DNA of 64,000 nt from Stigmatella aurantiaca DW4/3-1. GTDB lineage: Bacteria > Myxococcota > Myxococcia > Myxococcales > Myxococcaceae. The stretch lies in NCBI RefSeq assembly GCF_000165485.1, contig NC_014623.1:3119501-3183500 (forward strand). Reading direction: 5' to 3'. Under the pieces are notes generated by a model that worked only from the letters and a program-made list of their open reading frames with translations, was not told the DNA's origin and ran no database searches. Shown piece after piece: positions 1 to 64,000 of the stretch. A program made the translations under genes and the position numbers. How positions within the stretch are numbered: position 1 is the stretch's first letter; each line of letters starts with the position of its first letter.

Positions 1-135
1 CTACGCGCGCCGCCTGACTTTGGGGGAGTAACGGGGCCACCCGAGCCCCAATCCAATCCTGCTTCAACGTGCCCTGTCCGCCTCAGTGGGCAGCGACGCC
101 CCTGTATTGCCTTCAACCGGGAAGGACTGAATTGA

Positions 136-489
136 ATGAAACCAGCCGCGCGAGACAGTTTTGAGCACGATGAAACATATGTGCGCTTCACCGCGCGCAT
201 CGACGGGCACCGCCTGCGGGTGGTGAGCCGGGGCGATGCAGGGCCGGGAGCGGAGGGGCGCGCCGCGTGTCTCTGCTGCGAATGCGAATGCGAATGCGAA
301 GGGGCAGGGGCCAACGACTATGTCCGCATGCCGGGCCTCTTCCGCCGCTGGGAACTCGAGCACGTCGTCGACAGCACGGCGGACTTCAACGTCGAGCCGA
401 CGGGCTGCACCGCGGACGGCACCGAGTTGTTCTCGGTGTACCGGCGCGAGCGCCACGCCTCCACCACGCACTGCCAGAAGGAGGAGTAA
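136..489 (+). CDS. small phage-type hypothetical protein
   Basis: A 117-aa protein that I do not recognise. It starts at an ATG preceded by a GGAAGG-type ribosome site and ends 5 bp before the ssDNA-binding-like gene, so the two are probably co-transcribed. It is cysteine-rich in the middle: a fourfold TGCGAA hexanucleotide gives a run of alternating Cys and Glu after a CxCC motif. The C-terminal half is mixed alpha/beta with two more cysteines. The alternating Cys/Glu run could bind metal, but nothing beyond composition shows this. Its place at the head of a replication operon suggests an early phage role. Confidence 0.55.
   Translation: MKPAARDSFEHDETYVRFTARIDGHRLRVVSRGDAGPGAEGRAACLCCECECECEGAGANDYVRMPGLFRRWELEHVVDSTADFNVEPTGCTADGTELFSVYRRERHASTTHCQKEE
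277..300 (+). repeat. (TGCGAA)4 hexanucleotide repeat
   Basis: Four perfect tandem copies of TGCGAA inside the first gene. The unit is a multiple of three, so copy-number change would alter the length of the Cys-Glu run without a frameshift. Confidence 0.9.
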
Positions 490-494
490 GCACC

Positions 495-1232
495 ATGGCG
501 AACAACATGTGGGAGCAGACGGCCGCGATGGCCAAGCAGCACGAGCAGCAGGGTGGTGCCTGGCTGAAGCTCGCGAATGACGGGGACACCGCCGTCGTCG
601 TTTTCCTCGGGGAGCCGCACCCGCGCGAGGTGGTTTTCATCGACAACAAGTTCGTCCCCTTCGACGAGAAGATGAAGGCCCAGGGCCACAAGCCCTCGCT
701 GCGCGTGGCCCTCAACGTCGGCGTCTATGGGACGCGCGAGGTCAAGGTGATGGAGCAGGCCGTCACCTTCTTCAACACGCTGATGGAGCTCCGGGCGAAG
801 TACGGCCTGGAGAAGTGGGCCTTCGAGGTGAAGCGCAGAGGGGCGGCCAAGGACACGAAGACGACGTACAGCATTCTGCCGGACCGGCAGCTCACGGCAG
901 AGGAGGCTTCGGCCTTCCAGGCGTTGCAGCAGCATGACCTGCCGAAGCTGTACGCGGCGGAGGCGGAGGGTGCGGCGAGCGGCGCGTCGCCCGCGGGCGC
1001 TCCCAGCGCGAAGGCGAACGAGCCCATCGACGTGAAGCTGGCGCAGGCAATCGCCACTGCTCTGAAGGCCCTGCCGCGCGAGGCCGTCGACCGCTTCCTT
1101 CAGAAGTTCGCCGTCCAGCGCATCCGCGACTTGCCGGCGTCGAAGGGCGAGCTGGCGCGCGCCTACGTCGACTCCCTCGTGGCCGAGTACTCCGCGGAGA
1201 GCGTCGCGGACGTGGATCCCTTCGGGCCGTGA
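495..1232 (+). CDS. putative phage single-stranded DNA-binding protein (gp32-like analogue)
   Basis: A 245-aa protein starting at ATG 495, 5 bp after the upstream stop. Residues about 12-125 resemble phage ssDNA-binding domains that open with a W/L-rich helix, then a beta strand ending FLGEPHPREV, a PSLRVALNV strand, a VKVMEQ/TFF strand and a KTTYSILP motif near residue 125. An Ala/Pro/Ser linker follows, then a helical C-terminal domain ending in acidic residues and DPFGP. An acidic, aromatic tail is common in ssDNA-binding proteins that recruit replication partners. The neighbours are a helicase and a primase-helicase. The family call comes from recalled pattern; the OB-like fold is inferred. 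Confidence 0.6.
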   Translation: MANNMWEQTAAMAKQHEQQGGAWLKLANDGDTAVVVFLGEPHPREVVFIDNKFVPFDEKMKAQGHKPSLRVALNVGVYGTREVKVMEQAVTFFNTLMELRAKYGLEKWAFEVKRRGAAKDTKTTYSILPDRQLTAEEASAFQALQQHDLPKLYAAEAEGAASGASPAGAPSAKANEPIDVKLAQAIATALKALPREAVDRFLQKFAVQRIRDLPASKGELARAYVDSLVAEYSAESVADVDPFGP

Positions 1233-1319
1233 GCCCTCGCCGCTGAAGTCGGTTGCCGTAGCCATGCGTGAAGGGGGCCTGCTGCGTGCCCCCGACGCGC
1301 CTCACTGAGGACGACAAGA

Positions 1320-2837
1320 ATGGTGGAAGACTTCTCCGAAATGCACGGGGACGGGGGACGTGTTGTCTCTCGCACCCAGGACTCCCACGTGGGCGCCGCT
1401 CCGTCCGCGCCTGCGCGCGACGCGAGCACGGCCACCGGCATGAGGACGCTTCGCGTGCGGGTGGACGCCGGGCTGCGGCTCGCGGTGGGCGACGTACCGC
1501 CCAAGGTGCTGGAGGGCCTATGCCGGGCGCTCTCCCTGCCCAACCCTGCCTTCCTGAAGCTGGTGCGGCTGCGCAAGCGCCCGGGAGCGGAGCCCCAGAC
1601 GCTGTACTTCTTCCGCCAGCAGGAGCGGGAGCTGGTGCTGCCGCGCGGGGCCATTCACCTGCTGCGCCGGGCTGCGGACGAGGCCGGCCTGACGCTCTCC
1701 TTCGAGGACGCGCGGGTGCTGCCACCCAAGCGCCTGGCGAAACTGCCGGAGGTGCCCCTGCGCGACTACCAGTCCGCGGCTGTGGAGCGACTGGTGAAGG
1801 CGACCCAGGGGATAGCGGTGCTGCCATGCGGGGCTGGGAAAAGCGTCCTCGCCGTCGGCGCAATCTCTCGGCTCCGCACGCCGACACTCATCCTCGTCCA
1901 CACCTTGGACCTGGCGGAGCAGTGGAGAGAGCACGTGCGTGAGCGCCTGGGCCTGGAGGCGGGCCTCGTGGGCGCGGGCGAGGAAGAGGTGCGGGCCGTC
2001 ACCGTGGCCGTCGTCCAGTCCCTGGCCCGCTGGGACGAGGCGAAGCTCGACGCCTTCCTCCACCGTTTCGGCCTGCTCGTCCTCGATGAGGCCCACCACA
2101 TCGCCGCCAGCGCCTTCCACCGTCTGGTGGACAGGTGCCCGGCCCGGTACCGGCTGGGCCTGACGGCGACGCCCGAGCGGGAGGACGGGCTGACGCCGCT
2201 CTTGCGCCTGTACCTGGGAGCACCTCTGGCCGTGGTGAGGCACGAGGACCTCGTCGCGCGCGGGGTGCTGGTGGTGCCCGAGGTGCGCGCCGTGGAGACG
2301 GCCTTCGACTACCCCTACTTCCGCGCCGCGGACTACGCGCCCATGCTGGAGTCACTGGCGGAGGACAAGGCGCGCAATGACCTCGTCGTCGGCGCCGTGG
2401 CCCGCGAAGCGTGGGCAGGCCACCTGTGCCTCGTGCTCACCGGCCGGGTGGACCATTGCGAGCTGCTGGCGCATCGGCTCTCGGCCGCCGGCCTGTCGGC
2501 CGCCGCGTTGACGAGTGAGGTGCCGCGCGAAGCACGCAAGGCCCTCCTGGACCAAGCTCGCTCCGGGCGCGTCCGTGTGCTGGTGGCCACCAGCCTGGCG
2601 GATGAGGGACTCGACTTGCCGCGCCTCTCGCGCGTCTTCCTGGCCTACCCCGGCCGCGCGCGCGGACGCACCGTCCAGCGCCTCGGACGCCTCATGCGTC
2701 CCCACCCGGAGAAGAAGAGCGCCGTCCTCATCGACTTCGTCGACGGGCAGGTGCCGTTGCTCCGGCGCCACCACGCGGAGCGCCGCCAGCAGTACGCCAC
2801 GGTGCTGGGGGTGTCCGCCGCCGCCAGCGCGCACTGA
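1320..2837 (+). CDS. superfamily II DEAD/DEAH-type DNA helicase
   Basis: A 505-aa ATP-dependent helicase of the XPB/UvrB-like SF2 type. Visible motifs are Walker A PCGAGKS (about residue 168), the VHTLDLAEQW motif Ia region, Walker B LDEAHH (about 255), motif III TATPERED (about 281), motif V region VATSLADEGLD, and motif VI QRLGRLMRP (about 453). The first 120 residues are a separate, mostly basic domain carrying a string of Arg/Lys that may bind DNA. An alternative start is Met41 at 1440, which would remove a Ser/Gly-rich leader unlike the rest. It lies between the ssDNA-binding-like protein and the primase-helicase, so it probably acts in replication of the element. Confidence 0.85.
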   Translation: MVEDFSEMHGDGGRVVSRTQDSHVGAAPSAPARDASTATGMRTLRVRVDAGLRLAVGDVPPKVLEGLCRALSLPNPAFLKLVRLRKRPGAEPQTLYFFRQQERELVLPRGAIHLLRRAADEAGLTLSFEDARVLPPKRLAKLPEVPLRDYQSAAVERLVKATQGIAVLPCGAGKSVLAVGAISRLRTPTLILVHTLDLAEQWREHVRERLGLEAGLVGAGEEEVRAVTVAVVQSLARWDEAKLDAFLHRFGLLVLDEAHHIAASAFHRLVDRCPARYRLGLTATPEREDGLTPLLRLYLGAPLAVVRHEDLVARGVLVVPEVRAVETAFDYPYFRAADYAPMLESLAEDKARNDLVVGAVAREAWAGHLCLVLTGRVDHCELLAHRLSAAGLSAAALTSEVPREARKALLDQARSGRVRVLVATSLADEGLDLPRLSRVFLAYPGRARGRTVQRLGRLMRPHPEKKSAVLIDFVDGQVPLLRRHHAERRQQYATVLGVSAAASAH

Positions 2838-2863
2838 ACTGCTGCAGGGAGTGAGCACCTTCG

Positions 2864-5800
2864 ATGACGACACCTTCTGACACCACTCCAAGCACTCCCA
2901 ACGCCGACGCCATCCGCGCCACGTGGCGGTGGCTGGCGCATGCACAGCACGGCGTGAGCGAAGTCCGTGTCATCCGCCCGGGCGGTGGTGGCCTCGTCGG
3001 CCTGGGCTTCTTCGACGATGAGGAGGCTTTCGTCGCGGCCTGCGTCGAGGCCAACAGTGCCGGCAACGTGTACGTGGGCATTCAGCCGCGGCCCCGGCGC
3101 CTGCTCGAACTGGCCCCCAACGTCTTGCGCCCCTTGCGCACTGGGGCGGGCAGCAAGGACATCGAGGTGGTGACGGCCACGGTGGTGGACCTGGACCCCG
3201 TGCGCCCCAAGGACATGGCCAGCACCGAGGACGAGCTCTCGCTGACGCTCCAGGTGGCGGAAGCCGCCGCGGCCTGGTGTGAAGCGCAGGGCTTCGTCCG
3301 GCCGCGACTGAACATGAGCGGCAACGGGGCGCAGCTCTGGTTCGCCCTGCCGCCGCAGTCCCTGGAGGGCGAGAGCCACGAGCGCGTGCAGGAGGGCCTG
3401 AAGGCCTTCGAGGCCGAGTTCCGTGCCCGCTTCGCCTCCGAGCGCGTGCGCGTGGACTCCATCCACGATGTGGCCCGCATCATCAAGGTGGTGGGCACCG
3501 TCGCCCGGAAGGGGGCAGGGACGGCGGAGCGGCCTCACCGAGCAGCTCGGGCGCTCGCCGGCTTCGAGCGTGTCGAGGATCCGCAGCTCCTGGAGCGCCT
3601 GCTGCGCGCGCCGGTGCAGCAGCCCGTGGCGAACCTGGGGCGTCCGGCCCAGGTGACGCTGCCGTTGGCACCCTCCGCCTCGGCACCGCAGGGGACGGTG
3701 AAGGCCCGCCGGACGGAGACGGGGGAGTACGACTGGGCGCAGCCGGTGGAGATGTGCGGACCGGTGCAGCGCCTGTGGCAGGAGGGCGCGGAGGACCGGA
3801 GCGTCGCCATCTTCAACATGGTGCGCTTCTTCGCTCACAAACAGCTCGGCCTCGATGAAATCACCGAGCTGGTCCTCGAGTACGACCGCCGTGGCCTCGG
3901 CAAGCTGAAGGGCCGGGACGGCGCGGGCTACATCCGCAAGGCCTATGAGAAGGTGATGGCCACCGCCCGCGAGGGTGGGGCCGTGGCCCCGCCCTGCCAC
4001 TCCCTCCAGGGCTTGGGCTACTGCCGCGTCAACCGCGAGCCGGACGTGCGCTGCGAGCTGTACGACGTCGTCTTCGACATCGAGAAAGCCGTGGAGGCGC
4101 TCGCGACGGTGCCGGCCCAGGACGTGGAGTACCGCCTCAAGCCCATCCTGGAGGCGATTGCCCACCGTCCGCCGTCCGCGCAGGAGAAGTACCTGGGCCT
4201 GCTGGAGGTGCGCACCGGCCTGGCCACGCAGAAGCTGCGGCTGTCCATGGCCCGCGCGGTGCGCACTTCAGCGACGAGCGAGGGAGCGGAGGGCGCGGAC
4301 TCCAAGGGAGGAGGGAAAAGCAGCGGCGGTGACGACACCATCGACGGCGAGGTGTACGAGGACGCGTCCTGCTACTACACGGTGACGCAGCGAGGAGAGG
4401 CGAAGGCGATTTCCTCCTTCACCTTCACCCCACGGGCCCTCGTCGAAACCGAGGAGGGGGAGGTATTCCTCGGGGACGTCCGCACGGACAAGGGCACCAA
4501 TCTGGATGGAACGCGCTTGCCGCGCCGGGCCTTCAATTCGCGCAAGGAGCTGCTGCACCACCTGCCGTCCGTCCACACGCAGTGGACGGGAAGCGACAAC
4601 AACGTGCAGGGCCTCTTGCGCGCGGTGGCGCGGCGTACGGTGCCTCGCCTTCCGGGCACCACCACTCTGGGGGACTTCAAGCGGGGGGAGCACCACGTCT
4701 GGGTGGCGCCTGGGTGCACCATCGGGAAGGAAGGCTTCCTCTCGGCGTTCCCCGTGGCGTACCTGCCGAACGGCACTTCGCTCGAGGCGCGCATCCGCTA
4801 CGAGCCCACGGACGATGACACCTTCCACGACGTCGCGCGCACCGTCTTCGAGTACCTGCCGCAGCTCAACACGCCGCAGGTGGTGCTGCCCATGCTGGGG
4901 TGGTTCTTCGCGACGCCGATGAAGCCGAGCCTCATGGAGAAGGTGGGCTCCTTTCCCATTCTCTTCATCCACGGGACGCAGGGCAGCGGCAAGTCGAGCA
5001 TGTGCACCGACGTCTTCTGGCCCCTCTTCGGTGTGCCTGCTTCTGACGCCTACAGCGTGACGGAGACGGAGTTCGCCCTCGTGAAGCTGCTGTCCGCCAC
5101 GCGCTCCGTGCCGGTGGTGGCGGACGAGTACAAGCCCTACGACATGCCGCTCCACCGGCTTCAGATGCTGCACCGTTACATGCGGCGCCTCTACCGCGGG
5201 GAGACGGAGGAGCGAGGCCGCTCGGACTTGTCGGTAGTGAGCTACCGCCTGCACGCGCCGCTGTGCGTGGCCGGTGAGACGCGCCCCACGGAGGCCGCTC
5301 TCCTCGAGCGCCTTCTCACCGTCAACCCCGAGAAGGCGACGCTGAAGCGACGCGAATGCCGGGCGGCCTTCCGCAAGCTGAAGTCCGTCAACCTGGCCCT
5401 GCTCGCGCCTCGATACATCCAGTTCTGCCTGGGGCGTGACTTCGACAAGGACTTCCAGGTGGCCCGGACGGTGGCGGACGTCGTCCTGGAGGGACGGGAG
5501 GTGCCTCCGCGCGTCGCCGACAACGTGGTGGCCATGCTGCTGGGCATTCACCTCTTCGAGGAATTCGCGCGGGAGTGCGGCTACCCGTTGCCCACCGACT
5601 TGGGCGCCCGCGAAGCAGTCGCCGCCGTGCTGGCGGACCTCCTTGAGACGGAAGCCGGCGTGAAGAATGCCCTCGACACCTTCCTCGAGATGCTGAGCGT
5701 CATGGCCATTCACGGAGAGCTGCGGCACCGGGTGCACTACGTCTTCGAGGGCGAGCGACTCTGCCTGCACTTGGAGAGTGCGTATGACGTCTTCCGCGCC

Positions 5801-6058
5801 CACTGCAAGCGCATCGACTACGAGGGCGAGGTCGTGGACACGAGGGCGATGCGACGCCTGCTGCAGGAGAACCACCGCGAGGGCGGCTACGTCGCCGCCC
5901 TGAATGAGCGCATCTGCTTCGACGGGCGGATGAACCGCCGCCGCGCCGTGGTGATGGACTTGTCGCGCACGCGCCTCGTCTCGGCGGAGGACTTCCCTCA
6001 CTCCCACGACTGGCGTGCGCGCAACGGCGACTACACGGCGGAGGACGCCAGCGGATAG
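2864..6058 (+). CDS. bifunctional primase-helicase of phage/plasmid type
   Basis: A 1064-aa replicative protein. The N-terminal part looks like an archaeo-eukaryotic primase: Asp109-Leu-Asp111 in VVDLDPVRP is the metal-binding hhhDhD motif, SGNGAQ (152-157) sits where the sxH motif is expected but has Gln in place of His, and HDVARIIKVVGTVARKG is the third motif with the conserved R and GT. Residues about 250-420 carry a helical PriCT-like region and a cysteine cluster (PPCHSLQGLGYCR). The C-terminal half is a P-loop helicase: Walker A GTQGSGKSS near residue 705, Walker B VVADE near 752, and a later Arg-rich finger region. A 26-bp gap to the helicase gene suggests one operon. Function is well supported; activity of the primase half is less certain because of the Gln. 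Confidence 0.8.
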   Translation: MTTPSDTTPSTPNADAIRATWRWLAHAQHGVSEVRVIRPGGGGLVGLGFFDDEEAFVAACVEANSAGNVYVGIQPRPRRLLELAPNVLRPLRTGAGSKDIEVVTATVVDLDPVRPKDMASTEDELSLTLQVAEAAAAWCEAQGFVRPRLNMSGNGAQLWFALPPQSLEGESHERVQEGLKAFEAEFRARFASERVRVDSIHDVARIIKVVGTVARKGAGTAERPHRAARALAGFERVEDPQLLERLLRAPVQQPVANLGRPAQVTLPLAPSASAPQGTVKARRTETGEYDWAQPVEMCGPVQRLWQEGAEDRSVAIFNMVRFFAHKQLGLDEITELVLEYDRRGLGKLKGRDGAGYIRKAYEKVMATAREGGAVAPPCHSLQGLGYCRVNREPDVRCELYDVVFDIEKAVEALATVPAQDVEYRLKPILEAIAHRPPSAQEKYLGLLEVRTGLATQKLRLSMARAVRTSATSEGAEGADSKGGGKSSGGDDTIDGEVYEDASCYYTVTQRGEAKAISSFTFTPRALVETEEGEVFLGDVRTDKGTNLDGTRLPRRAFNSRKELLHHLPSVHTQWTGSDNNVQGLLRAVARRTVPRLPGTTTLGDFKRGEHHVWVAPGCTIGKEGFLSAFPVAYLPNGTSLEARIRYEPTDDDTFHDVARTVFEYLPQLNTPQVVLPMLGWFFATPMKPSLMEKVGSFPILFIHGTQGSGKSSMCTDVFWPLFGVPASDAYSVTETEFALVKLLSATRSVPVVADEYKPYDMPLHRLQMLHRYMRRLYRGETEERGRSDLSVVSYRLHAPLCVAGETRPTEAALLERLLTVNPEKATLKRRECRAAFRKLKSVNLALLAPRYIQFCLGRDFDKDFQVARTVADVVLEGREVPPRVADNVVAMLLGIHLFEEFARECGYPLPTDLGAREAVAAVLADLLETEAGVKNALDTFLEMLSVMAIHGELRHRVHYVFEGERLCLHLESAYDVFRAHCKRIDYEGEVVDTRAMRRLLQENHREGGYVAALNERICFDGRMNRRRAVVMDLSRTRLVSAEDFPHSHDWRARNGDYTAEDASG

Positions 6059-6149
6059 CTGGCCCAGGAGGAGGGCGCCTTGCGGCCGGAGGCCGTGGGA
6101 CGTGAAGACGTGTGGGCGTATCCCTAAATGCTTGCAGGTGGCCTTTGTC

Positions 6150-6347
6150 ATGGTGATGGACCCGAGAATGTCGAAGCCGGTTGAGGATGATGTCGCGGTG
6201 GCTGAACGGCCAATCCCCGTGCGACAGCGTCGCGAGGATGCCGTGGACGTGCTGGCCGAGGCCCTCTGGAAGTTGTGGCTGCGTCGACATGCGCAGCCGC
6301 AACGACAGACGCCCGCGTGGGGGGCGGAGGAGAGCGCGCATGGCTGA
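6150..6347 (+). CDS. small hypothetical protein upstream of DUF2924 gene
   Basis: A 65-aa protein with a helix rich in Ala/Leu/Trp (VDVLAEALWKLWLRR) after a charged Pro/Arg segment. Short proteins with a similar 'AVDVLAEALWxLW' helix often precede DUF2924 and serine recombinase genes. Start at ATG 6150 chosen; Met7 is an alternative. No strong ribosome site is visible, so the call is tentative. The stop is 91 bp before the DUF2924 start. Confidence 0.45.
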   Translation: MVMDPRMSKPVEDDVAVAERPIPVRQRREDAVDVLAEALWKLWLRRHAQPQRQTPAWGAEESAHG

Positions 6348-6438
6348 GCCGCAGACTCTCGACTTGTCTTCTTCTGGGGACAGAGCGTCCATGGCTTCCG
6401 CCCGAGGGCCTGCTGCCCGGGGCAAAGGAGACAATACC

Positions 6439-6996
6439 ATGGCGAAGAAGGGGACTGCGCGGGCCGCGCGCACGCAGTTGGCGGATGTGCCACAGCAGTT
6501 GGCCGCGCTGGCCAGCATGTCCGTGCCGGATTTGGCGGCGAAGTACCTGGAGCTGTACGGCGAGCCCACACGCAGTCGCAACCGGGACTACCTGAAGAAG
6601 CGCCTGGCCTTCCGCATTCAGGAACTGGCCGAAGGGGGCCTCTCCACGCGCGCCGTCGCACGCATCTCGGAATTGGGCGACAGGCTGCCCGAGCGCTGGC
6701 GGATGCGGCAGGTGGAGGAGACGAAGCCCTCCGCGCCGCCTCCTTCAGGCCCTGTCGACGTGCGCGCACCCGCTGCGGAAGGACGCGACGCGCGCCTGCC
6801 TCCGCCGGGCACGGTGCTGACGCGCGTGTTCAAGGGCGCGCAGCACCGGGTGACGGTGCGCGAGGACGGCATTGAATTCGAGGGCCAGCTCCACCGCAGC
6901 CTCTCCAGCGTGGCCAAGCTGATTACTGGTACGGCCTGGAATGGCTTCACCTTCTTCGGTCTCAGGGCCGGCGGCTCCAAGGCGGTGAAGTCATGA
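6439..6996 (+). CDS. DUF2924 family protein
   Basis: A 185-aa protein. ATG 6439 is chosen because AAAGGAGA lies 8 bp upstream; an upstream extension is out of character. The N-terminal half has the DUF2924 helical signature (MSVPDLAAKYLELYGEPTRS, then RNRDYLKKRLAFRIQELAEGGLS). A Pro linker follows, then LPPPGTVLTRVFKGAQHRV, EFEGQLHRSLSSVAKLITG and WNGFTFFGL. DUF2924 proteins are regularly encoded next to site-specific recombinases and are thought to bind DNA. Here the gene overlaps the next by 4 bp, in a chain leading directly to the recombinase, so a recombination accessory role is likely. Confidence 0.85.
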   Translation: MAKKGTARAARTQLADVPQQLAALASMSVPDLAAKYLELYGEPTRSRNRDYLKKRLAFRIQELAEGGLSTRAVARISELGDRLPERWRMRQVEETKPSAPPPSGPVDVRAPAAEGRDARLPPPGTVLTRVFKGAQHRVTVREDGIEFEGQLHRSLSSVAKLITGTAWNGFTFFGLRAGGSKAVKS

Positions 6997-7196
6997 GCGG
7001 CCCCGCCTTCTTTCAGACGCACATGGGGCAGCGCTTCTACGAGGGGACGATGCCGGCGCTCGTCCGTGAGCTGAAGCGCCTCAACGACAACATGGAGCGA
7101 CTGGTGGCCATGGCGGAGCAGCTCGCCGGGCAGAAGGAGTCCACGAGCGCCGAGCCAGTGCATCCGACAACGCCAGCCGGGACGGAGGGGAAATGA
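6993..7196 (+). CDS. small recombinase-associated protein
   Basis: A 67-aa protein overlapping both neighbours by 4 bp (ATGA), so translation is coupled. The sequence (TPALVRELKRLND type helix after HMGQRFYEGTM) matches short proteins that I recall immediately upstream of large serine recombinases. The second half is a Ser/Pro-rich tail. Function is unknown; position points to a recombinase partner. Confidence 0.65.
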   Translation: MSGPAFFQTHMGQRFYEGTMPALVRELKRLNDNMERLVAMAEQLAGQKESTSAEPVHPTTPAGTEGK

Positions 7197-8746
7197 GGAA
7201 GAGCAAGCCAGCGCCCTCGGACGCGAAGCGCTGCGCCGTCTACACGCGCAAGTCCACGGCGGCGGGCCTGGAGATGGAGTTCAACTCGCTGGACGCCCAG
7301 CGCGAGTCCTGTGTCTCCTACGTGCAGCGCCAGCCCGGCTGGGTGCTGGTGGATGAGAGCTACGACGACGGCGGCTTCACCGGCGCGAACATGGAGCGGC
7401 CCGCCTTCCAGCGACTAATGCAGGACGTGGACTCGGGCCGGGTGGACGTGGTGGTGGTGTACAAGGTGGACCGCCTCTCCCGCAGCCTCCTCGACTTCGC
7501 GAAAGTCATGGAGCGCTTCAACGCGGCGGGCGCCTCCTTCGTCTCGGTGACGCAGAACTTCTCCACCGCAGATGCGATGGGCCGGCTGACGCTGAACATG
7601 CTGATGTCCTTCGCCGAGTTCGAGCGGGAGATGATTTCGGAGCGCACGCGGGACAAGGTGGCCGCCGCGAGGCGCAAGGGGAAGTGGACGGGAGGACGCG
7701 CGCCGCTGGGCTACGAGGTGAAGGACAAGCGCCTCGTGGTGAATGAGTACGAGGCGGTGGTGGTGCGGGAGGCCTTCGAGCTGTACCTCCAGCACCAGCA
7801 GGCCTCGGTGGTGTCGCGCCTCCTCAACGAGACGGGGCGCAAGACGAAGCGGTACGAGGCCCAGAGCGGTGCCACGCGCGCGGCCCGGAAATGGACGACG
7901 CAGGACGTGCTGCGCCTCTTGAGGAGTCCCCTGTACGCGGGCTTCGTGCCGTATGGCGACGAGGCGCACCCGGGCGAGCACTCGCCCATCGTGGATAGGG
8001 CCACCTTCCATCAGGTGCAGGACATCCTGGAGGGCCGCGGCCCGGGCATCCAGTACCACGGGCGCAACCCTGACTATGTGCTGCGAGGCCTCCTGCGCTG
8101 CGGCATGTGCGGCGAGGCGATGACGCCCGGCTCCACGCGCAAGGGCACGCGTGAGTACCGCTACTATCGCTGCGTCACCCGGGACAAACAGGGGAAGGAG
8201 GGGTGCCGGGCCTCACCCCTTCCGGCCGCCGCCCTGGAGGACTTCGTCGTCGCGCGGCTGCGGGAAGTCTCGGTAGGTGGGGGCTTCGCGACGCAGGTAC
8301 ACGCCCGCCTCACGTCGCGGCTGGAAGAGAAGCACAAGGCCCTGCGCGCTGAGCGCATACAGCTCCCGAAGGACTTGGCCAAGCGTGCCGGAGAGTCCGC
8401 GAAGTGGGTGGACTCCCTCGCGAAGCTGGAGGGCCCCGCCCGGCGGCTCCTGGAGGAGAAGCTGACAGCCGCTGAAGAGGAGTCCGCCGGCATGAGGCGG
8501 CGGCTGACGGAGGTGGAGCACGCGCTGGACGCCATGGAGAGGGAGAAGCTGGAGGCGGCCTGGGTGGCCCAGGCCTTGGCGGACTTCGACGCGGTGTGGG
8601 ACGCCCTCACGGCCGCCAACCGGGGTCGCCTGCTGCAGGCACTCGTCGGCCGAGTCGTGGTGGACGAGGAGACGGACAGAGTGGATGTGCACCTGGCTCA
8701 GGCCGGTGAGCCTGCGGCGTCCGAGGGCGAGGAGGTGGCGGCGTGA
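7193..8746 (+). CDS. large serine site-specific recombinase
   Basis: A 517-aa recombinase of the resolvase/invertase superfamily. The catalytic domain is residues about 12-150: YTRKS with nucleophile Ser21, the Arg in DAQRESC, VVYKVDRLSRS, and the FAEFEREMISERTRD helix. A Recombinase domain follows (GGRAPLGYEV to RSPLYAGF), then a zinc-ribbon with LLRCGMCGE paired with later RC...GC (about 303-345), then a coiled-coil C-terminal region. It probably integrates or excises the element through attP/attB; no attachment site was identified. It overlaps both neighbours by 4 bp. It is the only site-specific recombinase seen in the window. Confidence 0.93.
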   Translation: MRKSKPAPSDAKRCAVYTRKSTAAGLEMEFNSLDAQRESCVSYVQRQPGWVLVDESYDDGGFTGANMERPAFQRLMQDVDSGRVDVVVVYKVDRLSRSLLDFAKVMERFNAAGASFVSVTQNFSTADAMGRLTLNMLMSFAEFEREMISERTRDKVAAARRKGKWTGGRAPLGYEVKDKRLVVNEYEAVVVREAFELYLQHQQASVVSRLLNETGRKTKRYEAQSGATRAARKWTTQDVLRLLRSPLYAGFVPYGDEAHPGEHSPIVDRATFHQVQDILEGRGPGIQYHGRNPDYVLRGLLRCGMCGEAMTPGSTRKGTREYRYYRCVTRDKQGKEGCRASPLPAAALEDFVVARLREVSVGGGFATQVHARLTSRLEEKHKALRAERIQLPKDLAKRAGESAKWVDSLAKLEGPARRLLEEKLTAAEEESAGMRRRLTEVEHALDAMEREKLEAAWVAQALADFDAVWDALTAANRGRLLQALVGRVVVDEETDRVDVHLAQAGEPAASEGEEVAA

Positions 8747-9165
8747 GCGCGAGTTCCGAGTCTCGGCCTGCGGAGGCCGGCCTCGTCAGCGCGCAGTTCC
8801 ACCGCGTGCGTCGGGCGACGGTGCGCTTCCGGGAGGGGGCGAGCCCCCCGCCGCGAGAGGCGGCGCGCCGGCCAGCGCACGTCGCGCGAATGCTGGCCCT
8901 GGCGCACCATGTGGAATCCGTCATTGAGCGGGGACTGGTGGCGAGCGCGGCGGACGTCGCAGGCCAGTTGGGCTTTACCCGCGCACGCGTGACGCACCTG
9001 TTGGACTTGCAGTTGTTGGCGCCGGACATCCAGGAGGAGGTGCTGTTCCTTGAGGCCGTGGATGGGGAGGAGCCTCTCAGCGAGAGGGGCCTCCGGGCCA
9101 TTGCACACGCGGGGACGTGGGCGGTGCAGCGCGAGCGTTGGCGCGAGGTGAAGGCTTCATTCTGA
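8743..9165 (+). CDS. HTH protein linked to the recombinase
   Basis: A 140-aa protein starting at GTG 8743, overlapping the recombinase stop by 4 bp. Residues about 45-85 form a helix-turn-helix of the KorB/ParB-like kind (SAADVAGQLGFTRARVTHLL), preceded by an Arg-rich N-terminus and followed by a short helical domain. Small HTH proteins of this type commonly sit directly after large serine recombinases. It may be a recombination directionality factor or a local regulator; the sequence does not separate these options. Confidence 0.7.
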   Translation: MSASSESRPAEAGLVSAQFHRVRRATVRFREGASPPPREAARRPAHVARMLALAHHVESVIERGLVASAADVAGQLGFTRARVTHLLDLQLLAPDIQEEVLFLEAVDGEEPLSERGLRAIAHAGTWAVQRERWREVKASF

Positions 9166-9281
9166 GACGGGCGTCCGAATGCCTGGACTCCTTGGTGTAG
9201 CGTGAGTGCAAGAGGCTGAATTGTTGTCCGCGTTGAGCGTGCGCGGGCTGTATGCCCCGCGAGGAAAGAGAGCGAGAGCAC

Positions 9282-9785
9282 ATGCAGAACGACATGAAGA
9301 GCACCATTCAGGCTGCGGTGGCGGAAGAGGTGGGGAAGGCCATGGCCCGGCAGTTGGAGTTGCTGGAGAAGATCGCTCAGTTCCTGGGCATTGAGGCTGG
9401 CCGCGCTCCTGCGGCGTCCGCGCCGAAGCGCGCGCCTATGCCCGCACCCGTGTCGAAGCGCACGGCCTCGGTACCTGTACGGAAGTGGGCGAGGCAGGAG
9501 GCCGCGCCGAAGCCCACGCGGGCGGGGCCCTCGCCCCAGAAGAGCCGCGGGCGCCCGCGCGCGGCGGGACGCACAGCGCCGGCCACCGCCGCCCCCAGCG
9601 CCAGTCCCAGCCCCGAGGCGCCTGCCTCATACGCGGAGGGGCAAGAGGTGCGCTACAAGCAGGGGCGGGGCACATTCGCGGCGAAGGTGAAGGCCGTCGA
9701 CGCGAAGGCGAAGACGTTGACGTTGGAGCGTGTCTCCGACGGCACGAAGGTTGTGCGCCCCTTTGACAAGGTGACGCCAGCCTGA
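9282..9785 (+). CDS. Ala/Pro/Lys-rich protein with AT-hook-like motif
   Basis: A 167-aa protein. ATG 9282 is preferred to ATG 9252 because AGGAAAGAGAG lies just upstream of 9282 and nothing similar precedes 9252. An N-terminal helix (IQAAVAEEVGKAMARQLELLEKI) is followed by about 80 residues of Ala/Pro/Lys/Arg linker containing SRGRPRAAGR, an AT-hook-like core. The C-terminal 60 residues form a small beta domain (EGQEVRYKQGRG... ERVSDGTKVVRPFDKV) resembling a chromo/tudor-like barrel. DNA association is likely; the exact role is unknown. A hairpin terminator follows. Confidence 0.6.
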   Translation: MQNDMKSTIQAAVAEEVGKAMARQLELLEKIAQFLGIEAGRAPAASAPKRAPMPAPVSKRTASVPVRKWARQEAAPKPTRAGPSPQKSRGRPRAAGRTAPATAAPSASPSPEAPASYAEGQEVRYKQGRGTFAAKVKAVDAKAKTLTLERVSDGTKVVRPFDKVTPA

Positions 9786-9799
9786 GTCTGGGCCGCGAA

Positions 9800-9819
9800 G
9801 CGCCCTCTCCGGAGGGCGC
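9800..9819 (+). terminator. hairpin after the recombination operon
   Basis: GCGCCCTC, loop TCCG, GAGGGCGC: a perfect 8-bp stem 15 bp after the last stop of the left operon. No T-run follows, as is usual in high-GC genomes. Confidence 0.55.
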
Positions 9820-9896
9820 GCTTGCTGCAAGTCGCTCAAGGACACGAGCGACGCCTTCGCCTCGATACGTCTCTGCCCGGTGCCCCGCGCTCGTCG

Positions 9897-10277
9897 TTAC
9901 GGCGCGCCGGCCATCTCGTCGAGCTGCTCCTGAGCGATGGCGCGGTAGTGAGGTACGACCTCGACGGCGAGCACGTCCCGCATTTCCTTGCGGGCGCTGG
10001 CGGGGTCCTCCTTTCGAAGGTGCTGGTACATCCGGGTCAACGCGTCCATGAGCCTCTGGGAGCCTTCTCGGATGCGCCGGACTTCCTCTCGCAGGAGGCC
10101 TACCGCGCCCTCATCCGTGGCGAGCGCAGTTTCGGCTTCGCCGTCGCTGATGCCCACCTCGGAGGCCGTGCGTTTCAGCAGCGCCTTCTCCGCAGTCGTG
10201 AGGGCCAGGCGCTCTTCTCCGATGGGAACGCGACGTGCGAGTGTGCGAATCGGGCCCCAGTCAACGGTTTCACTCAC
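9897..10277 (-). CDS. DUSAM domain-containing protein
   Basis: A 126-aa protein matching the DUSAM domain, a paralogous family expanded in Myxococcus and Stigmatella. Characteristic pieces are the opening DWGPIRTLARRV, the middle ALLKRTASEVGIS, REEVRRIREGSQRL, and the closing REMRDVLAVEVVPHYRAIAQEQL. It is a helical cytoplasmic protein with no known activity. It is transcribed towards the left operon and away from the degenerate kinase gene. DUSAM genes are often cargo on myxobacterial mobile DNA. Confidence 0.85.
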   Translation of the reverse strand: MSETVDWGPIRTLARRVPIGEERLALTTAEKALLKRTASEVGISDGEAETALATDEGAVGLLREEVRRIREGSQRLMDALTRMYQHLRKEDPASARKEMRDVLAVEVVPHYRAIAQEQLDEMAGAP

Positions 10278-10440
10278 GAGCTATTTTTCCTTTGCAAGCT
10301 GCAATCCTGCGTGTGAGGCCAAGGCCGGGGCCGTCCGCACCCCGGGGTGGGGGGCTCTTGTGGGCTGTCATTGAAGCCTGAGCTGGCCGCTGTGAGTCCC
10401 AGAGGGCTTCACAGTCGGCCGAAGGTCATGTTAATTCGAC

Positions 10441-10458
10441 GGTCCAGTCAACTAGACC
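10441..10458. promoter_or_regulatory. XRE-type operator candidate, site 1
   Basis: GGTCCAGTCAACTAGACC, an inverted repeat with 8-bp arms (one mismatch) and a CA centre, 82 bp before the kinase start. It shares the exact 12-mer AGTCAACTAGAC with sites near 13103 (reverse strand) and 42090. Confidence 0.6.
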
Positions 10459-10539
10459 TAGCCTAATCCGGGCGGCCGGTGAGGGGCGAGTCTCGTTGCC
10501 CGTGAGGTCGCACCCCTTCCTTCAGGAGGATTCACAGTC

Positions 10540-11712
10540 ATGGCGGAGCGTTCGGATGATGATGTGACGACGGAGGAGTTGCCGACCCGAGTCCCCACGG
10601 TGCGTACGCCCAGCGAGGCGAGCTTCCACTTCGAGGTAGAGGGCGTGCGTTACGAGGCGGTGCGGGAGTTGGAGGTGCGGCCGAATGGCGAGAGGCTGCT
10701 GAGGGCGGAGCGGCGCGTGGCGGATGGAGTGCTTTCCGGCCCCTGCCTGATTCGCCAGCTCACCAGCCCGTCCACGTACATTCAGCGCAAGCGGCTGTTT
10801 GAGGAGGTGCAGTTGGCCTTTCGCCTCAACCACCCCAACATCGCTCAAGTCTTCCATGTGCAGGTGGATGAGCTGGAAGACGCTGCCTACGCCATCATGG
10901 AGTACGTGGGTGGGCCCTCGCTGGAGACGCTGGTGTGCGCGGCGGTGGTGAGGGGGCAGCCTCTCTCAGAGGGGTTTGGCCTGTACCTGGGAGCGGAGGT
11001 GGCGGACGCGCTGCACTACGCGCACACGCTGACGTCGGAGAAGGGCACGCCCCTGGGCATTGTCCATCGCGACGTGAACCCCCGGCACATTGCCTTGGGC
11101 CTCCATGGCGAGGTGAAGCTATTGGACTTCGGTTCGGCGTACTCGCTGCTGGTGGGGCGCGAGGAGTCGCCGGAGAATCTGCTGCGAGGTGACGTTGCGT
11201 ACGCCAGCCCGGAGTACCTGCGCAAGGAGGGGCTGACCGCGCGCTCCGACGTCTTCAGCTTGGGCGTGCTTCTGGTAGAGCTGCTGACGGGCAACCATCT
11301 TTTCGAGGTGCAGGACGTCCCGTCTGTGCGTGCGAATGAGAGCCCGCTCCGTCTTGAGTCGCCGTCGTCGTTGCCGCTGCACCAGATGCAAGGCCTCATG
11401 GAGTCCTTCGGCCCGGACGTCGTCGAGAAGGCGGTGGCAAACCTCGATGGCGACATCAAGGCGGTGTTGCACATCGCCCTGCGCCTCAACCCCATGGATC
11501 GCTTCGAGACGGCGGCGGACATGCGCGATGCCCTGCGTGGCGTGGCCCAGTCGTGGCCCACGGGACCCTACGGGCGCGCGGACGCCATGAAGGAGGCGGC
11601 ACGCGTGGTGTCCGAGGGCGGGAAGCTGCGCGACCAAGTCGAGTTCGGTGAGGCCGGCTTCTACCCGGAGGGGTTGGAGAAGCACGAGCTGGATGCACTG
11701 AAAAAGGGGTAA
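10540..11712 (+). CDS. Ser/Thr protein kinase-fold protein, probably a pseudokinase
   Basis: A 390-aa cytoplasmic protein with a kinase fold at residues about 38-345. The HRD triad (176-178) and DFG (196-198) are intact, as are the APE-like VAYASPEY and DVFSLGVLLVELLTG helix F. The ATP-site Lys is replaced by Arg72 (CLIRQL), no glycine-rich loop is recognisable, and the Mg-binding Asn five residues after the HRD Asp is His183. These losses suggest weak or no phosphotransfer. No transmembrane segment is seen. The next gene starts 8 bp downstream, a pairing recalled in other myxobacteria. Start ATG has TTCAGGAGGA upstream. A scaffold or regulatory role is inferred. Confidence 0.75.
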   Translation: MAERSDDDVTTEELPTRVPTVRTPSEASFHFEVEGVRYEAVRELEVRPNGERLLRAERRVADGVLSGPCLIRQLTSPSTYIQRKRLFEEVQLAFRLNHPNIAQVFHVQVDELEDAAYAIMEYVGGPSLETLVCAAVVRGQPLSEGFGLYLGAEVADALHYAHTLTSEKGTPLGIVHRDVNPRHIALGLHGEVKLLDFGSAYSLLVGREESPENLLRGDVAYASPEYLRKEGLTARSDVFSLGVLLVELLTGNHLFEVQDVPSVRANESPLRLESPSSLPLHQMQGLMESFGPDVVEKAVANLDGDIKAVLHIALRLNPMDRFETAADMRDALRGVAQSWPTGPYGRADAMKEAARVVSEGGKLRDQVEFGEAGFYPEGLEKHELDALKKG

Positions 11713-11719
11713 GTCGCCG

Positions 11720-12103
11720 ATGCTCTGCTTTCGTGTGTCCCGCAATGGCCAGCACCTCACCACCGCGGGGTTGTCGGCCTTCGGAGTCCTCCACACCATT
11801 CTGTCGTGGGTGCGCCGCCCCGACGACGAGTCCCGCGACGTCCCTGAATTGACGTTCCATGTGGGGGGCTCAGAAGGTAGGGAGTACCGCGAGCACCTGA
11901 CTTGGTGTGACGCGAACATCCGCGCGGGCGACGTCCTCACGGTGGAGGTGCGTGAGGACTTGAAGGCTGACCCTCCCAGGGAGAGACGCCTCGATCCGGA
12001 GGCGGGGCTGGATGATGTGGCCCGCCTTCAACTGAGAAAGAAGGCCCTGGTGGCGCAGCTCGCCGACGTGAACGAGGAGTTGGCGGAGCGCGGCGCGGCG
12101 TAG
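11720..12103 (+). CDS. conserved myxobacterial partner of kinase-like gene
   Basis: A 127-aa protein beginning 8 bp after the kinase-like gene. The N-terminal 75 residues form a beta-rich domain (FRVSRNGQHLTTAGLSAFGVL, then LTFHVGG and GDVLTVEVRE). A PRERRLDPE linker and a C-terminal coiled coil (LRKKALVAQLADVNEELAE) follow. I recall similar proteins beside myxobacterial kinases but know no function. Translational coupling suggests a complex with the kinase-like protein. Confidence 0.65.
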   Translation: MLCFRVSRNGQHLTTAGLSAFGVLHTILSWVRRPDDESRDVPELTFHVGGSEGREYREHLTWCDANIRAGDVLTVEVREDLKADPPRERRLDPEAGLDDVARLQLRKKALVAQLADVNEELAERGAA

Positions 12104-12185
12104 CGGGGGGCCTCCTCCTTCGGATGGGGAGGCGCTCCGTCATCGCCGGGGTCCGCTCGGATTGGGGGGCGCGTGTCCAGCGCAG

Positions 12186-12204
12186 GGCCCCGAGGCATGG
12201 GGCC
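12186..12204. terminator. possible hairpin between convergent genes
   Basis: GGCCCC and GGGGCC arms separated by 7 nt, in the gap between convergent genes ending at 12103 and 12307. Weak on its own. Confidence 0.3.
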
Positions 12205-12306
12205 TCTGCCGGCCAGGCCTGCGCCCTTCGCGGAGACGCCCGAGCGCCGGCTGCAAGCGGCCTGGCGCGGGGGCGAGGGCGGCGACCTTCCTCCCAGGGA
12301 GATGCT

Positions 12307-12654
12307 TCAGCGGGCCAGCTCGGTGGTGATGCGGACGAGAGCGTCTAGTTTCGCCGCATCGAGCTTCCGCGCGAGGAAGAGCAGGCGGCGCAAGGTGACG
12401 TCATCCTCCGGGCGAGTCCGAGCCCCGCTGTCGGCGGATTCGGTGAGGCCCATCAGGTCCTCGGGGGAGACCATCAACTCAATGCAAAGCTTCTTCAGCG
12501 TCTCGACGCTGGGAATCATCTGCCCGCGTTCGATTCTGCTGTAGACAGCAGACGCCAGCCCCACGCGCTCCGCGACTTGGACCTGCGTCAGGCTCATCTG
12601 CTCCCGAGCGAGGCGGGCGATAGCGCCAAGGTGCGTTGCAAGCTGTTCATTCAT
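12307..12654 (-). CDS. XRE/Cro-CI family transcriptional repressor
   Basis: A 115-aa protein with a classic helix-turn-helix at residues about 10-65: QMSLTQVQVAERVGLASAVYSRIERGQMIPSVETLKKLCIEL. The remainder is a short helical segment that could dimerise. It lies tandem to a second XRE gene with similar recognition helices. A half-site of the shared operator lies 15-35 bp upstream of its start, which suggests autoregulation. Confidence 0.88.
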   Translation of the reverse strand: MNEQLATHLGAIARLAREQMSLTQVQVAERVGLASAVYSRIERGQMIPSVETLKKLCIELMVSPEDLMGLTESADSGARTRPEDDVTLRRLLFLARKLDAAKLDALVRITTELAR

Positions 12655-12666
12655 AGGTACAAGGAA

Positions 12667-12690
12667 GTATACCCGAATTGCTAGTTGTCA
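12667..12690 (-). promoter_or_regulatory. operator-like half-site upstream of first XRE gene
   Basis: Read on the minus strand, TGACAACTAGCAATTCGGGT matches the arrangement of the site before the second XRE gene at about 14 of 20 positions, including the CAACTAG core. It lies between the two XRE genes. Confidence 0.4.
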
Positions 12691-12706
12691 TGGGAGCACC
12701 ATTCCA

Positions 12707-13081
12707 TCAGCGCACGTCCGGCAGAAGCTGGACGAGGGCGAGCGCCTGGTGCGCATCCAACTGGCGCACACGGCGTAGCAAGGCCTCCTTGGCGTCAGCG
12801 ACGGCGTCAGGCGGCAGCGAGGCGGGGTAGCCCAGTAACTCGTTGGGAGTAGCGCGCAGGGCGGTGCAGAGACAGAACAGCGTCTGGACGCTGGGGAGCC
12901 CTCGCCCCCGCTCGAGTCGGCTGTAGACGACGGGGGAGATGTCGATGAGGTGGGCCACGTCCACCTGCGTCAGGTTGGCACGAAGGCGGGCGGCGCGCAG
13001 GGCGTCGCCGATGATGCTGCGCAAGGGACGGGAGGACTCCTTCGGAGGGGCGACGCCGCGGGCGTCAGGATGGATATACAT
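12707..13081 (-). CDS. second XRE family transcriptional regulator
   Basis: A 124-aa protein. After about 25 residues, the HTH domain reads GDALRAARLRANLTQVDVA, then SPVVYSRLERGRGLPSVQTL. Its recognition helix (SPVVYSRLERG) resembles that of the neighbour (ASAVYSRIERG), so both may bind the same or related DNA. The gene is divergent from the membrane kinase gene, and the intervening 196 bp holds an operator copy 10-35 bp from this start. It is a likely repressor of the cargo genes. Confidence 0.87.
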   Translation of the reverse strand: MYIHPDARGVAPPKESSRPLRSIIGDALRAARLRANLTQVDVAHLIDISPVVYSRLERGRGLPSVQTLFCLCTALRATPNELLGYPASLPPDAVADAKEALLRRVRQLDAHQALALVQLLPDVR

Positions 13082-13090
13082 TCTTGGAAA

Positions 13091-13118
13091 CTGTACCTGA
13101 TAGTCTAGTTGACTTCAC
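13091..13118. promoter_or_regulatory. XRE-type operator candidate, site 2
   Basis: CTGTACCT, 4 nt, GTCTAGTTGACT in the divergent region between the XRE gene and the kinase/DUF2381 operon. The 12-mer GTCTAGTTGACT is the exact reverse complement of site 1. The 20 bp from 13091 match 17 of 20 positions at 16283. Confidence 0.6.
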
Positions 13119-13277
13119 CTTGATAAGTGGCTGGAGCTGCTTGGGGCGGTGGTCGGAGGTGGGAGAAGACTTCGCGCGATTTCCCCGGGCTTCTGGTACC
13201 TTGGACCGGCGTCGGGGAGGGAGCTGCATGCGCGTGGCCGAGGTCCTGCTGTCCTACAGAGCCTTCAGGAGAACGCC

Positions 13278-15203
13278 ATGAGGGACAACGGCCCCCCTGC
13301 CGTGCTGTCCCCTGGGGACGTGGTGAAGGGCTACACGGTGGTGAAGCAGCTGGACCAAGGCGGCTTCGGTACCGTGTACCTCGCGACGAACGACGGCCAG
13401 TCCTGTGCCTTGAAGCTCGTGGAGAGGCAGCGCGTAGATGGGCGGGTGGAGAAGGAAGTCTCCATCCTCTTGCGGTTGACGCACCCCAACGTGGTGGGGC
13501 TTCGCGGCTTCTCCTACTGGCAGGCTGGGGAGCGCGACTACGCCCTCATCGCCATGGAGTACGTGGAGGGGCGGAAGCTGAGCGCGTGGGTGAAGGAGGA
13601 GAACCCCTCGGCTCGGCAGGTGGCGAAGGTGACGCTCGACGTGGCGCGGGCGCTGGCGGCCTCGCACGAGGCGGGCGTGGTGCACCGGGACGTGAAGGAC
13701 GCCAACGTCATGGTGCGCGACGCGGATGGCCTGGCGGTGCTCGTGGATTACGGCATCGGGGACTACAAGGGCGCGCCGTCCGGTGTCACCCAGTCCATGC
13801 TTCCACCCGGAACGATGGAGTACCGGCCCCCCGAGGCCTGGCTCTTCCTGCAGAAGCACCTCGGCCAGAGGGGCTTCCGCTATGTGTCGGTTCCCTCGGA
13901 CGACGTATGGGCTCTGGGCGTTGTCCTCTACCGCCTCCTCACTGCGAGGTGGCCCTTCAACGAGGCGACGGACGAAACCTATGTCGAGGGTGTCATCAGC
14001 AAGTCACCCATGCCACCTCACGTGGCCAACCGCTTCGTCCCGGAGCGGCTGGGCATGTTGTGCATGCGCCTGCTGGAAAAGGACCCTGCTGCCCGTCCCG
14101 ACGCGCGCGCTGTTTGTGCGGCGCTGGAGGAAGTCCTGGCCGAGGCGGAAGGGGAAGCCTGGGACACTCCCTTGTGCGACACGTATGGCCCGAATTCGGC
14201 CACCACCGAGGGCGAGGTCGACAAGTTCGCGCGGTGGGTGAAGGTCCCCTTGCGCCAGATGCGCCGTGGCAAGGTGCCCGGGCCGGAGCTGCCCGGCGCA
14301 GGCCCGCCCGCGGATTCGCCGCCCCAGGCTCTTCCCGTGGCCGCTGCTACGCGGCCTGTGGAGGCGCACCTGCCGGGCTTGGTGCTTGCGGCGGGGATGG
14401 AAGCGGACGCCGCAGAGGCGGCCCCTATGGCCCCTATCGTCGAGGCGGGACGGCCCTCCCTCTTCTCTCGCATCAGGAAAGGGCGGGTGCTGAGTGTGGG
14501 GCTGCTGGCCATGGCCCTCGCGTCTGGGGCGTACTTCTCACAGCGGACGGCTTCGCCGCAGCCGCAGGCCGTCCCCGGCCAAGAAGTAGCGACATATGCC
14601 AAGAAACCTCAAGCTGCCCCGGCCGCAGCTCCCATCGGGCCGGAGGCAACACCTGCGGCCGTCGCTCCCCCCGCGACGCTTCCCGAGGTGACTGCCACCG
14701 TGACGACGACGAAGAGTGACTCCCCGACCTCCCCTCCGGTGCCTGCGAAGAAGGCCGCGAGGAGCGTCAGCAGTGCCCTGGCGACGACGGCCCTCTGCGG
14801 CGCGCTGGCCTGCTCAGGCCCCCAGGTGCGTCCGGCTCCAGACCCCGAACCGTGCCCGGCAGGCGCCACCAAGGGCATGAAGAAGCTCGGCATGGACATT
14901 GGGGATAAGCAGGGCGCGAGCTTAGTCCGAGGGGACCAAAAATTCGTAACGGTGAAGGAAGGCACTGCACAGATCATTGTGGGGTCGGACTACGCCACTC
15001 TGTCTGGGCGACTCGTCATCGCCGACCGCGTCTATGTTCGACTGACTCGAGCGCGATTTCGCGGAGAGAGCTTCCCTGTGTGTCTGGAGGTGCTGGACAC
15101 CTCGAACAACCGCGGATTGGAGATAGAGGGCGGCGGAGGGGATACCGGTAAGGCGCGCGTGTACTCTGGCGTTTTTGTCAGGGCGGTGAATGAGTTTGAG
15201 TGA
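13278..15203 (+). CDS. membrane Ser/Thr protein kinase fused to a lipoprotein-like C-terminal domain
   Basis: A 641-aa protein; ATG 13278 follows AGGAGA by 5 bp. The kinase domain (about 19-290) has glycine loop QGGFGTV (27-33), Lys46, HRDVKDAN (Asp138, Asn143) and DYG in place of DFG (157-159). After a linker, one membrane span lies near residues 403-420. A Pro/Ala/Thr stretch then leads to ALATTALCGALACSG (about 499-515), which looks like a signal peptide with a lipobox, followed by a 110-residue domain (QVRP...CPAGATKGMKKLG). In related loci this last domain appears to be a separate secreted or lipoprotein gene, so this looks like a fusion. It probably senses envelope state and acts with the adjacent DUF2381 protein. 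Confidence 0.85.
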   Translation: MRDNGPPAVLSPGDVVKGYTVVKQLDQGGFGTVYLATNDGQSCALKLVERQRVDGRVEKEVSILLRLTHPNVVGLRGFSYWQAGERDYALIAMEYVEGRKLSAWVKEENPSARQVAKVTLDVARALAASHEAGVVHRDVKDANVMVRDADGLAVLVDYGIGDYKGAPSGVTQSMLPPGTMEYRPPEAWLFLQKHLGQRGFRYVSVPSDDVWALGVVLYRLLTARWPFNEATDETYVEGVISKSPMPPHVANRFVPERLGMLCMRLLEKDPAARPDARAVCAALEEVLAEAEGEAWDTPLCDTYGPNSATTEGEVDKFARWVKVPLRQMRRGKVPGPELPGAGPPADSPPQALPVAAATRPVEAHLPGLVLAAGMEADAAEAAPMAPIVEAGRPSLFSRIRKGRVLSVGLLAMALASGAYFSQRTASPQPQAVPGQEVATYAKKPQAAPAAAPIGPEATPAAVAPPATLPEVTATVTTTKSDSPTSPPVPAKKAARSVSSALATTALCGALACSGPQVRPAPDPEPCPAGATKGMKKLGMDIGDKQGASLVRGDQKFVTVKEGTAQIIVGSDYATLSGRLVIADRVYVRLTRARFRGESFPVCLEVLDTSNNRGLEIEGGGGDTGKARVYSGVFVRAVNEFE

Positions 15204-15276
15204 AGTGCCGCTGTTTGTCAGACACCCGTGAGTCGCCAGCGGTGTTGCTGCTGGCTTGGACCAGGAGAAACGTCGC

Positions 15277-16200
15277 GTGCATCATTCCGTGTCGGCCGTG
15301 CTGCTTTCCCTCTTCCTCTCAGGAGGAGGGGCGGCTCTGGCGCAGTCGCCCTCATCCACCGTGGGGCTGAGCATTCGGCGAATCGAGCTGGTCTCGGATG
15401 ATGTTCAGCCAGCGGTTGAAGTAGCAGTGAGCCCGGGACTCTCGACGATGTTTCTCTTTGATTCGGAAGTGAGTCGAGAGGGGCTGACAATTGAGGGACG
15501 CGAGCGCTTCGCGATGGTGGACGCTGGGCTTACTGTCTTGCGCCTGATTCCGTCAGAGAAAATCTCGGCAGGAGAACGGCTCAAGTTGACGGTGCGCTTT
15601 CAGGATGGCGCGGCCCCGGCAAGTGCGACGTTTGTCCTGGTCGCGCACCCCGCACGGTCGGAGGCGCATGTCGAAGTCTATCGACGCAAGAGGAGCGTCG
15701 AGAACTATCAGGAAGAAGTCCGTCAGGCGCGCATCGAAGCAGAGAAATGCAGAGAGGAGAATGAGCGCCTGCGCGCGGATCGAAGTGTGCCCGATGGAGT
15801 GACGGGACTCATCGCGACATCAGTCCTAGATGGCCGCGGCATTGATTTCCGCGACGTGAGCAAGGTTGCCACCCTGGGCCCGGGAGGAGCAGCAGGCAAT
15901 CTTTATGTCCGTACATTCCGTACAGCTCGCAGGGTGGCTGTTGAGGTCGGCCTTGTGTCACGGGGGGATGACCAATCGTGGACAGCAGTGGGGGCGACGC
16001 TCCGGGGCAAGGCCAACGAGGAGCTGAAAGTGCTTCAAGTGTGGCAGTCCGGCCCTGTTGCCACGGGCTCGGATGGCAAGCGCGTGGTGGTGGTAGAGGC
16101 TGAGGCATCATCCGAGTCCCCCCTGGGGAGTTACACACTCAAGCTCTGGGACGCGGATGGGCGCCGCACCGTCACCCTGGGCAACGTCACCTTCCCTTAA
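15277..16200 (+). CDS. DUF2381 family secreted protein
   Basis: A 307-aa protein. GTG 15277 is chosen because AGGAGAAA lies 7 bp upstream; the upstream TTG has no such site. A signal peptide is present (SVSAVLLSLFLSGGGAALA, cleavage before QSPSS). The family signature is a beta domain (VEVAVSPGLSTMFLFDSEV, REGLTIEGRERFAMVDAG), then LKLTVRFQDGAAPASATF and VYRRKRSVENYQEEV. A coiled-coil segment and a second beta domain end in TVTLGNVTFP. The DUF2381 family is paralogous in myxobacteria and usually sits beside a Ser/Thr kinase, as here. Periplasmic or cell-surface role inferred; biochemical function unknown. Confidence 0.85.
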   Translation: MHHSVSAVLLSLFLSGGGAALAQSPSSTVGLSIRRIELVSDDVQPAVEVAVSPGLSTMFLFDSEVSREGLTIEGRERFAMVDAGLTVLRLIPSEKISAGERLKLTVRFQDGAAPASATFVLVAHPARSEAHVEVYRRKRSVENYQEEVRQARIEAEKCREENERLRADRSVPDGVTGLIATSVLDGRGIDFRDVSKVATLGPGGAAGNLYVRTFRTARRVAVEVGLVSRGDDQSWTAVGATLRGKANEELKVLQVWQSGPVATGSDGKRVVVVEAEASSESPLGSYTLKLWDADGRRTVTLGNVTFP

Positions 16201-16282
16201 CCCTACGAACACTACCTCCAAGTCCTTTCGTGGGTTTCCTGCATTGGGGCTTGTGTCGAATGCCAATCTAGGGTCCAATGGA

Positions 16283-16302
16283 CTGTACCTATTGGTCTAG
16301 TT
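16283..16302. promoter_or_regulatory. XRE-type operator candidate, site 3
   Basis: CTGTACCT, 4 nt, GTCTAGTT, matching 13091-13110 at 17 of 20 positions. The right palindrome arm is degenerate. It lies between the DUF2381 gene and the sitB-like operon. Confidence 0.55.
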
Positions 16303-16626
16303 CATTCTGGCGTTCCCTGGAGGCGATGTGTTCCTCACTGTGCTGGAGTGCGTGCGCGTAACTGCGCGCTTCCTTGGTGGCTGCGGAGAGCGCCCGGAGG
16401 GCGACGCGCCTGAGCCGCCTTCCTAGCCCCACTTCGAAACATGCGGTGGGCTCTCGCGCTGCGCCAAGGACCTCCCACGCCGCCATGTGAGGCGCGTGCT
16501 GGCGGTCGTCGTGCGCCGAGTGGCCGTCTGCGCTTCGTCGGGCCGCGTGCCTGACGGGCGCTGAGGAGCCCTTCCCCAGTCATCCCAATTCGCGTTTGGA
16601 GTCATGAGCGGAGCGGGGCCTTGCCC

Positions 16627-16703
16627 TGGCGCCGTAACGTTACGCGTCTGCCTGCTGTTGAGACTGCGCTGGGGCTTCCTGGCGCCGTGACGTGACTCGT
16701 CTG
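16627..16703 (+). repeat. tandem 24-bp imperfect direct repeat upstream of sitB
   Basis: Copies at 16627-16650 and 16680-16703 match at 21 of 24 bases, start to start 53 bp apart (about five helical turns). The first contains the palindrome GTAACGTTAC. Paired, helically phased sites suggest a regulator-binding region for the downstream operon. Confidence 0.6.
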
Positions 16704-16839
16704 TTTGTCGCTTCGCCCGGCCGGCCTGCCGGCGACTCCCGCAATGCAATGCATTCACCCCGCAGCCCGGCGCCCCGCCGGACTGAACGGGAAGCCTCTG
16801 TCCATTGCCCCGCCACCGGGGCCTTCTCAGGAGACGTCG

Positions 16840-18279
16840 ATGTTCATGCGTTGGGCCGTCGTGTTGCTGCTGGTGCTACCCGGAGTGGGGTGGGCGGAGG
16901 AGATTGCCTATGAAGACGACCTGGCGAAGGTCGAGGAAGATACCGTCCTCCTTGAGCCAGAGATGGACGAGCAGCTCGAGCCCTCCATGGACGAGGGGGA
17001 CGCCCTGGTGGAGGAGGAGCCGGCTTCGTCCAGCTCGGGCTCTGGCTGGGCGAACCGGCTGAGCCTGGAGACCACAACATGGGCGCTACTGCCGCGAAGA
17101 GGGGCGGGAACGGATGAAGGTTTCCTGCAGCTCCACCCACGGCTGGAGGTCGTAAAGCCAGGCTTCCTCCAAGTCGAGCTGGGCGCTCCGGTGCGACTGC
17201 GCATGTGGGGCGGAGAGGCGGGGGGCAGTCTGGTGCGCAAGGAGGACTGGGACGAGCTTTCCGACTGGGGCCAGGTGGTGCAGAACCTGATGGTGGGTGG
17301 CGACGCGCCGAACTTCGTGTGGGTGGGCGCCCTGGAGTCGTACACGCTGCTGTCCGGGCACCTGGTGCGCCGCTACAACAACCGGGGCAACCCCGACTAC
17401 CACCCGGCCGGCGCCGTGGTGACGGGCATGTTGAGGCCCCTCTACGTCGAGGCCTTCGCCTCGGACGTGCTGGGCGCGCGGCTGATGGGGGCGGAAGTCG
17501 TGCTGGACGTGCAGCACCTCCTCGCGGGCCGCCAGCCGTACCCCATGCAGTACACGCTGGCGCTGTCCGCGGTGCATGACTGGGGCAAGGCGGGAGGGAC
17601 GTCGGAGCCGATGACGTTGGCCCACCTGGATGGGACGGCCATTCTCGTGCGGCGCCGCAATCCCGAGGGGGGCTTCGAGCTGCAGGCGAATGCGGGCTGG
17701 GGCGGACGTCCCGGAGAGGGCGGTGCGTGGGGCGCGGTGGCGGGGCTGGGCGCGGAGTACCTGACCTCGAGGATGGACCTGCGAGCGCGCCTGGAGGGGC
17801 GCCTCCAGCGCGGAGGTTTCCGGCAGGGCGCCTTCGGCCCGGACTACGAGCTGGCGCGCTTCCAGGTGGCGGGCCCGACTGCCCTGCCGCAGGCGGACGC
17901 GCCCTTCCCGGACGGGTACTCGGCCTACGGCGAGGTTATTCTGAGCTGGGATGCGGAGAGCCTGAGCGTACTGGGGCAGCGCCACTTCCGGCTGACGATG
18001 GGCACCGAGGTGTTCAACTGGGGCCGGGTGGACGTGGACGGCCGGCTGGAGACGCAGCTCTTCCACCGCAACCTCTCGGTGGGGGTGGGCGGCGTGGCGA
18101 TGGGCGCCGGCCAGCCAGGAGCGCGCTACCTCGCCTCGGCCGAGGCGCGATGGCGCTTCCTGGGTGGGAAGCTGTACGCGGTGGGGCAAGGGGGCACGCT
18201 GCTCTTCCCAACGGCGGAAGGGACGCTGCGGCCAGGCGCCTTCGCTTCCGTGGGGCTGGGGGTGGACAATGCGCGCTGA
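16840..18279 (+). CDS. SitB-like secreted outer-membrane protein
   Basis: A 479-aa protein; ATG 16840 follows CAGGAG by 7 bp. Signal peptide MFMRWAVVLLLVLPGVGWA is followed by an acidic segment rich in Glu/Asp (about 22-75), then about 390 residues of alternating polar/apolar strands with aromatic ends, consistent with an outer-membrane beta barrel ending in an ASVGLGVDNAR strand. It overlaps the toxin-like gene by 11 bp. In Myxococcus, sitB lies immediately upstream of sitA in toxin operons transferred by outer-membrane exchange. The assignment rests on operon position and architecture, not on a sequence match I can verify. Confidence 0.5.
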   Translation: MFMRWAVVLLLVLPGVGWAEEIAYEDDLAKVEEDTVLLEPEMDEQLEPSMDEGDALVEEEPASSSSGSGWANRLSLETTTWALLPRRGAGTDEGFLQLHPRLEVVKPGFLQVELGAPVRLRMWGGEAGGSLVRKEDWDELSDWGQVVQNLMVGGDAPNFVWVGALESYTLLSGHLVRRYNNRGNPDYHPAGAVVTGMLRPLYVEAFASDVLGARLMGAEVVLDVQHLLAGRQPYPMQYTLALSAVHDWGKAGGTSEPMTLAHLDGTAILVRRRNPEGGFELQANAGWGGRPGEGGAWGAVAGLGAEYLTSRMDLRARLEGRLQRGGFRQGAFGPDYELARFQVAGPTALPQADAPFPDGYSAYGEVILSWDAESLSVLGQRHFRLTMGTEVFNWGRVDVDGRLETQLFHRNLSVGVGGVAMGAGQPGARYLASAEARWRFLGGKLYAVGQGGTLLFPTAEGTLRPGAFASVGLGVDNAR

Positions 18280-20614
18280 GCAGCCTTGGCGCAGCGGGTT
18301 TGGCCTCGCGCTGGTGGTGGCCCTCCTGGCCTCCGGGTGCGCCTCGTTGCCGGCGAGGCCGGGCCAGGCGGGCCGTGGTGCGGCCCTCGCCTTCAGTCCC
18401 CTCTCCGTGCCCTCCCATGCGGCGAGGAGCGCGACGACGGGTGTGTACCAGGGGGAGGCGTCGGGCTCCGCGGATGGGACGTCAGAGCCGGCGCCGATGG
18501 GTTACCGGCGAGTGCCCATCGGCAATGCCGTCAACGGGAAGGGAGCGCGCGGCTCGGGCGGCGAGGGTGGCGCCTTCGTCTGTGGCGGCAAGGCCCTGCC
18601 TCCGGGCTGGCCCCGTCTGACTCAAAGCCGGGAGGTGCTGGCGCCCTTCCTGGCGTGTGCCTCGCCCGCGGAGTTCGTGGCCATGCAGCGCGGGGTGGGG
18701 GACATGGGCGCGGTGGTGCAGTCCCTCACGGCCTGGGACGCTGTCCGGCTGGGCGCCCTGGGGCCGATGGACGAAGACGCCTCGGCCGTCCTCAGTCGCA
18801 AGCGCGCGGACTTCATCGTCACGGCCTCCGAGAAGTACGGCGTGCCGTATGCCGAAGTGCTCGCCCTCTTCGTCCTCCATTCGGCCTTCGACGACGAGCT
18901 GCGTGAGGTGGTGCAGCGGCTGGCTCGCGACAAGCAACTGGGCGAGACGCTGGGCGCCATGCCCGTCGTCCGCGAGGAGCTGAAGCGGCGGGGCCTGGCG
19001 CTGGAAGGCTTCCCGGAGCGGGGAGAGCAAGGCCGCGATGTGCTGCGCGGGCTGGGGCGCGCGGGCAGGGACATGCTCTCCAGCAGCTTGGTGAGTGGCG
19101 AGGCCCGGTACACGGAGCTCATGGCGATGCGTGGGCAGATGCCGCCGCCCTACCAAGCTGCCATCGACGAGGTGCAGAAGGCGTTGATGGAGAGGCACTA
19201 CTCGCCGGGAAGCGTCTCGGCGGGAGCCTTCGACCACCTCACCTTCGGTGTGCCGGTGGGCTTTTACCACCTGGTGGCCGGCACAGGGCACGGGGCGTAC
19301 TCGCTGGCGCAGGGCAAGTACGAGCAGGCCACGCGTGAGTTGGCGCCGGCCGCGCTGATGGTGGCGCTGTATGCCGGGGGCAAGGGCGCGCGCGCGCTGG
19401 TGGAGTCCAACGCTGGTGGGCGGGCGAGTCTGCGGCGGCTCGCGGCCTCGGAAGTCGAAGCGCTGAAGGCCGTCTTGAAGGAGCTGGAGGAGGAATTCGG
19501 CCCCGACGCCATCCGCGAGGGCTTCGCCATCCTGCGGGGCGACAGGAAGATCGCCTTCGCCGCGCTGACGGAGGGGCGGGCTGGCGTCGTCGCCGTCGTT
19601 GAGGCCCGCGGAAACCCCGCGAAGGCTCAGGCGCTGCTGATGGAGGCGGCCAGCCGAGAGTCCGCAAAGCCCGTGGTCACAAGGGGTTCGGCGGGGAAGC
19701 GGTCCGACAACCTGGACCTCTTCGAGCAGAACGCCGAGGTGTCCGCTGCGGAGGCGCAGGCGGCAAGCCGGGAGACCTCCAAGGATGCAGCGACGAAAGG
19801 AGGAGCGAATCGCGAGCCCGCCCGGTCTTCGGCGAGAAGGCTGCAATTCGATAACCTGGACCTCTTCGCCCAGGACGCCAAGGTAGGCGCTGCGGAGGCC
19901 GCGAAGGCGAAGCTGTTCCTGGCGGAGCTGGAGTCCTCGGGGCCCCGTCTCCCGAAGGACGTGAAGCTGCTGAAGGAGATGGCGCCCAAACTGAACGAGC
20001 CACCTCCGGGAGTCGAGAAGGGGGCGCCGCTTTGGCAGGAGTACGTCGCCTACCGCAAAAGGAGGCTGAAGGAGATTCAGGACGGTGAGGCCGTCAAGGG
20101 CCCCCTGAAGTGGGAGGGGTACGGGGGGATGCGCGCCTACTATGCTCGGGGCATGGCCTTCGAGCGGACCATGATCGCCATCCTGGAGGCGGACGCCGCG
20201 TTACCCCGCGCACAGCGGCGGTGGCTCGGCGACTTCGAGCAGCCGCGCATCGAGACGCACGTGGGCGTGTCGAAGGTGGACTTCCGGTACGCCGACGTCC
20301 TCGTCATCGAGGAACGTCCCCCACCGGGCCAGCCACCCCGGGTGGAGACGTTCAGTTTCAAGAGTCGAAACTTGGCCTCCCTGGGAGAAGATGCGCTGCC
20401 TGTGCAGGTGAATACGGACGCCAGTAACGCAATGAAGTTCTACGGTGGAACGCTGAAAATTCTTCGGGACGGTATGCGACAGCAGGCGAATGTGAAGCGA
20501 GTGCGCCTTGTCTATGAGGGCGGAGAGCTGTTGCCCGAGAATCGAAGCGGGCTGGATAGTGCGGCCATGGACGCGCAGAGTTCGATTCAGGGCGTGGAGG
20601 TACTGTTCCAATGA
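18269..20614 (+). CDS. SitA-like lipoprotein polymorphic toxin
   Basis: A 781-aa protein starting at ATG 18269, inside the end of the upstream gene. A lipoprotein signal (VALLASGC) precedes a Ser/Ala-rich spacer and a helical conserved region (about 100-430) with a hydrophobic stretch near residues 330-370. At about 480 and 530 there are two copies of a NLDLF motif, each followed by an Ala/Glu-rich helix, at the junction with the C-terminal domain. That domain (about 590-781) has ARGMAFERT, VDFRYADVLVIEE (Asp671/676) and ETFSFKS (Glu693, Lys698), resembling a PD-(D/E)XK-type nuclease fold. Lipid anchoring, an exchangeable C-terminal toxin and a coupled downstream immunity gene match the Sit toxins of outer-membrane exchange. 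Nuclease activity is inferred. Confidence 0.55.
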   Translation: MRAEQPWRSGFGLALVVALLASGCASLPARPGQAGRGAALAFSPLSVPSHAARSATTGVYQGEASGSADGTSEPAPMGYRRVPIGNAVNGKGARGSGGEGGAFVCGGKALPPGWPRLTQSREVLAPFLACASPAEFVAMQRGVGDMGAVVQSLTAWDAVRLGALGPMDEDASAVLSRKRADFIVTASEKYGVPYAEVLALFVLHSAFDDELREVVQRLARDKQLGETLGAMPVVREELKRRGLALEGFPERGEQGRDVLRGLGRAGRDMLSSSLVSGEARYTELMAMRGQMPPPYQAAIDEVQKALMERHYSPGSVSAGAFDHLTFGVPVGFYHLVAGTGHGAYSLAQGKYEQATRELAPAALMVALYAGGKGARALVESNAGGRASLRRLAASEVEALKAVLKELEEEFGPDAIREGFAILRGDRKIAFAALTEGRAGVVAVVEARGNPAKAQALLMEAASRESAKPVVTRGSAGKRSDNLDLFEQNAEVSAAEAQAASRETSKDAATKGGANREPARSSARRLQFDNLDLFAQDAKVGAAEAAKAKLFLAELESSGPRLPKDVKLLKEMAPKLNEPPPGVEKGAPLWQEYVAYRKRRLKEIQDGEAVKGPLKWEGYGGMRAYYARGMAFERTMIAILEADAALPRAQRRWLGDFEQPRIETHVGVSKVDFRYADVLVIEERPPPGQPPRVETFSFKSRNLASLGEDALPVQVNTDASNAMKFYGGTLKILRDGMRQQANVKRVRLVYEGGELLPENRSGLDSAAMDAQSSIQGVEVLFQ

Positions 20615-21945
20615 AAACGCTGACCTTGCATGACTTGGACAAGGAGAACAATTTTCGTTTCACTATGGACGGGACCTATGACCCAAGGAATGGCTTGGAA
20701 CAATCTGTCGTGCCATTTCTGGAATCCTTGGAGTCGTATGCAGACGGATGGATGCCGACATTCGTCAAGGCCAGTCGGACGCGCAAGTACTCCCGAGAGG
20801 CGGTAGTCCGTGCGCTGGAAGAGCGGCGCCAGGAGTACGGGACGATCATCGGGCTTGTTCGCCCAGAGGAGCCCGCCGTGTCGTTGGTTCTCAACCTCGG
20901 GCCTGCGCGGGAACGGCCCATGCTGAAGGCCAGTCTTAGCGTGCAGCCACTCACGTTTTTTGGTGAAGTGGAGCGCTGTCGCAACTTCGTGCAAGCCGCT
21001 CGGGCATGGGCCTCCCAGTATCCGACGGACTATGCGGTGGCACACAGCGATGCCGATATGCATCTCGCGAAATTTCCCTCGTTCGGTCGCGAAAGGGATA
21101 CGTGGATGCGGGATGGATTCGACAAGATTTATGAGCTGTTCTGGTTGAACATCTTCGGCCCCAAATTGGTGGCGTCCGTAGGTCGAGAGCGGATGCTCTC
21201 GACGCCTGCGCACCTCGTGGAGGAACTTTCCAATGGCTCCGTCCTCTTGTTGCTACGGCCTACTGCCGCCGACTTTGACAGTGAGGAGTCGCGTGTCGTG
21301 CAGGCCCGCGCGCATGTCCACCTGCGGCCCGATCTCGACTTCGACACCGTGCTTCGCTCGTTGAAGGAGCGCAGTGCTGCATTCGTTCCCGTCGAGCCGC
21401 GCTTCCATCCGGACGTGGCGCCGCTCTTGACTCGGCTTGCGGATGAGTCCGGTGTCACGACTCGACAGCGGAAGATCGCCGAACTCAACGCCTTCCAACC
21501 TCCTGTGCCGGAAGAGTGGCTCCCTGTCGCTCATCCCTCGGACGTGGCAAATCCGGAGCGCGTCCTCGAATCCTACGGAGACTTGTCCGAAGGGCTTGTG
21601 GCTGTGCTTCACACGGATGTGCCCTCCATCATGGAGGAGACGTCGGAGTCTCTCACAGACCTCGACTTCCACTTCTGGAAGGAGAACTTCCCCAAGAGGT
21701 ACACGCGCGAGGTCCTCGACGGACATACGATACCGGCGTTAGGCGTCTACCTAGGAGACGTGCTGGTGCGGCGGTTGGGCGGGACATGGGTGCTGCGGGC
21801 GAAGATGGAGGAGTCCCAGGTGCGCGTTGGGAAGCGCATCTGGCTGCCCTTCCTCCGAGCGCGCCGGTACATGCAGTCGCGCGAGTCGCTGTTGGAGTAC
21901 TCGCTCACCCAGTTCTTCAAGGAGGCCGAGCGGTACCGGCCCTGA
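20611..21945 (+). CDS. SitI-like cognate immunity protein candidate
   Basis: A 444-aa soluble protein overlapping the toxin stop by 4 bp, so translation is coupled. There is no signal peptide, consistent with protecting the cytoplasm. Two parts can be seen: residues about 1-260 (WMRDGFDKIYELFWLNIFGPKL, then HLVEELSNGSVLLLLRPTAADF) and a C-terminal module about 365-444 (LGDVLVRRLGGTWVL, RIWLPFLRARRYM, SLLEYSLTQFFKEAERYRP). The last 41 residues recur as a fragment 3.2 kb downstream, which is typical of displaced immunity modules. G+C is lower than in the upstream operon genes. Confidence 0.55.
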   Translation: MKTLTLHDLDKENNFRFTMDGTYDPRNGLEQSVVPFLESLESYADGWMPTFVKASRTRKYSREAVVRALEERRQEYGTIIGLVRPEEPAVSLVLNLGPARERPMLKASLSVQPLTFFGEVERCRNFVQAARAWASQYPTDYAVAHSDADMHLAKFPSFGRERDTWMRDGFDKIYELFWLNIFGPKLVASVGRERMLSTPAHLVEELSNGSVLLLLRPTAADFDSEESRVVQARAHVHLRPDLDFDTVLRSLKERSAAFVPVEPRFHPDVAPLLTRLADESGVTTRQRKIAELNAFQPPVPEEWLPVAHPSDVANPERVLESYGDLSEGLVAVLHTDVPSIMEETSESLTDLDFHFWKENFPKRYTREVLDGHTIPALGVYLGDVLVRRLGGTWVLRAKMEESQVRVGKRIWLPFLRARRYMQSRESLLEYSLTQFFKEAERYRP

Positions 21946-21960
21946 CTGGGGCCTCCTCCC

Positions 21961-21990
21961 TGCGCGCCAGGCGGTATTGGCTGGCGCGCA
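21961..21990 (+). terminator. strong hairpin after the sitBAI-like operon
   Basis: TGCGCGCCAG, 10-nt loop, CTGGCGCGCA: a perfect 10-bp stem 15 bp after the immunity gene stop. A degenerate version follows the immunity remnant at about 25324-25348. Confidence 0.75.
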
Positions 21991-22102
21991 CTTCTCATTG
22001 CGGCAGGCGACAGTGGTCGGGGTGAAGTTCAGCCTGGCTGAGTTGTTCCCGGCTGCTTGAGTCGCGCACTTAGTGCCCTGCCCTGGAACATCCATTGAAG
22101 GG

Positions 22103-22666
22103 TCAGGTGGCGGGCTCGGTCAGCACGCATGCTGCCGGGATAGTGCTTGCCGACCCTTCAGCAACCCAGCCTTCGACGAGGGCGATCACATCAGCGTCGA
22201 ACTCGGTAGTGAGAACTAGGCAGAATCGATTTTCGTGGCTGATGCCGGGACCGGATGAATAGGTCACGGTGGCCACCTCACCAGCGGCGACCTTCTTTAT
22301 GTACTGTGCAACCAAAGGTCTCCGCGTAGGCTGCTTGTCGTTCGCGCTCACAGTAGGCTGTTTGCCGCTCGCGCTCGCGGTAGCCTGCTTTTGGCCCGCG
22401 CTCACGAGTTCGATTGTGACCTTGCTTGCCCCGGGCGTCGCCATTAGTGCCCTCATGGATATGTGGATGTTGTCGATAATGAATTTTGGAGGGCCTGACG
22501 TGAGCCTGCTCTCATTGCTCAGGAGGATGTAGTGCTCCTTTCCTGCGGCGATCTTTAGTGTCTCGTTTGACTGGGACCATGGCTTGTATTTGCATCTGTC
22601 GGGCGGGCAGTCTGCGTTTGCAACGAGTCCCCAGAGTATGACGGCGAAAAAGATCCATCTCCGCAT
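22103..22666 (-). CDS. secreted hypothetical protein with degenerate repeats
   Basis: A 187-aa protein with a clear signal peptide (MRRWIFFAVILWGLVANA, cleavage before DCPPD) and two early cysteines. A central Gln/Lys/Ser/Thr segment contains three imperfect copies of a 'SAxxKQxT' unit. The C-terminal region is beta-rich with two cysteines that could form a disulphide. I do not recognise the family. It is convergent with the toxin operon and has lower G+C than the flanks, so it may be a recent acquisition. Periplasmic or surface location inferred. Confidence 0.6.
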   Translation of the reverse strand: MRRWIFFAVILWGLVANADCPPDRCKYKPWSQSNETLKIAAGKEHYILLSNESRLTSGPPKFIIDNIHISMRALMATPGASKVTIELVSAGQKQATASASGKQPTVSANDKQPTRRPLVAQYIKKVAAGEVATVTYSSGPGISHENRFCLVLTTEFDADVIALVEGWVAEGSASTIPAACVLTEPAT

Positions 22667-22755
22667 GGGTGTCTCTCCTGGTTGCGAATCTGCTGTCAGG
22701 CTATGGGGTGGAACTGCTGTTGGTGCGATTGTGCACTCGCTCCATGCCTGCGAGC

Positions 22756-23220
22756 CTAGTTGATGGATTTCGAGATGACCCAGTGCGCCCTGCCGTTCTT
22801 GCGACGAGTGAACCCTCGCTCTTCAAACCACGCGGCGGTCTCCTCAACCTCCTCCTCCGTCTCCGTGTAGTCGTTGATCGACACCTCGCCCTGAATCTCC
22901 CGGACCCCATGCGCGGAGCAGTAGGACTCCACTGAACGCAGAATCTTGGCTCCGAGCCCCTGTCGGCGGGCACGTGGAATCACGTAGAGAAGCTCAAGCC
23001 ACGCGACTCCCGCGGCCCTGTCGCTCAAGTAGGCGTGGCCCAACCGTCTCTCCCCGTCGAATGCGAGGATCTCGGTACCCATGGTTGCGGACTCATGGGG
23101 CAGGCGCGTCTCCCATTCGACCTGCTCCGGAACCACCACCTTCCCCTGGTTCTCCGCGTCGCGTTGACCCAGTTCGTCCAATCTGCTCTTCCAGTCTCCA
23201 GGCTTCTTATCGCTCGGCAT
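22756..23220 (-). CDS. GNAT family N-acetyltransferase
   Basis: A 154-aa enzyme. Motif A is LELLYVIPRARRQGLGAKIL, with the acetyl-CoA pyrophosphate loop RRQGLG. It is preceded by the beta strands GTEILAFDGERRLGHAYLS and followed by the typical EIQGEVSIN and AAWFEERGF strand-helix. The substrate is unknown. It is transcribed in the same direction as the secreted-protein gene, 90 bp apart, so both may share a transcript. Acetyltransferases next to toxin cassettes can be part of toxin systems, but no antitoxin partner is seen. Confidence 0.8.
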   Translation of the reverse strand: MPSDKKPGDWKSRLDELGQRDAENQGKVVVPEQVEWETRLPHESATMGTEILAFDGERRLGHAYLSDRAAGVAWLELLYVIPRARRQGLGAKILRSVESYCSAHGVREIQGEVSINDYTETEEEVEETAAWFEERGFTRRKNGRAHWVISKSIN

Positions 23221-23319
23221 TGAGGCCTCCGATTCCTATTTACACGGGCTTAGGCCCGCGAGGCTGGCGGCGTCAGTGATAGCACCGCCCCAAGGGCCCA
23301 TGTCCACAGTGGGCGCCAG

Positions 23320-23610
23320 TCAAAGCCTGGAGCAGCCTTCGCCTCGTGCTGTGCCACGGCGGCATTCGTCCATCGCAACTTCGTGATTCGTACTGGGCCG
23401 CTCTTGGTTCTTCAGCACGTGGACGGGGACCCAACCCCTCTCGGTTCGCGCCCACGCGGCCAGGCCGTCGTGCTCTTGCAGTTGGGCCGGGGAGGCTGCC
23501 ATTTCGGCGTCGGTCAGCATCCGCTCCCGGTTGAGGGGGCGCAGCGCCCAGCGGAACTCAGAAGCCTCGAACACACTGCCGTTCAGCTCGCTCTGGACCC
23601 TCTTGGGCAT
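23320..23610 (-). CDS. small hypothetical protein
   Basis: A 96-aa reading frame with codon use like a real gene and a protein-like core (EFRWALRPLNRERMLTDAEM, then LAAWARTERGWVPVHVLKNQ). The ATG at 23610 has GGGGAA upstream; an upstream in-frame Met at 23631 is the alternative. No family recognised. Trp and Arg content suggests a folded soluble domain. Confidence 0.4.
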   Translation of the reverse strand: MPKRVQSELNGSVFEASEFRWALRPLNRERMLTDAEMAASPAQLQEHDGLAAWARTERGWVPVHVLKNQERPSTNHEVAMDECRRGTARGEGCSRL

Positions 23611-23935
23611 TGGGCATTCCCCGCGCGGCATGAAGGCACTGCCGCTCACCGAAGGGGGACAGTAACGAGCCCTCGGTGAAGCGTCGAGGAACTGCTGGCC
23701 GCCCGGGCCTCACCCCTGAGTGGTATGGACCAAAAGGCTCGGCGCTGCCTTCGAACGCGCCGCGCCCGAAGGCGCTGACAGGCGGCCTCTGGAGAGTCTC
23801 AGCCCGCGGGCGGAGACAGAGACGTGCGGGCACGGAGCGATTCTCCGAGGCAGTCTTCGGCGCTCAGAGAGAGACTCACCAAGAGCCGGAGTAGCGGCTT
23901 GACGAGGGGAGTAGGGAAGGCGGCATCATCCCGGC
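23611..23935. other. intergenic region without supported gene
   Basis: 325 bp between divergent genes. Short open frames exist on both strands but none has a ribosome site or protein-like composition. It probably holds the promoters of both neighbours. Confidence 0.4.
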
Positions 23936-25081
23936 ATGAGTCAGGCCTCTCCTTCTCAACCCCTGCCGTCCGCTCCCCCGCCTCCGCAGTCGCCGCCGTC
24001 GAAGGGGATGACCGTCCCGGCCATTCTCGTCGGCTCCTGCTTCGTGCTGGCCTTCATGGGCTGGGTCATGAGGCTCGGCTATCCTGGAGCCGTGTTGGGG
24101 CTGTGCGCCCTCGCTGGGTCCATCGCAATCTTCAGGAAGAAGGACTCCAAGCACCGCAGCGCTGCCGTCATTGGCGCAATTGCTTCTGTCATTGTCGTCT
24201 TCGGCGCCATCGGGAACGGGAACGAGAGTTCCCGCAAGGCTGCTGCGATGGCGGCCTCCATCGAAGAGGCGAGGCAGAAGGCGGAGGCAAGTCGCGCCCA
24301 TGAAGAGGACGTGTCCGCGCGCATCGCTACGTTGGCCGCGTCGTCGGCTCCCCAAGAGGCCGTCGACCTCTGCAACAGCTTTGGAGACCTCCGGGACATC
24401 CCCGAGAAGAGCCGCGCACGGTGCGGCGAGGCGTATCTGGCCAAGGGCCGGGAGTCGCTGGCCGCCGCGAAGCCCGCCGAGGCCGTGCCCCTCCTGGAGA
24501 GGGCGAGTGCACTGGTTCCAGGTAACGCGGACTTGGCGACCACGCTTTCGAGCGCGAGGGAGCTGCGCGGCAAGGAGGACTTCAAGAGCAAGGGACCAGA
24601 GGTCTCCGCCGGGCTGGCGCGGGCGTTGGCTCATGCCAAAGCGAAGGAATGGGAAGAGGCGGAGACGGAGCTGAACGCTGCCGACGCCACCCTGAAGGCA
24701 TTCGAGGATCTCGAGGTCGCCAAGTCGAAGGAGTGGAACACCTTGTCGGGCCAGGCCGCCCAGCAGCGCAAGCGCATCCAGCCGAAGCTGGAGCAGCTCA
24801 AGCTCGAGCGCGAGGCCCAGAAGCTGATGGTGGAGATGCGCGGGGAGAAGCCCATGAACTCGCCGTGGGATGGCTCGGTGCCGGAGGTAGAGAGGTACCT
24901 CAAGAAGGTGATGAACGACCCCGACAGCTACGAGCATGTCTCGTCGTCGGCTCCTGTTGCCCGCGACGCCTACTGGATTGTGAAGAGCTCCTTCCGTGGG
25001 AAGAACGCCTTCGGAGGGAAGGTCCTCAACACGAGGTACTTCTTCATTCAGCAGGGGCAGGTTGTCCGCGTGGAGGAGTAG
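23936..25081 (+). CDS. membrane protein with coiled-coil/TPR-like region and conserved C-terminal domain
   Basis: A 381-aa protein. A Pro/Ser-rich N-terminus is followed by two membrane segments close together (VPAILVGSCFVLAFMGWVM and AVLGLCALAGSIAIF) and a third hydrophobic stretch (AAVIGAIASVIVVFGAIG). A long helical, TPR-like section then contains AYLAKGRESLAAAKPAEAV. The last 70 residues (PWDGSVPEVERYLKKVMNDPDSYEHV ending GQVVRVEE) form a small alpha/beta domain seen at the ends of other bacterial membrane proteins. Function unknown. It may be host-like cargo separating the two immunity copies. Confidence 0.65.
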   Translation: MSQASPSQPLPSAPPPPQSPPSKGMTVPAILVGSCFVLAFMGWVMRLGYPGAVLGLCALAGSIAIFRKKDSKHRSAAVIGAIASVIVVFGAIGNGNESSRKAAAMAASIEEARQKAEASRAHEEDVSARIATLAASSAPQEAVDLCNSFGDLRDIPEKSRARCGEAYLAKGRESLAAAKPAEAVPLLERASALVPGNADLATTLSSARELRGKEDFKSKGPEVSAGLARALAHAKAKEWEEAETELNAADATLKAFEDLEVAKSKEWNTLSGQAAQQRKRIQPKLEQLKLEREAQKLMVEMRGEKPMNSPWDGSVPEVERYLKKVMNDPDSYEHVSSSAPVARDAYWIVKSSFRGKNAFGGKVLNTRYFFIQQGQVVRVEE

Positions 25082-25173
25082 CGCGGGTTGCCCGCCTTGG
25101 CACGAGGCGCTGAGCCCTTCTCAATCTCTACAAACTATGGTGAGCCGCGGGCGACAGAAGCTGGAGGATTTAG

Positions 25174-25301
25174 AGGTGCGCGGTGGAAAGCGCGTCTGGC
25201 TGCCCTTCCTCCGCGCCAGCAGGTACATGCAGTCCTGCCAATCGCTGCTGGACTACTCGCTCACGCAGTTCTTCCATGAGGTGGAGCGGTACTGGCCCTG
25301 A
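25174..25301 (+). pseudogene. 3' remnant of a second immunity gene
   Basis: The encoded 41-42 residues (KRVWLPFLRASRYMQ, SLLDYSLTQFFHEVERYWP) closely match the last residues of the immunity protein ending at 21945, and the stop codon and part of the following hairpin are also shared. No upstream immunity domain is present in frame. This is a stranded 3' fragment left by duplication and recombination of a toxin/immunity cassette. Confidence 0.75.
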
Positions 25302-25393
25302 ATTGAGAGCTGTCGCCCAGCACGCGCCAGGCAGTCGCCGGATGGCGCGCAAGAGAAGCTGCCTCGTAATCTGCTGCCCGGACCAAGACCCGA

Positions 25394-28300
25394 ATGTCGA
25401 TCCCCATCACGAGCACTTCCGCCTATACGTACCAATACGAAGCGGACGTCTGGTTCTTTCTGCTCCACAAAGAAGAGCCTGCGCTGGCGCTGGTGAATGA
25501 GCCGCGAGGGGGCGAGGATGCGGAAGCCACGTTTCCGGCCAAATCCTGGAAGGTGGAAATCCAGAGCAAGAGCGAGCGAGGTGACCTGGACCTTCCCCTC
25601 CTGTTGGAGTGGCTGTGGAAATTCCCCGACAGAGAGGCTTCCAATTCGCTCCTCGAACGGTTGCTCTCCAATCCGCAGAGCAGCGCGCTAGTCGTCGCGG
25701 GCGGGCGGTGCACCGATTCCATTCGGCGACTGGTCTCCGACGGCACGAATACGGTGGGCGAGCGTGAGCGCGGGCTCGAACGAGCGGAAGCGAATGAGTT
25801 TCTGCAGAAGGTCTTGGACGTCACCGGACTGCCGGCAGGAACCGAGCTGGAGAAGAAACGCCTCGCGCATCGTTCGGCCCTGCTCCTGAACATCAACGAC
25901 GTTTTTCGGCTCACCCGGCGCATCCACATCCTCGAGGGAGTGACGCGCGAGCGTATCCAGGCTGAATGCCAACGGTTGCTCGTCCTGTACCACGTGCCAG
26001 CTAGCCAGGCCGACCATGTGTTCCGGCGGATGGTGGACTACGTCCGCGAGAAAGTCCCCGACCGCGATGACGTGGCCCCTGGGCTCCGGAAGATTCTGTC
26101 TGAAAGCTCAGGGTTGCGTGTCTTCAAAGAAGAGGCGGAGCACATTGAGCGGCCGGAAGAGAGGACGCTGCTCGACAGGCTAAGGGACAAGCGCGTTCTT
26201 CTGCTCACCGGCCCAAGTCGATGCGGAAAGACCTTCCTTGCCAAATGGCTCGCCCAAGCTCAGCAGAATCAGGGGTTCGAAGTCCGGCGAGGAGAGCCTC
26301 AGGAGGCCTCCCGTTTTCTTCTTTTGGCGGGTGAATATGACCGCCTGTTCATCATCGAAGGTGCATTCGAGCAGGCGGCCAAGTCGGGAACCGTCCATCA
26401 AACATGGGAAGCAGTGGAGCAGGTGATCCGCGAACTGCCGGAGCACTGCCTGCTTATTGTCACAGCGTCGAAGGAGTCGCTGCGCGACTTGCTGGACGCA
26501 GACGGTATTCCGACTCCGATGGAGGGGTTCCCCTGGGTAGATCTCACGGTTCGGGATCCCGCGCTCGCGGTTCGGATTTGGCAGCAGCACGCGGATCTCG
26601 CCGGGCTTTCAGAAGTGGATCGCGAGAGGTACTCCGAACACCTGCGCGCTCTCGCTCCTGACTTCCTCGTGCAGCCGGGGCAATTGTGGCACCTTGCCCG
26701 CAACTTTCCCAAAGGCGAGACACGCCTGGATGCCTTGGACAGCGTCGCGCGTGTCAATGCTATCGCGCTGGCGACCGAGGTTCGTCCTGTGCTGCCGATG
26801 GCCCGGCTCGTGCGTGCGCTCGGCATCAGTACGACCGCGATGCGGCCAATCCATCTGGATGACCTAGCCTTTCTCATGACGGCTCGAGAAGATCGGCCGG
26901 GGCTCGACAAGTCGAGTGTCGGCGGGCTCGTGTCGGGCGAGAGTGCGCCCCCCTTTCCAGTCTATTCGCCTCCGCCGCGGTTGCCCGATCCGTATTCCGA
27001 TTTGCTCGACGATTTGGAGCGCAGAGGTTGGATCCGCCGCGACGGAGATCTGCTTCTCTTCGCACATCCGGACTACGAGGAAGCGGCCCGTATTCTGTTG
27101 GCGCGGTTGCCCGAGGGGCAACGGCGTGAACTATGGTCGATGCTGGAGCGGGCTACTGCGGGGCTCGGGGTGAACGCCGCGCCAACGGCGACGAGGGGGC
27201 TTGCGCGTCTATTCGAGAAATACACGTCGGAGGACGACCGGCAGCGGCTTCTTCGGATCGGGCTCGACGCGTTGCACTCAATTTTTCCTGCAGTCTCGGA
27301 CGAAGCTCTCCTGTTCCTGCTGGTGCAGCATTCGCGGTTGGACAAATCCGACCAGAAGATGGTCTGGAGCTGGCTTGCCAACGGCGGACGAAGTGACGCT
27401 TTGGTGTCATTTCATGGAGGACAGGCGTGGTTCTCGCCGCAAACGTCTTGGGACGAGCTGTTCCGCGACCATCTGCACGCGGGCGATACTCTCTCTCCCA
27501 CCGAGCTTAATACACCCGAGAAGGTGTGGAGGGCGCTCCAGGGTTCCACGACCCTTGCTGTGGTCGAGCACGGCCTGCGCTTCCCGGAGGTCTTCATCCG
27601 GGCGAAAGCCGCGAAGCGGTACATGTCACTCGCCTCACAGGAATCGGAGAAGGCGTGGCGCGCGATACTGGATGACCACCCGCTCGTGCTCGCCGCCGCA
27701 TTCAAGGGAGCGATTCGCAGTTGGCCGTCCTATTCCCCGGAGTTGCGGCAATTCTTCCTGGAGGGGCTCACGCGGGCGATTTCCGTCCCGACCGGCGCTG
27801 CGGCGCTCTCCGGGAAGATGTGGGGCTTCGATTCCGAATGCGAGTGGGGATCCGCCGAGGAACTGGGTGAGCGGTGGCGGCTATGGGGCGCGCTGCTGCC
27901 CACGTTTCTGGACGCCGCGCCGCCGCTTCGCTGGACGCTCCGCGAGGACACCCTCTACGGGTTGTTCTACGGCGCCCGGAAGTATCTGTCCCAGGAGATC
28001 CAGCGTGCCATCTGCTGGGCTTGGCTCCGTTGGGTGAAAAGAGGATTGCGGGACACTCTCCCCGAAGGGGACACGCTCGCGGTCGCTGACTTCCTGCTCA
28101 AGGTCGTTCCAACGGACTCGACTGAGCGTGCGTCGTTGCTCCCCGAGTTGTTGCAGCACGAGGACACCGGGTTCACGGTGATCAACGTCAGGGCATTCAT
28201 CGCACACTGGGACAACCTGTTGCCTGCCGAGCGTGATGCCGTGCTTACTCTGGTGACCGGGGCGAGGAGGGATCGGCAGTGGATCCGCGCGGTCGCCCTG

Positions 28301-29173
28301 ACGAGTCAGTTCGTGCCGCCCTCTCTGGTGGAGGCGATCTGCGGGCGGGCGGATGGGCTCGGCCTGTCGCCGGCAGAGTTGGAGAAGGTCGTTTCGCCGG
28401 AGCTCTTCGTGCGTTGCCTCGAGGTCTCTTTCGGGAGTCCGCACCCTCTGTGGTGGCTGGGAATGCAGGGCAGTATTCACCCGGCCTGGCGTGCTGCGGC
28501 TGTTCACGTCCGCTCCCTGCCAACGCACACGGCGTTCGAGAGCGCCTGGCGCGCCGCGTACTCCGTGGGAAACGAGGGGCCGGAGGCTCACCTGCAGCAG
28601 TGGCAGTCTCTGTGCGCCGGGACGAAACCAGAGGATCTGGAGTCGCTCTTCGAGGTGCTCATGGGCCTGACGGCAACCAGCAACGAGGATCTCCATGAGC
28701 ATTGGTCGGCGTTGTGGCACCGAGGGTCCCCGGAGCAGCAGGCCACCTGGAGTGAGCGACTCGCCGAAAAGGTGGAGGAACTGTGTCGATCCAGGAGCCT
28801 GCCGGAACTCTTTGAGGACAAATCTCTTTTCAGCATGGTGCTGTCTTGGGTCCAGCCCGACAATTCCTTTCTTGTATCGATGGTCAGAATTCAGAAATCC
28901 GTCGAAGGCTTCATCCAACTCGTCACGGAGTTCTATTCGTCTCCTGAAACAACGCCCCGCCTGATCTGGACTCACGACCTCGTACTGAATCGCCTGAAGC
29001 AGGTTGGCTCCGAAAATGACCTCCAGAAGCAGGTCAGCTCAGCCCGCCACGCCGCATTCAATCGACAGAGGAACTTGTTGCGCGTGGAGCGCGAGATCGA
29101 CGGGGAGGAGTGGACTTACCTTCACCGCGCGGGGGGACGGGCCTCGGATGAACCGAAAGGTTCGTCGGAATAG
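25394..29173 (+). CDS. STAND-type NTPase with Cap4/DUF4297-like nuclease domain, candidate anti-phage protein
   Basis: A 1259-aa protein of Avs-like architecture. Residues about 10-115 resemble the Cap4/DUF4297 nuclease domain: YTYQYEADVWFFLL at the start, Glu41-Asp42, and the strand VEIQSK with Gln57-x-Lys59, followed by the helix/strand pair ending SALVVAGG. A P-loop GPSRCGKT lies at 273-280 with a Walker B-like RLFIIEG near 320 and sensor strand CLLIVTAS. A winged-helix-like region follows (about 500-560, LDDLERRGWIRRDG), then about 650 residues of helical repeats that would serve as the sensor. In Avs systems the repeats recognise a phage protein and activate the nuclease. Codon use is less GC-rich than in the replication genes. 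Target and activity are inferred. Confidence 0.7.
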   Translation: MSIPITSTSAYTYQYEADVWFFLLHKEEPALALVNEPRGGEDAEATFPAKSWKVEIQSKSERGDLDLPLLLEWLWKFPDREASNSLLERLLSNPQSSALVVAGGRCTDSIRRLVSDGTNTVGERERGLERAEANEFLQKVLDVTGLPAGTELEKKRLAHRSALLLNINDVFRLTRRIHILEGVTRERIQAECQRLLVLYHVPASQADHVFRRMVDYVREKVPDRDDVAPGLRKILSESSGLRVFKEEAEHIERPEERTLLDRLRDKRVLLLTGPSRCGKTFLAKWLAQAQQNQGFEVRRGEPQEASRFLLLAGEYDRLFIIEGAFEQAAKSGTVHQTWEAVEQVIRELPEHCLLIVTASKESLRDLLDADGIPTPMEGFPWVDLTVRDPALAVRIWQQHADLAGLSEVDRERYSEHLRALAPDFLVQPGQLWHLARNFPKGETRLDALDSVARVNAIALATEVRPVLPMARLVRALGISTTAMRPIHLDDLAFLMTAREDRPGLDKSSVGGLVSGESAPPFPVYSPPPRLPDPYSDLLDDLERRGWIRRDGDLLLFAHPDYEEAARILLARLPEGQRRELWSMLERATAGLGVNAAPTATRGLARLFEKYTSEDDRQRLLRIGLDALHSIFPAVSDEALLFLLVQHSRLDKSDQKMVWSWLANGGRSDALVSFHGGQAWFSPQTSWDELFRDHLHAGDTLSPTELNTPEKVWRALQGSTTLAVVEHGLRFPEVFIRAKAAKRYMSLASQESEKAWRAILDDHPLVLAAAFKGAIRSWPSYSPELRQFFLEGLTRAISVPTGAAALSGKMWGFDSECEWGSAEELGERWRLWGALLPTFLDAAPPLRWTLREDTLYGLFYGARKYLSQEIQRAICWAWLRWVKRGLRDTLPEGDTLAVADFLLKVVPTDSTERASLLPELLQHEDTGFTVINVRAFIAHWDNLLPAERDAVLTLVTGARRDRQWIRAVALTSQFVPPSLVEAICGRADGLGLSPAELEKVVSPELFVRCLEVSFGSPHPLWWLGMQGSIHPAWRAAAVHVRSLPTHTAFESAWRAAYSVGNEGPEAHLQQWQSLCAGTKPEDLESLFEVLMGLTATSNEDLHEHWSALWHRGSPEQQATWSERLAEKVEELCRSRSLPELFEDKSLFSMVLSWVQPDNSFLVSMVRIQKSVEGFIQLVTEFYSSPETTPRLIWTHDLVLNRLKQVGSENDLQKQVSSARHAAFNRQRNLLRVEREIDGEEWTYLHRAGGRASDEPKGSSE

Positions 29174-29598
29174 GGCCAGAATGCACAGCGTGCGTCCCGG
29201 GTGAAGCACTCCCTCGGCGGCGGTGGGGTAGGTGCTTGAACACATATTCAAATCCGGCCGGAGGAGGCTGTTCTCCCTGAAGGGCCTGGCAGCTCCGCAA
29301 TGCGGCAGGGGTGCTCTTCGGAGTCGTGGCTTTCTCGGGCTCTCTGGTGAGGCTCTGGACGGGTGGGTCGGCCGCCTCGCGAGAAGGGCGAGTGCCCCTG
29401 TGAAGCAGCGGCGGAGGCGGTTGGATCAGAGGCCTCCAAAAGCGCCCTCACTTTGAGTGTGGGTTTGGAGAGCCCCTGCTGGCCTTGCGTCACCCCCTCG
29501 GGAACCAGCAAAGCAGGTAAGAGACGAAACCAAAAAACAGAGAGAGACGCCTTCTCAGAAACCTCAGAGCGGAAAGAGCGGGTCTCCAGGGGAATGTT

Positions 29599-29636
29599 GT
29601 TAACCGCCTCCCCAGAAGTTAACAGCACTTGTTAAC
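29599..29636. repeat. cluster of three GTTAAC palindromes
   Basis: GTTAAC at 29599, 29618 and 29631; the first and third continue as GTTAACCGC. Such AT-containing palindromes are rare in this GC-rich window. Confidence 0.6.
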
Positions 29637-29800
29637 CGCTCTCGGCCTGTCTCTCCCCAGAACGGGTGAAAGAGCGGTCCGGAGAGCCCAGTCGGCGGTG
29701 GAGGAGAGGGGGCATCTCGCTCTGCGGGGTGGAGAGCCGAGAGGGCTCTCGTCAGCACCGCGCGCCAGAATCCCTTGGGATTCAGCGGCTTAAGCACGAA

Positions 29801-29825
29801 GGCCCCGCGATATCATCGCGAGGCC
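29801..29825. terminator. hairpin, first of a pair
   Basis: GGCC/CGCGAT, loop ATC, ATCGCG/GGCC with one bulged base per side. It is immediately before a second, stronger hairpin. Confidence 0.5.
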
Positions 29826-29838
29826 CTTGTTAAACAAA

Positions 29839-29866
29839 AAGGGCCCTACCGGTTGGTAGGGCCCTT
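29839..29866. terminator. strong bidirectional hairpin
   Basis: AAGGGCCCTACC, loop GGTT, GGTAGGGCCCTT: a perfect 12-bp stem with A-rich flank on the left. It is the best rho-independent-like structure in the window and could work in both directions. Confidence 0.75.
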
Positions 29867-30499
29867 CAAGTAGCTCCCCGAATGAAGCCCTGCGCGAACC
29901 CGTTCTCGGCATTTCTCTGAGAGGACTCAAACTCTCTGAGGGCCGAAAACCGAGTGATATCCAGCGTTTTCAAAGAGGAGGCTGGGCGAGCCCTTCAATC
30001 GGGGTCCGAATGAATGTCCGCAAACTACACGGTGGGTGACCTCCCGTCCATGCTCCTGATCCTCGCGGCGCCCCGCTTCACAAGGAGTGCGTGGCGGCGG
30101 TGGGCGTGGGCTCGCGGGCGACGCGCAGAGGTGGGTGAAAGTCGCATGCTTCGAGGCGCGCGCCCTGGGATGCGCGAGGACATTGGCCTGGATCTCCCGT
30201 GGTCAATCGCGGCCCGCCCGGCAGCGGTCCACGGCCTGCGAGGGCAGGCCTTCGTAGGCGGTGCCGAGCCAATCCTCGCGCAGCAGCAGGCTGGTACGCC
30301 CCGCTGCCGCCCCCGGTGCTCCACCTCTCCATTCGCCGCTACAGGCGCTCGATGGCCGGTCCCCTACGCGTCGCGCTCACTCGCCTTGCCGCACTGTCGA
30401 ACGTGTCCTTGACGCCCGCATGACTCGGCGCCCGAATCTTGGGTAGGCACAGGGGAGACCTCGGTACTTGTCTCCCCTGTTGGCCCTACCGGAGCTCCA

Positions 30500-31390
30500 T
30501 CAAGAGCGGTGCTTTCCCAGGGGGTCCCGGATGCTCTCCATCATCTCCCTCATGGCGCGCATGCCGCCGGGGTCCCGGATGCTCTCCATCATCTCCTTCG
30601 CGGCGCGCATCCCTCCCGGATCCCGGATGCTCTCCATCATCTCCTTCGCGGCGCGCATGCCGCCGGGGTCCCGGATGCTCTCCATCATCTCCTTCGCGGC
30701 GCGCATGCCGCCGGGGTCCCGGATGCTCTCCATCATCTCCTTCGCGGCGCGCATGCCGCCGGGGTCCCGGATGCTCTCCATCATCTCCTTCGCGGCGCGC
30801 ATGCCGCCGGGGTCCCGGATGCTCTCCATCATCTCCTTCGCGGCGCGCATGCCGCCGGGGTCCCGGATGCTCTCCATCATCTCCTTCGCGGCGCGCATCC
30901 CTCCCGGATCCCGGATGCTCTCCATCATCTCCTTCATGGCCCGCATGCCACCTGGGTCCTGGAAGCGCTCCATCAGCTCCCTCGTGGCTCGCAGGCCGCC
31001 CGGGTCCCGGAAGCTCTCCGTCAACTCCCTCTCGGCGCGGATGGCCTCCGAAAGCCAGGTCACCCCGGCCTCCGGACTGATGGGCGCTTCCGACATCAAC
31101 GTGGGCGCCGCCGCTGAAGGTTCCTGACCTGCGGTGCCTGCGGTTTCCAACTTCTCGCTGGCCGCGGCTCCCAGGGACGGCTGCTGTCCCTCAACGTCCA
31201 CAGCCTCTGGCTTCCGGGCGACGTAGGCGAGTGGTACTTCGCCACGGCGATGAGTAGCAGCTCCTGCTCCAGGTGCAGCGTCTGCTGCCTCCAGGTTGAG
31301 CTTCGCTGTCGTGAAACGCTCGCCCGTTCGCTTCATACGAGCACGCACGCGGGCCTTGAACTTCTTCTCGTCAGTCATCGCAGACTCCAT
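30500..31390 (-). CDS. 16-residue tandem repeat protein
   Basis: A 296-aa protein. Residues about 6-35 (FKARVRARMKRTGERFTTAKLNL) resemble the short RVRxRM/TGExxxTA helical motif found in small bacterial proteins. A low-complexity Ala/Glu/Pro linker follows. From about residue 118 the protein is a tandem array of a 16-residue unit, consensus AAKEMMESIRDPGGMR. It has seven near-identical copies flanked by diverged copies (AMKE, ATRE, AERE, and AMRE at the C-terminus). Each unit would form a helix capped by a DPGG turn, giving a rod or solenoid. The low divergence between central copies implies recent expansion. Function unknown. Confidence 0.75.
   Translation of the reverse strand: MESAMTDEKKFKARVRARMKRTGERFTTAKLNLEAADAAPGAGAATHRRGEVPLAYVARKPEAVDVEGQQPSLGAAASEKLETAGTAGQEPSAAAPTLMSEAPISPEAGVTWLSEAIRAERELTESFRDPGGLRATRELMERFQDPGGMRAMKEMMESIRDPGGMRAAKEMMESIRDPGGMRAAKEMMESIRDPGGMRAAKEMMESIRDPGGMRAAKEMMESIRDPGGMRAAKEMMESIRDPGGMRAAKEMMESIRDPGGMRAAKEMMESIRDPGGMRAMREMMESIRDPLGKHRS
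30516..31035 (-). repeat. 48-bp coding tandem repeat array
   Basis: A 48-bp unit repeated about eleven times inside the gene above, the central seven almost identical and the edges diverged. The unit is a multiple of three, so the reading frame is kept and all strands stay open. It is not CRISPR-like: there are no unique spacers. Confidence 0.9.
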
Positions 31391-31746
31391 GCCAACGCGG
31401 TCTCATCCCCCACCTGAGCCTGTTGGCTAGGAATCGCGACAACCGCCCGAGGTCTGGTGGCCCCTTTACCTCGCTCTCAGGTCCCGTGGGGGGAGACCAG
31501 TGCGGGTCAGGCGGTAGGCGACCGCCCGAAGCGAACGTAGTGCGGACGATGGAGGGACGCAACAATCCTCCTCGGGTGGTGTCGAGCCACCTGCGCCAGG
31601 CTGCCAGCGGCCCAGCGCAGTTGTTGCTGCGGTGGCTGCCTCGGGCGTATGTCCACCACGTTCTCCGCTGACGCCTACCTCCGTTGGGTGATTGCCTCGC
31701 CCGCGCGCCCGACGCCTACTGCTGTCGGAAGAGGCCGTCCATCCGG
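31391..31746. other. intergenic region leading into dispersed repeat copy 1
   Basis: 356 bp with no supported gene. The last 95 bp belong to the dispersed repeat and carry the start region of the small paralogous gene. Confidence 0.4.
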
Positions 31747-31977
31747 ATGAGGCTGACGCAGGATGTCGAGCAGGATGCCGACGGCCGGCGGGAGCTGACG
31801 GTGGAGGTCTTCGTCCACGAGCGGCGGGGCGGCGTCGCTGAGCTCCAGCCTGCGGGCGCTGAGTGGCGCGTGCGATGGCTGCGTGGGACGGCGGACCTCA
31901 ACCGCCAGGGCAGCGGCACGGCCATGGTGCGGGTGACGGCGCCGGGGCTGTACCGCGTGCGGAGCGTCGCGAGTGCC
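31651..31977 (+). repeat. dispersed ~300-bp repeat, copy 1
   Basis: It includes about 95 bp upstream (TTGGGTGATTGCC, ACGCCTACTGCTG) and the first 77 codons of the small paralogous gene. It recurs at 36086-36413 and 38724-39030 in the same orientation. Confidence 0.8.
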
Positions 31978-32223
31978 TTGCGTGCCAGCTCTGCCCCGCG
32001 TCCACGGCCGCCGCGGGTTGCATGGGGCCAGCCGAGCCTGGCTGCCGGGGCCTCGCTCGGTCTGGTACTGCCGCCGCTACGTCCACCGGATGAGGCACCC
32101 TGGTGTGGAGTGGGGGCAGGGCCCGCGCCCGAACTTGGCTTCCAGGCGAGGCCCGTGAGCGTTCCGAGGATGAATAAATCTCAGCGGCTCTTGGTCAGAT
32201 GGAGAGCTGGCAAGCAGGCGTAG
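31747..32223 (+). CDS. small repeat-borne protein, copy 1 (long form)
   Basis: A 158-aa frame whose first 77 residues form a conserved unit (MRLTQDVEQDADGRRELTV, GGVAELQPAGAEWRVRWLRG, ADLNRQGSGTAMVRV). The unit is shared with copies near 36181 and 38794. The pattern of short strands suggests a small beta domain. After SVAS the three copies diverge completely, so the C-terminal 80 Pro/Arg-rich residues may be fortuitous. No family recognised. The copies lie between defence-like cassettes. Confidence 0.5.
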   Translation: MRLTQDVEQDADGRRELTVEVFVHERRGGVAELQPAGAEWRVRWLRGTADLNRQGSGTAMVRVTAPGLYRVRSVASALRASSAPRPRPPRVAWGQPSLAAGASLGLVLPPLRPPDEAPWCGVGAGPAPELGFQARPVSVPRMNKSQRLLVRWRAGKQA

Positions 32224-32355
32224 TGACGCAGCCCTTCCTGGACTTGGAGCTAGTCCCGGGGCTCCGGCAGCGCTTGTGAGCGAGTCGTGCGACGCTTCCA
32301 GGGGCTTGTTCCCAGAGATGGTCGCGCCGCTCAAACGAACTGGTCGGGGGAGTTC

Positions 32356-33891
32356 ATGCTTACCGTTGCCGTACGCAAGGGGGGCGGGCAGATCCAGGTG
32401 GTGGATGCGCTAAGCCTCAAGGGACAACCCGAGGGCGCGGCGTTCTGTCCGAGCGAGGACTGCGGTCAACCCCTGGAGCCGGTCTCCGCATTCACGCGCG
32501 TCGGCAGCATCCCGGTACGCGCCTTCTTCCGGCACCAGCGAGGAACTGCCAAGCAGCGCCCCTGTTGGGGCGCGAAGGGTGAGGGAGGTCTGCACTTTGC
32601 CGCGAAGCTCCACCTCCGCACGCAGCTCCAGGAGCTGTGCGAGAAGGGTGGGGCGCTCGTCGTGGAGCAGCCGTGCCTGCGATGCGCGGCAGGCCTATCG
32701 CACGAGGCCGTGCTCACCGAACCGAGCGATGCCATCCGCATTGAGCACTGGCTGGACCCTCGACGTACCCTGAAGCCGGATGTGGTCCTACTGCGTGCCG
32801 GCGTTCCGCTCCTGTCGTTCGAAGTCCGGGCTGCTCACCCTTGCTCACCGAGGAAGATTGGTGCCCTCACGTTGGCTGGGGCGCAGATGGTGGAGGTGGA
32901 TGCCTGGGCGCTGCTGGGTACGGAGACCGCGCCAACGTGGCGCTTCTCCTCGCCCCTACCGTTGAAGCAGGCGGTACTACCTGTGAGCCGGCGGCTTTGT
33001 GAGGGCTGCCAGGCGGCGCAGGACGATGAAGCTGCCTGCGAGAGGCAGGCTGAGGAGCGGAGGCAGCGCGCCCGCGAAGCGGAAGAACAGCTTCGGGCGC
33101 AGCATGCCCGCGAATGGAACGAGCAGCGTGCTCGCGAGGCCGAGGCTCAGCGCGCTCGTGAGGCCGATGCTCAGCGCGCTCGTGAGGCCGCGGCTCAGCG
33201 CGTTCGGAAACAGGAGGAGGTTCACGACCTGTCTGCGCGGAACGCCGTGACGAGTTCAAGGTCCGCCGGGAGCGTGAGGATGATCGCCCCACGGCCGCCC
33301 TCGCGTCCTGTGAGAATCTCCCCCACGGTTGAGACTCTTGCCCACTGCATCGTCGACGTGTGTCGGCCCGACGGGGTACGAGATGAAGTCGAGCTTGTCC
33401 TCGAACGTGAGACGGGCGCGTACCTGCGGGCGCAGTTGGTGGAATGCGACGCTCCAAAGCTGCGGGGAGGGCAACTGGGGGTTCGGTACGAGCGCCAACT
33501 TCTTGGTGAATGGGCTGGGCGCACTACGAAGGAGCATGACCTGCTCCTCAAAAAGGCGCGGGCTGCGGCCCGCGCTGCGTACGGGGCCGTGCGGGACTCA
33601 GGATGCGTCGTAGACACTTATGGTGGCTTTCGGCTTGGGGTCTCCAACGTGAGGCTGTGGCCGGATCCGAATTACTGGTGGGAGCCGCAGTCACAGCGTT
33701 GGGTTGGCGTGCAGTTGCGCGAGCTTCTCGCACGTGATTTCAAGATTTCGGAGAGCGCAGTCGAATCAAGGCTGCCCTCGGAGCATTTCCGTCGAGTGCT
33801 GGTCCGCCTCAGCATGCGCAAGAAGGACCTCGTCGCCTATGAAGCGCTCGGCACTGCTAAATTCGCAGAATGGCTGGGCGAAAAGGCGTAG
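32356..33891 (+). CDS. CoiA-like nuclease-fold protein with coiled coil
   Basis: A 511-aa protein; ATG 32356 has GGGGGAG close upstream (a GTG at 32287 is the alternative). The N-terminal region has a zinc-type pair (FCPSEDCGQPL), FFRHQRG and HLRTQLQEL, then the nuclease-like core LKPDVVLLRAGVPLLSFEVR, as in CoiA-type proteins with a PD-(D/E)XK fold. The lysine of the ExK position appears as Arg. A charged coiled coil with repeats of 'QRAREAxA' (about 240-305) follows, and then a C-terminal domain of about 180 residues that I do not recognise. It may be a DNA-processing defence protein. Confidence 0.5.
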   Translation: MLTVAVRKGGGQIQVVDALSLKGQPEGAAFCPSEDCGQPLEPVSAFTRVGSIPVRAFFRHQRGTAKQRPCWGAKGEGGLHFAAKLHLRTQLQELCEKGGALVVEQPCLRCAAGLSHEAVLTEPSDAIRIEHWLDPRRTLKPDVVLLRAGVPLLSFEVRAAHPCSPRKIGALTLAGAQMVEVDAWALLGTETAPTWRFSSPLPLKQAVLPVSRRLCEGCQAAQDDEAACERQAEERRQRAREAEEQLRAQHAREWNEQRAREAEAQRAREADAQRAREAAAQRVRKQEEVHDLSARNAVTSSRSAGSVRMIAPRPPSRPVRISPTVETLAHCIVDVCRPDGVRDEVELVLERETGAYLRAQLVECDAPKLRGGQLGVRYERQLLGEWAGRTTKEHDLLLKKARAAARAAYGAVRDSGCVVDTYGGFRLGVSNVRLWPDPNYWWEPQSQRWVGVQLRELLARDFKISESAVESRLPSEHFRRVLVRLSMRKKDLVAYEALGTAKFAEWLGEKA

Positions 33892-34165
33892 CCGAGTGGA
33901 TGTGTCCTGTCGTTGCAGCTTGTCACTCCCTTCGGCATGGGGCATGGCTTGTTGGGCAGCTCGGCTGTTGCCTCGGAATTCTGCCTCCGTCCCCGCTTGC
34001 GACGGGACTTCTTTGTTCCTCCGTGTCGCGCTCACTGGTTCTTGATGCAACGACAGCACTCTGGGGAAGACACCGACGTTCACTTCGGTTTCCTCGCCTT
34101 AGCCCGCTCCTCCGACGCCGCTATGCTGTGAGTTTATGGGCTCGGCCAGGAGACCCTATGTCAGG

Positions 34166-35896
34166 TCAACACTGTGCATGTGTTGATGCTTCCTTGAGGT
34201 GTGGAAGGAAAACAGAGATGGTTACAGGAGTGTTTGCGACGATTGCGCATGATAGCGCTTGCTGGAATGCGGGTATTCCTGCCGCATCTTTGAGTGCTCG
34301 TTGCAGTAATGCACGCGACACGTCGACGTCCCCTTGCTCCCGTGCGCGATTGGCGAGCGTTCCGACAATAGCCAACTCAAGCCCCAGCGGAAGTTGGAGT
34401 GCAGATGGCTTGAATCTCTTTTCGTCCCATTTCTCGAACGCGGCGAGCAAATCCTTGAGTGTCCATGATAGTGAATCCCCGTAGCCGGCAAGAACAAAAG
34501 GAGCCATCAGTTCAATCGAACACTCGTCTGTGTCGCGCGCGTACTTTGTTAGGGCTTGGTCGGTGCCGGCGACCCTTTGGGCCGGAGTAATGAAGGTGTG
34601 CCATAAATAGCAAATGGCAAGTAGCACCCGTCTTTGCGGTAGCGTGGCCTGGGGCATGAGCTTTAGCGCGTGCGAGACCAAGCTTCTTAGATCCGTAAAA
34701 CGGCCGGTGGACTGATTTAGTTGGTCAGTCATGTGGCTAAGAACGCCAGATAAGTAGCTCACCGCGTTCTTGCCGGTCAGTGCCTCTGATTTATGGATCC
34801 AGTATTGTGGAGCCGCTTCGATCTGGAAGGTGCCGGGTAGGTCTTTATACCAAGCAAACGTCTCCTGCTTCAGTACCGGCTGAGAGTAGATGAACGTTCG
34901 AGTTACGTGCTGGGTTAGCCTGAATAGGCCGGCATAGGTGAGGTAGGGCTCATGTTCCCAGACGATCACTTCCGCCGAAGCTAGTTGCGGTACGCTCAGG
35001 TGTTTTCGAAGCGGCTCAAGATTGTGTACATAGCTAGAGCGAAGCTTGTATGCGTTCTTCAGTGCTTGTATGAGTTCGGACTGGCGAAGTGGGCGCTCCC
35101 GGTTCATGGCGTCGGCGACAAAGAACACGGGCTTGATGTGGCTAGTGACGAAATCGACAAACCTCTTGGAGAGTTTGAGGTGCTTTTCTTTCGTCAGAAT
35201 GGCTCGAATGCGTCCTGCTCGATCCTGATCGACGTCTGCCAGTTCCTTGTCGATCTGTTTGCGTATGGTCTCGTCGTAGTCGATCCAGGTGGGACTGTAG
35301 GTGTCGAATTGCTGCGAAAGCGACTCGAGGCAATAAACTAGAATCGAGTACGCTAGATCAAGGTTGTGGCCCAATGCCTCAAGTGAGCTTCTCATCCCCT
35401 CGAGCGCGCTGATTACGGCGCTGTATGTCTCTCGTGGAAGATCGATTGTTTTCTGTACGAGGGAGGCGAATGCCTCAAGTTCCCCTGGGCGGGCATTTCT
35501 TGCAGGCGTGAAGAATCCGGGCAAGAAATGACCTGGAAGAATTTTGTCCGATGCTCCTCGTGGAGACGAGCGGCAGTGGAGTTCGACGTTTGTTCGATCT
35601 CCGGCAAACCATGCGCCCAAACCGAAAATGCAAAGAGCTTCAAATTGAGAGAGGATTTCCGCGTCGCCAACTCTCCCGATCATCCCTGCCTGAAGAGGGC
35701 CTTCGGGTTTCTCAATTTGATTCGTGTAGCTTACGACGTACGTGGTGATGTCTCCAAACGAGTAGGTCGGCTCAAGCTTGGCCACGCACGTTTCAATTGG
35801 TGCGAACCAGGACAGATTCGAGAAGAATACGCCTTTCCCTTCCGACCTGAATCGCTCTTCCCGAGAGAAAAACTTGCCTGAGATTATCTGGAGCAT
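34166..35896 (-). CDS. HEPN-like protein of ApeA-like architecture, candidate defence gene
   Basis: A 576-aa protein from ATG 35896 (MLQIISGKFF). An in-frame ATG at 36028 would add 44 residues, but a TATAAT element lies 7-12 bp before 35896 and the longer leader is unlike the rest. The N-terminal 250 residues form a mostly beta domain (ISGKFFSREERF, WFAPIETCVAKLEP). A helical domain follows with LRSSYVH, the Arg-x4-His motif of HEPN RNases (Arg286, His291), and then more helices. ApeA-type anti-phage proteins share a beta N-terminus and a HEPN C-terminus. The gene is markedly AT-richer than the phage modules, a sign of transfer. Confidence 0.5.
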   Translation of the reverse strand: MLQIISGKFFSREERFRSEGKGVFFSNLSWFAPIETCVAKLEPTYSFGDITTYVVSYTNQIEKPEGPLQAGMIGRVGDAEILSQFEALCIFGLGAWFAGDRTNVELHCRSSPRGASDKILPGHFLPGFFTPARNARPGELEAFASLVQKTIDLPRETYSAVISALEGMRSSLEALGHNLDLAYSILVYCLESLSQQFDTYSPTWIDYDETIRKQIDKELADVDQDRAGRIRAILTKEKHLKLSKRFVDFVTSHIKPVFFVADAMNRERPLRQSELIQALKNAYKLRSSYVHNLEPLRKHLSVPQLASAEVIVWEHEPYLTYAGLFRLTQHVTRTFIYSQPVLKQETFAWYKDLPGTFQIEAAPQYWIHKSEALTGKNAVSYLSGVLSHMTDQLNQSTGRFTDLRSLVSHALKLMPQATLPQRRVLLAICYLWHTFITPAQRVAGTDQALTKYARDTDECSIELMAPFVLAGYGDSLSWTLKDLLAAFEKWDEKRFKPSALQLPLGLELAIVGTLANRAREQGDVDVSRALLQRALKDAAGIPAFQQALSCAIVANTPVTISVFLPHLKEASTHAQC

Positions 35897-36085
35897 GCAG
35901 GTGCCATTATAGCTGCAACTCCTGAATCCTGGATAGTTGGTTCGCGAGAACGAGAGGGGACGTTCCTCCGGGCTAGGTTCTGACTTGGCCACCGTGTACC
36001 GAAGAGTCCAAGTCGACCCCTGGTACACAGCGCCACCCTCTCCATGTGATCCGCCTGCGGGGCTGGGGGCTGTACCTGCCCCCAG

Positions 36086-36413
36086 CTTGCATCCACCATG
36101 CTCGCCGCTGTCGCCTACCCCCCTTGGGTGATTGCCCCCGGACGCGCTCCTGACGCCTATTGCTGACGGAGGAGCACTACATGCGGATGTGGCCGACGCG
36201 GGATGTGGAGCAGAATGCCGACGGCGGGCGTGAGCTGACGGTGGAGGCCTTCGTCCACGCGCAGCGCGGCGTCGCTGAGCTCCAGCCAGCGAGCGCTGAG
36301 TGGTGCGTGCGGTGGCTACGTGGGTCGGCGGACCTCAACCGCCAGGGCAGCGGCACGGCCGCGGTGCGGGTGACGGCCCGGGGCTGAATTGCATGCGAAG
36401 TGTCGCGAGTGCC
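36086..36413 (+). repeat. dispersed ~300-bp repeat, copy 2
   Basis: Same block as copies 1 and 3, including the upstream TTGGGTGATTGCC segment. It lies between the HEPN-like gene and the Mrr-like gene. Confidence 0.8.
36181..36387 (+). pseudogene. small repeat-borne protein, copy 2 (frameshifted)
   Basis: 68 codons from ATG 36181, with GGAGGAG 6 bp upstream. Relative to copies 1 and 3, one base is missing in the GCGCCGGGG stretch, so translation ends early at a TGA although DNA similarity continues through GTCGCGAGTGCC. The product lacks the last segment of the conserved unit. Confidence 0.6.
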
Positions 36414-36731
36414 AGAGGTGCCCGGGATGCCTCCGTCAAGGCGACCGTGGCGGATAGCGACCTCTGTGCTACCGTTCTCGGGGCGAATGCGCAGGTTCCG
36501 CGCATGATGCGGCTCTTGTCTAGCCCCTGGAATAGAGCTTCGGAAGTACCTCAGCCCGGGCCTCATGCGCGGCCCAACGGCGCGATACTGCTGACTCGCT
36601 AGCAGACCAGGCCGAGGCGGGCCGCCGAACATGGGCCACACAGTGGCGGGCCGGGTGCCCCCCAGGCCGTTAGCGACGAGAAATTGGCCCAGGTAGAGTG
36701 CGGCTGTTCGCACTTGGAGTACAATCCTTTC
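36388..36731. other. intergenic region without supported gene
   Basis: 344 bp. The first 26 bp are the end of the dispersed repeat; nothing else recognisable is seen. Confidence 0.4.
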
Positions 36732-37631
36732 ATGGTGCCCAACATCCGACTGCTCGCAATAGAATCAGGCGATCTCCTGAAATACGAAACGGTCCTCAAG
36801 GAGATTGACCGTTATGGGATGGCAATCCTCCGGATTGCCGTCGAGCGCTTTCCCGTAGATTCAATTTCGTCGCAGCGGGCGCAGCGCATCTTCGATTGGC
36901 TATGCTCGATTGGCCGGACGGAGATGGATCCGAACGCTCGCGCTGAAGCGGTGCGTGCTTTTCTGCACCAGCTTGCGCACAATAAGCCTGAGCTTTGCGC
37001 CCAACTGGATGAGGCCCTTCGCCGCAGTGGCTTTCCCATGCCGCGGGTGGCTGAGCCGAGTCGTGCCGAAGACGCTGCTCGTACTGAGGACGCGAGAAGA
37101 AGGACCCGGCAGGAGTTCGAGCGGACACGCGAAGCTCTGCTCTTGCGTTTTGATGAGCTGGCGGTGTCGGCTCAACCGCAACGGCGTGGCTACGATCTGC
37201 AGGACCTCCTCAATGGATTACTTTCGCTCTATGAAGTCCCGTCCGCTCGGAGCTTTACTCGAAACGAGGGAGGCGAGCAGATCGACGGGGCGTTCCGGCA
37301 TGGTGCTTGGTACTACTTAGTGGAGTGTCGCTGGAGGCGAGCTCCCGCTGATACTCGGGACCTCGATGGCCTTGTTGGGCAGGTCAGTCGTTCCGGAAAG
37401 CAGTCGATGGGGCTCTTCCTTTCAATGAATGGCTGGTCTGAGAACGTGGTTCCGCTTCTGAAGCAGAATGCGTCAAAATCCATCTTGCTTGCCGACGGAG
37501 GTGATCTTCGAGCGGTCCTAACAGGCGCCCTATCATTTCAAGAGCTGCTGGATGCGAAGGAGCGAAGCCTTAGTCTTGAAGGGGAGCCTTTCTACTCTTC
37601 GAGTCAAATCGTACGCGACCGCAGCAGCTAG
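36732..37631 (+). CDS. Mrr-like restriction endonuclease-fold protein
   Basis: A 299-aa protein; ATG 36732 is preferred over an upstream TTG. The first 90 residues are helical, a charged coiled coil covers about 110-150, and the C-terminal domain (about 150-285) is a restriction-endonuclease fold. It opens with GYDLQDLLNGLLSLYE, then EQIDGAF (Asp185), YYLVECRW (Glu198-x-Arg200), VGQVSRSGKQSMGLFLSM and ILLADGGDL. These are the Mrr-catalytic landmarks, except that the ExK lysine is Arg. It would bind or cut DNA, perhaps modified DNA. It is the first of two adjacent nuclease-type genes. Confidence 0.65.
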   Translation: MVPNIRLLAIESGDLLKYETVLKEIDRYGMAILRIAVERFPVDSISSQRAQRIFDWLCSIGRTEMDPNARAEAVRAFLHQLAHNKPELCAQLDEALRRSGFPMPRVAEPSRAEDAARTEDARRRTRQEFERTREALLLRFDELAVSAQPQRRGYDLQDLLNGLLSLYEVPSARSFTRNEGGEQIDGAFRHGAWYYLVECRWRRAPADTRDLDGLVGQVSRSGKQSMGLFLSMNGWSENVVPLLKQNASKSILLADGGDLRAVLTGALSFQELLDAKERSLSLEGEPFYSSSQIVRDRSS

Positions 37632-37758
37632 CGCGTGTTCGCTTCGCGTCTTTACGTTGCTGGAATTCCTGGCATGTTGGTGTGTTTGGATAGTGAAGGG
37701 ACGCCTGGGGCAAATGGCTCCGCACGGGCGTTGATCTGGTGGGCTGAGGGAACGCCAA

Positions 37759-38607
37759 ATGGAACGGCTTGATTTTCTGAATTGCATTTGGTGTGAGAGA
37801 CCGTATCCGCCAGCAGTGCAGAGTCGCGAGCATGTCCTGCCGGAGTTTTTGGGGGGCAACAAGACTCTGCCGGGTGGCGCAGTTTGCAAGGAGTGTAACA
37901 ACAATCTCAACACGTGGCTCGATCAGCCGCTCAAGATTCAGTTCCAATCACTTATTACGCACTTCGACGTGCGGAGTGGCAAGAGAGACTCGGCAGCGTC
38001 TGCTCGTGTCCAGGTGGCTACGAACCAAGGCCCAATCCCTGCAACCATGCTGCCAGGTGGGCAACTGACTCGTCCAGAGCATAGCCGTCAAGCACGCGTG
38101 CGGTATGGGGAAGAGGTGCTCGAAGAGTGGATTGTCCGAGCTGACGTCGTCGAAGACTTCATCGACGAACGCCGCCGGCACATGAATCTCGTCGACGTCG
38201 AGTGTATCCCCCTGGTTCTTGGTGCCGCTTTTGTGAACCTGCGAGGGAAGGCAGAGGTTTTACTCCGGTCTACTGTCCGCGCTGGTGTGAACCTCGTTGC
38301 CCTCAAGGCGACTGAGTTGCTTTCCTTACCAGAGTTCCAGGGGGTGAGGTGCTATGTGCTGAGGAGTGATTGTGCTGTGCCTGAGTTTCGTGCCTCGGCA
38401 TCCGCGCTGCTTCTGAAAGGCGGATTTGAAATCAAGGAGTGTCGCCTGGAACACGCGATCTTCTTCTATGCGGAGCATGGCGGGTCTGCGCTATTTGAGT
38501 TGCGAATGTTTGGTGACATCTTCTGCAGAGTCCAAATTGCCGAGGAGTGGAGTGGTCCAACAACAGAATTGAAGGAGCAGTTCCTCGGCGGACATCAGCC
38601 ACCGTGA
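37759..38607 (+). CDS. HNH endonuclease
   Basis: A 282-aa protein with an N-terminal HNH zinc finger: CIWCERP, then SREHVLPEFLGG (the His of the first strand) and CKECNNNLN closing the finger and giving the second metal-site residues. The remaining about 200 residues form an alpha/beta domain that may bind nucleic acid or sense a ligand. It lies 127 bp after the Mrr-like gene in the same direction. It is probably a cargo defence nuclease; substrate unknown. Confidence 0.7.
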   Translation: MERLDFLNCIWCERPYPPAVQSREHVLPEFLGGNKTLPGGAVCKECNNNLNTWLDQPLKIQFQSLITHFDVRSGKRDSAASARVQVATNQGPIPATMLPGGQLTRPEHSRQARVRYGEEVLEEWIVRADVVEDFIDERRRHMNLVDVECIPLVLGAAFVNLRGKAEVLLRSTVRAGVNLVALKATELLSLPEFQGVRCYVLRSDCAVPEFRASASALLLKGGFEIKECRLEHAIFFYAEHGGSALFELRMFGDIFCRVQIAEEWSGPTTELKEQFLGGHQPP

Positions 38608-38706
38608 TGTCATGGGTTTCAAGTTCTGCCTCCCGTTCTAGTCGGATGTGACTACAGGTAGGGCGGATGGGGGCCGCCTATGCACAAACGGCGGTCCTGA
38701 AGTCCG

Positions 38707-38720
38707 AGCCCAAAAGGGCT
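38707..38720 (+). terminator. short hairpin after HNH gene
   Basis: AGCCC AAAA GGGCT, a 5-bp stem 100 bp after the HNH stop. Weak. Confidence 0.25.
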
Positions 38721-38723
38721 ACG

Positions 38724-39030
38724 GCTTAGGCGTCACCCTTGGGGATTGTCCCGGCCGAACTCCCGACACCTACTGCTGCCGGAGTAGCACTGCATGCGGA
38801 TGCGGCTGACGCAGGATGTGGAGCAGGAGGCTGACGGCCGGCGGGAGCTGACGGTGGAGGTCTTCGTCCATGCGCGGCGGGGCGGCGTCGCTGAGATCCA
38901 GCCCGCGGGCGCTGAGTGGCGCGTGCGGTGGTTGCGTGGGACGGCGGACCTCAACCGCCAGGGCAGCGGCACGGCCATGGTGCGGGTGACGGTGCCGGGG
39001 CTGTACCGCGGGCGGAGCGTCGCGAGTGCC
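38724..39030 (+). repeat. dispersed ~300-bp repeat, copy 3
   Basis: Same block as copies 1 and 2, between the HNH gene and the orphan nuclease gene. Confidence 0.8.
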
Positions 39031-39150
39031 CGGCGCGGCCGGTCTGGTCCTCTTCCGCTGCCTGCTATGGCGTTGTCGGGCTTGCCGCGTCAGGTCGCCG
39101 CTGCCTCAGCTTGCGGCTGCATACTTCCCATGCTCCTTTGGGCCAACTAG
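38794..39150 (+). CDS. small repeat-borne protein, copy 3
   Basis: A 118-aa frame from ATG 38794, with GGAGTAG upstream. The first 78 residues match copy 1 almost exactly (RLTQDVEQ, ELTVEVFVHARRGGVAEIQ, DLNRQGSGTAMVRVTVPG). The last 40 residues are unrelated to copy 1, so the shared unit ends at SVAS. Near-identity between copies 1 and 3 indicates recent duplication or ongoing recombination. Confidence 0.5.
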   Translation: MRMRLTQDVEQEADGRRELTVEVFVHARRGGVAEIQPAGAEWRVRWLRGTADLNRQGSGTAMVRVTVPGLYRGRSVASARRGRSGPLPLPAMALSGLPRQVAAASACGCILPMLLWAN

Positions 39151-39225
39151 CGAGGTTTCCATCCTGAGCGAGCATTGTCCGGTAGGTTCATCTCTGCTCG
39201 TCCGCCCGATGCCCCTCGCATTTGA

Positions 39226-40941
39226 ATGGAGTCGAGAGTGCGTTTCGCCCCCACCCCCATGGACCCGCCCTGGCCGTACTCCGCCTCAAAAGTGCTCTCC
39301 CGCCCCAAGAGGGAGCTGAGCACGGACGACGTCATTAAACGGCTCCGACGATTTAGCCGGAACGGGCTGCTCAAAATGGGAGCTGAAATCCTCTGGTACG
39401 CGTGGAACCACTCAGACGTGCTGGAGAATGGGGCTCCGGGAAGCATTGGCAACTTCATCACCCGGACGTATTCAGAGCGCCTCATCACTCTCGCGGGGGC
39501 GTTCGCGAGTTCGCACAACCGTGCCGAGCCTGCGGAGGTGGACTTCAGGCTCCTCTGCTGGGAACTCCACCAGTGTTCCGATGGACCCGTACTCGGCCCA
39601 GATGTTCTGCAGGAGGTCTCCTCTCGCCTCGTGCAGCTTCCTAAAGATTCGCCCTTGCGGAAACTCGATACGGCCTTCACTCACCGCCTCATGATCGAGG
39701 CGTTCAAGGCCCGTATTGTCGCCGCGCAGTTCGAAGGACGAATCTGGGACAAGGCCAGCCTCATTCGCCCGCTCCTCATTGCGCGGGAACTTGCATCCTT
39801 GGGGCGAAAGGCCGGAGGAGATGCCTACGACCGTGCGGAGCGCCAGTTCTTCCTGACCTCCTTGGAGGGTTTCTTTCGGGCTGCGTGGGCAATCTATACG
39901 AAGGCCTCCGACGGGGTGCGCATCGAGGCGGCAAGTCCGCGAGGGCCGGTCATTGTCCATGATCACGGGCGCTTCCGGGGGGATTCGTGGCAGTTCGATT
40001 CAGAGTCCCAGGAGCACGTAGGCCTGACAGAGGACGACGTGCGTGCAGTAACAAGCCGGCTCTCCATGCCGCTCAGCAAGTACGCCGAACGTCGGGCTGC
40101 ACTCCGCCAGATGGACCCCGCGGTGCGGAAGTACGACGGCCTCGCCGATGTATTGGTGACGCGCCCCCTTGTTGACTTGGAGCTTGAGAGGCTTGGCGAG
40201 GACTTTCTTCTCCCGTCGCCGTGGCGGTTCATTTCGGGGATGGGCACCTTCGTCCTCCACGAGTTCGTTTCGTTCTTGCAGGCCCATAGAGCCACGGCGC
40301 TGGGGGGGCAGGACGCATACGCTCTTCGAGGCGAAGCTTTCGGAAATTACCTGCGAGATCTTCTACGTGCGCGCCCTGGTGTTCACGATTGCGATGCCCC
40401 TGAGATGGGCGGACTCACGAGCCGTAAGCCGGATTTTCTATGGGTAGGTGAGGAGTATGGAGTGATGGTGGAGGCGAAGGTCTTCCTCCGCCCGAATGAG
40501 GATCGGCTTCTGGTGGACGCAACCTCTGCCGTGGAAACCTGGCGGCGCGCTGCCGAGACCATCTCGCAGGCGGTTGGCCTCCTGCGAAATAGCCGTGCGG
40601 TGCTCGAGCGGCACATCCGCTTGCCGGAGAAGTGGGTGCTCATCGTGGTGAGCAACGAGGACTTGATTGAATCCACCACGGGCTTCAAGGGGGTTGCTAG
40701 GGCGGGAAACCTGCTTGATGGCACGGGTTTGGATGCACTCGCCCTGCTGAGCTCGAGCGAGTTCGAGGACTGGGTGGTGCACGGCAGTCCAGATGAACTG
40801 GCACGCCAAGCGGTTCAGGCATGGTCGAATCTGAAGCCAGGTGATCTTGGCTATGACAGCCGGGTGTCCCGTCAGAGTAGCCAGCGAGAATCGGAACTTC
40901 CGCACATCGCTGAGGCATGGAGCAGCCTCATCCCTGCCTAG
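39226..40941 (+). CDS. orphan PD-(D/E)XK nuclease-domain protein
   Basis: A 571-aa protein that I cannot assign to a named family. Met12 is an alternative start. Residues about 30-370 are helical with no known motif (IKRLRRFSRNGLLKMGAEIL, YSERLITLAGAF). The C-terminal domain has a textbook nuclease core: RKPDFLWVGEEYGVMVEAKV, with Asp403 and Glu416-x-Lys418, preceded by the helix GEAFGNYLRDLL and followed by a QAVGLL helix and a WVLIVVSNED strand. The long helical part may sense a trigger. It stands alone between dispersed repeat copy 3 and a proteasome-fold gene, so it is a candidate single-gene defence system. Confidence 0.65.
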   Translation: MESRVRFAPTPMDPPWPYSASKVLSRPKRELSTDDVIKRLRRFSRNGLLKMGAEILWYAWNHSDVLENGAPGSIGNFITRTYSERLITLAGAFASSHNRAEPAEVDFRLLCWELHQCSDGPVLGPDVLQEVSSRLVQLPKDSPLRKLDTAFTHRLMIEAFKARIVAAQFEGRIWDKASLIRPLLIARELASLGRKAGGDAYDRAERQFFLTSLEGFFRAAWAIYTKASDGVRIEAASPRGPVIVHDHGRFRGDSWQFDSESQEHVGLTEDDVRAVTSRLSMPLSKYAERRAALRQMDPAVRKYDGLADVLVTRPLVDLELERLGEDFLLPSPWRFISGMGTFVLHEFVSFLQAHRATALGGQDAYALRGEAFGNYLRDLLRARPGVHDCDAPEMGGLTSRKPDFLWVGEEYGVMVEAKVFLRPNEDRLLVDATSAVETWRRAAETISQAVGLLRNSRAVLERHIRLPEKWVLIVVSNEDLIESTTGFKGVARAGNLLDGTGLDALALLSSSEFEDWVVHGSPDELARQAVQAWSNLKPGDLGYDSRVSRQSSQRESELPHIAEAWSSLIPA

Positions 40942-41127
40942 GAGAGGTAGACGTCCTGGTGCAGTTGGTGCTGCGGTTCTAGGCTCGATGAAGCGGGGCG
41001 CCCTCCTGGAGTGGGCGCCGCCGCGCTCACTACGATGCGATGTTCACTCTTCTGGAAGGGTCGATGAGTCTTGAATCGGACTGCTGTGAAGCGCGGTGGG
41101 AAACTGGACGCGCTTCTTGTACGTCCG

Positions 41128-41778
41128 CTAGTCACGCGTGAGAGTGCAGATGCATCGGGCAATTAGAGGCGTGTCCGCAGTGTGGTTGATGATGATGCCA
41201 GTGACCCCGCCATCCACCTGATATGGCAGCGATGATGAGTGCTCACCGACATAGGCGGCGAGCCTTTCCATATCAGCCGCTGTCACGAAATCCGCAATGT
41301 ACCGGCCGCCGGCTGCTCCGCCCGAGTCGATGAACGCCCAGCCTTCGTGAAGTTCATCAGGCTTTAGACTCTCCAGTCGAAACGCGTCGTCCGCGCCGAC
41401 CCTGAAGGACCACCTGGCGACGCTCGTTCGGGTTGCGACATATATATGTCCAGCGGTTGATGATAGCTTGCACTTGTGTTCGCGGAGCACTTTGCGGTAG
41501 CTGCTTGCCATCTCGGCCAGCAATTCCATTGAGTCCGGCGACATTAGATCAATGCCGGATAGCGGCGGCCAATCCAGCTTCTTGGGCCAATCGCCAAGTC
41601 CATTCTTAAGGATCATGGCAAATAGTTCGTCGCCAAGTACCGCGACAAAAGTCGACTCCATCCAGTCGCAGGGAAACACCTTCTCGATGGTCGTGTCCTG
41701 CCCGTTCTCTTCCTTGACGAAGATGTCGGCGAGAAGCACGTTGCGGCCCTTCAAATGCGCAGCAAGGACGATTGTCAT
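41128..41778 (-). CDS. proteasome/HslV-fold (Ntn-hydrolase-like) protein
   Basis: A 216-aa protein whose start (M-TIVLAAHLKGRNVLLAD) resembles a proteasome beta or HslV subunit, with Thr2 exposed after Met removal. A ESTFVAVLGDELFAMIL strand-helix, a SSYRKVLREHKC helix, and later FIDSGGAAGGRYIADFV follow, the last corresponding to the GSGG turn and helix. No ATPase partner (HslU, Mpa, ClpX) is encoded nearby. It could be an orphan peptidase or an inactive member of the fold. The assignment is from pattern only. It is transcribed leftwards, convergent with the orphan nuclease gene. Confidence 0.4.
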   Translation of the reverse strand: MTIVLAAHLKGRNVLLADIFVKEENGQDTTIEKVFPCDWMESTFVAVLGDELFAMILKNGLGDWPKKLDWPPLSGIDLMSPDSMELLAEMASSYRKVLREHKCKLSSTAGHIYVATRTSVARWSFRVGADDAFRLESLKPDELHEGWAFIDSGGAAGGRYIADFVTAADMERLAAYVGEHSSSLPYQVDGGVTGIIINHTADTPLIARCICTLTRD

Positions 41779-42190
41779 AGGCTACAATCTACCACGCCGC
41801 CGTGGCTGTCGAGCGGCAGTGACTGTAGCTGCGCTCCTGGCAAGCGAGGCGTGGGCGAGCATGCCCCTCCGCAGAGCCCATCTTCCCTCATGCGTACCGA
41901 TGTTCTGCCCATGCGGGTCGGGTTCGGTGACTTTGGGAGACCGTCCACCAGTGGTTGGTCGGCCTGTAGGCGGATGGGGCCTTGCTCGAGAGGACCTCTC
42001 CGGCGCTTCTTGAGTGGAACGGCCCCCAATCAGCGAAAACCGGGCGTCGCGGTAACCAACGGGGGCGCCGAGGGTGGAATAAGGGTCTAGTCAACTAGAC
42101 CTATTCGGTCGTGTTTAGCGGAGCAAAAGGGGACTTCTCGCCGAAGGAACTTGCCGCCTTGGGGTGGCCGTAGCTGTGCTGCGGCCCTTC
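41779..42190. other. divergent intergenic region with operator
   Basis: 412 bp between the proteasome-fold gene (-) and the RDD gene (+). No supported gene. It contains the best operator palindrome of the window at 42084-42101. Confidence 0.5.
42084..42101. promoter_or_regulatory. XRE-type operator candidate, site 4 (best palindrome)
   Basis: GGTCTAGTCAACTAGACC: perfect 8-bp arms around a CA centre, 90 bp before the RDD gene. It shares AGTCAACTAGACCTA with site 1, more than 31 kb away. Confidence 0.7.
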
Positions 42191-42796
42191 ATGTCCGACT
42201 TCCGCGAGGCCGTTGAATCGATTTCGGAAGCCCAGTGCTCCGAGCATCCAGGCTTCTCCGCCGCCATCGCCTGTGCTCGTTGCGGCACCTTCACCTGTGC
42301 CTTCTGCGCCTCGTCTGGGGCGGGCCTGTGCTTTCGCTGCCTTCATGCGGCTCCGGAGCTGGCGACGTGCTGGGCCCGGCTCGCGGCAAGTCTTGCTGAC
42401 GGCGCCGCGCTCCTGCTGCCCTCCCTGTTCCTGGGTGTCCTCCGGTGCCTAGCGCTACCGGGCGAGAATGCTATGCAGGCCCCAGCAATTTACATCCCAG
42501 CGGTCTTCGTGTTGCTCGTGCAGGCGAACCTGATTCGAGGAACCGGTGCGAGCTTCGGCAAGAGGCTCTTGGGCATCTGTGTCGTCCGAGGCGACGGCCG
42601 TCCGGCGGAGGTGTGGCGCATTGTCCTGCTGCGGAACGCCCTCCCGATGGCGCTGTGCGGTTACTGCGTCTGGTTCGGCCTTGTGGATGCACTCTTCCTC
42701 GTCGGAGAGGAGCGGCGATGCCTCCATGACTGGGTGGCTGGCACGCGCGTTGTGAAGGCCCTCGGGCGCGGCACTCGTTCGCTGGGTGGTGCCTGA
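42191..42796 (+). CDS. RDD family membrane protein with zinc-finger N-terminus
   Basis: A 201-aa protein starting at ATG 42191 (a GTG at 42164 is possible). The N-terminus has a B-box-like cysteine/histidine finger: CSEHPGFSAAIACARCGTF, then CAFC and CFRC. The rest is an RDD membrane domain: SLADGAALLLPSLFLG, a second span (AIYIPAVFVLLVQANLI), then the diagnostic GASFGKRLLGICVVRGDGRP, LLRNALPM, DALFLVGEERRCLHDWVAGTRVV. RDD proteins are small transporters or scaffold proteins of unknown substrate. An operator-like palindrome upstream suggests control by the XRE regulators. Confidence 0.8.
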   Translation: MSDFREAVESISEAQCSEHPGFSAAIACARCGTFTCAFCASSGAGLCFRCLHAAPELATCWARLAASLADGAALLLPSLFLGVLRCLALPGENAMQAPAIYIPAVFVLLVQANLIRGTGASFGKRLLGICVVRGDGRPAEVWRIVLLRNALPMALCGYCVWFGLVDALFLVGEERRCLHDWVAGTRVVKALGRGTRSLGGA

Positions 42797-42841
42797 CTGG
42801 CTGAAGCGGTGGTTTCGAAGTCCCTTCACCGAGAGGGGAGA

Positions 42842-44734
42842 ATGAAAGGCGATGACATGGAGGGAGTGGTGAAGTCCGGGCGCCCCCGGTGGTTGGCCGG
42901 GCTCGTGTGTACGGTGGTGGCGCTGGCGTTGGGGTGCGCCCGGCACACGTGGAAGCGGGACGACGTCATGACGTGGGCGGGTTGCTGCGAGGGCACTGAC
43001 GCGTGCCTTGCGCTGCTGCAGGAAACCCACGGCCCCGACACCGGGGAGAAGTGGCCGGCACCGGAGCAGTCGTGTGCCGCCTGGAAGTTGGGGCGCGCGG
43101 GGGAGGATGCTGTCCCCCGGCTTACTTCGCTGCTTGCGCACCCGGAGCGCCGCGTCCGCGGCGGTGCGGCACATGCTCTGGCGAACATGGGTGAGAAGGC
43201 CAAGAGCGCCTTGCCCGCGCTGCTTGACGCGTATGAGCGGGAGCCCCGTGGGATGGCTCTGCACGCGCTCTCCTCCCTCGATGACGAGCGAGCAACTCCA
43301 GCCATTCTGCGCCACCTCCTGGAGTCGCCCACGTCGACGCTGGAGCACCTCGGGCCGGCATTGGCTCCGGTGTTGGTGGGGGTGCTGGAGAGTCCTGAGT
43401 CGAGCTGGGAGGCGCTGGTGCTGGTGCGCCACGTGCTCGCCCGGCGCGGCTCCATGTACACGGAGACTTTCGTCCCGCGCCTGCGGACCCTCCTCGCGAG
43501 GGAGCTGGCGGAGCCCACTCTCCGGCGCCCACCCGGCATGTCCTGCCCGGCGGCCCCCGCGCCAAGCTGCGAGGCGGTTTTTGACGGGTGCACCCCGCGC
43601 GCGGCCTACGTGGCTTCGGTGTTGGCGGCCTACGGGCGCCAAGGGGAGAAGGCCGCGCCAGAGGTGCTGCAGGCGCTACAGCGGGGAGATGTGCGCCTCA
43701 CGCCCGTTGCGCTGCAGGCGCTGGTGGCCTTCGGGAGTCCCGCTGCGGTGCCGGGCGTCCTTGAGCAACTCGCCGCGCCTGAATGCCGCGCCCGGGCCCT
43801 CACGAGCCTCGCGTGGCTGGGGCCCGTGGCGCGGCCAGCCGCGACGGAGCCGCTGCTGCGCCTGCTGGCCACGGGGGCGGAGGGATGGGAGCGCGCGCGG
43901 GCAGCGGAGGCCCTTGGACGCGTCGGAGATTCAGCCGCTCTCGATGCGCTGCGCCAGGCGGTGGACGCGCCGCACAGCGAAGTCCAGGCCGCGGCGGTTG
44001 ATGCGCTGGGCAGCTACTCCTTCCAGGCGCATGCGGAGGAGCTGAAGCCGCTGCTGCAGCAGGTGGTGGCGGCACACGCCTCTCCGGTGGCGCGGATCCA
44101 CGCGAGGTTGGCCCTGGAATGGCGCTCCGACCAGGAGTTGCGGCCGGCGGACTCCATCGACTGTGCCCGCCTCATTCCAGGACGAAGCGGGGAATGGACG
44201 GTGTGCGAGGAGGGGCGCACCTCGGTCCAGTTGCACTGGGACAAGCCGAAGGCGCCTCCACAAGGGAGTCCCTGCGCAGCCGTGCCTGGGGGGGATTCCG
44301 CGTCCGTCCTCGAAGCCATGGGAGAGGCCTGTCTCGTCGGATGGGACGACGGGGAGTTTGGGGGCACGTTGGAAGTGCATGAGGCCGGGCGGGTGACTGT
44401 GCTGGAGGAGCCCCGGGCCAACCCCCTGCAAGTCGTGCGGATGCATGGCGCCCTCGTGGTGCTGGAGGGGCTGGCGCACCTGCTTGGCGGTGCAGGGCGT
44501 CTGATGCGTGTCGACACGTCCGAGGGGCGGTGGCGTGCCACGCCTTGGGTGACGCTCCCGGGGGCGCCGATGGCATACGCGCTGGACGACGCGGGAGACC
44601 TCGTGGTGGGGACGACGGACCAGCGACTCGACGCCGTCGCATGTGGCCCGGCTGGGGCCCTCGCCCCCGCCCACGTGGTGCGCATCACGGGGGACGGGCG
44701 CCTGGCCCCCGTTGAACCGAAGGGCCAACCCTGA
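42842..44734 (+). CDS. HEAT-repeat lipoprotein
   Basis: A 630-aa protein; ATG 42842 follows GAGGGGAG. The signal sequence ends VALALGC, a lipobox. The mature part begins with a cysteine-rich segment (CCEGTDACL). HEAT-type repeats cover about 75-460 (for example PRLTSLLAHPERRVRGGAAHAL, RARAAEALGRVGDSAALDAL), then a beta-rich C-terminal domain resembling a propeller fragment (EVHEAGRVTVLEEP, YALDDAGDLVVGTTD). It is a probable envelope scaffold for protein interactions. It starts 45 bp after the RDD gene and is likely in the same operon. Confidence 0.75.
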   Translation: MKGDDMEGVVKSGRPRWLAGLVCTVVALALGCARHTWKRDDVMTWAGCCEGTDACLALLQETHGPDTGEKWPAPEQSCAAWKLGRAGEDAVPRLTSLLAHPERRVRGGAAHALANMGEKAKSALPALLDAYEREPRGMALHALSSLDDERATPAILRHLLESPTSTLEHLGPALAPVLVGVLESPESSWEALVLVRHVLARRGSMYTETFVPRLRTLLARELAEPTLRRPPGMSCPAAPAPSCEAVFDGCTPRAAYVASVLAAYGRQGEKAAPEVLQALQRGDVRLTPVALQALVAFGSPAAVPGVLEQLAAPECRARALTSLAWLGPVARPAATEPLLRLLATGAEGWERARAAEALGRVGDSAALDALRQAVDAPHSEVQAAAVDALGSYSFQAHAEELKPLLQQVVAAHASPVARIHARLALEWRSDQELRPADSIDCARLIPGRSGEWTVCEEGRTSVQLHWDKPKAPPQGSPCAAVPGGDSASVLEAMGEACLVGWDDGEFGGTLEVHEAGRVTVLEEPRANPLQVVRMHGALVVLEGLAHLLGGAGRLMRVDTSEGRWRATPWVTLPGAPMAYALDDAGDLVVGTTDQRLDAVACGPAGALAPAHVVRITGDGRLAPVEPKGQP

Positions 44735-44799
44735 TGCCACAGCGCGAGGAAGGGCGCCCCTCCTGGGGGAGGAGGGGGCCCGACGCGGGCGGGTGCGCT

Positions 44800-45510
44800 T
44801 CAGCCGCGCCGCGTCGGAGAGCGGAACTCGCTCGCCCATCGCTGGGCGGTGGCTGTGGCGCGCTCTCGGTCCGTCGCGAGGCGACTGGCTTCCGGCTTCC
44901 CGGCCGGCGTTGGAGCCCCAGGGCCGGAGGCGCCGTCTGCCCCCTTCTTGCGCACCCACATGCGAGGGGTGGCGCTGACGGGCGGCTTCGGTGCGGGAGG
45001 CGCAGCGTCGGCCTTGGGCTTGCGGCCGCGCGGGAGAATGACGTCGGGGAGGGTGTGGGGCGCGGCGTTCTCCACCCATGCGGCATGCAGTCGGCCCGTG
45101 GCCGCCATGAGGCGCCGCTTCTGGTAGTGGGCGGCGCAGTAGCCCTGGCTGCGATGGGGGCGCTTGCAGCCGATGACGGCACACGCCTTGTCCGTAGGCT
45201 CGGGCGCCGGGAGCGGAGGCTGGCGCGGGGCCGGCGCAGGTTGCGGGGGCCTCGCGTCGCTGACTGGGCGCGGACGCGACGTTCCCTGCGCGGGCCTCGG
45301 GGCGAGGCGCCTCGCCACTTCGGCCAGTCTCGCGACGAGGCTGGCGAGAGGGCGCGCCAGCTCTTCATCCAGGGCGTCGCGGAAGGACGCCTCAAGAGAA
45401 GTTGTGGACGTCGAAGCGGGCGGGCCGCGCGGCTCTCTCTTGGAAGGGGATGTGCTGCGAGCCGAAACGGGAGGGCGTTGGATTTTGTGCATGTGTGGCT
45501 TTGCTCGCAT
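44800..45510 (-). CDS. phage-type zinc-finger/AT-hook protein
   Basis: A 236-aa basic protein (Met7 at 45492 is an alternative start). A helix near residues 40-70 is followed by a Pro/Arg linker, then a compact zinc-binding motif CAVIGCKRPHRSQGYCAAHY with three Cys and His residues near 110-128. VILPRGRKPKADA gives an AT-hook-like core, and a MWVRKKG element precedes the tail. I recall the CxxxxC...GYCxxHYQK motif in myxobacterial phage proteins. DNA binding is likely; the role is unknown. It is convergent with the HEAT lipoprotein gene. Confidence 0.65.
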   Translation of the reverse strand: MRAKPHMHKIQRPPVSARSTSPSKREPRGPPASTSTTSLEASFRDALDEELARPLASLVARLAEVARRLAPRPAQGTSRPRPVSDARPPQPAPAPRQPPLPAPEPTDKACAVIGCKRPHRSQGYCAAHYQKRRLMAATGRLHAAWVENAAPHTLPDVILPRGRKPKADAAPPAPKPPVSATPRMWVRKKGADGASGPGAPTPAGKPEASRLATDRERATATAQRWASEFRSPTRRG

Positions 45511-45709
45511 TGCTGTGTATTCGGGGCGAGTGCGCGTTGAGACGGCGGGTGATGATTACCATTCTCTGGGCATGTGTCGTAGTCGAGCAGTGCTTGAATG
45601 AAGGAGGGGAGTGCCCGCCTCTGGTGACAATACGAAGTGACCTCTCGGGAATGGTTGCTGGTGCGAATCATACGGGGAGCTGGCACGTCGCGTGCTGTGG
45701 GGAGCGCGA

Positions 45710-46108
45710 ATGACGATGAGCGAGCGGGAGTCCCTCGCAGCGGAGCTGCGGCGGGTGGAGGTGGCGCTGCAGCGGGCGTATGCGGCGATGGACGGCAGTG
45801 CCGAATCACGGACGCGGCTGGCCACGGTGAAGCAGGAGTACCGAATAGCGGAGGCCGCGGCGTTGCGCGCGCTGGGCGCCGAGGATGCGCTGCGGCTGGT
45901 GGAGGCGAATGACTCGCGGTGCGCTCACACCCCGGCGCAGGGAGCACTGCGAGAGTGGGTTGCTCGCGGCGCGGGGGGGAGTGCCACACCGCAACGGCGG
46001 TCAGCACGCGTGAGGGAGTCGGCTCCCTTCGCGTGCGTGAAACACCATAAAACAGGAAGGACTCTGGCGGGCAGGGGGGGGGGCTGGGCCGCATGGGCAT
46101 GCCGTTGA
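45710..46108 (+). CDS. small plus-strand hypothetical protein in phage cluster
   Basis: A 132-aa frame; ATG 45710 follows GGGGAG. The first 65 residues look like a real helical hairpin (SLAAELRRVEVALQRAYAAM, RTRLATVKQEYRIAEAAAL). The remainder is Arg/Gly-rich and may be spurious. It is opposite to all neighbours. No family recognised. Confidence 0.4.
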   Translation: MTMSERESLAAELRRVEVALQRAYAAMDGSAESRTRLATVKQEYRIAEAAALRALGAEDALRLVEANDSRCAHTPAQGALREWVARGAGGSATPQRRSARVRESAPFACVKHHKTGRTLAGRGGGWAAWACR

Positions 46109-46131
46109 AAGGCATGCCATGCCGGCCAGCC

Positions 46132-46374
46132 TCACCCACGCGTCGCCAGGCCCTCGCGCAGCATCTCATCCACGAGCGAGGCTGCCTTCGCCTCGTCGGT
46201 TTCGCCCTGCACGTTCAGCGTGGCGGACTCGAATCGCTGGGCGTTGGCCACCACCCAGTCGACGTACTCTCCCAAGGACAACCGCTCCACGCCGAAGGCG
46301 ATGTCCTGCATTCCCTTCACAATCTGGACGGCAGTGCCTTGGAGGACACGCCCGTCGCGCATGACAATCACCAT
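46132..46374 (-). CDS. small conserved phage protein
   Basis: An 80-aa protein; ATG preceded by AGGAGAGGAAA, overlapping the end of the upstream gene by 7 bp. Sequence is MRDGRVLQGTAVQIVKGM, then LGEYVDWVVANAQRFES, ending in a helix LVDEMLREGLA. Similar short proteins occur in phage clusters; function unknown. It is the last gene of the GGCT operon. Confidence 0.65.
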   Translation of the reverse strand: MVIVMRDGRVLQGTAVQIVKGMQDIAFGVERLSLGEYVDWVVANAQRFESATLNVQGETDEAKAASLVDEMLREGLATRG

Positions 46375-46760
46375 GATTTCCTCTCCTTCAGGTGTCGACG
46401 CCAACAACCGGACTCGATGATGGGGCGGCCAGCCAGCCGCTCCGTGGGAAACAGGTATGCCTCGACGCGGCTGGCACCGTCGAGGGCAATGGTCGTGCGC
46501 TGGTAGAAGCGCGGGTGGCCCTCGAGCCTGTCGAGCGCTGCCAGCATGAGCGCGTCGACTTCGTACACCTCGCCCGCGACGGCGTGTTTGCCGCCGGAGG
46601 CAAGGGCGGGGAAGGGGCCGTAGTCGTAGAGCGTGAAGCGGGGCCGCGTCTTCGCCGGGCCGACGAGGCGCGCGCCGCTCAGCAGGCCGTGGTTGGGCTC
46701 GCCGGAAAGCAGCGTCCCGTAGACGAAGACGCGCGTGGCAGGGGTGGACGTGCGCTTCAC
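46368..46760 (-). CDS. gamma-glutamylcyclotransferase-fold protein 1
   Basis: A 130-aa AIG2/GGCT-fold enzyme starting at GTG (stop of the previous gene overlaps by 4 bp). The signature is VFVYGTLLSGEPNHGLL, then GEVYEVDALMLAALDRLEGHPRFYQR with the catalytic Glu in the LEGHP turn, and VEAYLFPTERL. Family members cleave gamma-glutamyl amides to release 5-oxoproline. Together with a second GGCT and an amidoligase upstream it probably belongs to a peptide-tag or glutamyl-conjugate system. Confidence 0.8.
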   Translation of the reverse strand: MKRTSTPATRVFVYGTLLSGEPNHGLLSGARLVGPAKTRPRFTLYDYGPFPALASGGKHAVAGEVYEVDALMLAALDRLEGHPRFYQRTTIALDGASRVEAYLFPTERLAGRPIIESGCWRRHLKERKSW

Positions 46761-47197
46761 GCCGCACCTCCCAGCGCGCCCGAGAGCGCGGCGCGGTTGA
46801 AGCCCAGGCGCCCGTAGGCGTGCCAGAGGACGAGGAAGTAGCGGGCGGCGGGCGGCCAGGCCTCGAAATCAGTCTCGGGCTGCAGGTACACCAGCGCACG
46901 GCGGCGGAGGCCGGCCCTGTCCGTCACCAGTCTGGCGGCGCGCCGGTACGCGAAGGGGTGCCCCTCGAAGACGTCGAGTGCGCGAAGGTCCTCGGGGGTG
47001 AGGCGGTACAGCAGCCCCTCGACGTGGGCGCCGCGCACCCGCTGGAGGCTGGCGACGGCTCCTCCCCAGCGGCGGCTGTACCCGCCAAACACCAGGGTGT
47101 GGCCGGGAAGGGTGGCCCGGGCCTCGACGGTAGCGCCGGGGCAGCGCGTGCGCATTTGCGCCCTGTCGAGGTTGGAGCCGTAGGCGAAGTAGAGCAT
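46757..47197 (-). CDS. gamma-glutamylcyclotransferase-fold protein 2
   Basis: A 146-aa GGCT-fold protein of a different subfamily from its neighbour: LYFAYGSNLDRAQMRTRCPGA is the classic substrate loop, with GLLYRLTPEDLRALDVFEGHP carrying the catalytic Glu and ALVYLQPETDF closing the barrel. It is translationally coupled to the next GGCT gene. Two distinct GGCTs in one phage operon is unusual and suggests two different gamma-glutamyl substrates or steps. Confidence 0.85.
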   Translation of the reverse strand: MLYFAYGSNLDRAQMRTRCPGATVEARATLPGHTLVFGGYSRRWGGAVASLQRVRGAHVEGLLYRLTPEDLRALDVFEGHPFAYRRAARLVTDRAGLRRRALVYLQPETDFEAWPPAARYFLVLWHAYGRLGFNRAALSGALGGAA

Positions 47198-47332
47198 GGG
47201 GATTCTCCCGTGAAGGGCGGGCGCAGGGCCCGCCGTTGTCGTTGCCAGCCAGGGCGCCTGCAGGGCCTTGGTGCGGTGCCTCCGTGGTGGAAAGGCGTAC
47301 TAAGTTGGGTTCGCCGCCCAGCGCGGCGGGGC

Positions 47333-47551
47333 CTACCTCTCGTTGTCGCTGCGCGAGGCGGTGTGTCTCTCGTTGAAGAGCTCCACCCTCGCCTGGGCCC
47401 GGGCGCGCCGGTGTGCGAGCCGGGTGCCGCGGATGTGGACCTTCCGAGAAAGACGTCCGCAGTAGCTTTTTGTGGGGTACCTGCCGTGCGATGGGCAGCA
47501 GCCCCATCGGCAGTTGCTCCGGTCCTTCCGGTTGATTCCGTATGCCTTCAT
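47333..47551 (-). CDS. small cysteine-rich phage protein
   Basis: A 72-aa basic protein from ATG 47551. It has a compact CRWGCCP...YPTKSYCGR motif that could bind one zinc ion, then an Arg-rich tail. Short proteins with this CxxGCC motif occur in phages and plasmids. The promoter-like motif copy A ends 41 bp upstream of the start. It lies just before the two GGCT genes and may be transcribed with them. Confidence 0.6.
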   Translation of the reverse strand: MKAYGINRKDRSNCRWGCCPSHGRYPTKSYCGRLSRKVHIRGTRLAHRRARAQARVELFNERHTASRSDNER

Positions 47552-47591
47552 TGGTGCGTCTCTTGTATTGGCGAGGGGCACCCGCCCTTCG

Positions 47592-47631
47592 CGAAAGACA
47601 TACACGCTCTGGTTCGGCATTGAAGCAAGCC
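47592..47631 (-). promoter_or_regulatory. phage promoter-like motif, copy A
   Basis: Minus strand: CTTG, 15 nt, AGAGCGTGTATGTCTTTCGCG. Upstream of the small Cys-rich gene and the GGCT operon. Confidence 0.7.
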
Positions 47632-47710
47632 CTGTTTGAGGCGGCGCGAGGGGCGCGGGTTGGGCGGGCCCGGCATCCCTCCAGGGGAGTCCCCTGTCGC
47701 GAACGCAGGC

Positions 47711-47734
47711 GGGCGCCAGGGCCCTGTGGCGCCC
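47711..47734 (-). terminator. hairpin after amidoligase gene
   Basis: GGGCGCCA, loop of 8, TGGCGCCC: perfect 8-bp stem 13 bp past the amidoligase stop. A second small hairpin (47682-47696) follows. Confidence 0.65.
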
Positions 47735-47746
47735 GTGAAGGCCTCG

Positions 47747-48721
<975 letters not shown>

Positions 48722-48762
48722 GGGATTTGCCTCTCGCATTCGCGCGGGGCTGTGGCGCCCGT

Positions 48763-48802
48763 CGCGAAACACATACGCGCTCTTGTGTGCGAATGAAGCA
48801 AG
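48763..48802 (-). promoter_or_regulatory. phage promoter-like motif, copy B
   Basis: Minus strand: CTTG, 15 nt, AGAGCGCGTATGTGTTTCGCG, 42 bp before the amidoligase start. Confidence 0.7.
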
Positions 48803-48886
48803 TCCGCTTTGACGTCTGAATTGGTAAGATTTGTGTGTCTGGGATGGTCGCGAGAATTCGCGAGGTTGCGCGGCGGCCGTATGCAG

Positions 48887-48907
48887 GGCAGGCGCAGCAA
48901 GCCTGCC
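48887..48907 (-). terminator. hairpin downstream of small gene at 49098
   Basis: GGCAGGC, loop of 7, GCCTGCC: a perfect 7-bp stem about 190 bp past the stop. Confidence 0.4.
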
Positions 48908-49097
48908 TGGGCTGGGGCAATCGGCGGAATTCCAGTGAGTGTGATTGCCTCGGCAGCCGGGATGCGGGGGGAGATACACCCCAGACTGGATTCCGCCACC
49001 CCGGTGGCAGGCTCAGCCGGAGGAGCCCCCTACCTACGCCGGGCTGCTGGCGGGCGCACGTTCCGCGTGGCGCCTGCCGAGGGGCTCTCAGGAGGGC

Positions 49098-49403
49098 TCA
49101 ACCAACGAGGCTTTTGAGCAGCGCCGTCGCTCGCTCGTTTTCCGCCGGAGTGCCCTCGCCAAGCTCCAAGTACACGCGGCCCCCGGCGTACATGAGGATG
49201 TCGGGGAGAAACTCAATGTGCACATTCCAGCGCTCTCCCTCCGGGGTTGCCATCTCGACGTCGGCGTAGAGACGATGGAGCGCGGCTCTCAACGTGCGCT
49301 GGCGCGTGTCCCTCGGGAAGCGCACCTCGATGTACGGCTGGGGAATCCCATAGCGCGCGGTGCGCTCTCCCACCATCATTGACTGCTGGCTCGTTGCGGC
49401 CAC
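49098..49403 (-). CDS. small phage protein, paralogue of the gene at 49884
   Basis: A 101-aa protein. GTG 49403 is chosen because GAGGA lies 5 bp upstream; the internal ATG at 49379 has none. It shares with the 49884 gene the plan: substrate-like beta strand, a helix LRAALHRLYADVEM, TPEGERW, then GRVYLELGEG and a C-terminal helix (ERATALLKSL). Function unknown. Promoter motif copy C lies about 33 bp upstream. Confidence 0.65.
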   Translation of the reverse strand: MAATSQQSMMVGERTARYGIPQPYIEVRFPRDTRQRTLRAALHRLYADVEMATPEGERWNVHIEFLPDILMYAGGRVYLELGEGTPAENERATALLKSLVG

Positions 49404-49435
49404 CGTTGTCCTCGCATTTCGTTGGAGGGGGCGTT

Positions 49436-49474
49436 GCGAATGACATACACGCTCTTGTGGGGGCGTGATGCAAG
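49436..49474 (-). promoter_or_regulatory. phage promoter-like motif, copy C
   Basis: Minus strand: CTTG, 15 nt, AGAGCGTGTATGTCATTCGC, upstream of the 101-aa gene. Confidence 0.7.
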
Positions 49475-49523
49475 TTGAGTTCGCGGGGCGGGGCCGACGC
49501 CTGGGCTCCCGTTGCTCCTGCCG

Positions 49524-49545
49524 CACGGCCCCGAGGCGGGCCGTG
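49524..49545 (-). terminator. hairpin after gene at 49558
   Basis: CACGGCCC, loop of 6, GGGCCGTG: perfect 8-bp stem 13 bp past the stop. Confidence 0.65.
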
Positions 49546-49557
49546 GGGGCGTCTGTC

Positions 49558-49803
49558 TCAGGGGGACTTCGCGGCGGACGGGCGGGAGGTGGCGCGCTGA
49601 CCGTCCTCGGCCACCAGTCGCTCCCGGAAGAGAGCGACGAGCGTTTCGTCCGGTTGGCAGTCGAGGCTATTGGCAATTTGCCTGTCCATGCGGACCACGG
49701 CGGTCAAGTAGCCGGCGCGTGCGTCAACGCTCAGGGCCGTGTTGCATGCAACCTGTCGGTACAGGAAGAAGAGGTCATCAATGTCTTCGACGGTATACGG
49801 CAC
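49558..49803 (-). CDS. small phage hypothetical protein
   Basis: An 81-aa protein from GTG 49803, with AGGAG 5 bp upstream. Helical: YTVEDIDDLFFLYRQVACN, then ARAGYLTAVVRMDRQIAN, and ETLVALFRERL. No family recognised. No promoter motif directly upstream, so it is probably transcribed with the 49884 gene. Confidence 0.6.
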   Translation of the reverse strand: MPYTVEDIDDLFFLYRQVACNTALSVDARAGYLTAVVRMDRQIANSLDCQPDETLVALFRERLVAEDGQRATSRPSAAKSP

Positions 49804-49883
49804 CTGGACTCCTGGTGCTGTGGTTGTTGGTGTGGCGGGCACTCGAGCGGTGCTGCGGCGCGGGTTCCCCCCGCCCCTGCTGC

Positions 49884-50225
49884 TCAGCTCGGCAGCAGGG
49901 CGTTGAGGAGCATCATCCCGCGCATGGCCTCGGCATGGTCCCCCTCGGCCAGCTCCAGGTAGATGCGGCCGTGGTTCGGCTCCGAGAGGCGCTCGCTCTG
50001 CACAACCCACCGCTCGCTGGTGGGAGTGTTCAGCTCCAGGTTGGCAGCGAAGGTGTGGAGCAACGCGCTCATCTGTCGGTGGTTGGCGCCGGGCGAAAGG
50101 ACAATGTCCAGTTGAGGTTGGTCCGTGCCGTTCCGGCCCTTGCCGAGGTCCAAGGTCAATTTGGTGTTGCTGAAGTCAACCACCTTGAACGGGACAATGT
50201 AGAAGGGGATGCCCGTGGCGCTCAT
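49884..50225 (-). CDS. small phage protein, paralogue of the gene at 49098
   Basis: A 113-aa protein; ATG 50225 has AGGAAC 7 bp upstream. It shares the TPTSERW / GRIYLELAEGDHAEAM plan and terminal helix with the 49098 gene, with a longer N-terminal beta region (VPFKVVDFSNTKLTLDLG). Tandem paralogues under the same promoter motif suggest duplication. Function unknown. Confidence 0.65.
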   Translation of the reverse strand: MSATGIPFYIVPFKVVDFSNTKLTLDLGKGRNGTDQPQLDIVLSPGANHRQMSALLHTFAANLELNTPTSERWVVQSERLSEPNHGRIYLELAEGDHAEAMRGMMLLNALLPS

Positions 50226-50267
50226 AGTCGATGTTCCTGTGGGTTGGCGCGGTGCTTTGTTGCCCGT

Positions 50268-50307
50268 CGCGAAAGGCATACACGCTCTGGTTGGCGGGCT
50301 TATCAAG
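50268..50307 (-). promoter_or_regulatory. phage promoter-like motif, copy D
   Basis: Minus strand: CTTG, 15 nt, AGAGCGTGTATGCCTTTCGCG, 43 bp before the gene starting at 50225. Confidence 0.7.
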
Positions 50308-50350
50308 TCCTCGCTGGTGCTTTGGTGGATATGTGCTGTCCGGGGGGCGG

Positions 50351-50536
50351 CTAGGGCTCCTCCTTGGGGGGCGAGGCAGGCTTCGTGTCCTCCCGCTCGG
50401 CTCGAATCTTCATGAGCTTGTCGATGATTTCAGCCTTCTTGGTTTCCCCCAGGTAGGGGAAGCTGTTTCCGGTGTCGATCACATAGCGGCGCAGCTTCTT
50501 GACGGTCATCGCTTCCAACTCTTCGCGTGTCTTCAA
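50351..50536 (-). CDS. small SAP-like protein
   Basis: A 61-aa protein. EELEAMTVKKLRRYVIDTG followed by GETKKAEIIDKLMKIRAE is the helix-turn-helix plan of SAP-type DNA-binding domains, common in small phage proteins. It overlaps the upstream gene by 4 bp. DNA association inferred. Confidence 0.6.
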   Translation of the reverse strand: MKTREELEAMTVKKLRRYVIDTGNSFPYLGETKKAEIIDKLMKIRAEREDTKPASPPKEEP

Positions 50537-50739
50537 GTTGTTCCCGTGGGGACTGCAAGGAGGAGGGCTGCGTTGCGATGGCGCGCGGAGGTGCCGTGGG
50601 GGAAGGCGACTTCGACTTCGGGCTGCAGCTCGGCGCCGCCTTCGGGGAGGGCCAACTTCACTTCCACACGGGCGCCCGCGAGCGCCTTGCGGAGTGCCTC
50701 CGCTGCGAGGGCGTCGGTGCTCTGTTGCTTCGACGCCAT
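50533..50739 (-). CDS. small phage hypothetical protein
   Basis: A 68-aa protein with an N-terminal helix (DALAAEALRKALAGARVEV) and two short strands. Coupled by a 4-bp overlap to the SAP-like gene and starting 3 bp after the upstream gene, so part of a three-gene unit. Not recognised. Confidence 0.55.
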   Translation of the reverse strand: MASKQQSTDALAAEALRKALAGARVEVKLALPEGGAELQPEVEVAFPHGTSARHRNAALLLAVPTGTT

Positions 50740-50742
50740 GCC

Positions 50743-51375
50743 TTACTCCTCAGCGGCATCGGCAGCGAAGTGCGCGGCGGCTTCGGTGGCGCCCATGGCC
50801 ATCAGCTCGCGATGCACCGCCCGGCGGAAGAAGCGAGCCCGGCTCGGGAGTCCCGCTTCGCGCCAGGCCTTGTCCAGGGCCGCGAGAGCCTCCGCGTCGT
50901 ACGTGAGGGGGATGACGCGCTTGCCGTCTTCACGCACCTTGACCTCGCGCTCCGGGCGGGGGCCCACCGGCACGCGTCCGGCCTCCGCCTCCCGAATCTT
51001 CCACTTGAGGTAGGAGGTGTCGCTGCTACCCGTCGGGCGCCCCACGACTTCGCTGTACTTCGCCTGCAACTCCGCCAGCGACATGTTGGCGAAGCGCCCG
51101 CGCCGAGGGGCAGGCTGCGTGCCTGCGGCTGGCGCGGCGGCCGGTGCGCTGGGGGTGGCGGCCGGTGCGGCCGGCGCGCTGGGGGCGGCGGCCGTCGCCC
51201 GGCGGGAGGGGCCGCGCCGCTTCTTGGCTGCGAGGGCTTCCTCGATGCGGCGGATGAGGTGCGTCTTGTTCGTGCTACGCGTCTCCTCACCCACCACTTC
51301 GAGGTACCGGGCGCGCAGCTCCGTCACGCTCATGGACTCCAGCTTCTTCGTCTTCGGTGCGGCGTTGCGAGGCAT
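50743..51375 (-). CDS. protein with two DUF2924-like helical domains
   Basis: A 210-aa protein from ATG 51375 (AAGGAA upstream). Two related units are present: SMSVTELRARYLEVVGEETRS (about 14-45) and NMSLAELQAKYSEVVGRPTGS (about 100-130), each followed by a basic helix (HLIRRIEEAL; SYLKWKIREAE). They are joined by an Ala/Pro linker. The C-terminus (LTYDAEALAALDKAWREAGL, RARFFRRAVHREL) resembles a ribbon-helix-helix partner region. The units match the DUF2924 helix in the recombinase operon at 6439. Probably DNA-binding. Confidence 0.7.
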   Translation of the reverse strand: MPRNAAPKTKKLESMSVTELRARYLEVVGEETRSTNKTHLIRRIEEALAAKKRRGPSRRATAAAPSAPAAPAATPSAPAAAPAAGTQPAPRRGRFANMSLAELQAKYSEVVGRPTGSSDTSYLKWKIREAEAGRVPVGPRPEREVKVREDGKRVIPLTYDAEALAALDKAWREAGLPSRARFFRRAVHRELMAMGATEAAAHFAADAAEE

Positions 51376-51451
51376 GGTGGTTGTTCCTTTCCGGGCCGTG
51401 GGTACACGTCTGCCATTCAGGTGGGCGGCCCGGAGGCCCTCCTGCGCGGCT

Positions 51452-51468
51452 GCCCCGCTGAACGGGGC
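51452..51468 (-). terminator. hairpin after DUF6900 gene
   Basis: GCCCCG, loop CTGAA, CGGGGC: perfect 6-bp stem 20 bp past the stop. Confidence 0.55.
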
Positions 51469-51488
51469 GTGGGTGGTGAGGGGAGGCG

Positions 51489-51713
51489 CTACTTGCTGCG
51501 GGGGCTGCTGGCGGCGCTCAGGCCGGCTTGGTAGGCCGCGTTGAGGGCCTCCTTCAGCCGCCACACCGACACTTCGTGAAAGTCGAGACTGTCGCTGTTG
51601 CGTGTCTTTAGGGTTTCAATGCTCATCGTCTCGCGCGCAATGCGCTCGAGGGTTTCTTCGAGGGCCCTGTCGGGCTTCGCGGTGCTGGTAGGGTGTGGCT
51701 TTCGGGGTGCCAT
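51489..51713 (-). CDS. DUF6900-like small protein
   Basis: A 74-aa protein. The block ETLERIARETMSIETLKTRN, SDSLDFHEVSVWRLKEALNAAY matches the small DUF6900 domain found in phages and plasmids. No activity is known. Promoter motif copy E is about 32 bp upstream and a hairpin follows, so it is an independent unit. Confidence 0.75.
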   Translation of the reverse strand: MAPRKPHPTSTAKPDRALEETLERIARETMSIETLKTRNSDSLDFHEVSVWRLKEALNAAYQAGLSAASSPRSK

Positions 51714-51744
51714 TGTTTCGTCTTTCCGTGCGCCGTGGGCGGCG

Positions 51745-51784
51745 CGCGTGACACATACGCGCTCTGTTTCGCGCGTATGGCAAG
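51745..51784 (-). promoter_or_regulatory. phage promoter-like motif, copy E
   Basis: Minus strand: CTTG, 15 nt, AGAGCGCGTATGTGTCACGCG, upstream of the DUF6900-like gene. Confidence 0.7.
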
Positions 51785-52081
51785 TCATTCTCCGCGAGGC
51801 TTTTGCAGGTGCGCGAAGCACTCCAAGTCGATGGCGCGCGGGTCGACATGCACGAAGGAGGTGGTGCCGCCCAGGCGAATGGAGGCAGCGTCGATGCGGT
51901 CCTCGGCCGTGACGCCCCCGAGGCGCGCCAGCTTCTCCTCGGTGTCCGCGTAGTAGTTATCCGCGTCCGGGTCGGCGTCAGCGCGGAGGCCGCCGTGCAA
52001 CACGGCGAAGATGCGGACTTTCTTCCCCTTGAGTCCGGGGATTTCATTGCCGATGTAGGTGGTGTCGATGCCGATAACCAT
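51785..52081 (-). CDS. small phage hypothetical protein
   Basis: A 98-aa alpha/beta protein (VIGIDTTYIGNEIPGLKGKK, RIFAVLHGGLRAD, IDAASIRLGGTTSFVHVDP). Its stop abuts motif copy E. Not recognised. Under promoter motif copy F. Confidence 0.6.
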   Translation of the reverse strand: MVIGIDTTYIGNEIPGLKGKKVRIFAVLHGGLRADADPDADNYYADTEEKLARLGGVTAEDRIDAASIRLGGTTSFVHVDPRAIDLECFAHLQKPRGE

Positions 52082-52109
52082 GCGTGTCTCCCTGGCGCGC
52101 AGTGGGCAG

Positions 52110-52150
52110 CGCGTGAAGACATACACGCTCTATCTTGGGGGCATAGCAAT
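52110..52150 (-). promoter_or_regulatory. phage promoter-like motif, copy F
   Basis: Minus strand: ATTG, 15 nt, AGAGCGTGTATGTCTTCACGC, upstream of the 98-aa gene and just after the tail-operon hairpin. Confidence 0.65.
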
Positions 52151-52171
52151 TCGAGGAGCGAGGGATTCGAA

Positions 52172-52189
52172 GCGCCCGGGGGCGGGCGC
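52172..52189 (-). terminator. hairpin at end of tail operon
   Basis: GCGCCC, loop GGGGGC, GGGCGC: 6-bp perfect GC stem 32 bp past the last tail-operon gene. Confidence 0.55.
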
Positions 52190-52220
52190 ATCGGGGCTCT
52201 GTTTTGCTGGCAGTGTATGC

Positions 52221-52658
52221 CTATTGACTGGACTCTTCCGGCGCGTGGGGCTGCTCGTCGGGAGGCACCGCGATGCGGAGGCCCTGGGGGAACCATCGCT
52301 CGCGCGTCTCTTGCGACAGAGGCCGCACCACCACGTTGCTGGCACTGCCCCCCTTGGGCTTGATGCCCCTGTGCAGGCGCTCGCGCTGGACGAGTTCCGC
52401 GTGGACGTGGCCGACGAGGAGTCGGTGCAGGTGCCCGAAGCTCCCAGGCGCCGGATGCTCCGGCTCGCCCACTGCCGCGCGGATGAGGACCTCGGTGGAG
52501 CGGCAGGTGGGGCAGGGCGGAAGTTGGACGAGACTGTCGTCCACGTCCTCCCGGCGGGCGACGCCCACCTCCAGGGAGTCGATGGAGAGGCGGTTGCCGC
52601 TACCGCACCGGGCGCAGCGCTGAAGGACGTCCTCGGTGGTGACTTCATGAATGGCCAT
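52221..52658 (-). CDS. zinc-ribbon protein at end of tail operon
   Basis: A 145-aa protein with two CxxC pairs (CARCGSGN near 15 and CPTCRST near 49) forming a zinc ribbon, then a His-rich helix (HLHRLLVGHVHAELVQRERL) and a short beta tail. Not recognised as a known tail protein. Its start is 9 bp after the fibre gene stop, so it is co-transcribed with the tail genes. It may be a tail or fibre chaperone. Confidence 0.6.
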   Translation of the reverse strand: MAIHEVTTEDVLQRCARCGSGNRLSIDSLEVGVARREDVDDSLVQLPPCPTCRSTEVLIRAAVGEPEHPAPGSFGHLHRLLVGHVHAELVQRERLHRGIKPKGGSASNVVVRPLSQETRERWFPQGLRIAVPPDEQPHAPEESSQ

Positions 52659-52667
52659 GGAGCGTCC

Positions 52668-54578
52668 TCACGCGACAGCGGTGTACGCGCCGAACCAGTA
52701 CGTGGCTCCCAGCGCGGAGATGGTTTGGTGGCAATAGAAGGCGAAGCCGTCTCTGTCCGGCACCATGACGGTGGGATTGCCGACGAAGCTTCCGGCGGAG
52801 GCGTAGGGGCTCAGGGTGATGGAGGAGGGCGCGGCGGGAAAGCGACTTCGGAACGTCACCGAGCCACCCCCGGACAGGTTGTCGTGCGCGGCGGTGTCGC
52901 TGTTGCTGTACTGGACGCCGAGCCGGCCCACCTCGCGCACGCTGCCCGCCAACTCGAAGGAGGTGTTGCTGGTGGTGCTGCTCAGGGGGAGCCGCAACGT
53001 GCGCGTCCAGGTGGTGAAGGTGGCGGTGAGGCTGGCGTCGTGGAGGAACTCCGCCTCGTTGCGCGAGAGGCGGAAGCCGCCGGCCGCAGCCCCGGAGGTG
53101 TCCCGGGCCCAGGCACTGCCATTCCATGCGGCATTGAGGGTGAACCACACCGAGTCGTTGTCTGCGTAGAGGCGAAGGCGCGCGGCTGCTCCGCCAACGC
53201 CCAGGGCGTCGAGGAGGAGGACGCGGCCGGAGCCCAGCCTGGGTTGGAGAATGGCCCTGTGCTGGCCGGCCGCCGTCTCGTTGCTCCGGTAGTGCCCGCT
53301 GCTGAAGGCCGCGAGGATTTCAGCGAGGGCTGCCTCGACGGTGCCTGCACCGAGGAGGTCTCCCGTGTCCGCGACGGAGACGGCGGAGGCCGCGTGGGCC
53401 CCCGCCCCCTGGGTGACGTGCCCGTTGAGGAAGCCCAGCAGCGCGGCCACCTGCTGCCGCAGATTGCCGGCGGCAAGGGAATGGGGCGTCCCGGCCAGCA
53501 CGTCTCCTCCGACGCGAGACGTCCCGGGGCTTCCAGCCGTCGTCTCACCGAGGCGGGTGACGACCTCCTGGAGCTGGGCCTGAACACTGGCGCTGGTGAC
53601 GTAGCCGTGGGGCGTGGCGCCAACGGCGCTGGCGTGGTGTGCCCCGGTGGCGACGCCCTGGTGGGCGTTGAGGAAGCCCAGCAGGGAGGAGAGCTGGGCG
53701 TCCACGGTGCCCGCGGGCAGCAGGTTGGGCGTGCCCGGTACCGCGTCTGCGCCGACGAGGGAGGCGCCCGGTGTGCCGGCGGCGGTTGAGGAGAGCTTGT
53801 CCGCGACGTCGTCCACGGCCTCCTGCACCGTGTTGCCAGTGATGAAGCCTCGGGGCTTGCAGTCCACGGTGCTGGCGTCATGCCTTCGGGCGGCACCAGA
53901 GAAGTGTCCGGCCAACTCGGCGTCCACCTCGTCCAGCGCCGCCTGCACCGTCGCGGAGCTGGGGCTCAGGACGTCCCAGGTGCCGCTCTCCACGGCCACG
54001 GAGGTGCCGCGCGCGAAGATGAAGGCCTGGCGGCGGGAGGTGTCCAAGTCCGCGGCGAGAATCTGCGTCTGTCCGGGGCGGCGCCGCACGTCACACAGCA
54101 GCAGCTCGTCCGGCTGGATGGCGGGCTTGGGCGCCTGGCCTACGAGGCCCTCCGGCGCCTGGCGCACCACCAGCTCGAAGGACTCGTCGCGGCGGAAGTA
54201 CACCTGCTGGGAGTTGCCGTCCGTGCGCGGCTCGGACAGCAGGCGCGTGAAGCGCAGGAAGATGCCCACCCACCGCTCGCTGCCCGAGGTGGAGACGTCG
54301 GTGGGGATGCCCGACAAGTCCACTGCGCAGTCCACCGTCTGCCCGGTGCCGAAGAAGATGCGCTGGCCGAGGTTGTCGTAGGCTCGTCCCGGGGCCGTCA
54401 AGTCCACGGAGAGGTTGGGCACGGGGGAGTGCGGCGCGGGTACTGCCCCGGAGATGACGCCGTGGACGCCCAAGTCCGAGGCGAGGTTTCTGTCTGCCTG
54501 CTCCAACTGCGCGAAGGCCAAATCCAGCTCGGCCTCGCTGACACGTTGCCTGAAGAAAAAATCCAGCCGATTGCTCAT
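52668..54578 (-). CDS. phage tail fibre / receptor-binding protein
   Basis: A 636-aa protein from ATG 54578, with GGAGGG 7 bp upstream. An N-terminal attachment region (LDFFFRQRVSEAELDLAFAQL) leads to a beta domain. Two long repeats follow (about 270-400), each with GTP/GSPG, a VPAGTVDAQL-type helix, LLGFLNxH and GAHxASAV. A glycine-rich beta C-terminus (about 430-636) ends YWFGAYTAVA and would be the receptor-binding head. It sits after gpI as expected for a contractile-tail fibre. The host receptor cannot be read from sequence. Confidence 0.75.
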   Translation of the reverse strand: MSNRLDFFFRQRVSEAELDLAFAQLEQADRNLASDLGVHGVISGAVPAPHSPVPNLSVDLTAPGRAYDNLGQRIFFGTGQTVDCAVDLSGIPTDVSTSGSERWVGIFLRFTRLLSEPRTDGNSQQVYFRRDESFELVVRQAPEGLVGQAPKPAIQPDELLLCDVRRRPGQTQILAADLDTSRRQAFIFARGTSVAVESGTWDVLSPSSATVQAALDEVDAELAGHFSGAARRHDASTVDCKPRGFITGNTVQEAVDDVADKLSSTAAGTPGASLVGADAVPGTPNLLPAGTVDAQLSSLLGFLNAHQGVATGAHHASAVGATPHGYVTSASVQAQLQEVVTRLGETTAGSPGTSRVGGDVLAGTPHSLAAGNLRQQVAALLGFLNGHVTQGAGAHAASAVSVADTGDLLGAGTVEAALAEILAAFSSGHYRSNETAAGQHRAILQPRLGSGRVLLLDALGVGGAAARLRLYADNDSVWFTLNAAWNGSAWARDTSGAAAGGFRLSRNEAEFLHDASLTATFTTWTRTLRLPLSSTTSNTSFELAGSVREVGRLGVQYSNSDTAAHDNLSGGGSVTFRSRFPAAPSSITLSPYASAGSFVGNPTVMVPDRDGFAFYCHQTISALGATYWFGAYTAVA

Positions 54579-54642
54579 GCCTGCGCCCTCCAGAGGAAGG
54601 CAAAGGCAGGGCGCGAGAAATCGGGGACATGCCGGGCGGGCG

Positions 54643-55992
54643 TCAGTGCAGCGTCGACGTCTCGCCCAACTCGCTGAGTCCCAGCTCCCAGTGCTCCGGT
54701 AGGACGGGCGGCAGGGGCTCCACCAGGTCCACGAAGTGGGTATGCGCGGGCTTGAGGTACTCGACGAGGGTGCGCAGGCGCTGGCGCTCCGCCTGGGAGA
54801 GGAGACGCTCCACCTCGATGTTGAAGGCGTAGCGAGCGAAGCGCTCCGAAGGGCCCAGTACCCAGTCGACGCCCAGCTCGGACTCGCCCAGCACGAGGGT
54901 GTCCGAGGCGAAGGGGGAGATGGCCCGCACCTCGATGCCGAGGAAGAAGCGGATGGCGTTGCGCAGGCCCAGGGCGGTGCCCTTCTGCTGGTACATCTCC
55001 GTGAGGATGGCGGCCAGGCGGCGCCGGGCGAGGACGTCCATCTCGAAGGCGAAGGGGTTGCCCAAGTCCTGGAGGATGGCGTCCAGGAAGGCCTCCGGCG
55101 CGCGCTCCAGGTCAAAGACGTCGGGGAACGCGTCCAGGTCCGCAAGGAGCAGATCCGTCACCTCCTGGAGGCAGGCGATGAAGCGGTGCAAGTCCCCCGT
55201 CACGTCGTCGCGGCGGTTGTGCTGGGGCAGCATGTCCCAGAGCTGGAAGCTCCGGGAGGGCGGCCTGGCCGGACGAAAGCCCGCGAAGGTGGCGCGGTGG
55301 TAGGGGACGAGCACCAGGTTACCGCGCGCGTCCGTCACGCCCTCCACGCGCACTTCGTACACCACGTCCGGCGTCAACTCCGTGTCGAGGACGAGGTGGA
55401 CGAGGGGGCCGTCCGCCGCGGCCTCGATGGCGGCCACTGGGACCGCGGGAGCGCCGCGAGCAGTGAAGGTGAAGGTGAAGGTGAAGCGCGCCGAGGGGGG
55501 CACCCGCACACCTTCGTCGAAGGCGAGGCGCACGGACTTCGGCGCCAGGGCCTGGGCGCCCACGAGCCGGGGCGCAGTGCGGTCCTCCACGGTGAAGGTG
55601 TACGTCTCGTCGAGGAGGTGCGCGCCGCCATCCGTGGCCGAGACGACCCGGACGGAGACGGTGGACTGGCTGACCAGCGGCACTGCTGGATGGAGCACCA
55701 CACGCAGGGAGTCCGCCGTCTGCGTCACCTCCGCGAGTGGCCCCGCGAAGGCAGGCGCCACCTCGACGCTGGCCTCGCCTTCGAAGGCGAGGACGTCGTC
55801 CACCCAGACGCGCGTGGCCGCCCGGGCAATGCCGTCCGCGCCAATGTCCACCAGCTCCAGCTCCAGAGAGGCATCGATGGGGACGTCCTCCTCCTCGGGG
55901 CCTGGCGTGCGGTTGATGAGGAGGGGCCGGCGCGTCTCGGCGAAGGGGGAGACGGTGTCGACGTAGAGGGCGGGCAGCTCAACCGTGGCCAT
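54643..55992 (-). CDS. phage tail protein I (P2 gpI-like) with Ig-like N-terminus
   Basis: A 449-aa baseplate wedge-type protein. The gpI-like part is C-terminal (about 250-449): [58 protein letters not shown] and [13 protein letters not shown]. The N-terminal about 230 residues carry two Ig-like/SbsA-type beta domains ([39 protein letters not shown]) not present in P2 gpI. A fourfold GTGAAG hexanucleotide encodes an alternating Phe-Thr strand. It lies between gpJ and the fibre gene as in P2-like phages. Confidence 0.8.
55463..55486 (+). repeat. (GTGAAG)4 hexanucleotide repeat
   Basis: Four perfect copies inside the gpI-like gene (minus strand coding), giving a run of alternating Phe and Thr. 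Confidence 0.9.
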
Positions 55993-56001
55993 GGGGCTTC
56001 C

Positions 56002-56397
56002 TCACGGAGAAACGAGCTCTAGGCGGACGCCCACCGTGTGGACGCCGGTGAGCTTCGAGACGTTGGCGACCAGGTCCGAGACGAGGCGCTCGCGGCCAGG
56101 GCGCCCGAGGCAGCGGGCGTACTTCACTCCGTCGACGACGAAGGACGCCTCCCAGGCCAGGCCCGTCGGGGCTGGCGATGGCACACGGAGGCGCAAGGCG
56201 GTGCGGACCAGGTCCACGCTGGTGACGTCCACCGGCTGCGTCACCTCGGCGAAGTCGCCGGGGGCCAGCTCGAAGCGCCGCCCGGGCTCCTCGTCTCCGA
56301 GGACGAAGAGGTACTCACCCGAGGCGGCCGTGGCCCGCTGGGGCCGGATGCGGCCCTGCCCCAGGCCCAGGCGACTGGTGAAGGCGGTGAGGGCCAT
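56002..56397 (-). CDS. phage tail structural protein, hypothetical
   Basis: A 131-aa beta-rich protein (GEYLFVLGDEEPGRRFELAPG, LRLRVPSPAPTGLAWEASF, VDGVKYARCLGRPGRER). 9 bp before the gpI-like start. It may be a baseplate or decoration component; no family recognised. Confidence 0.55.
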   Translation of the reverse strand: MALTAFTSRLGLGQGRIRPQRATAASGEYLFVLGDEEPGRRFELAPGDFAEVTQPVDVTSVDLVRTALRLRVPSPAPTGLAWEASFVVDGVKYARCLGRPGRERLVSDLVANVSKLTGVHTVGVRLELVSP

Positions 56398-56401
56398 GGC
56401 T

Positions 56402-57097
56402 TCACACCTGCCGGGAGAGCTCGAGCGAGTCGAAGTAGGCTCGGCGCGTGACGTCCTTCACCGCGAAGCCGAAGCCGCCACGTCCGGAGGTGAGGGGCTG
56501 GCTGCCGGAGTTGATGCCGAGGGCGTCGTCGATGAAGTCGGCCATGCCCGGCACGGGCCGCCAGTCGGGGGGCGTGCCGAGCGGGTGCGCAGCCAAGTCA
56601 CTCTGGAAGGCCTTGAGGACGACGTCGCCGTTGGCGTTGACGATGACGTCCAGGCGCAGGTGCAGCCAGGTGCCCTGGGTGAAGCTGGCCGAGGACTTCA
56701 GCAGGACACCGGGGCCGTCCGCGTCGGGCAGGCCCGTGGCCACCGCGCCCTTGCGCAGCACGACCCGGTGGGGCTCATCATCGGAGAGCCCCAGGAGGTA
56801 GGCGGAGTCGTTGACGGAGGTGCCCTGTCCGCACAGGAAGAGGAAGGGCGCGAAGCCGGTGGGGCCGCCGCCGGGCCCGCGCTGGATGCAGCCGCGGATG
56901 CTCCCACCCCGGGCCATGGGGGCGAAGTCCGGGAGGTTGGCGAAGAGGGCAACGGCGCCCTGCGCGGCGGTGAGGGAGTTGAAGGCGAAGAGGAAGTTGC
57001 CGCCGCCCGGGGGACGGGCAATGCCCGCCGTCACGCCCCGGTCCACGGTGGCGATGTCCAGTCCACCATTGAGGTAAGTCCAATCTGCGAGTGCCAT
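56402..57097 (-). CDS. phage tail structural protein with lectin-like fold
   Basis: A 231-aa protein (DWTYLNGGLDIATVDRGV, HRVVLRKGAVATGLPDADG, TWLHLRLDVIVNANGDVVLK, FGFAVKDVTRRAYFDSLEL). The 'TWLHLRLDV...NGDVVLKAF' and closing 'AYFDSLEL' strands resemble concanavalin-type jelly rolls often used in phage tails for glycan binding. Tightly spaced in the tail operon. Confidence 0.55.
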   Translation of the reverse strand: MALADWTYLNGGLDIATVDRGVTAGIARPPGGGNFLFAFNSLTAAQGAVALFANLPDFAPMARGGSIRGCIQRGPGGGPTGFAPFLFLCGQGTSVNDSAYLLGLSDDEPHRVVLRKGAVATGLPDADGPGVLLKSSASFTQGTWLHLRLDVIVNANGDVVLKAFQSDLAAHPLGTPPDWRPVPGMADFIDDALGINSGSQPLTSGRGGFGFAVKDVTRRAYFDSLELSRQV

Positions 57098-57104
57098 GGT
57101 GTCC

Positions 57105-57638
57105 TCACTGCGTGGCGGCCAGAGGCCGCCACCCGGTGTCGAAGTCCTCGGTGGGCTGCGTGGTGTTGAAGAGGGCCATGCGCGCCGTCACGTCCTCCCA
57201 GCGCCAGGCGTAGGCCTCGTTGGTGTGCCAGCGCTGCTCGAAGTCCTCCCGCGGCGAGTCGCTGAAGAGGCCCGACGCGGAGGTGACGTCCGCCCAGTCC
57301 GCGAGGAAGGGTCCCTGGCCCCACGTCTCGACGACGGCCCCCTCGAAGCGGTGCGGGGCGAGCTGCGCGGGCGGCAGCTCGAAGAGGAAGCCGTCGTTGT
57401 CCCAGCCCCGGGAGAAGGCCTCGAAGCCTTCGCGCTGGCCGGAGAAGAAGGCGAGGGCGACAGGGACGTCGGAGAGGGCGGCGCCCCACACGTACCAGCG
57501 CTCGAAGTCCTCGCACGCCTCCTCCGGCACACCGAAGCCCGCCAGGGCTTCAAGGCGCGTCACCGTCGTCAGCGTCCAGTGCGCCGCTTCGCCAGGAAGG
57601 GCTCCTGCGTCCTCGAAGCTGGGGTTGTGGAGGGCCAT
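57105..57638 (-). CDS. phage tail structural protein with FE/W repeats
   Basis: A 177-aa protein whose sequence shows five variants of a short unit with an acidic residue, Phe and Trp spaced alike ([53 protein letters not shown]). Not recognised; probably a repeat-based adaptor. Its stop is 7 bp before the next gene. Confidence 0.55.
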
Positions 57639-57639
57639 G

Positions 57640-59169
57640 TCAGAGCAGCCTTCCGGTGTCCCCGTCCTGCAGGGTGACGCTGCCCAGCACCGGCAGCTCC
57701 CGCACCGTCAGCGCCACATCCGCGGGCAGGCCGTTGAGCGTCAGGTCCATGCGCGCATCGCCCAGCTTCCGCACCCCCGCCACGTCGCGGATGACGTTGA
57801 ACACGTCCGACCAGGCCACCTCTCCGGCCGGGAAGCCCTGGGCGTCCCGGTAGTTGAAGCCGAAGTCGATGTGCGGGTTGGGCGTGCCGTCCGCCTCGCT
57901 GATGCGGAAGTGGGCGGTGAGCGCCTGGCGGACGCGGGAGGCGACGTCCTGGGACGAAGCGCCCTGGCGTAGGAAGAGGCGCGCGGCGACGTCCACGCGC
58001 CGGTACACCGGCTCCTGGACGCTCACCTGGAATGTGAGGGTGCACGGGTAGACTTCCGTCACCTGGCGCAGCACCTGGGCCTTGAGCGCGGGCGTGGGGA
58101 CTCCGCCGCCTTGGGGCACCACGTAAAGGATGCCGGCGTTCTCCGGAATGCTGGTGTCCTCGTTGGACGTCAGCATGAGGGCACGTGCCACGCTAGGCAG
58201 GCGCCGGGCGTTGATCTCGAAGTCCTCGCGGGAGACGGTGCGCGTCGGGGCCCGGAGGCTCTCGGGGGCGAGCAGCTTCGCCGAGGCCACCGTCTGCCTG
58301 TCCGCGCCGCCCGAGGCGGGGGCGGGGTTGTGGACGGACACCTGCACCGCGTGGCCGTGGGCGTCCCGGAAGCTACCCTCCACGACGACGAGGCGGCCCG
58401 CGTCCACGTTGCCGTCCGCTCCGCCACCCGTCTTGTACACCACCGCCACGGTGCCAGCGGGAGGCAGGCCGTTGGTGCCGTTGCCGAAGCGGACGGTGGC
58501 CTTGTCCCCCTGGTCGACGCTGACGAGGAAGTGGGCGTCGGAGGCGCGGGAGTTGAGGAAGGTGTCCACCTCGCTGAAGGCGCCCTGGGCGGTGGACACG
58601 CGGGCGGAGCCGTCGAGGTAGGGGGCGAAGTCCAGGTGCGCCTCGAAGTCGGCGAGGCCGCGGGCGTCGAAGAGCTGGGTGTGCGTCTTCGAATGCTCCA
58701 CCACTGCGACGACGCGCGGTGGGGTGGCGCCGGCTGGGATGGTGACGGAGGCCATCAACTGGAAGCGGACGGCCTCCGTCACTTCCTGGGTGCGAATGAC
58801 GATGCCGGCGGGGAAGGTGACGGGGGCAGCGGGAGGCTGGGCCAGGCGCAGCTCCACCTCGGCCGTGGCCGCCTGCGCGCCGTGAAGCCGGTAGCCCAGC
58901 ATGCGCGCCAGGGCGATGACATTGCGGCGCTGGGTAGCAGTGGAGAGGCGCGACTCGCGGGCGAGGTTGTCCTGGTAGAAGCCGAGGACGTCGCCGAGAA
59001 AGGCGTGCATCTCCAGCAGGACGTTGCCGAAGCTGGCGACGTCGAAGTCGCTCCAGTCCGGGAAGACGCTCTTCGCCAGCGCCATGAGGCGCGCGCGCAG
59101 GGCGTCGAAGTCGCGGTGGGTGTAGTCGGTGGACGCGGGAAGAAGTGGCACGTCGGTGGAGGCCTCCAC
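57640..59169 (-). CDS. baseplate J family protein
   Basis: A 509-aa gpJ-like wedge protein. It has the baseplate J pattern: [49 protein letters not shown] near the start, a central beta domain with [25 protein letters not shown], and a C-terminal domain ending with [11 protein letters not shown]. The only usable start is GTG 59169, with no good ribosome site. In the same frame 30 codons of protein-like sequence ([22 protein letters not shown]) precede it back to a TAG at 59257-59259. The 5' end therefore appears damaged, next to the inserted plus-strand gene. Confidence 0.85.
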
Positions 59170-59474
59170 CGGGAGACAAAGGCCTTTGGCCCACTTCTCT
59201 TGGGGGACATTGGGCTGCGAAAACGCTTCGGGGGGGTCGAAGCGATAGGCGGGGTACTAGGCGGCCCGGCACTTCCCGTTCGGCCCCATCACCTAGGTCT
59301 TCGAGCAGGTACTGGGGACGCAGCCGCAGCCTCTCGATGCTGAGTTACCCCAACCATTCAACTTTTGTCTGGCCGCCAGGGTAGTCTAGCGCTGCTGTCT
59401 CCAACTCGTCAGTGAACCTTGGGGCAGACCCACTCCAACAGCCCCCGTCCCTCTATTTGCCGTTTCCGACCCAT
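59170..59474. other. junction between gpJ and inserted gene
   Basis: 305 bp. The part up to about 59345 looks like leftover tail-gene coding DNA in two frames on the minus strand. From about 59345 the composition becomes AT-richer (CAACTTTTGTC), consistent with the promoter of the inserted plus-strand gene. Confidence 0.5.
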
Positions 59475-60785
59475 ATGGACTCATCTAACCCTGAGAAGCC
59501 TGCCGCAATTCAGTCGGCCGCTGAGCTACTGAACGAACTCTTTAAGCGGGAACAGGAGATGTTGGCTCAGCACGAGATTCGTCATGGGCCGACGATTGGG
59601 GACATGTACGAAGGGCTTACACAGAAAGGACTCAGCCAAACTCTTCCCCCTGCAGTGAGGGTGGTTTCCGGGTTCGCCCGAGATGCGGATGGGGGCCTCA
59701 GCGGACAGCTCGACTGCATGGTGGTAGTGGGCGAAGGAGAGCTCGTACCCAATACCCTTCGTTGGATCTACCCCATTGAGCAAATTATCGCCGTAATTGA
59801 AGTGAAGAAGAATTTCACGCGCGCGGACTTGAGCGAGGGGGGTGCGGCTTTAGGGAAACTCGCATGGGCAAAGCCTGCAAAAATTGAGATACGACGAATC
59901 ACCGTGGAGCGAGCGTTTGAGACGATCTCGGGTCACGCATTCCCGGACGATAAGAACGACATTCCATCCGACCTGAAAATGCTGTGCCATATCCTTGTCG
60001 GCGAAGCCGTAAGCCCCGTGCGGATTCTTCTGGGGTTCCATGGGTACAAGACAGAGAACGGCCTCCGCAAGGCCTTGTCAGAGGTGATTGGTAATGCGGT
60101 GGACACAAAACAGCGTGGATACTCTCCGAGAGAGTTGCCCTCATTGATCGTGGGTGAGGACGCGGTCGCCATGAAAGGGAACGCTCTTCCTTGGGGTGTT
60201 CCGATGGTAGACGGTTGGTTGCACTTGTTGTTCACGTCCGGGAAGATTGGGCGGGGGCGGGCTATCCTTGAAGTGATTTGGAGCCGTCTGAACTACCTTG
60301 GGCTGGTTGGCGTTGATGTTTTCGGAGATGACCGAAAACTCGATGCATGGAATCTACTTCTGAGCGCCAAGTTCCACGCTGACCAGAATGGGTGGGAGTA
60401 TAACCTTCTCGCTCCTAAAGCGCCCAGGGCGCGCAGGACTGTCAATGCGGTCAAACTCAGCACGTCCTGGGAACCGGTTCGTCTCACGGACGAAGAGACG
60501 GAACTCGTGGCATGGCTGTGTATGAACGTAGAGCTTGACCTCGATAGTCTTCCAAGTGAGGCACCTCCGCGAACGCAGCTTGAGGCCCTTCTTCTTCGTC
60601 TCTCGAGCGCGGGACTTGTCGGGTCTGTTGCTGGGTTCCGCAACCGCTACCGTCTATTGACGACAGAATGCCATGTTGTCCGTTTGGCTGACGGCACTCC
60701 TTTTGCCGGAGATAACAGCTCGGGTCGCCTGACTCGTTGGGTTATGGAGCAATCGACGAGCCGAAACAAGGTACCCCCTTTGTAG
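59475..60785 (+). CDS. DUF6602-like nuclease-fold gene inserted in the tail operon
   Basis: A 436-aa protein from ATG 59475 (GTG 59412 is an alternative). The N-terminal domain resembles DUF6602: EMLAQHEIRHGPTIGDMYEG, LPPAVRVVSGFARD, LSGQLDCMVVV (Asp80), IEQIIAVIEVKKNF (Glu109-x-Lys111), a PD-(D/E)XK-like core. The rest is helical, with a C-terminal winged-helix-like part (RTQLEALLLRLSSAGLVG). It is on the opposite strand to every tail gene, AT-richer than them, and convergent with gpW (26-bp gap). This is the layout of a phage moron or prophage-borne defence gene. Confidence 0.65.
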   Translation: MDSSNPEKPAAIQSAAELLNELFKREQEMLAQHEIRHGPTIGDMYEGLTQKGLSQTLPPAVRVVSGFARDADGGLSGQLDCMVVVGEGELVPNTLRWIYPIEQIIAVIEVKKNFTRADLSEGGAALGKLAWAKPAKIEIRRITVERAFETISGHAFPDDKNDIPSDLKMLCHILVGEAVSPVRILLGFHGYKTENGLRKALSEVIGNAVDTKQRGYSPRELPSLIVGEDAVAMKGNALPWGVPMVDGWLHLLFTSGKIGRGRAILEVIWSRLNYLGLVGVDVFGDDRKLDAWNLLLSAKFHADQNGWEYNLLAPKAPRARRTVNAVKLSTSWEPVRLTDEETELVAWLCMNVELDLDSLPSEAPPRTQLEALLLRLSSAGLVGSVAGFRNRYRLLTTECHVVRLADGTPFAGDNSSGRLTRWVMEQSTSRNKVPPL

Positions 60786-60810
60786 TGGATGCAGCGGTCT
60801 GCTTTGCCGT

Positions 60811-61191
60811 TCAGCGGGCAAGGGGAACGTCGAAGTCCGCTGCCGTGTTGCCCTCGCGCACGCGCACATGAAGCGTCAGCATGGCTGCGTCCTGCTCGAC
60901 GCGGACCTGCACAAGTTGGACACCAGGCAGCCAGCGCGCGAGGGTGTCACGGACGTACACGCGCGCCAGCTCCGCCAGCACGGTGGTGTTGCTCTGGTGG
61001 CGCAGTCGCGAGATGCCCGCGCCGAAGTTGGTGCGCCAGGGCAGCTCGCCGGTGGAGTGGGGCGTGGCGCCTTCCGTCAGCAGCACCTGCCGCACCTTCG
61101 AAGCGAGCAATTCGGCCCCAGTGCCCGCGGCGAAGTCCCGCTTCCTGTCTCTGCGGAAGGGGACGAGGAGATTCTGGGGCGCTCGACTCAT
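60811..61191 (-). CDS. GPW/gp25 family baseplate protein
   Basis: A 126-aa protein with the gp25/gpW pattern: LLASKVRQVLLTEGATPHS, LPWRTNFGAGISRLRHQSN, then an AELARVYVRDTLARWLP helix and closing strands. It is a core wedge protein of contractile baseplates. In P2-like order gpJ should follow directly; here the inserted plus-strand gene separates them. Confidence 0.88.
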   Translation of the reverse strand: MSRAPQNLLVPFRRDRKRDFAAGTGAELLASKVRQVLLTEGATPHSTGELPWRTNFGAGISRLRHQSNTTVLAELARVYVRDTLARWLPGVQLVQVRVEQDAAMLTLHVRVREGNTAADFDVPLAR

Positions 61192-61198
61192 GACGTCC

Positions 61199-61873
61199 TC
61201 ACGGAATCGGGATGGCCGCGCGCACCTGCTGCAGCGTGCGGACGATGGCGTCGAGGGGCGCGATGGCCGCATCCAGCGCGCTCCCCTCGAGGCTGGAGAA
61301 GTCCGGCACCTGGGGGCCGCCCACCAGGCCCAGGAGGACGTTGAGGAGGGCCATGAGCTGGGAGAGGGCGGCCAGGGCCTTGCCGACGTTGGCGGCCTCC
61401 TGCGCGACGTTGGCCTCCGCGCAGCCGGCCACCGCGAGGAGGCCCACGTCTCCAAGCTGGGCTGCGCGAAGTCGGGCCCGCGCGACGCTCGACAGGCGCA
61501 GTTGCAGGTGGAGGAGTTGGCCACGGGCGTGGCCCAGCTCGCCCAGGACGATGTCGATGACACCCACCACTGCGAGTGGCACCGAGAGCTGGGGGACGAG
61601 GCGGAGCAGCTTGGACACCTTCTCGGCCAGACTCGGCAGGGCCGCGGCGATGGCTGTTGGGTCCGGCGGCGGCCCCAGCGCGTCGGGTATGGCCTTCACG
61701 ACTTCGACGAGGGCGAGCACCGCGCCGATGATGTCGAAGAGGGGCGTGAGGGGCGCGAGCGCCGGCTGGACGGCCTGCAGGAGTTGGTGGTGCTGCAGCG
61801 TGGCACCGCCAGGCAGGGTGAGGGTGGGCGCCTCGAGGAGCGGGGGGATGTGGATGCAGATGGGCAGCGCCAT
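61199..61873 (-). CDS. hydrophobic helical protein in baseplate operon
   Basis: A 224-aa Leu/Ala/Val-rich protein of long helices (ALVEVVKAIPDALG, LAEKVSKLLRLVPQL, LSQLMALLNVLLGLVGG). It starts MALPICIHIPPLLEAPTL. Similar hydrophobic proteins lie between gpV and gpW in some contractile-tail clusters. It may line or assemble the baseplate hub. Function not established. Confidence 0.5.
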   Translation of the reverse strand: MALPICIHIPPLLEAPTLTLPGGATLQHHQLLQAVQPALAPLTPLFDIIGAVLALVEVVKAIPDALGPPPDPTAIAAALPSLAEKVSKLLRLVPQLSVPLAVVGVIDIVLGELGHARGQLLHLQLRLSSVARARLRAAQLGDVGLLAVAGCAEANVAQEAANVGKALAALSQLMALLNVLLGLVGGPQVPDFSSLEGSALDAAIAPLDAIVRTLQQVRAAIPIP

Positions 61874-61881
61874 GGGCGTCC

Positions 61882-62460
61882 TCAGATTGGCTCGGCGATG
61901 GGGCGGACGACGCGGCCGGCGATGGTGACTTGAGCCGCCTCCAGGGAGATGGCGCCCACCGCGCGCAGGGTGAGGGCGGTGGTGGCCTCCAGGGTGACGG
62001 TGTTCTCCTCCGCGTCGAAGGTGAGGCAGTCGCCCGTCTTCCGGTTGGTGAGCTTCAGCTTCCGCTTCCCCGCAGACTCGTCCAACTCGACGCGGAAGGT
62101 AGGCGTGGCGAGGACGCGGTTGTCGGGCGGAGACACCTGCGCTTCTTCAGGCACCTCGCTCTGGCCGCCCGGCTTCCCCCAGTGCGCGCTGAGGTAGTAG
62201 GGGCAGTCGACATCGCCCATGTTGAAGAAGACGGCCACCTCGGCGCCCACGTGCGGCACCGCGAAGAAGCCCGTGTCCTTGGCGCCACCGCCGGAGGTGC
62301 CCAGCGGCCAGGCCCAGGCGGACTCGGGCTCGAGGACACCGGGGATACACACGCGGACGCGGCCGAGCTGGGCCTCGTCGTCGCGGCTGGTGACGTAGCC
62401 CACGTACATGCCGAGGAGGCGCGTGTCATGGGCGAGGATGTCGTCGTCGAAGGTGCTCAT
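61882..62460 (-). CDS. baseplate spike protein (gpV / gp5 OB-fold)
   Basis: A 192-aa tail spike. The OB-fold begins at [24 protein letters not shown], includes [23 protein letters not shown], and the C-terminus has the repeating '[21 protein letters not shown]' beta-helix that ends in a spike. It is 12 bp after the gpD gene. It forms the membrane-piercing tip with gpD. Confidence 0.85.
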
Positions 62461-62471
62461 GCTGGGGCTCG

Positions 62472-63755
62472 CTACCTGGGGAGACTCATTCCGGCTTCGG
62501 GGTCCTCGACACCGATGGGCTGCCCGTCACGGCGGTACTCGATGTACCGGGTGCCGGTGTCCCTCTCGAATGCCTCGACTTCCTTCAGCGCCCCAGTCGT
62601 CGCGGGCGCGCTGGTGTTGTGCTGTCCTGCCTGGGGCTGGCCCTGCTTCTCGGCGCTGGCTTGCTGACGCTGTCCGGTGCCGTCACGCGACAGCTTCAGC
62701 TCGCAGGTGTAGCCAGACGCCGAAAGGACGTGCTTCGCCTCTGTGACGAAATACCTCCCGGAGAGGAAGCTGGAGATGCCGCGCACCTCCACGACGGACT
62801 TCGCGCGCAAGCTGGGGTTTCCCACCACCTGGAGGGACAGCTTCACGGTGCCGGCTTCCGCGCGTCGGAAGCGGGCCTCGGATTCACGCTGGGCTTGGGC
62901 GGGCGTCGAAGCCGAGGTGGGCTGGACGCTGGTGGTGCTGTTGCGGAGCTGTAGCGACGTGGTGCCCGTGCGCTTGTCCACCACCTCGAGAAAGTCCGCG
63001 AGGGTGGTGCGCTCCACGGTGGCACTGCTTGCCTGGGCTTCGATGTTCGCCTTGGCCATGGCGTCCCGGCCACGCACGTCCACCTTGCCCACTCGGCGGC
63101 CCAGCTCCGACTCGACGTTGACGGAGAGGATGTCGCCCCGGCCCGCGTCCGTGTACCACCACAGCACCTGGGTGGGCGCGGAGGCCTGGTTGCGAGGGCC
63201 GAAGGTGAGCCCCCTGTCGTCGACGTGGAACTCGAACTCCTCCCTCGCGGCCAGGCGCCGGAGGAGCCTCGCGTCCGTCTCCCCGGCCTGGTGGATGGTG
63301 TCGAAGGACTCTCCGGTGTCCTCGACGTGGACGGAGTCCTCCTCATAGCCGTACTCGGCGGCCACCTCGCGCACCACCTGGGCGCGCGTCTTGCCCTTCC
63401 AGGTGCGCGTCTTCGCTTCGCGGTGCATGAGGGCGCTGAGGGCTTGGCCCTCGACGGTGAGCACCTGAAAGCCCTTCAGCTTCTTCACCACCACTCGCCG
63501 CGGAGGAGCCATGAGGCCCGGGTAGCCCCAGGACACCTCCAGCACCGCGCCGCCCACGAGCTCCGCCCGGTCGAAGAGCGCCAGGTCGAAGTTGTCCAAC
63601 TGGAGGGACAGCTTGTCGGCCTTCGTGGCGGAGTCCTCGAAGGTGAGGCTGAGGACGCGCCCCTCAAGGGAGAGGGGCTCACCGCTGCGGGCCTTCTCGT
63701 GTGCCAGCAGCGTGAGACGCACGCCAGGCGCGCTCCTGTCGAGGGGCCGAGTCAT
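62472..63755 (-). CDS. phage late control gene D / tail hub protein
   Basis: A 427-aa gpD-like (VgrG/gp27-related) hub protein from ATG 63755, which overlaps the upstream LysM gene stop by 4 bp. Signature pieces: [105 protein letters not shown] Gln/Ala-rich tail follows. It trimerises on the spike. Confidence 0.88.
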
Positions 63756-64000
63756 TCGCCGGCCCTTCGCCGCTGCTCGCTGAGGATGACGTCGGTGAGG
63801 ACGCGCAGCGAGGGGACGTAGACGCGCCGCCCGGCCTCCAGCTCGAGGGTGGGGTCCACGATGGGCTCCGGCTGAAAGTCGGCGATGGCCCACCAGAAGC
63901 CGCAGGCGCGCGGGAGGGGCACGAAGTAGCGCCCAGCCAGCCCCCAAAGGGAGTCACCCTGGGCGACGAGGTGAACGCGCGTGTCCGCATGCGGTTGGTA
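63752..64000 (-). CDS. LysM-domain tail protein (gpX-like), partial
   Basis: The 3' 82 codons of a gene that continues past the window edge. It reads HLVAQGDSLWGLAGRYFV, then FWWAIADFQPEPIVDP, LELEAGRRVYVPSL, a LysM-type fold as in tail protein X and related hub proteins. The stop overlaps the gpD start (ATGA), so the two are coupled. No start is visible in the window. Confidence 0.8.
   Translation of the reverse strand, partial: YQPHADTRVHLVAQGDSLWGLAGRYFVPLPRACGFWWAIADFQPEPIVDPTLELEAGRRVYVPSLRVLTDVILSEQRRRAGE

Follow-up and report, generated by a model that had tools for sequence, protein, structure and literature searches.

The window analysed here is a 64,000-nucleotide stretch of the genome of Stigmatella aurantiaca DW4/3-1 (contig NC_014623.1), the features of which are listed in Table 1. 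Three blocks lie on one strand (about 31651-31990, 36086-36413 and 38724-39042); they have a common leader of about 90 bp and pairwise identities of 86-90% over 296 aligned columns, much as the sequence-only reading of this DNA had described them. When copies were counted with a near-identity DNA search of the whole 10.26-Mb genome, four matches were obtained, corresponding to these three copies and a 69-bp piece at 2,951,272. Therefore, the block is not ubiquitous in the genome, and this count rules out both a chance likeness and a genome-wide repeat.

That the blocks sit between unrelated genes was borne out, the setting being a region of gene turnover. Among the functions proposed for these genes, the HNH label was supported by Pfam, whereas the others were not, above-cut-off matches being found for one of five neighbour genes. 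For the genes labelled CoiA-, HEPN-, Mrr- or nuclease-like, neither Pfam nor NCBIfam gave a match above cut-off, and no PADLOC match fell below E 0.01. At E <= 1e-20, the RDD and HEAT-repeat genes to the right had no counterpart in the six remaining genomes of the genus. On the other hand, association of a block with a particular neighbour was confirmed for copy 1, which forms a single block with the CoiA-like gene that is also present in a related genome, G075 (2268 aligned bases, 2.27 kb, 92% identity).

Table 1. Features of the window, from left to right (positions are those of the window).
Feature	Position	Strand	Observations in relatives and databases
Element E, 88 bp; sole confident copy in the window	30368..30456	+	283 bp upstream common to G096; DNA from the right edge common to G061
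Gene with 16-residue repeats (RDPGGMRAAKEMMESI type; 48-bp DNA repeat)	30500..31390	-	In relatives near E/gene A: G061, G080, G082
Copy 1: leader plus gene A codons 1-~83, ATG to ATC; relic	31651..31989	+	
Foreign tail of copy 1, remainder of the open frame	31990..32223	+	Also in G075
CoiA-like gene (earlier label; no Pfam match)	32287..33891	+	Travels with copy 1 in block 31665-33929 common to G075
620-aa gene (earlier label HEPN-like, unconfirmed)	34166..36028	-	
Copy 2: leader plus frameshifted relic, gene A codons 1-~149	36086..36622	+	
315-aa gene (earlier label Mrr-like, no Pfam support)	36684..37631	+	
HNH_5 endonuclease gene	37759..38607	+	Pfam E 8e-10, above cut-off
Copy 3: leader plus gene A codons 1-~83; relic	38724..39042	+	
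Foreign tail of copy 3	39043..39150	+	About 90 bp common to G079
571-aa gene 3' of copy 3	39226..40941	+	No above-cut-off family
RDD-family and HEAT-repeat genes	42164..44734	+	In relatives downstream of gene A pieces: G075 (RDD only), G085, G086, G097

The blocks as relics of gene A

The 77-codon unit of the blocks is not complete in itself but corresponds to the front of a 273-275-codon gene of the Myxococcaceae, named here gene A, and the break falls inside a predicted domain. Gene A was found as an intact open frame at four places in three related genomes (one in G082, two in G085 and one in G063), a fifth full-length copy being interrupted by one stop, and pieces of it were detected in 19 of the 96 genomes of the family by DNA and in 21 by protein. 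Thus, the conserved long C-termini that the sequence-only reading had named as its own refutation, being the sign of ordinary paralogous genes, do exist in the relatives.

Over codons 1-83 the window copies are about 90% identical to gene A in the alignment. Copies 1 and 3 break at codon ~83, within the first predicted domain, and continue into a foreign tail known from two other genomes; in copy 1 the start codon is also lost. The claim that all three copies lose their similarity at the same point did not hold, as copies 1 and 3 are still alike for about 30 bp past GTCGCGAGTGCC, and the similarity of copy 2 to its parent gene extends, through other frames, as far as codon ~149 (36378-36506 and 36527-36622). 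The 1-bp deletion reported for copy 2 was confirmed, together with an additional deletion of 3 bp. Codon changes in the truncated frames, too few in number to reveal or dismiss selection, were 4 silent and 3 replacing in copy 1, and 3 silent and 5 replacing in copy 3. The window blocks are decayed relics made up of the leader and the first ~83 codons of gene A and, taken by themselves, are ordinary remains of a gene.

For the gene A product, a beta-sandwich front (up to around residue 105) followed by a helical rear is predicted. In the structure model (pLDDT 80.5), the first domain ends with the predicted strands 82-92 and 95-105, which fall past the break of copies 1 and 3 and are missing there, as is the whole remainder of the protein. 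Regarding its function, no family was matched above cut-off, and a Foldseek comparison of the model with the PDB and with viral models gave nothing at E <= 0.001; the best match in a second look, to Ig-like domains (Z 5.8, residues 5-96), lies below the level at which the tool is telling. A phage origin was not supported by the databases either, with no match in 50,697 phage records and none confirmed in viral contigs.

The surroundings of gene A were compared among relatives. G075 and G083 share the left flank of the gene (436 columns at 91%) and two upstream genes. In G083, a 1.7-kb insertion is the one interruption of gene A, whereas in G075 the gene is split at codon ~83 by 2.8 kb containing the CoiA-like gene, and it resumes at the right edge of a copy of an 88-bp element, E, which gene A often abuts in relatives. 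When copies of gene A are clustered (at least two within 100 kb), they point the same way, with no exceptions in nine clusters comprising 23 copies (DNA search).

Element E at the joints of islands

Element E is the 88-bp right end of a 1525-bp IS3/IS481-like transposon with a matching inverted repeat. Its flanks and joints were studied in a non-random sample, that is, regions fetched for holding gene A or E. The 95 full copies recovered were adjoined by 43 upstream families (flanks of at least 100 bases) vs. 85 downstream families, and the upstream families with 16, 14, 9 (gene A) and 7 members were followed by 16, 13, 9 and 7 downstream families, respectively. Alignments ended at the right edge of E in 43 cases and at the left edge in 12, compared to 10.1 expected for both edges together, and the partial copies consisted of the right half only in 17 cases and of the left half only in 3. 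The outer (right) edge of E is a preferred break point and the joint of islands in the relatives.

The opposite end of the transposon was found nowhere apart from the transposon, nearly all left-end matches being the transposon or E itself, and none of 2549 alignments contained a complete unit with two E right edges common to different loci. On both counts, mobility of the cargo with E stays a proposal. A comparison of 1.34 Mb for an E-free empty site of the 95 copies gave 30 candidate alignments, none of them clean on inspection, and in three filled/unfilled pairs insertion could not be distinguished from deletion.

Other identities for E were also considered. E does not have the inverted repeats at both ends expected of a MITE, as it matches the right end of the transposon only, and a role as promoter or terminator was discarded because the adjacent genes face either way (upstream, 24 in the same and 21 in the opposite orientation). 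The transposon had no match in phage and plasmid collections, and E above 8.4 bits was absent from all 27 viral contigs that share a 15-base exact match with it. Among the literature titles listed, none concerned E or gene A, which does not imply their absence from print.

Neighbouring copies of E run in the same direction in 96 of 101 pairs, and such one-way orientation spans up to 150 kb. With respect to replication, 109 of 124 copies from 15 genomes run with the fork, as do 38 clusters vs. 7 (2 ties), these clusters being in part orthologous and consequently not independent. For this assay, dnaA was used as the origin and the terminus was assumed to lie opposite, with rounded lengths for seven genomes; of 125 rows, the one from G089's small second contig was excluded.

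In the window, the sole confident E lies 1.2 kb to the left of copy 1, and an E-like stretch 3' of the CoiA-like gene scored no better than 3.1% of 391 random stretches. We infer the link of the three window copies with E from the relatives.

Origin of the blocks and known systems

The above results suggest that the blocks are probably the decayed cargo of E-ended mobile units. Gene A and the adjoining genes would arrive as the variable part of such units, which would be inserted with a set orientation to the replication fork, either through use of the right end alone or through transposon ends that recognise each other. Later insertions and deletions would then break the cargo, leaving the three front ends as litter amid newer cargo. 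The earlier proposal of a small mobile unit is thus partly retained, in that gene A has spread together with E as its defined neighbour, but the 300-bp block represents the broken front of gene A.

An unlikely alternative would be plain decay, with gene A as a gene of a prophage or island that ordinary IS activity and deletion have scattered, and E as a common IS end with no special part in moving cargo. The phage-like surroundings of gene A in G063 (a methyltransferase, a MazG-like protein and a weak tape-measure match) are consistent with this, and so is its interruption by insertion elements at different points in G083, G051 and G061; however, neither the joining of 43 different upstream sequences to E at the same left boundary nor the long one-way runs of E are explained by it.

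It is less probable still that the blocks are a homology platform, as had been proposed, in which direct repeats are maintained and homologous recombination between them exchanges, excises or duplicates cassettes. Such a role would fit the direct orientation within the nine clusters and the spacing of 2.6-4.4 kb in the window. Also, the codon ~83 junction of copies 1 and 3 is common to G075, G079 and another piece of this genome without the corresponding copies grouping in the tree (AU p 0.09 vs. one clade), as expected if block and tail had been re-paired. In contrast, identity among the three window copies does not exceed that with copies in other genomes (89.8% for 1-3, 87.3% for 1-2 and 85.9% for 2-3, against best matches elsewhere of 93.6, 92.2 and 87.6%), and therefore exchange among them is unsupported. 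In a tree of 22 copies, too weak for a decision, holding the three window copies together was not rejected (AU p 0.229), and the similarly weak trees for local duplication of blocks gave 0.09, 0.229 and 0.239. Moreover, copies 1 and 3 are truncated relics, the break points coincide with the right edge of E instead of being spread over the repeat, and the genomes compared, one per species, included no strain pair in which a cassette between two blocks had been lost. Any service of the relics as recombination homology would be secondary.

Least probable is an integron-like array with E as the recombination site, to which an integrase would add cargo as gene plus E: long arrays of one short oriented element among unrelated genes, in which E groups with the DNA on its left while new DNA adjoins its right edge, do recall such an array, but no attC-like hairpin was found (eight of eight folds less stable than shuffles, z 0.5 to 2.4), no consensus pair was present in 37 copies of E, the integron integrase (TIGR02249) was above cut-off in none of 8 genomes (sub-threshold matches in 8/8, as in 14/14 controls), genes beside E face both ways, no two-right-edge blocks are common to loci, and E terminates a transposon that has a matching inverted repeat.

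Returning to E-ended units, the blocks led us to a recurrent, polar transposon end by which the joints of accessory islands can be recognised throughout a family of predatory soil bacteria with large genomes. A more general and rather doubtful proposal is that islands of the Myxococcaceae could grow by a fork-coupled transposon system, in which one 88-bp right end would suffice to carry variable left DNA, so that dozens of unrelated units (gene A, possible defence genes) would line up head to tail with the polarity of replication, without integrase or hairpin sites. If E-ended units do move with the fork, this would be a testable route for myxobacteria to gain and shuffle accessory, possibly defence, genes, and E would be a handle for finding such cargo.

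Chromosomal integrons also have short oriented sites arrayed among unrelated genes, but E has neither a foldable attC-like site nor an above-cut-off integrase, and gene orientation is free. The likeness to IS3/IS481 is based on the protein of the E-ended transposon, which matches the NCBIfam profiles of IS3 (E 1.7e-24 and 1.1e-28) and IS481, although with scores under the curated cut-offs (86.7 and 100.6 vs. 160 bits for IS3; 56.9 and 68 vs. 224 for IS481). In Tn7, through TnsE and the sliding clamp, and in IS200/IS605, orientation follows replication, insertion direction being correlated with fork direction as it is for E, whose bias is known from solo ends in islands and not from experimental insertions (PMC5371812). 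IS91-like elements, as described in PMC3189936, are without proper inverted repeats, whereas the transposon of E has an rve-type transposase (Pfam rve_3) and matching inverted ends. Nevertheless, the one-ended transposition of the IS91/IS801 type described there shares with E a constant right end next to variable left DNA, seen for E in its upstream and downstream family counts, and right-end-only fragments near accessory genes.

Repeat blocks and gene A

The three ~300-bp blocks proposed in the sequence-only reading (copies 1-3) were present, all in one orientation (see table), and a near-identity search of the whole genome, a single contig of 10.26 Mb with the window at 3,119,501-3,183,500, revealed only these and one 69-bp piece at 2,951,272. 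Their supposed common end point was not upheld, as the alignment of 36 copies from related genomes showed similarity continuing there into a longer frame, gene A. Intact gene A frames of 273-275 codons were found in G082, G085 (two) and G063 (G, Myxococcaceae genomes compared; L, loci), and a fifth full-length copy carries one stop.

Coordinates of the repeat blocks, element E and other features in the window
Feature	Position	Orientation	Description
Copy 1	about 31651-31990	same strand as copies 2, 3	~300-bp block
Copy 2	about 36086-36413	same strand as copies 1, 3	~300-bp block
Copy 3	about 38724-39042	same strand as copies 1, 2	~300-bp block
Element E	30368-30456		sole confident E in the window
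48-bp tandem repeat	30425-31096		within a minus-strand gene of 296 codons; islands of G061, G080 and G082 contain relatives bearing these repeats
42-67-bp repeat	47566-51786	one orientation	five copies, every one close to where a minus-strand frame begins; by eye, look like shared promoters
NTPase gene	25394-29173		1259-aa protein, nSTAND3 NTPase domain above Pfam cut-off; left of the island; possible defence gene
145-bp direct repeat	21801-21945 and 25157-25301		83% alike; the 3' end of gene 20611-21945 forms the first copy, the second lies outside called genes

Copies 1 and 3 end at codon ~83, the ATG start is gone from copy 1, and copy 2 retains parts of codons 68-149, shifted to other frames. 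A structure model of gene A built with seven sequences (mean pLDDT 80.5) predicted eight strands to residue 105 and helices after them; the break at codon 83 takes away the last two predicted strands and everything downstream. Family-profile and structure searches gave no family above cut-off and no clear fold match for gene A. Given the truncation, the lost start, the pieces in other frames and the cut domain, the blocks are therefore relics of an island gene.

Gene A in related genomes

Gene A gave 44 DNA matches in 19 of the 96 family genomes and protein matches in 21. Of the DNA matches, 23 belong to nine clusters, defined as two or more copies inside 100 kb, and orientation is uniform inside every cluster. 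In G063, gene A has phage-like neighbours and shares a few bases with a second gene that it overlaps; no phage carrying it was found in database searches.

At L155 (4390-5365), gene A is interrupted by a 984-bp insertion with nearly perfect long inverted ends, which encodes a 187-aa frame resembling a secreted protein and in which no transposase-like frame was seen; the insertions in gene A of G083 and G051, judged by eye, are presumably insertion sequences. An Exonuclease VII large-subunit-like protein is encoded in the G082 island (L166, 283-1608; Pfam), and in the G097 island (L156) a gene between two gene A pieces has a product that by eye resembles such a protein. At 3,059,579-3,060,245 of G000 (L168), a gene A piece runs straight into part of the HEAT gene, and this locus is another decayed version of the gene order lying to the right of the window's island.

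The break at gene A position 349 (codon ~83) is common to copies 1 and 3, copies in G075 and G079 and the 2.951-Mb piece of S. aurantiaca, and is followed by TCTGG(T/C)CC in four of these five copies, copy 1 having AGCTCTGCC instead. Copy 1 plus the CoiA-like gene aligned with G075 at 92% over 2268 columns (window 31665-33929). G075 and G083 have the left flank of gene A in common; in G083 the gene is unbroken but for a single 1.7-kb insertion, and in G075 135 of its bases are replaced by 2.8 kb that includes the CoiA-like gene.

The blocks had been proposed as a platform of homology for the gain and loss of cassettes. However, copies 1-3 were no nearer to each other than to copies outside the window, and the tree was compatible with one clade or with separate lines; therefore, exchange among them finds no support, although some may have occurred, and the platform is not supported either.

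Element E as a joint between unrelated DNA

E, an 88-bp stretch situated approximately 55 bp beyond several of the gene A copies, recurs in islands with mutually unrelated flanks. A transposon of 1525 bp with matching inverted ends has E as its right end, and five of its copies align leftward from E at 87-95% (four full-length, one stopped by a contig end); its transposase shows an rve_3 domain and matches to IS3 and IS481, both below cut-off. Folding tests formed no hairpin in E. A sequence-only profile (E-value <= 0.01) detected E in 59 of the 96 family genomes, some at weak E-values, with as many as 47 copies per genome. In S. aurantiaca (E-value <= 0.02), nine of ten matches map to the plus strand between 2.95 and 3.25 Mb, and the tenth to the minus strand at 9.43 Mb.

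For the 95 full copies, 43 upstream flank families were counted versus 85 downstream; an upstream family of 16 members was combined with 16 downstream families, and that of gene A (nine members) with nine. Among 1858 distinct alignment ends, 43 fell within 12 bases of the right edge of E and 12 within the same tolerance of its left edge, 10.1 being expected for both. In three locus pairs, 965-1146 bases directly at the right edge in one locus were missing in the other. No clean example of an E-free site was found on comparing the 95 full copies, nor any block shared between loci with E right edges at both ends. Since another short shared sequence adjoins the left side in 16 of the 95 copies, nested insertions may account for part of the left-boundary pattern. 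This sequence, of the CCCCTGTGTCAGGGAAGTTGTCGC type, looks like the terminus of the insertion found within gene A of G083.

Direction of E and the origin of the pattern

Neighbouring E pairs had the same orientation in 96 of 101 cases, and the genes next to E point either way. With replication direction judged from dnaA, 109 of 124 copies (15 genomes) ran with replication; of the 60-kb clusters, 38 ran with it, 7 against and 2 were ties, with a p value of 3e-6 that overstates the bias because clusters are partly shared by descent.

The E in the window is a joint between left DNA common to G096 and right DNA common to G061. Beside copies 1-3 no E was detected with confidence, and we infer from the behaviour of gene A in relatives that they belong to E-ended units. 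With integrons, MITEs and IS families taken in their general sense, an integron-like array fails on the features tested; the pattern most likely arose through movement of units that have E, the transposon end, in common, and replication would set their direction.
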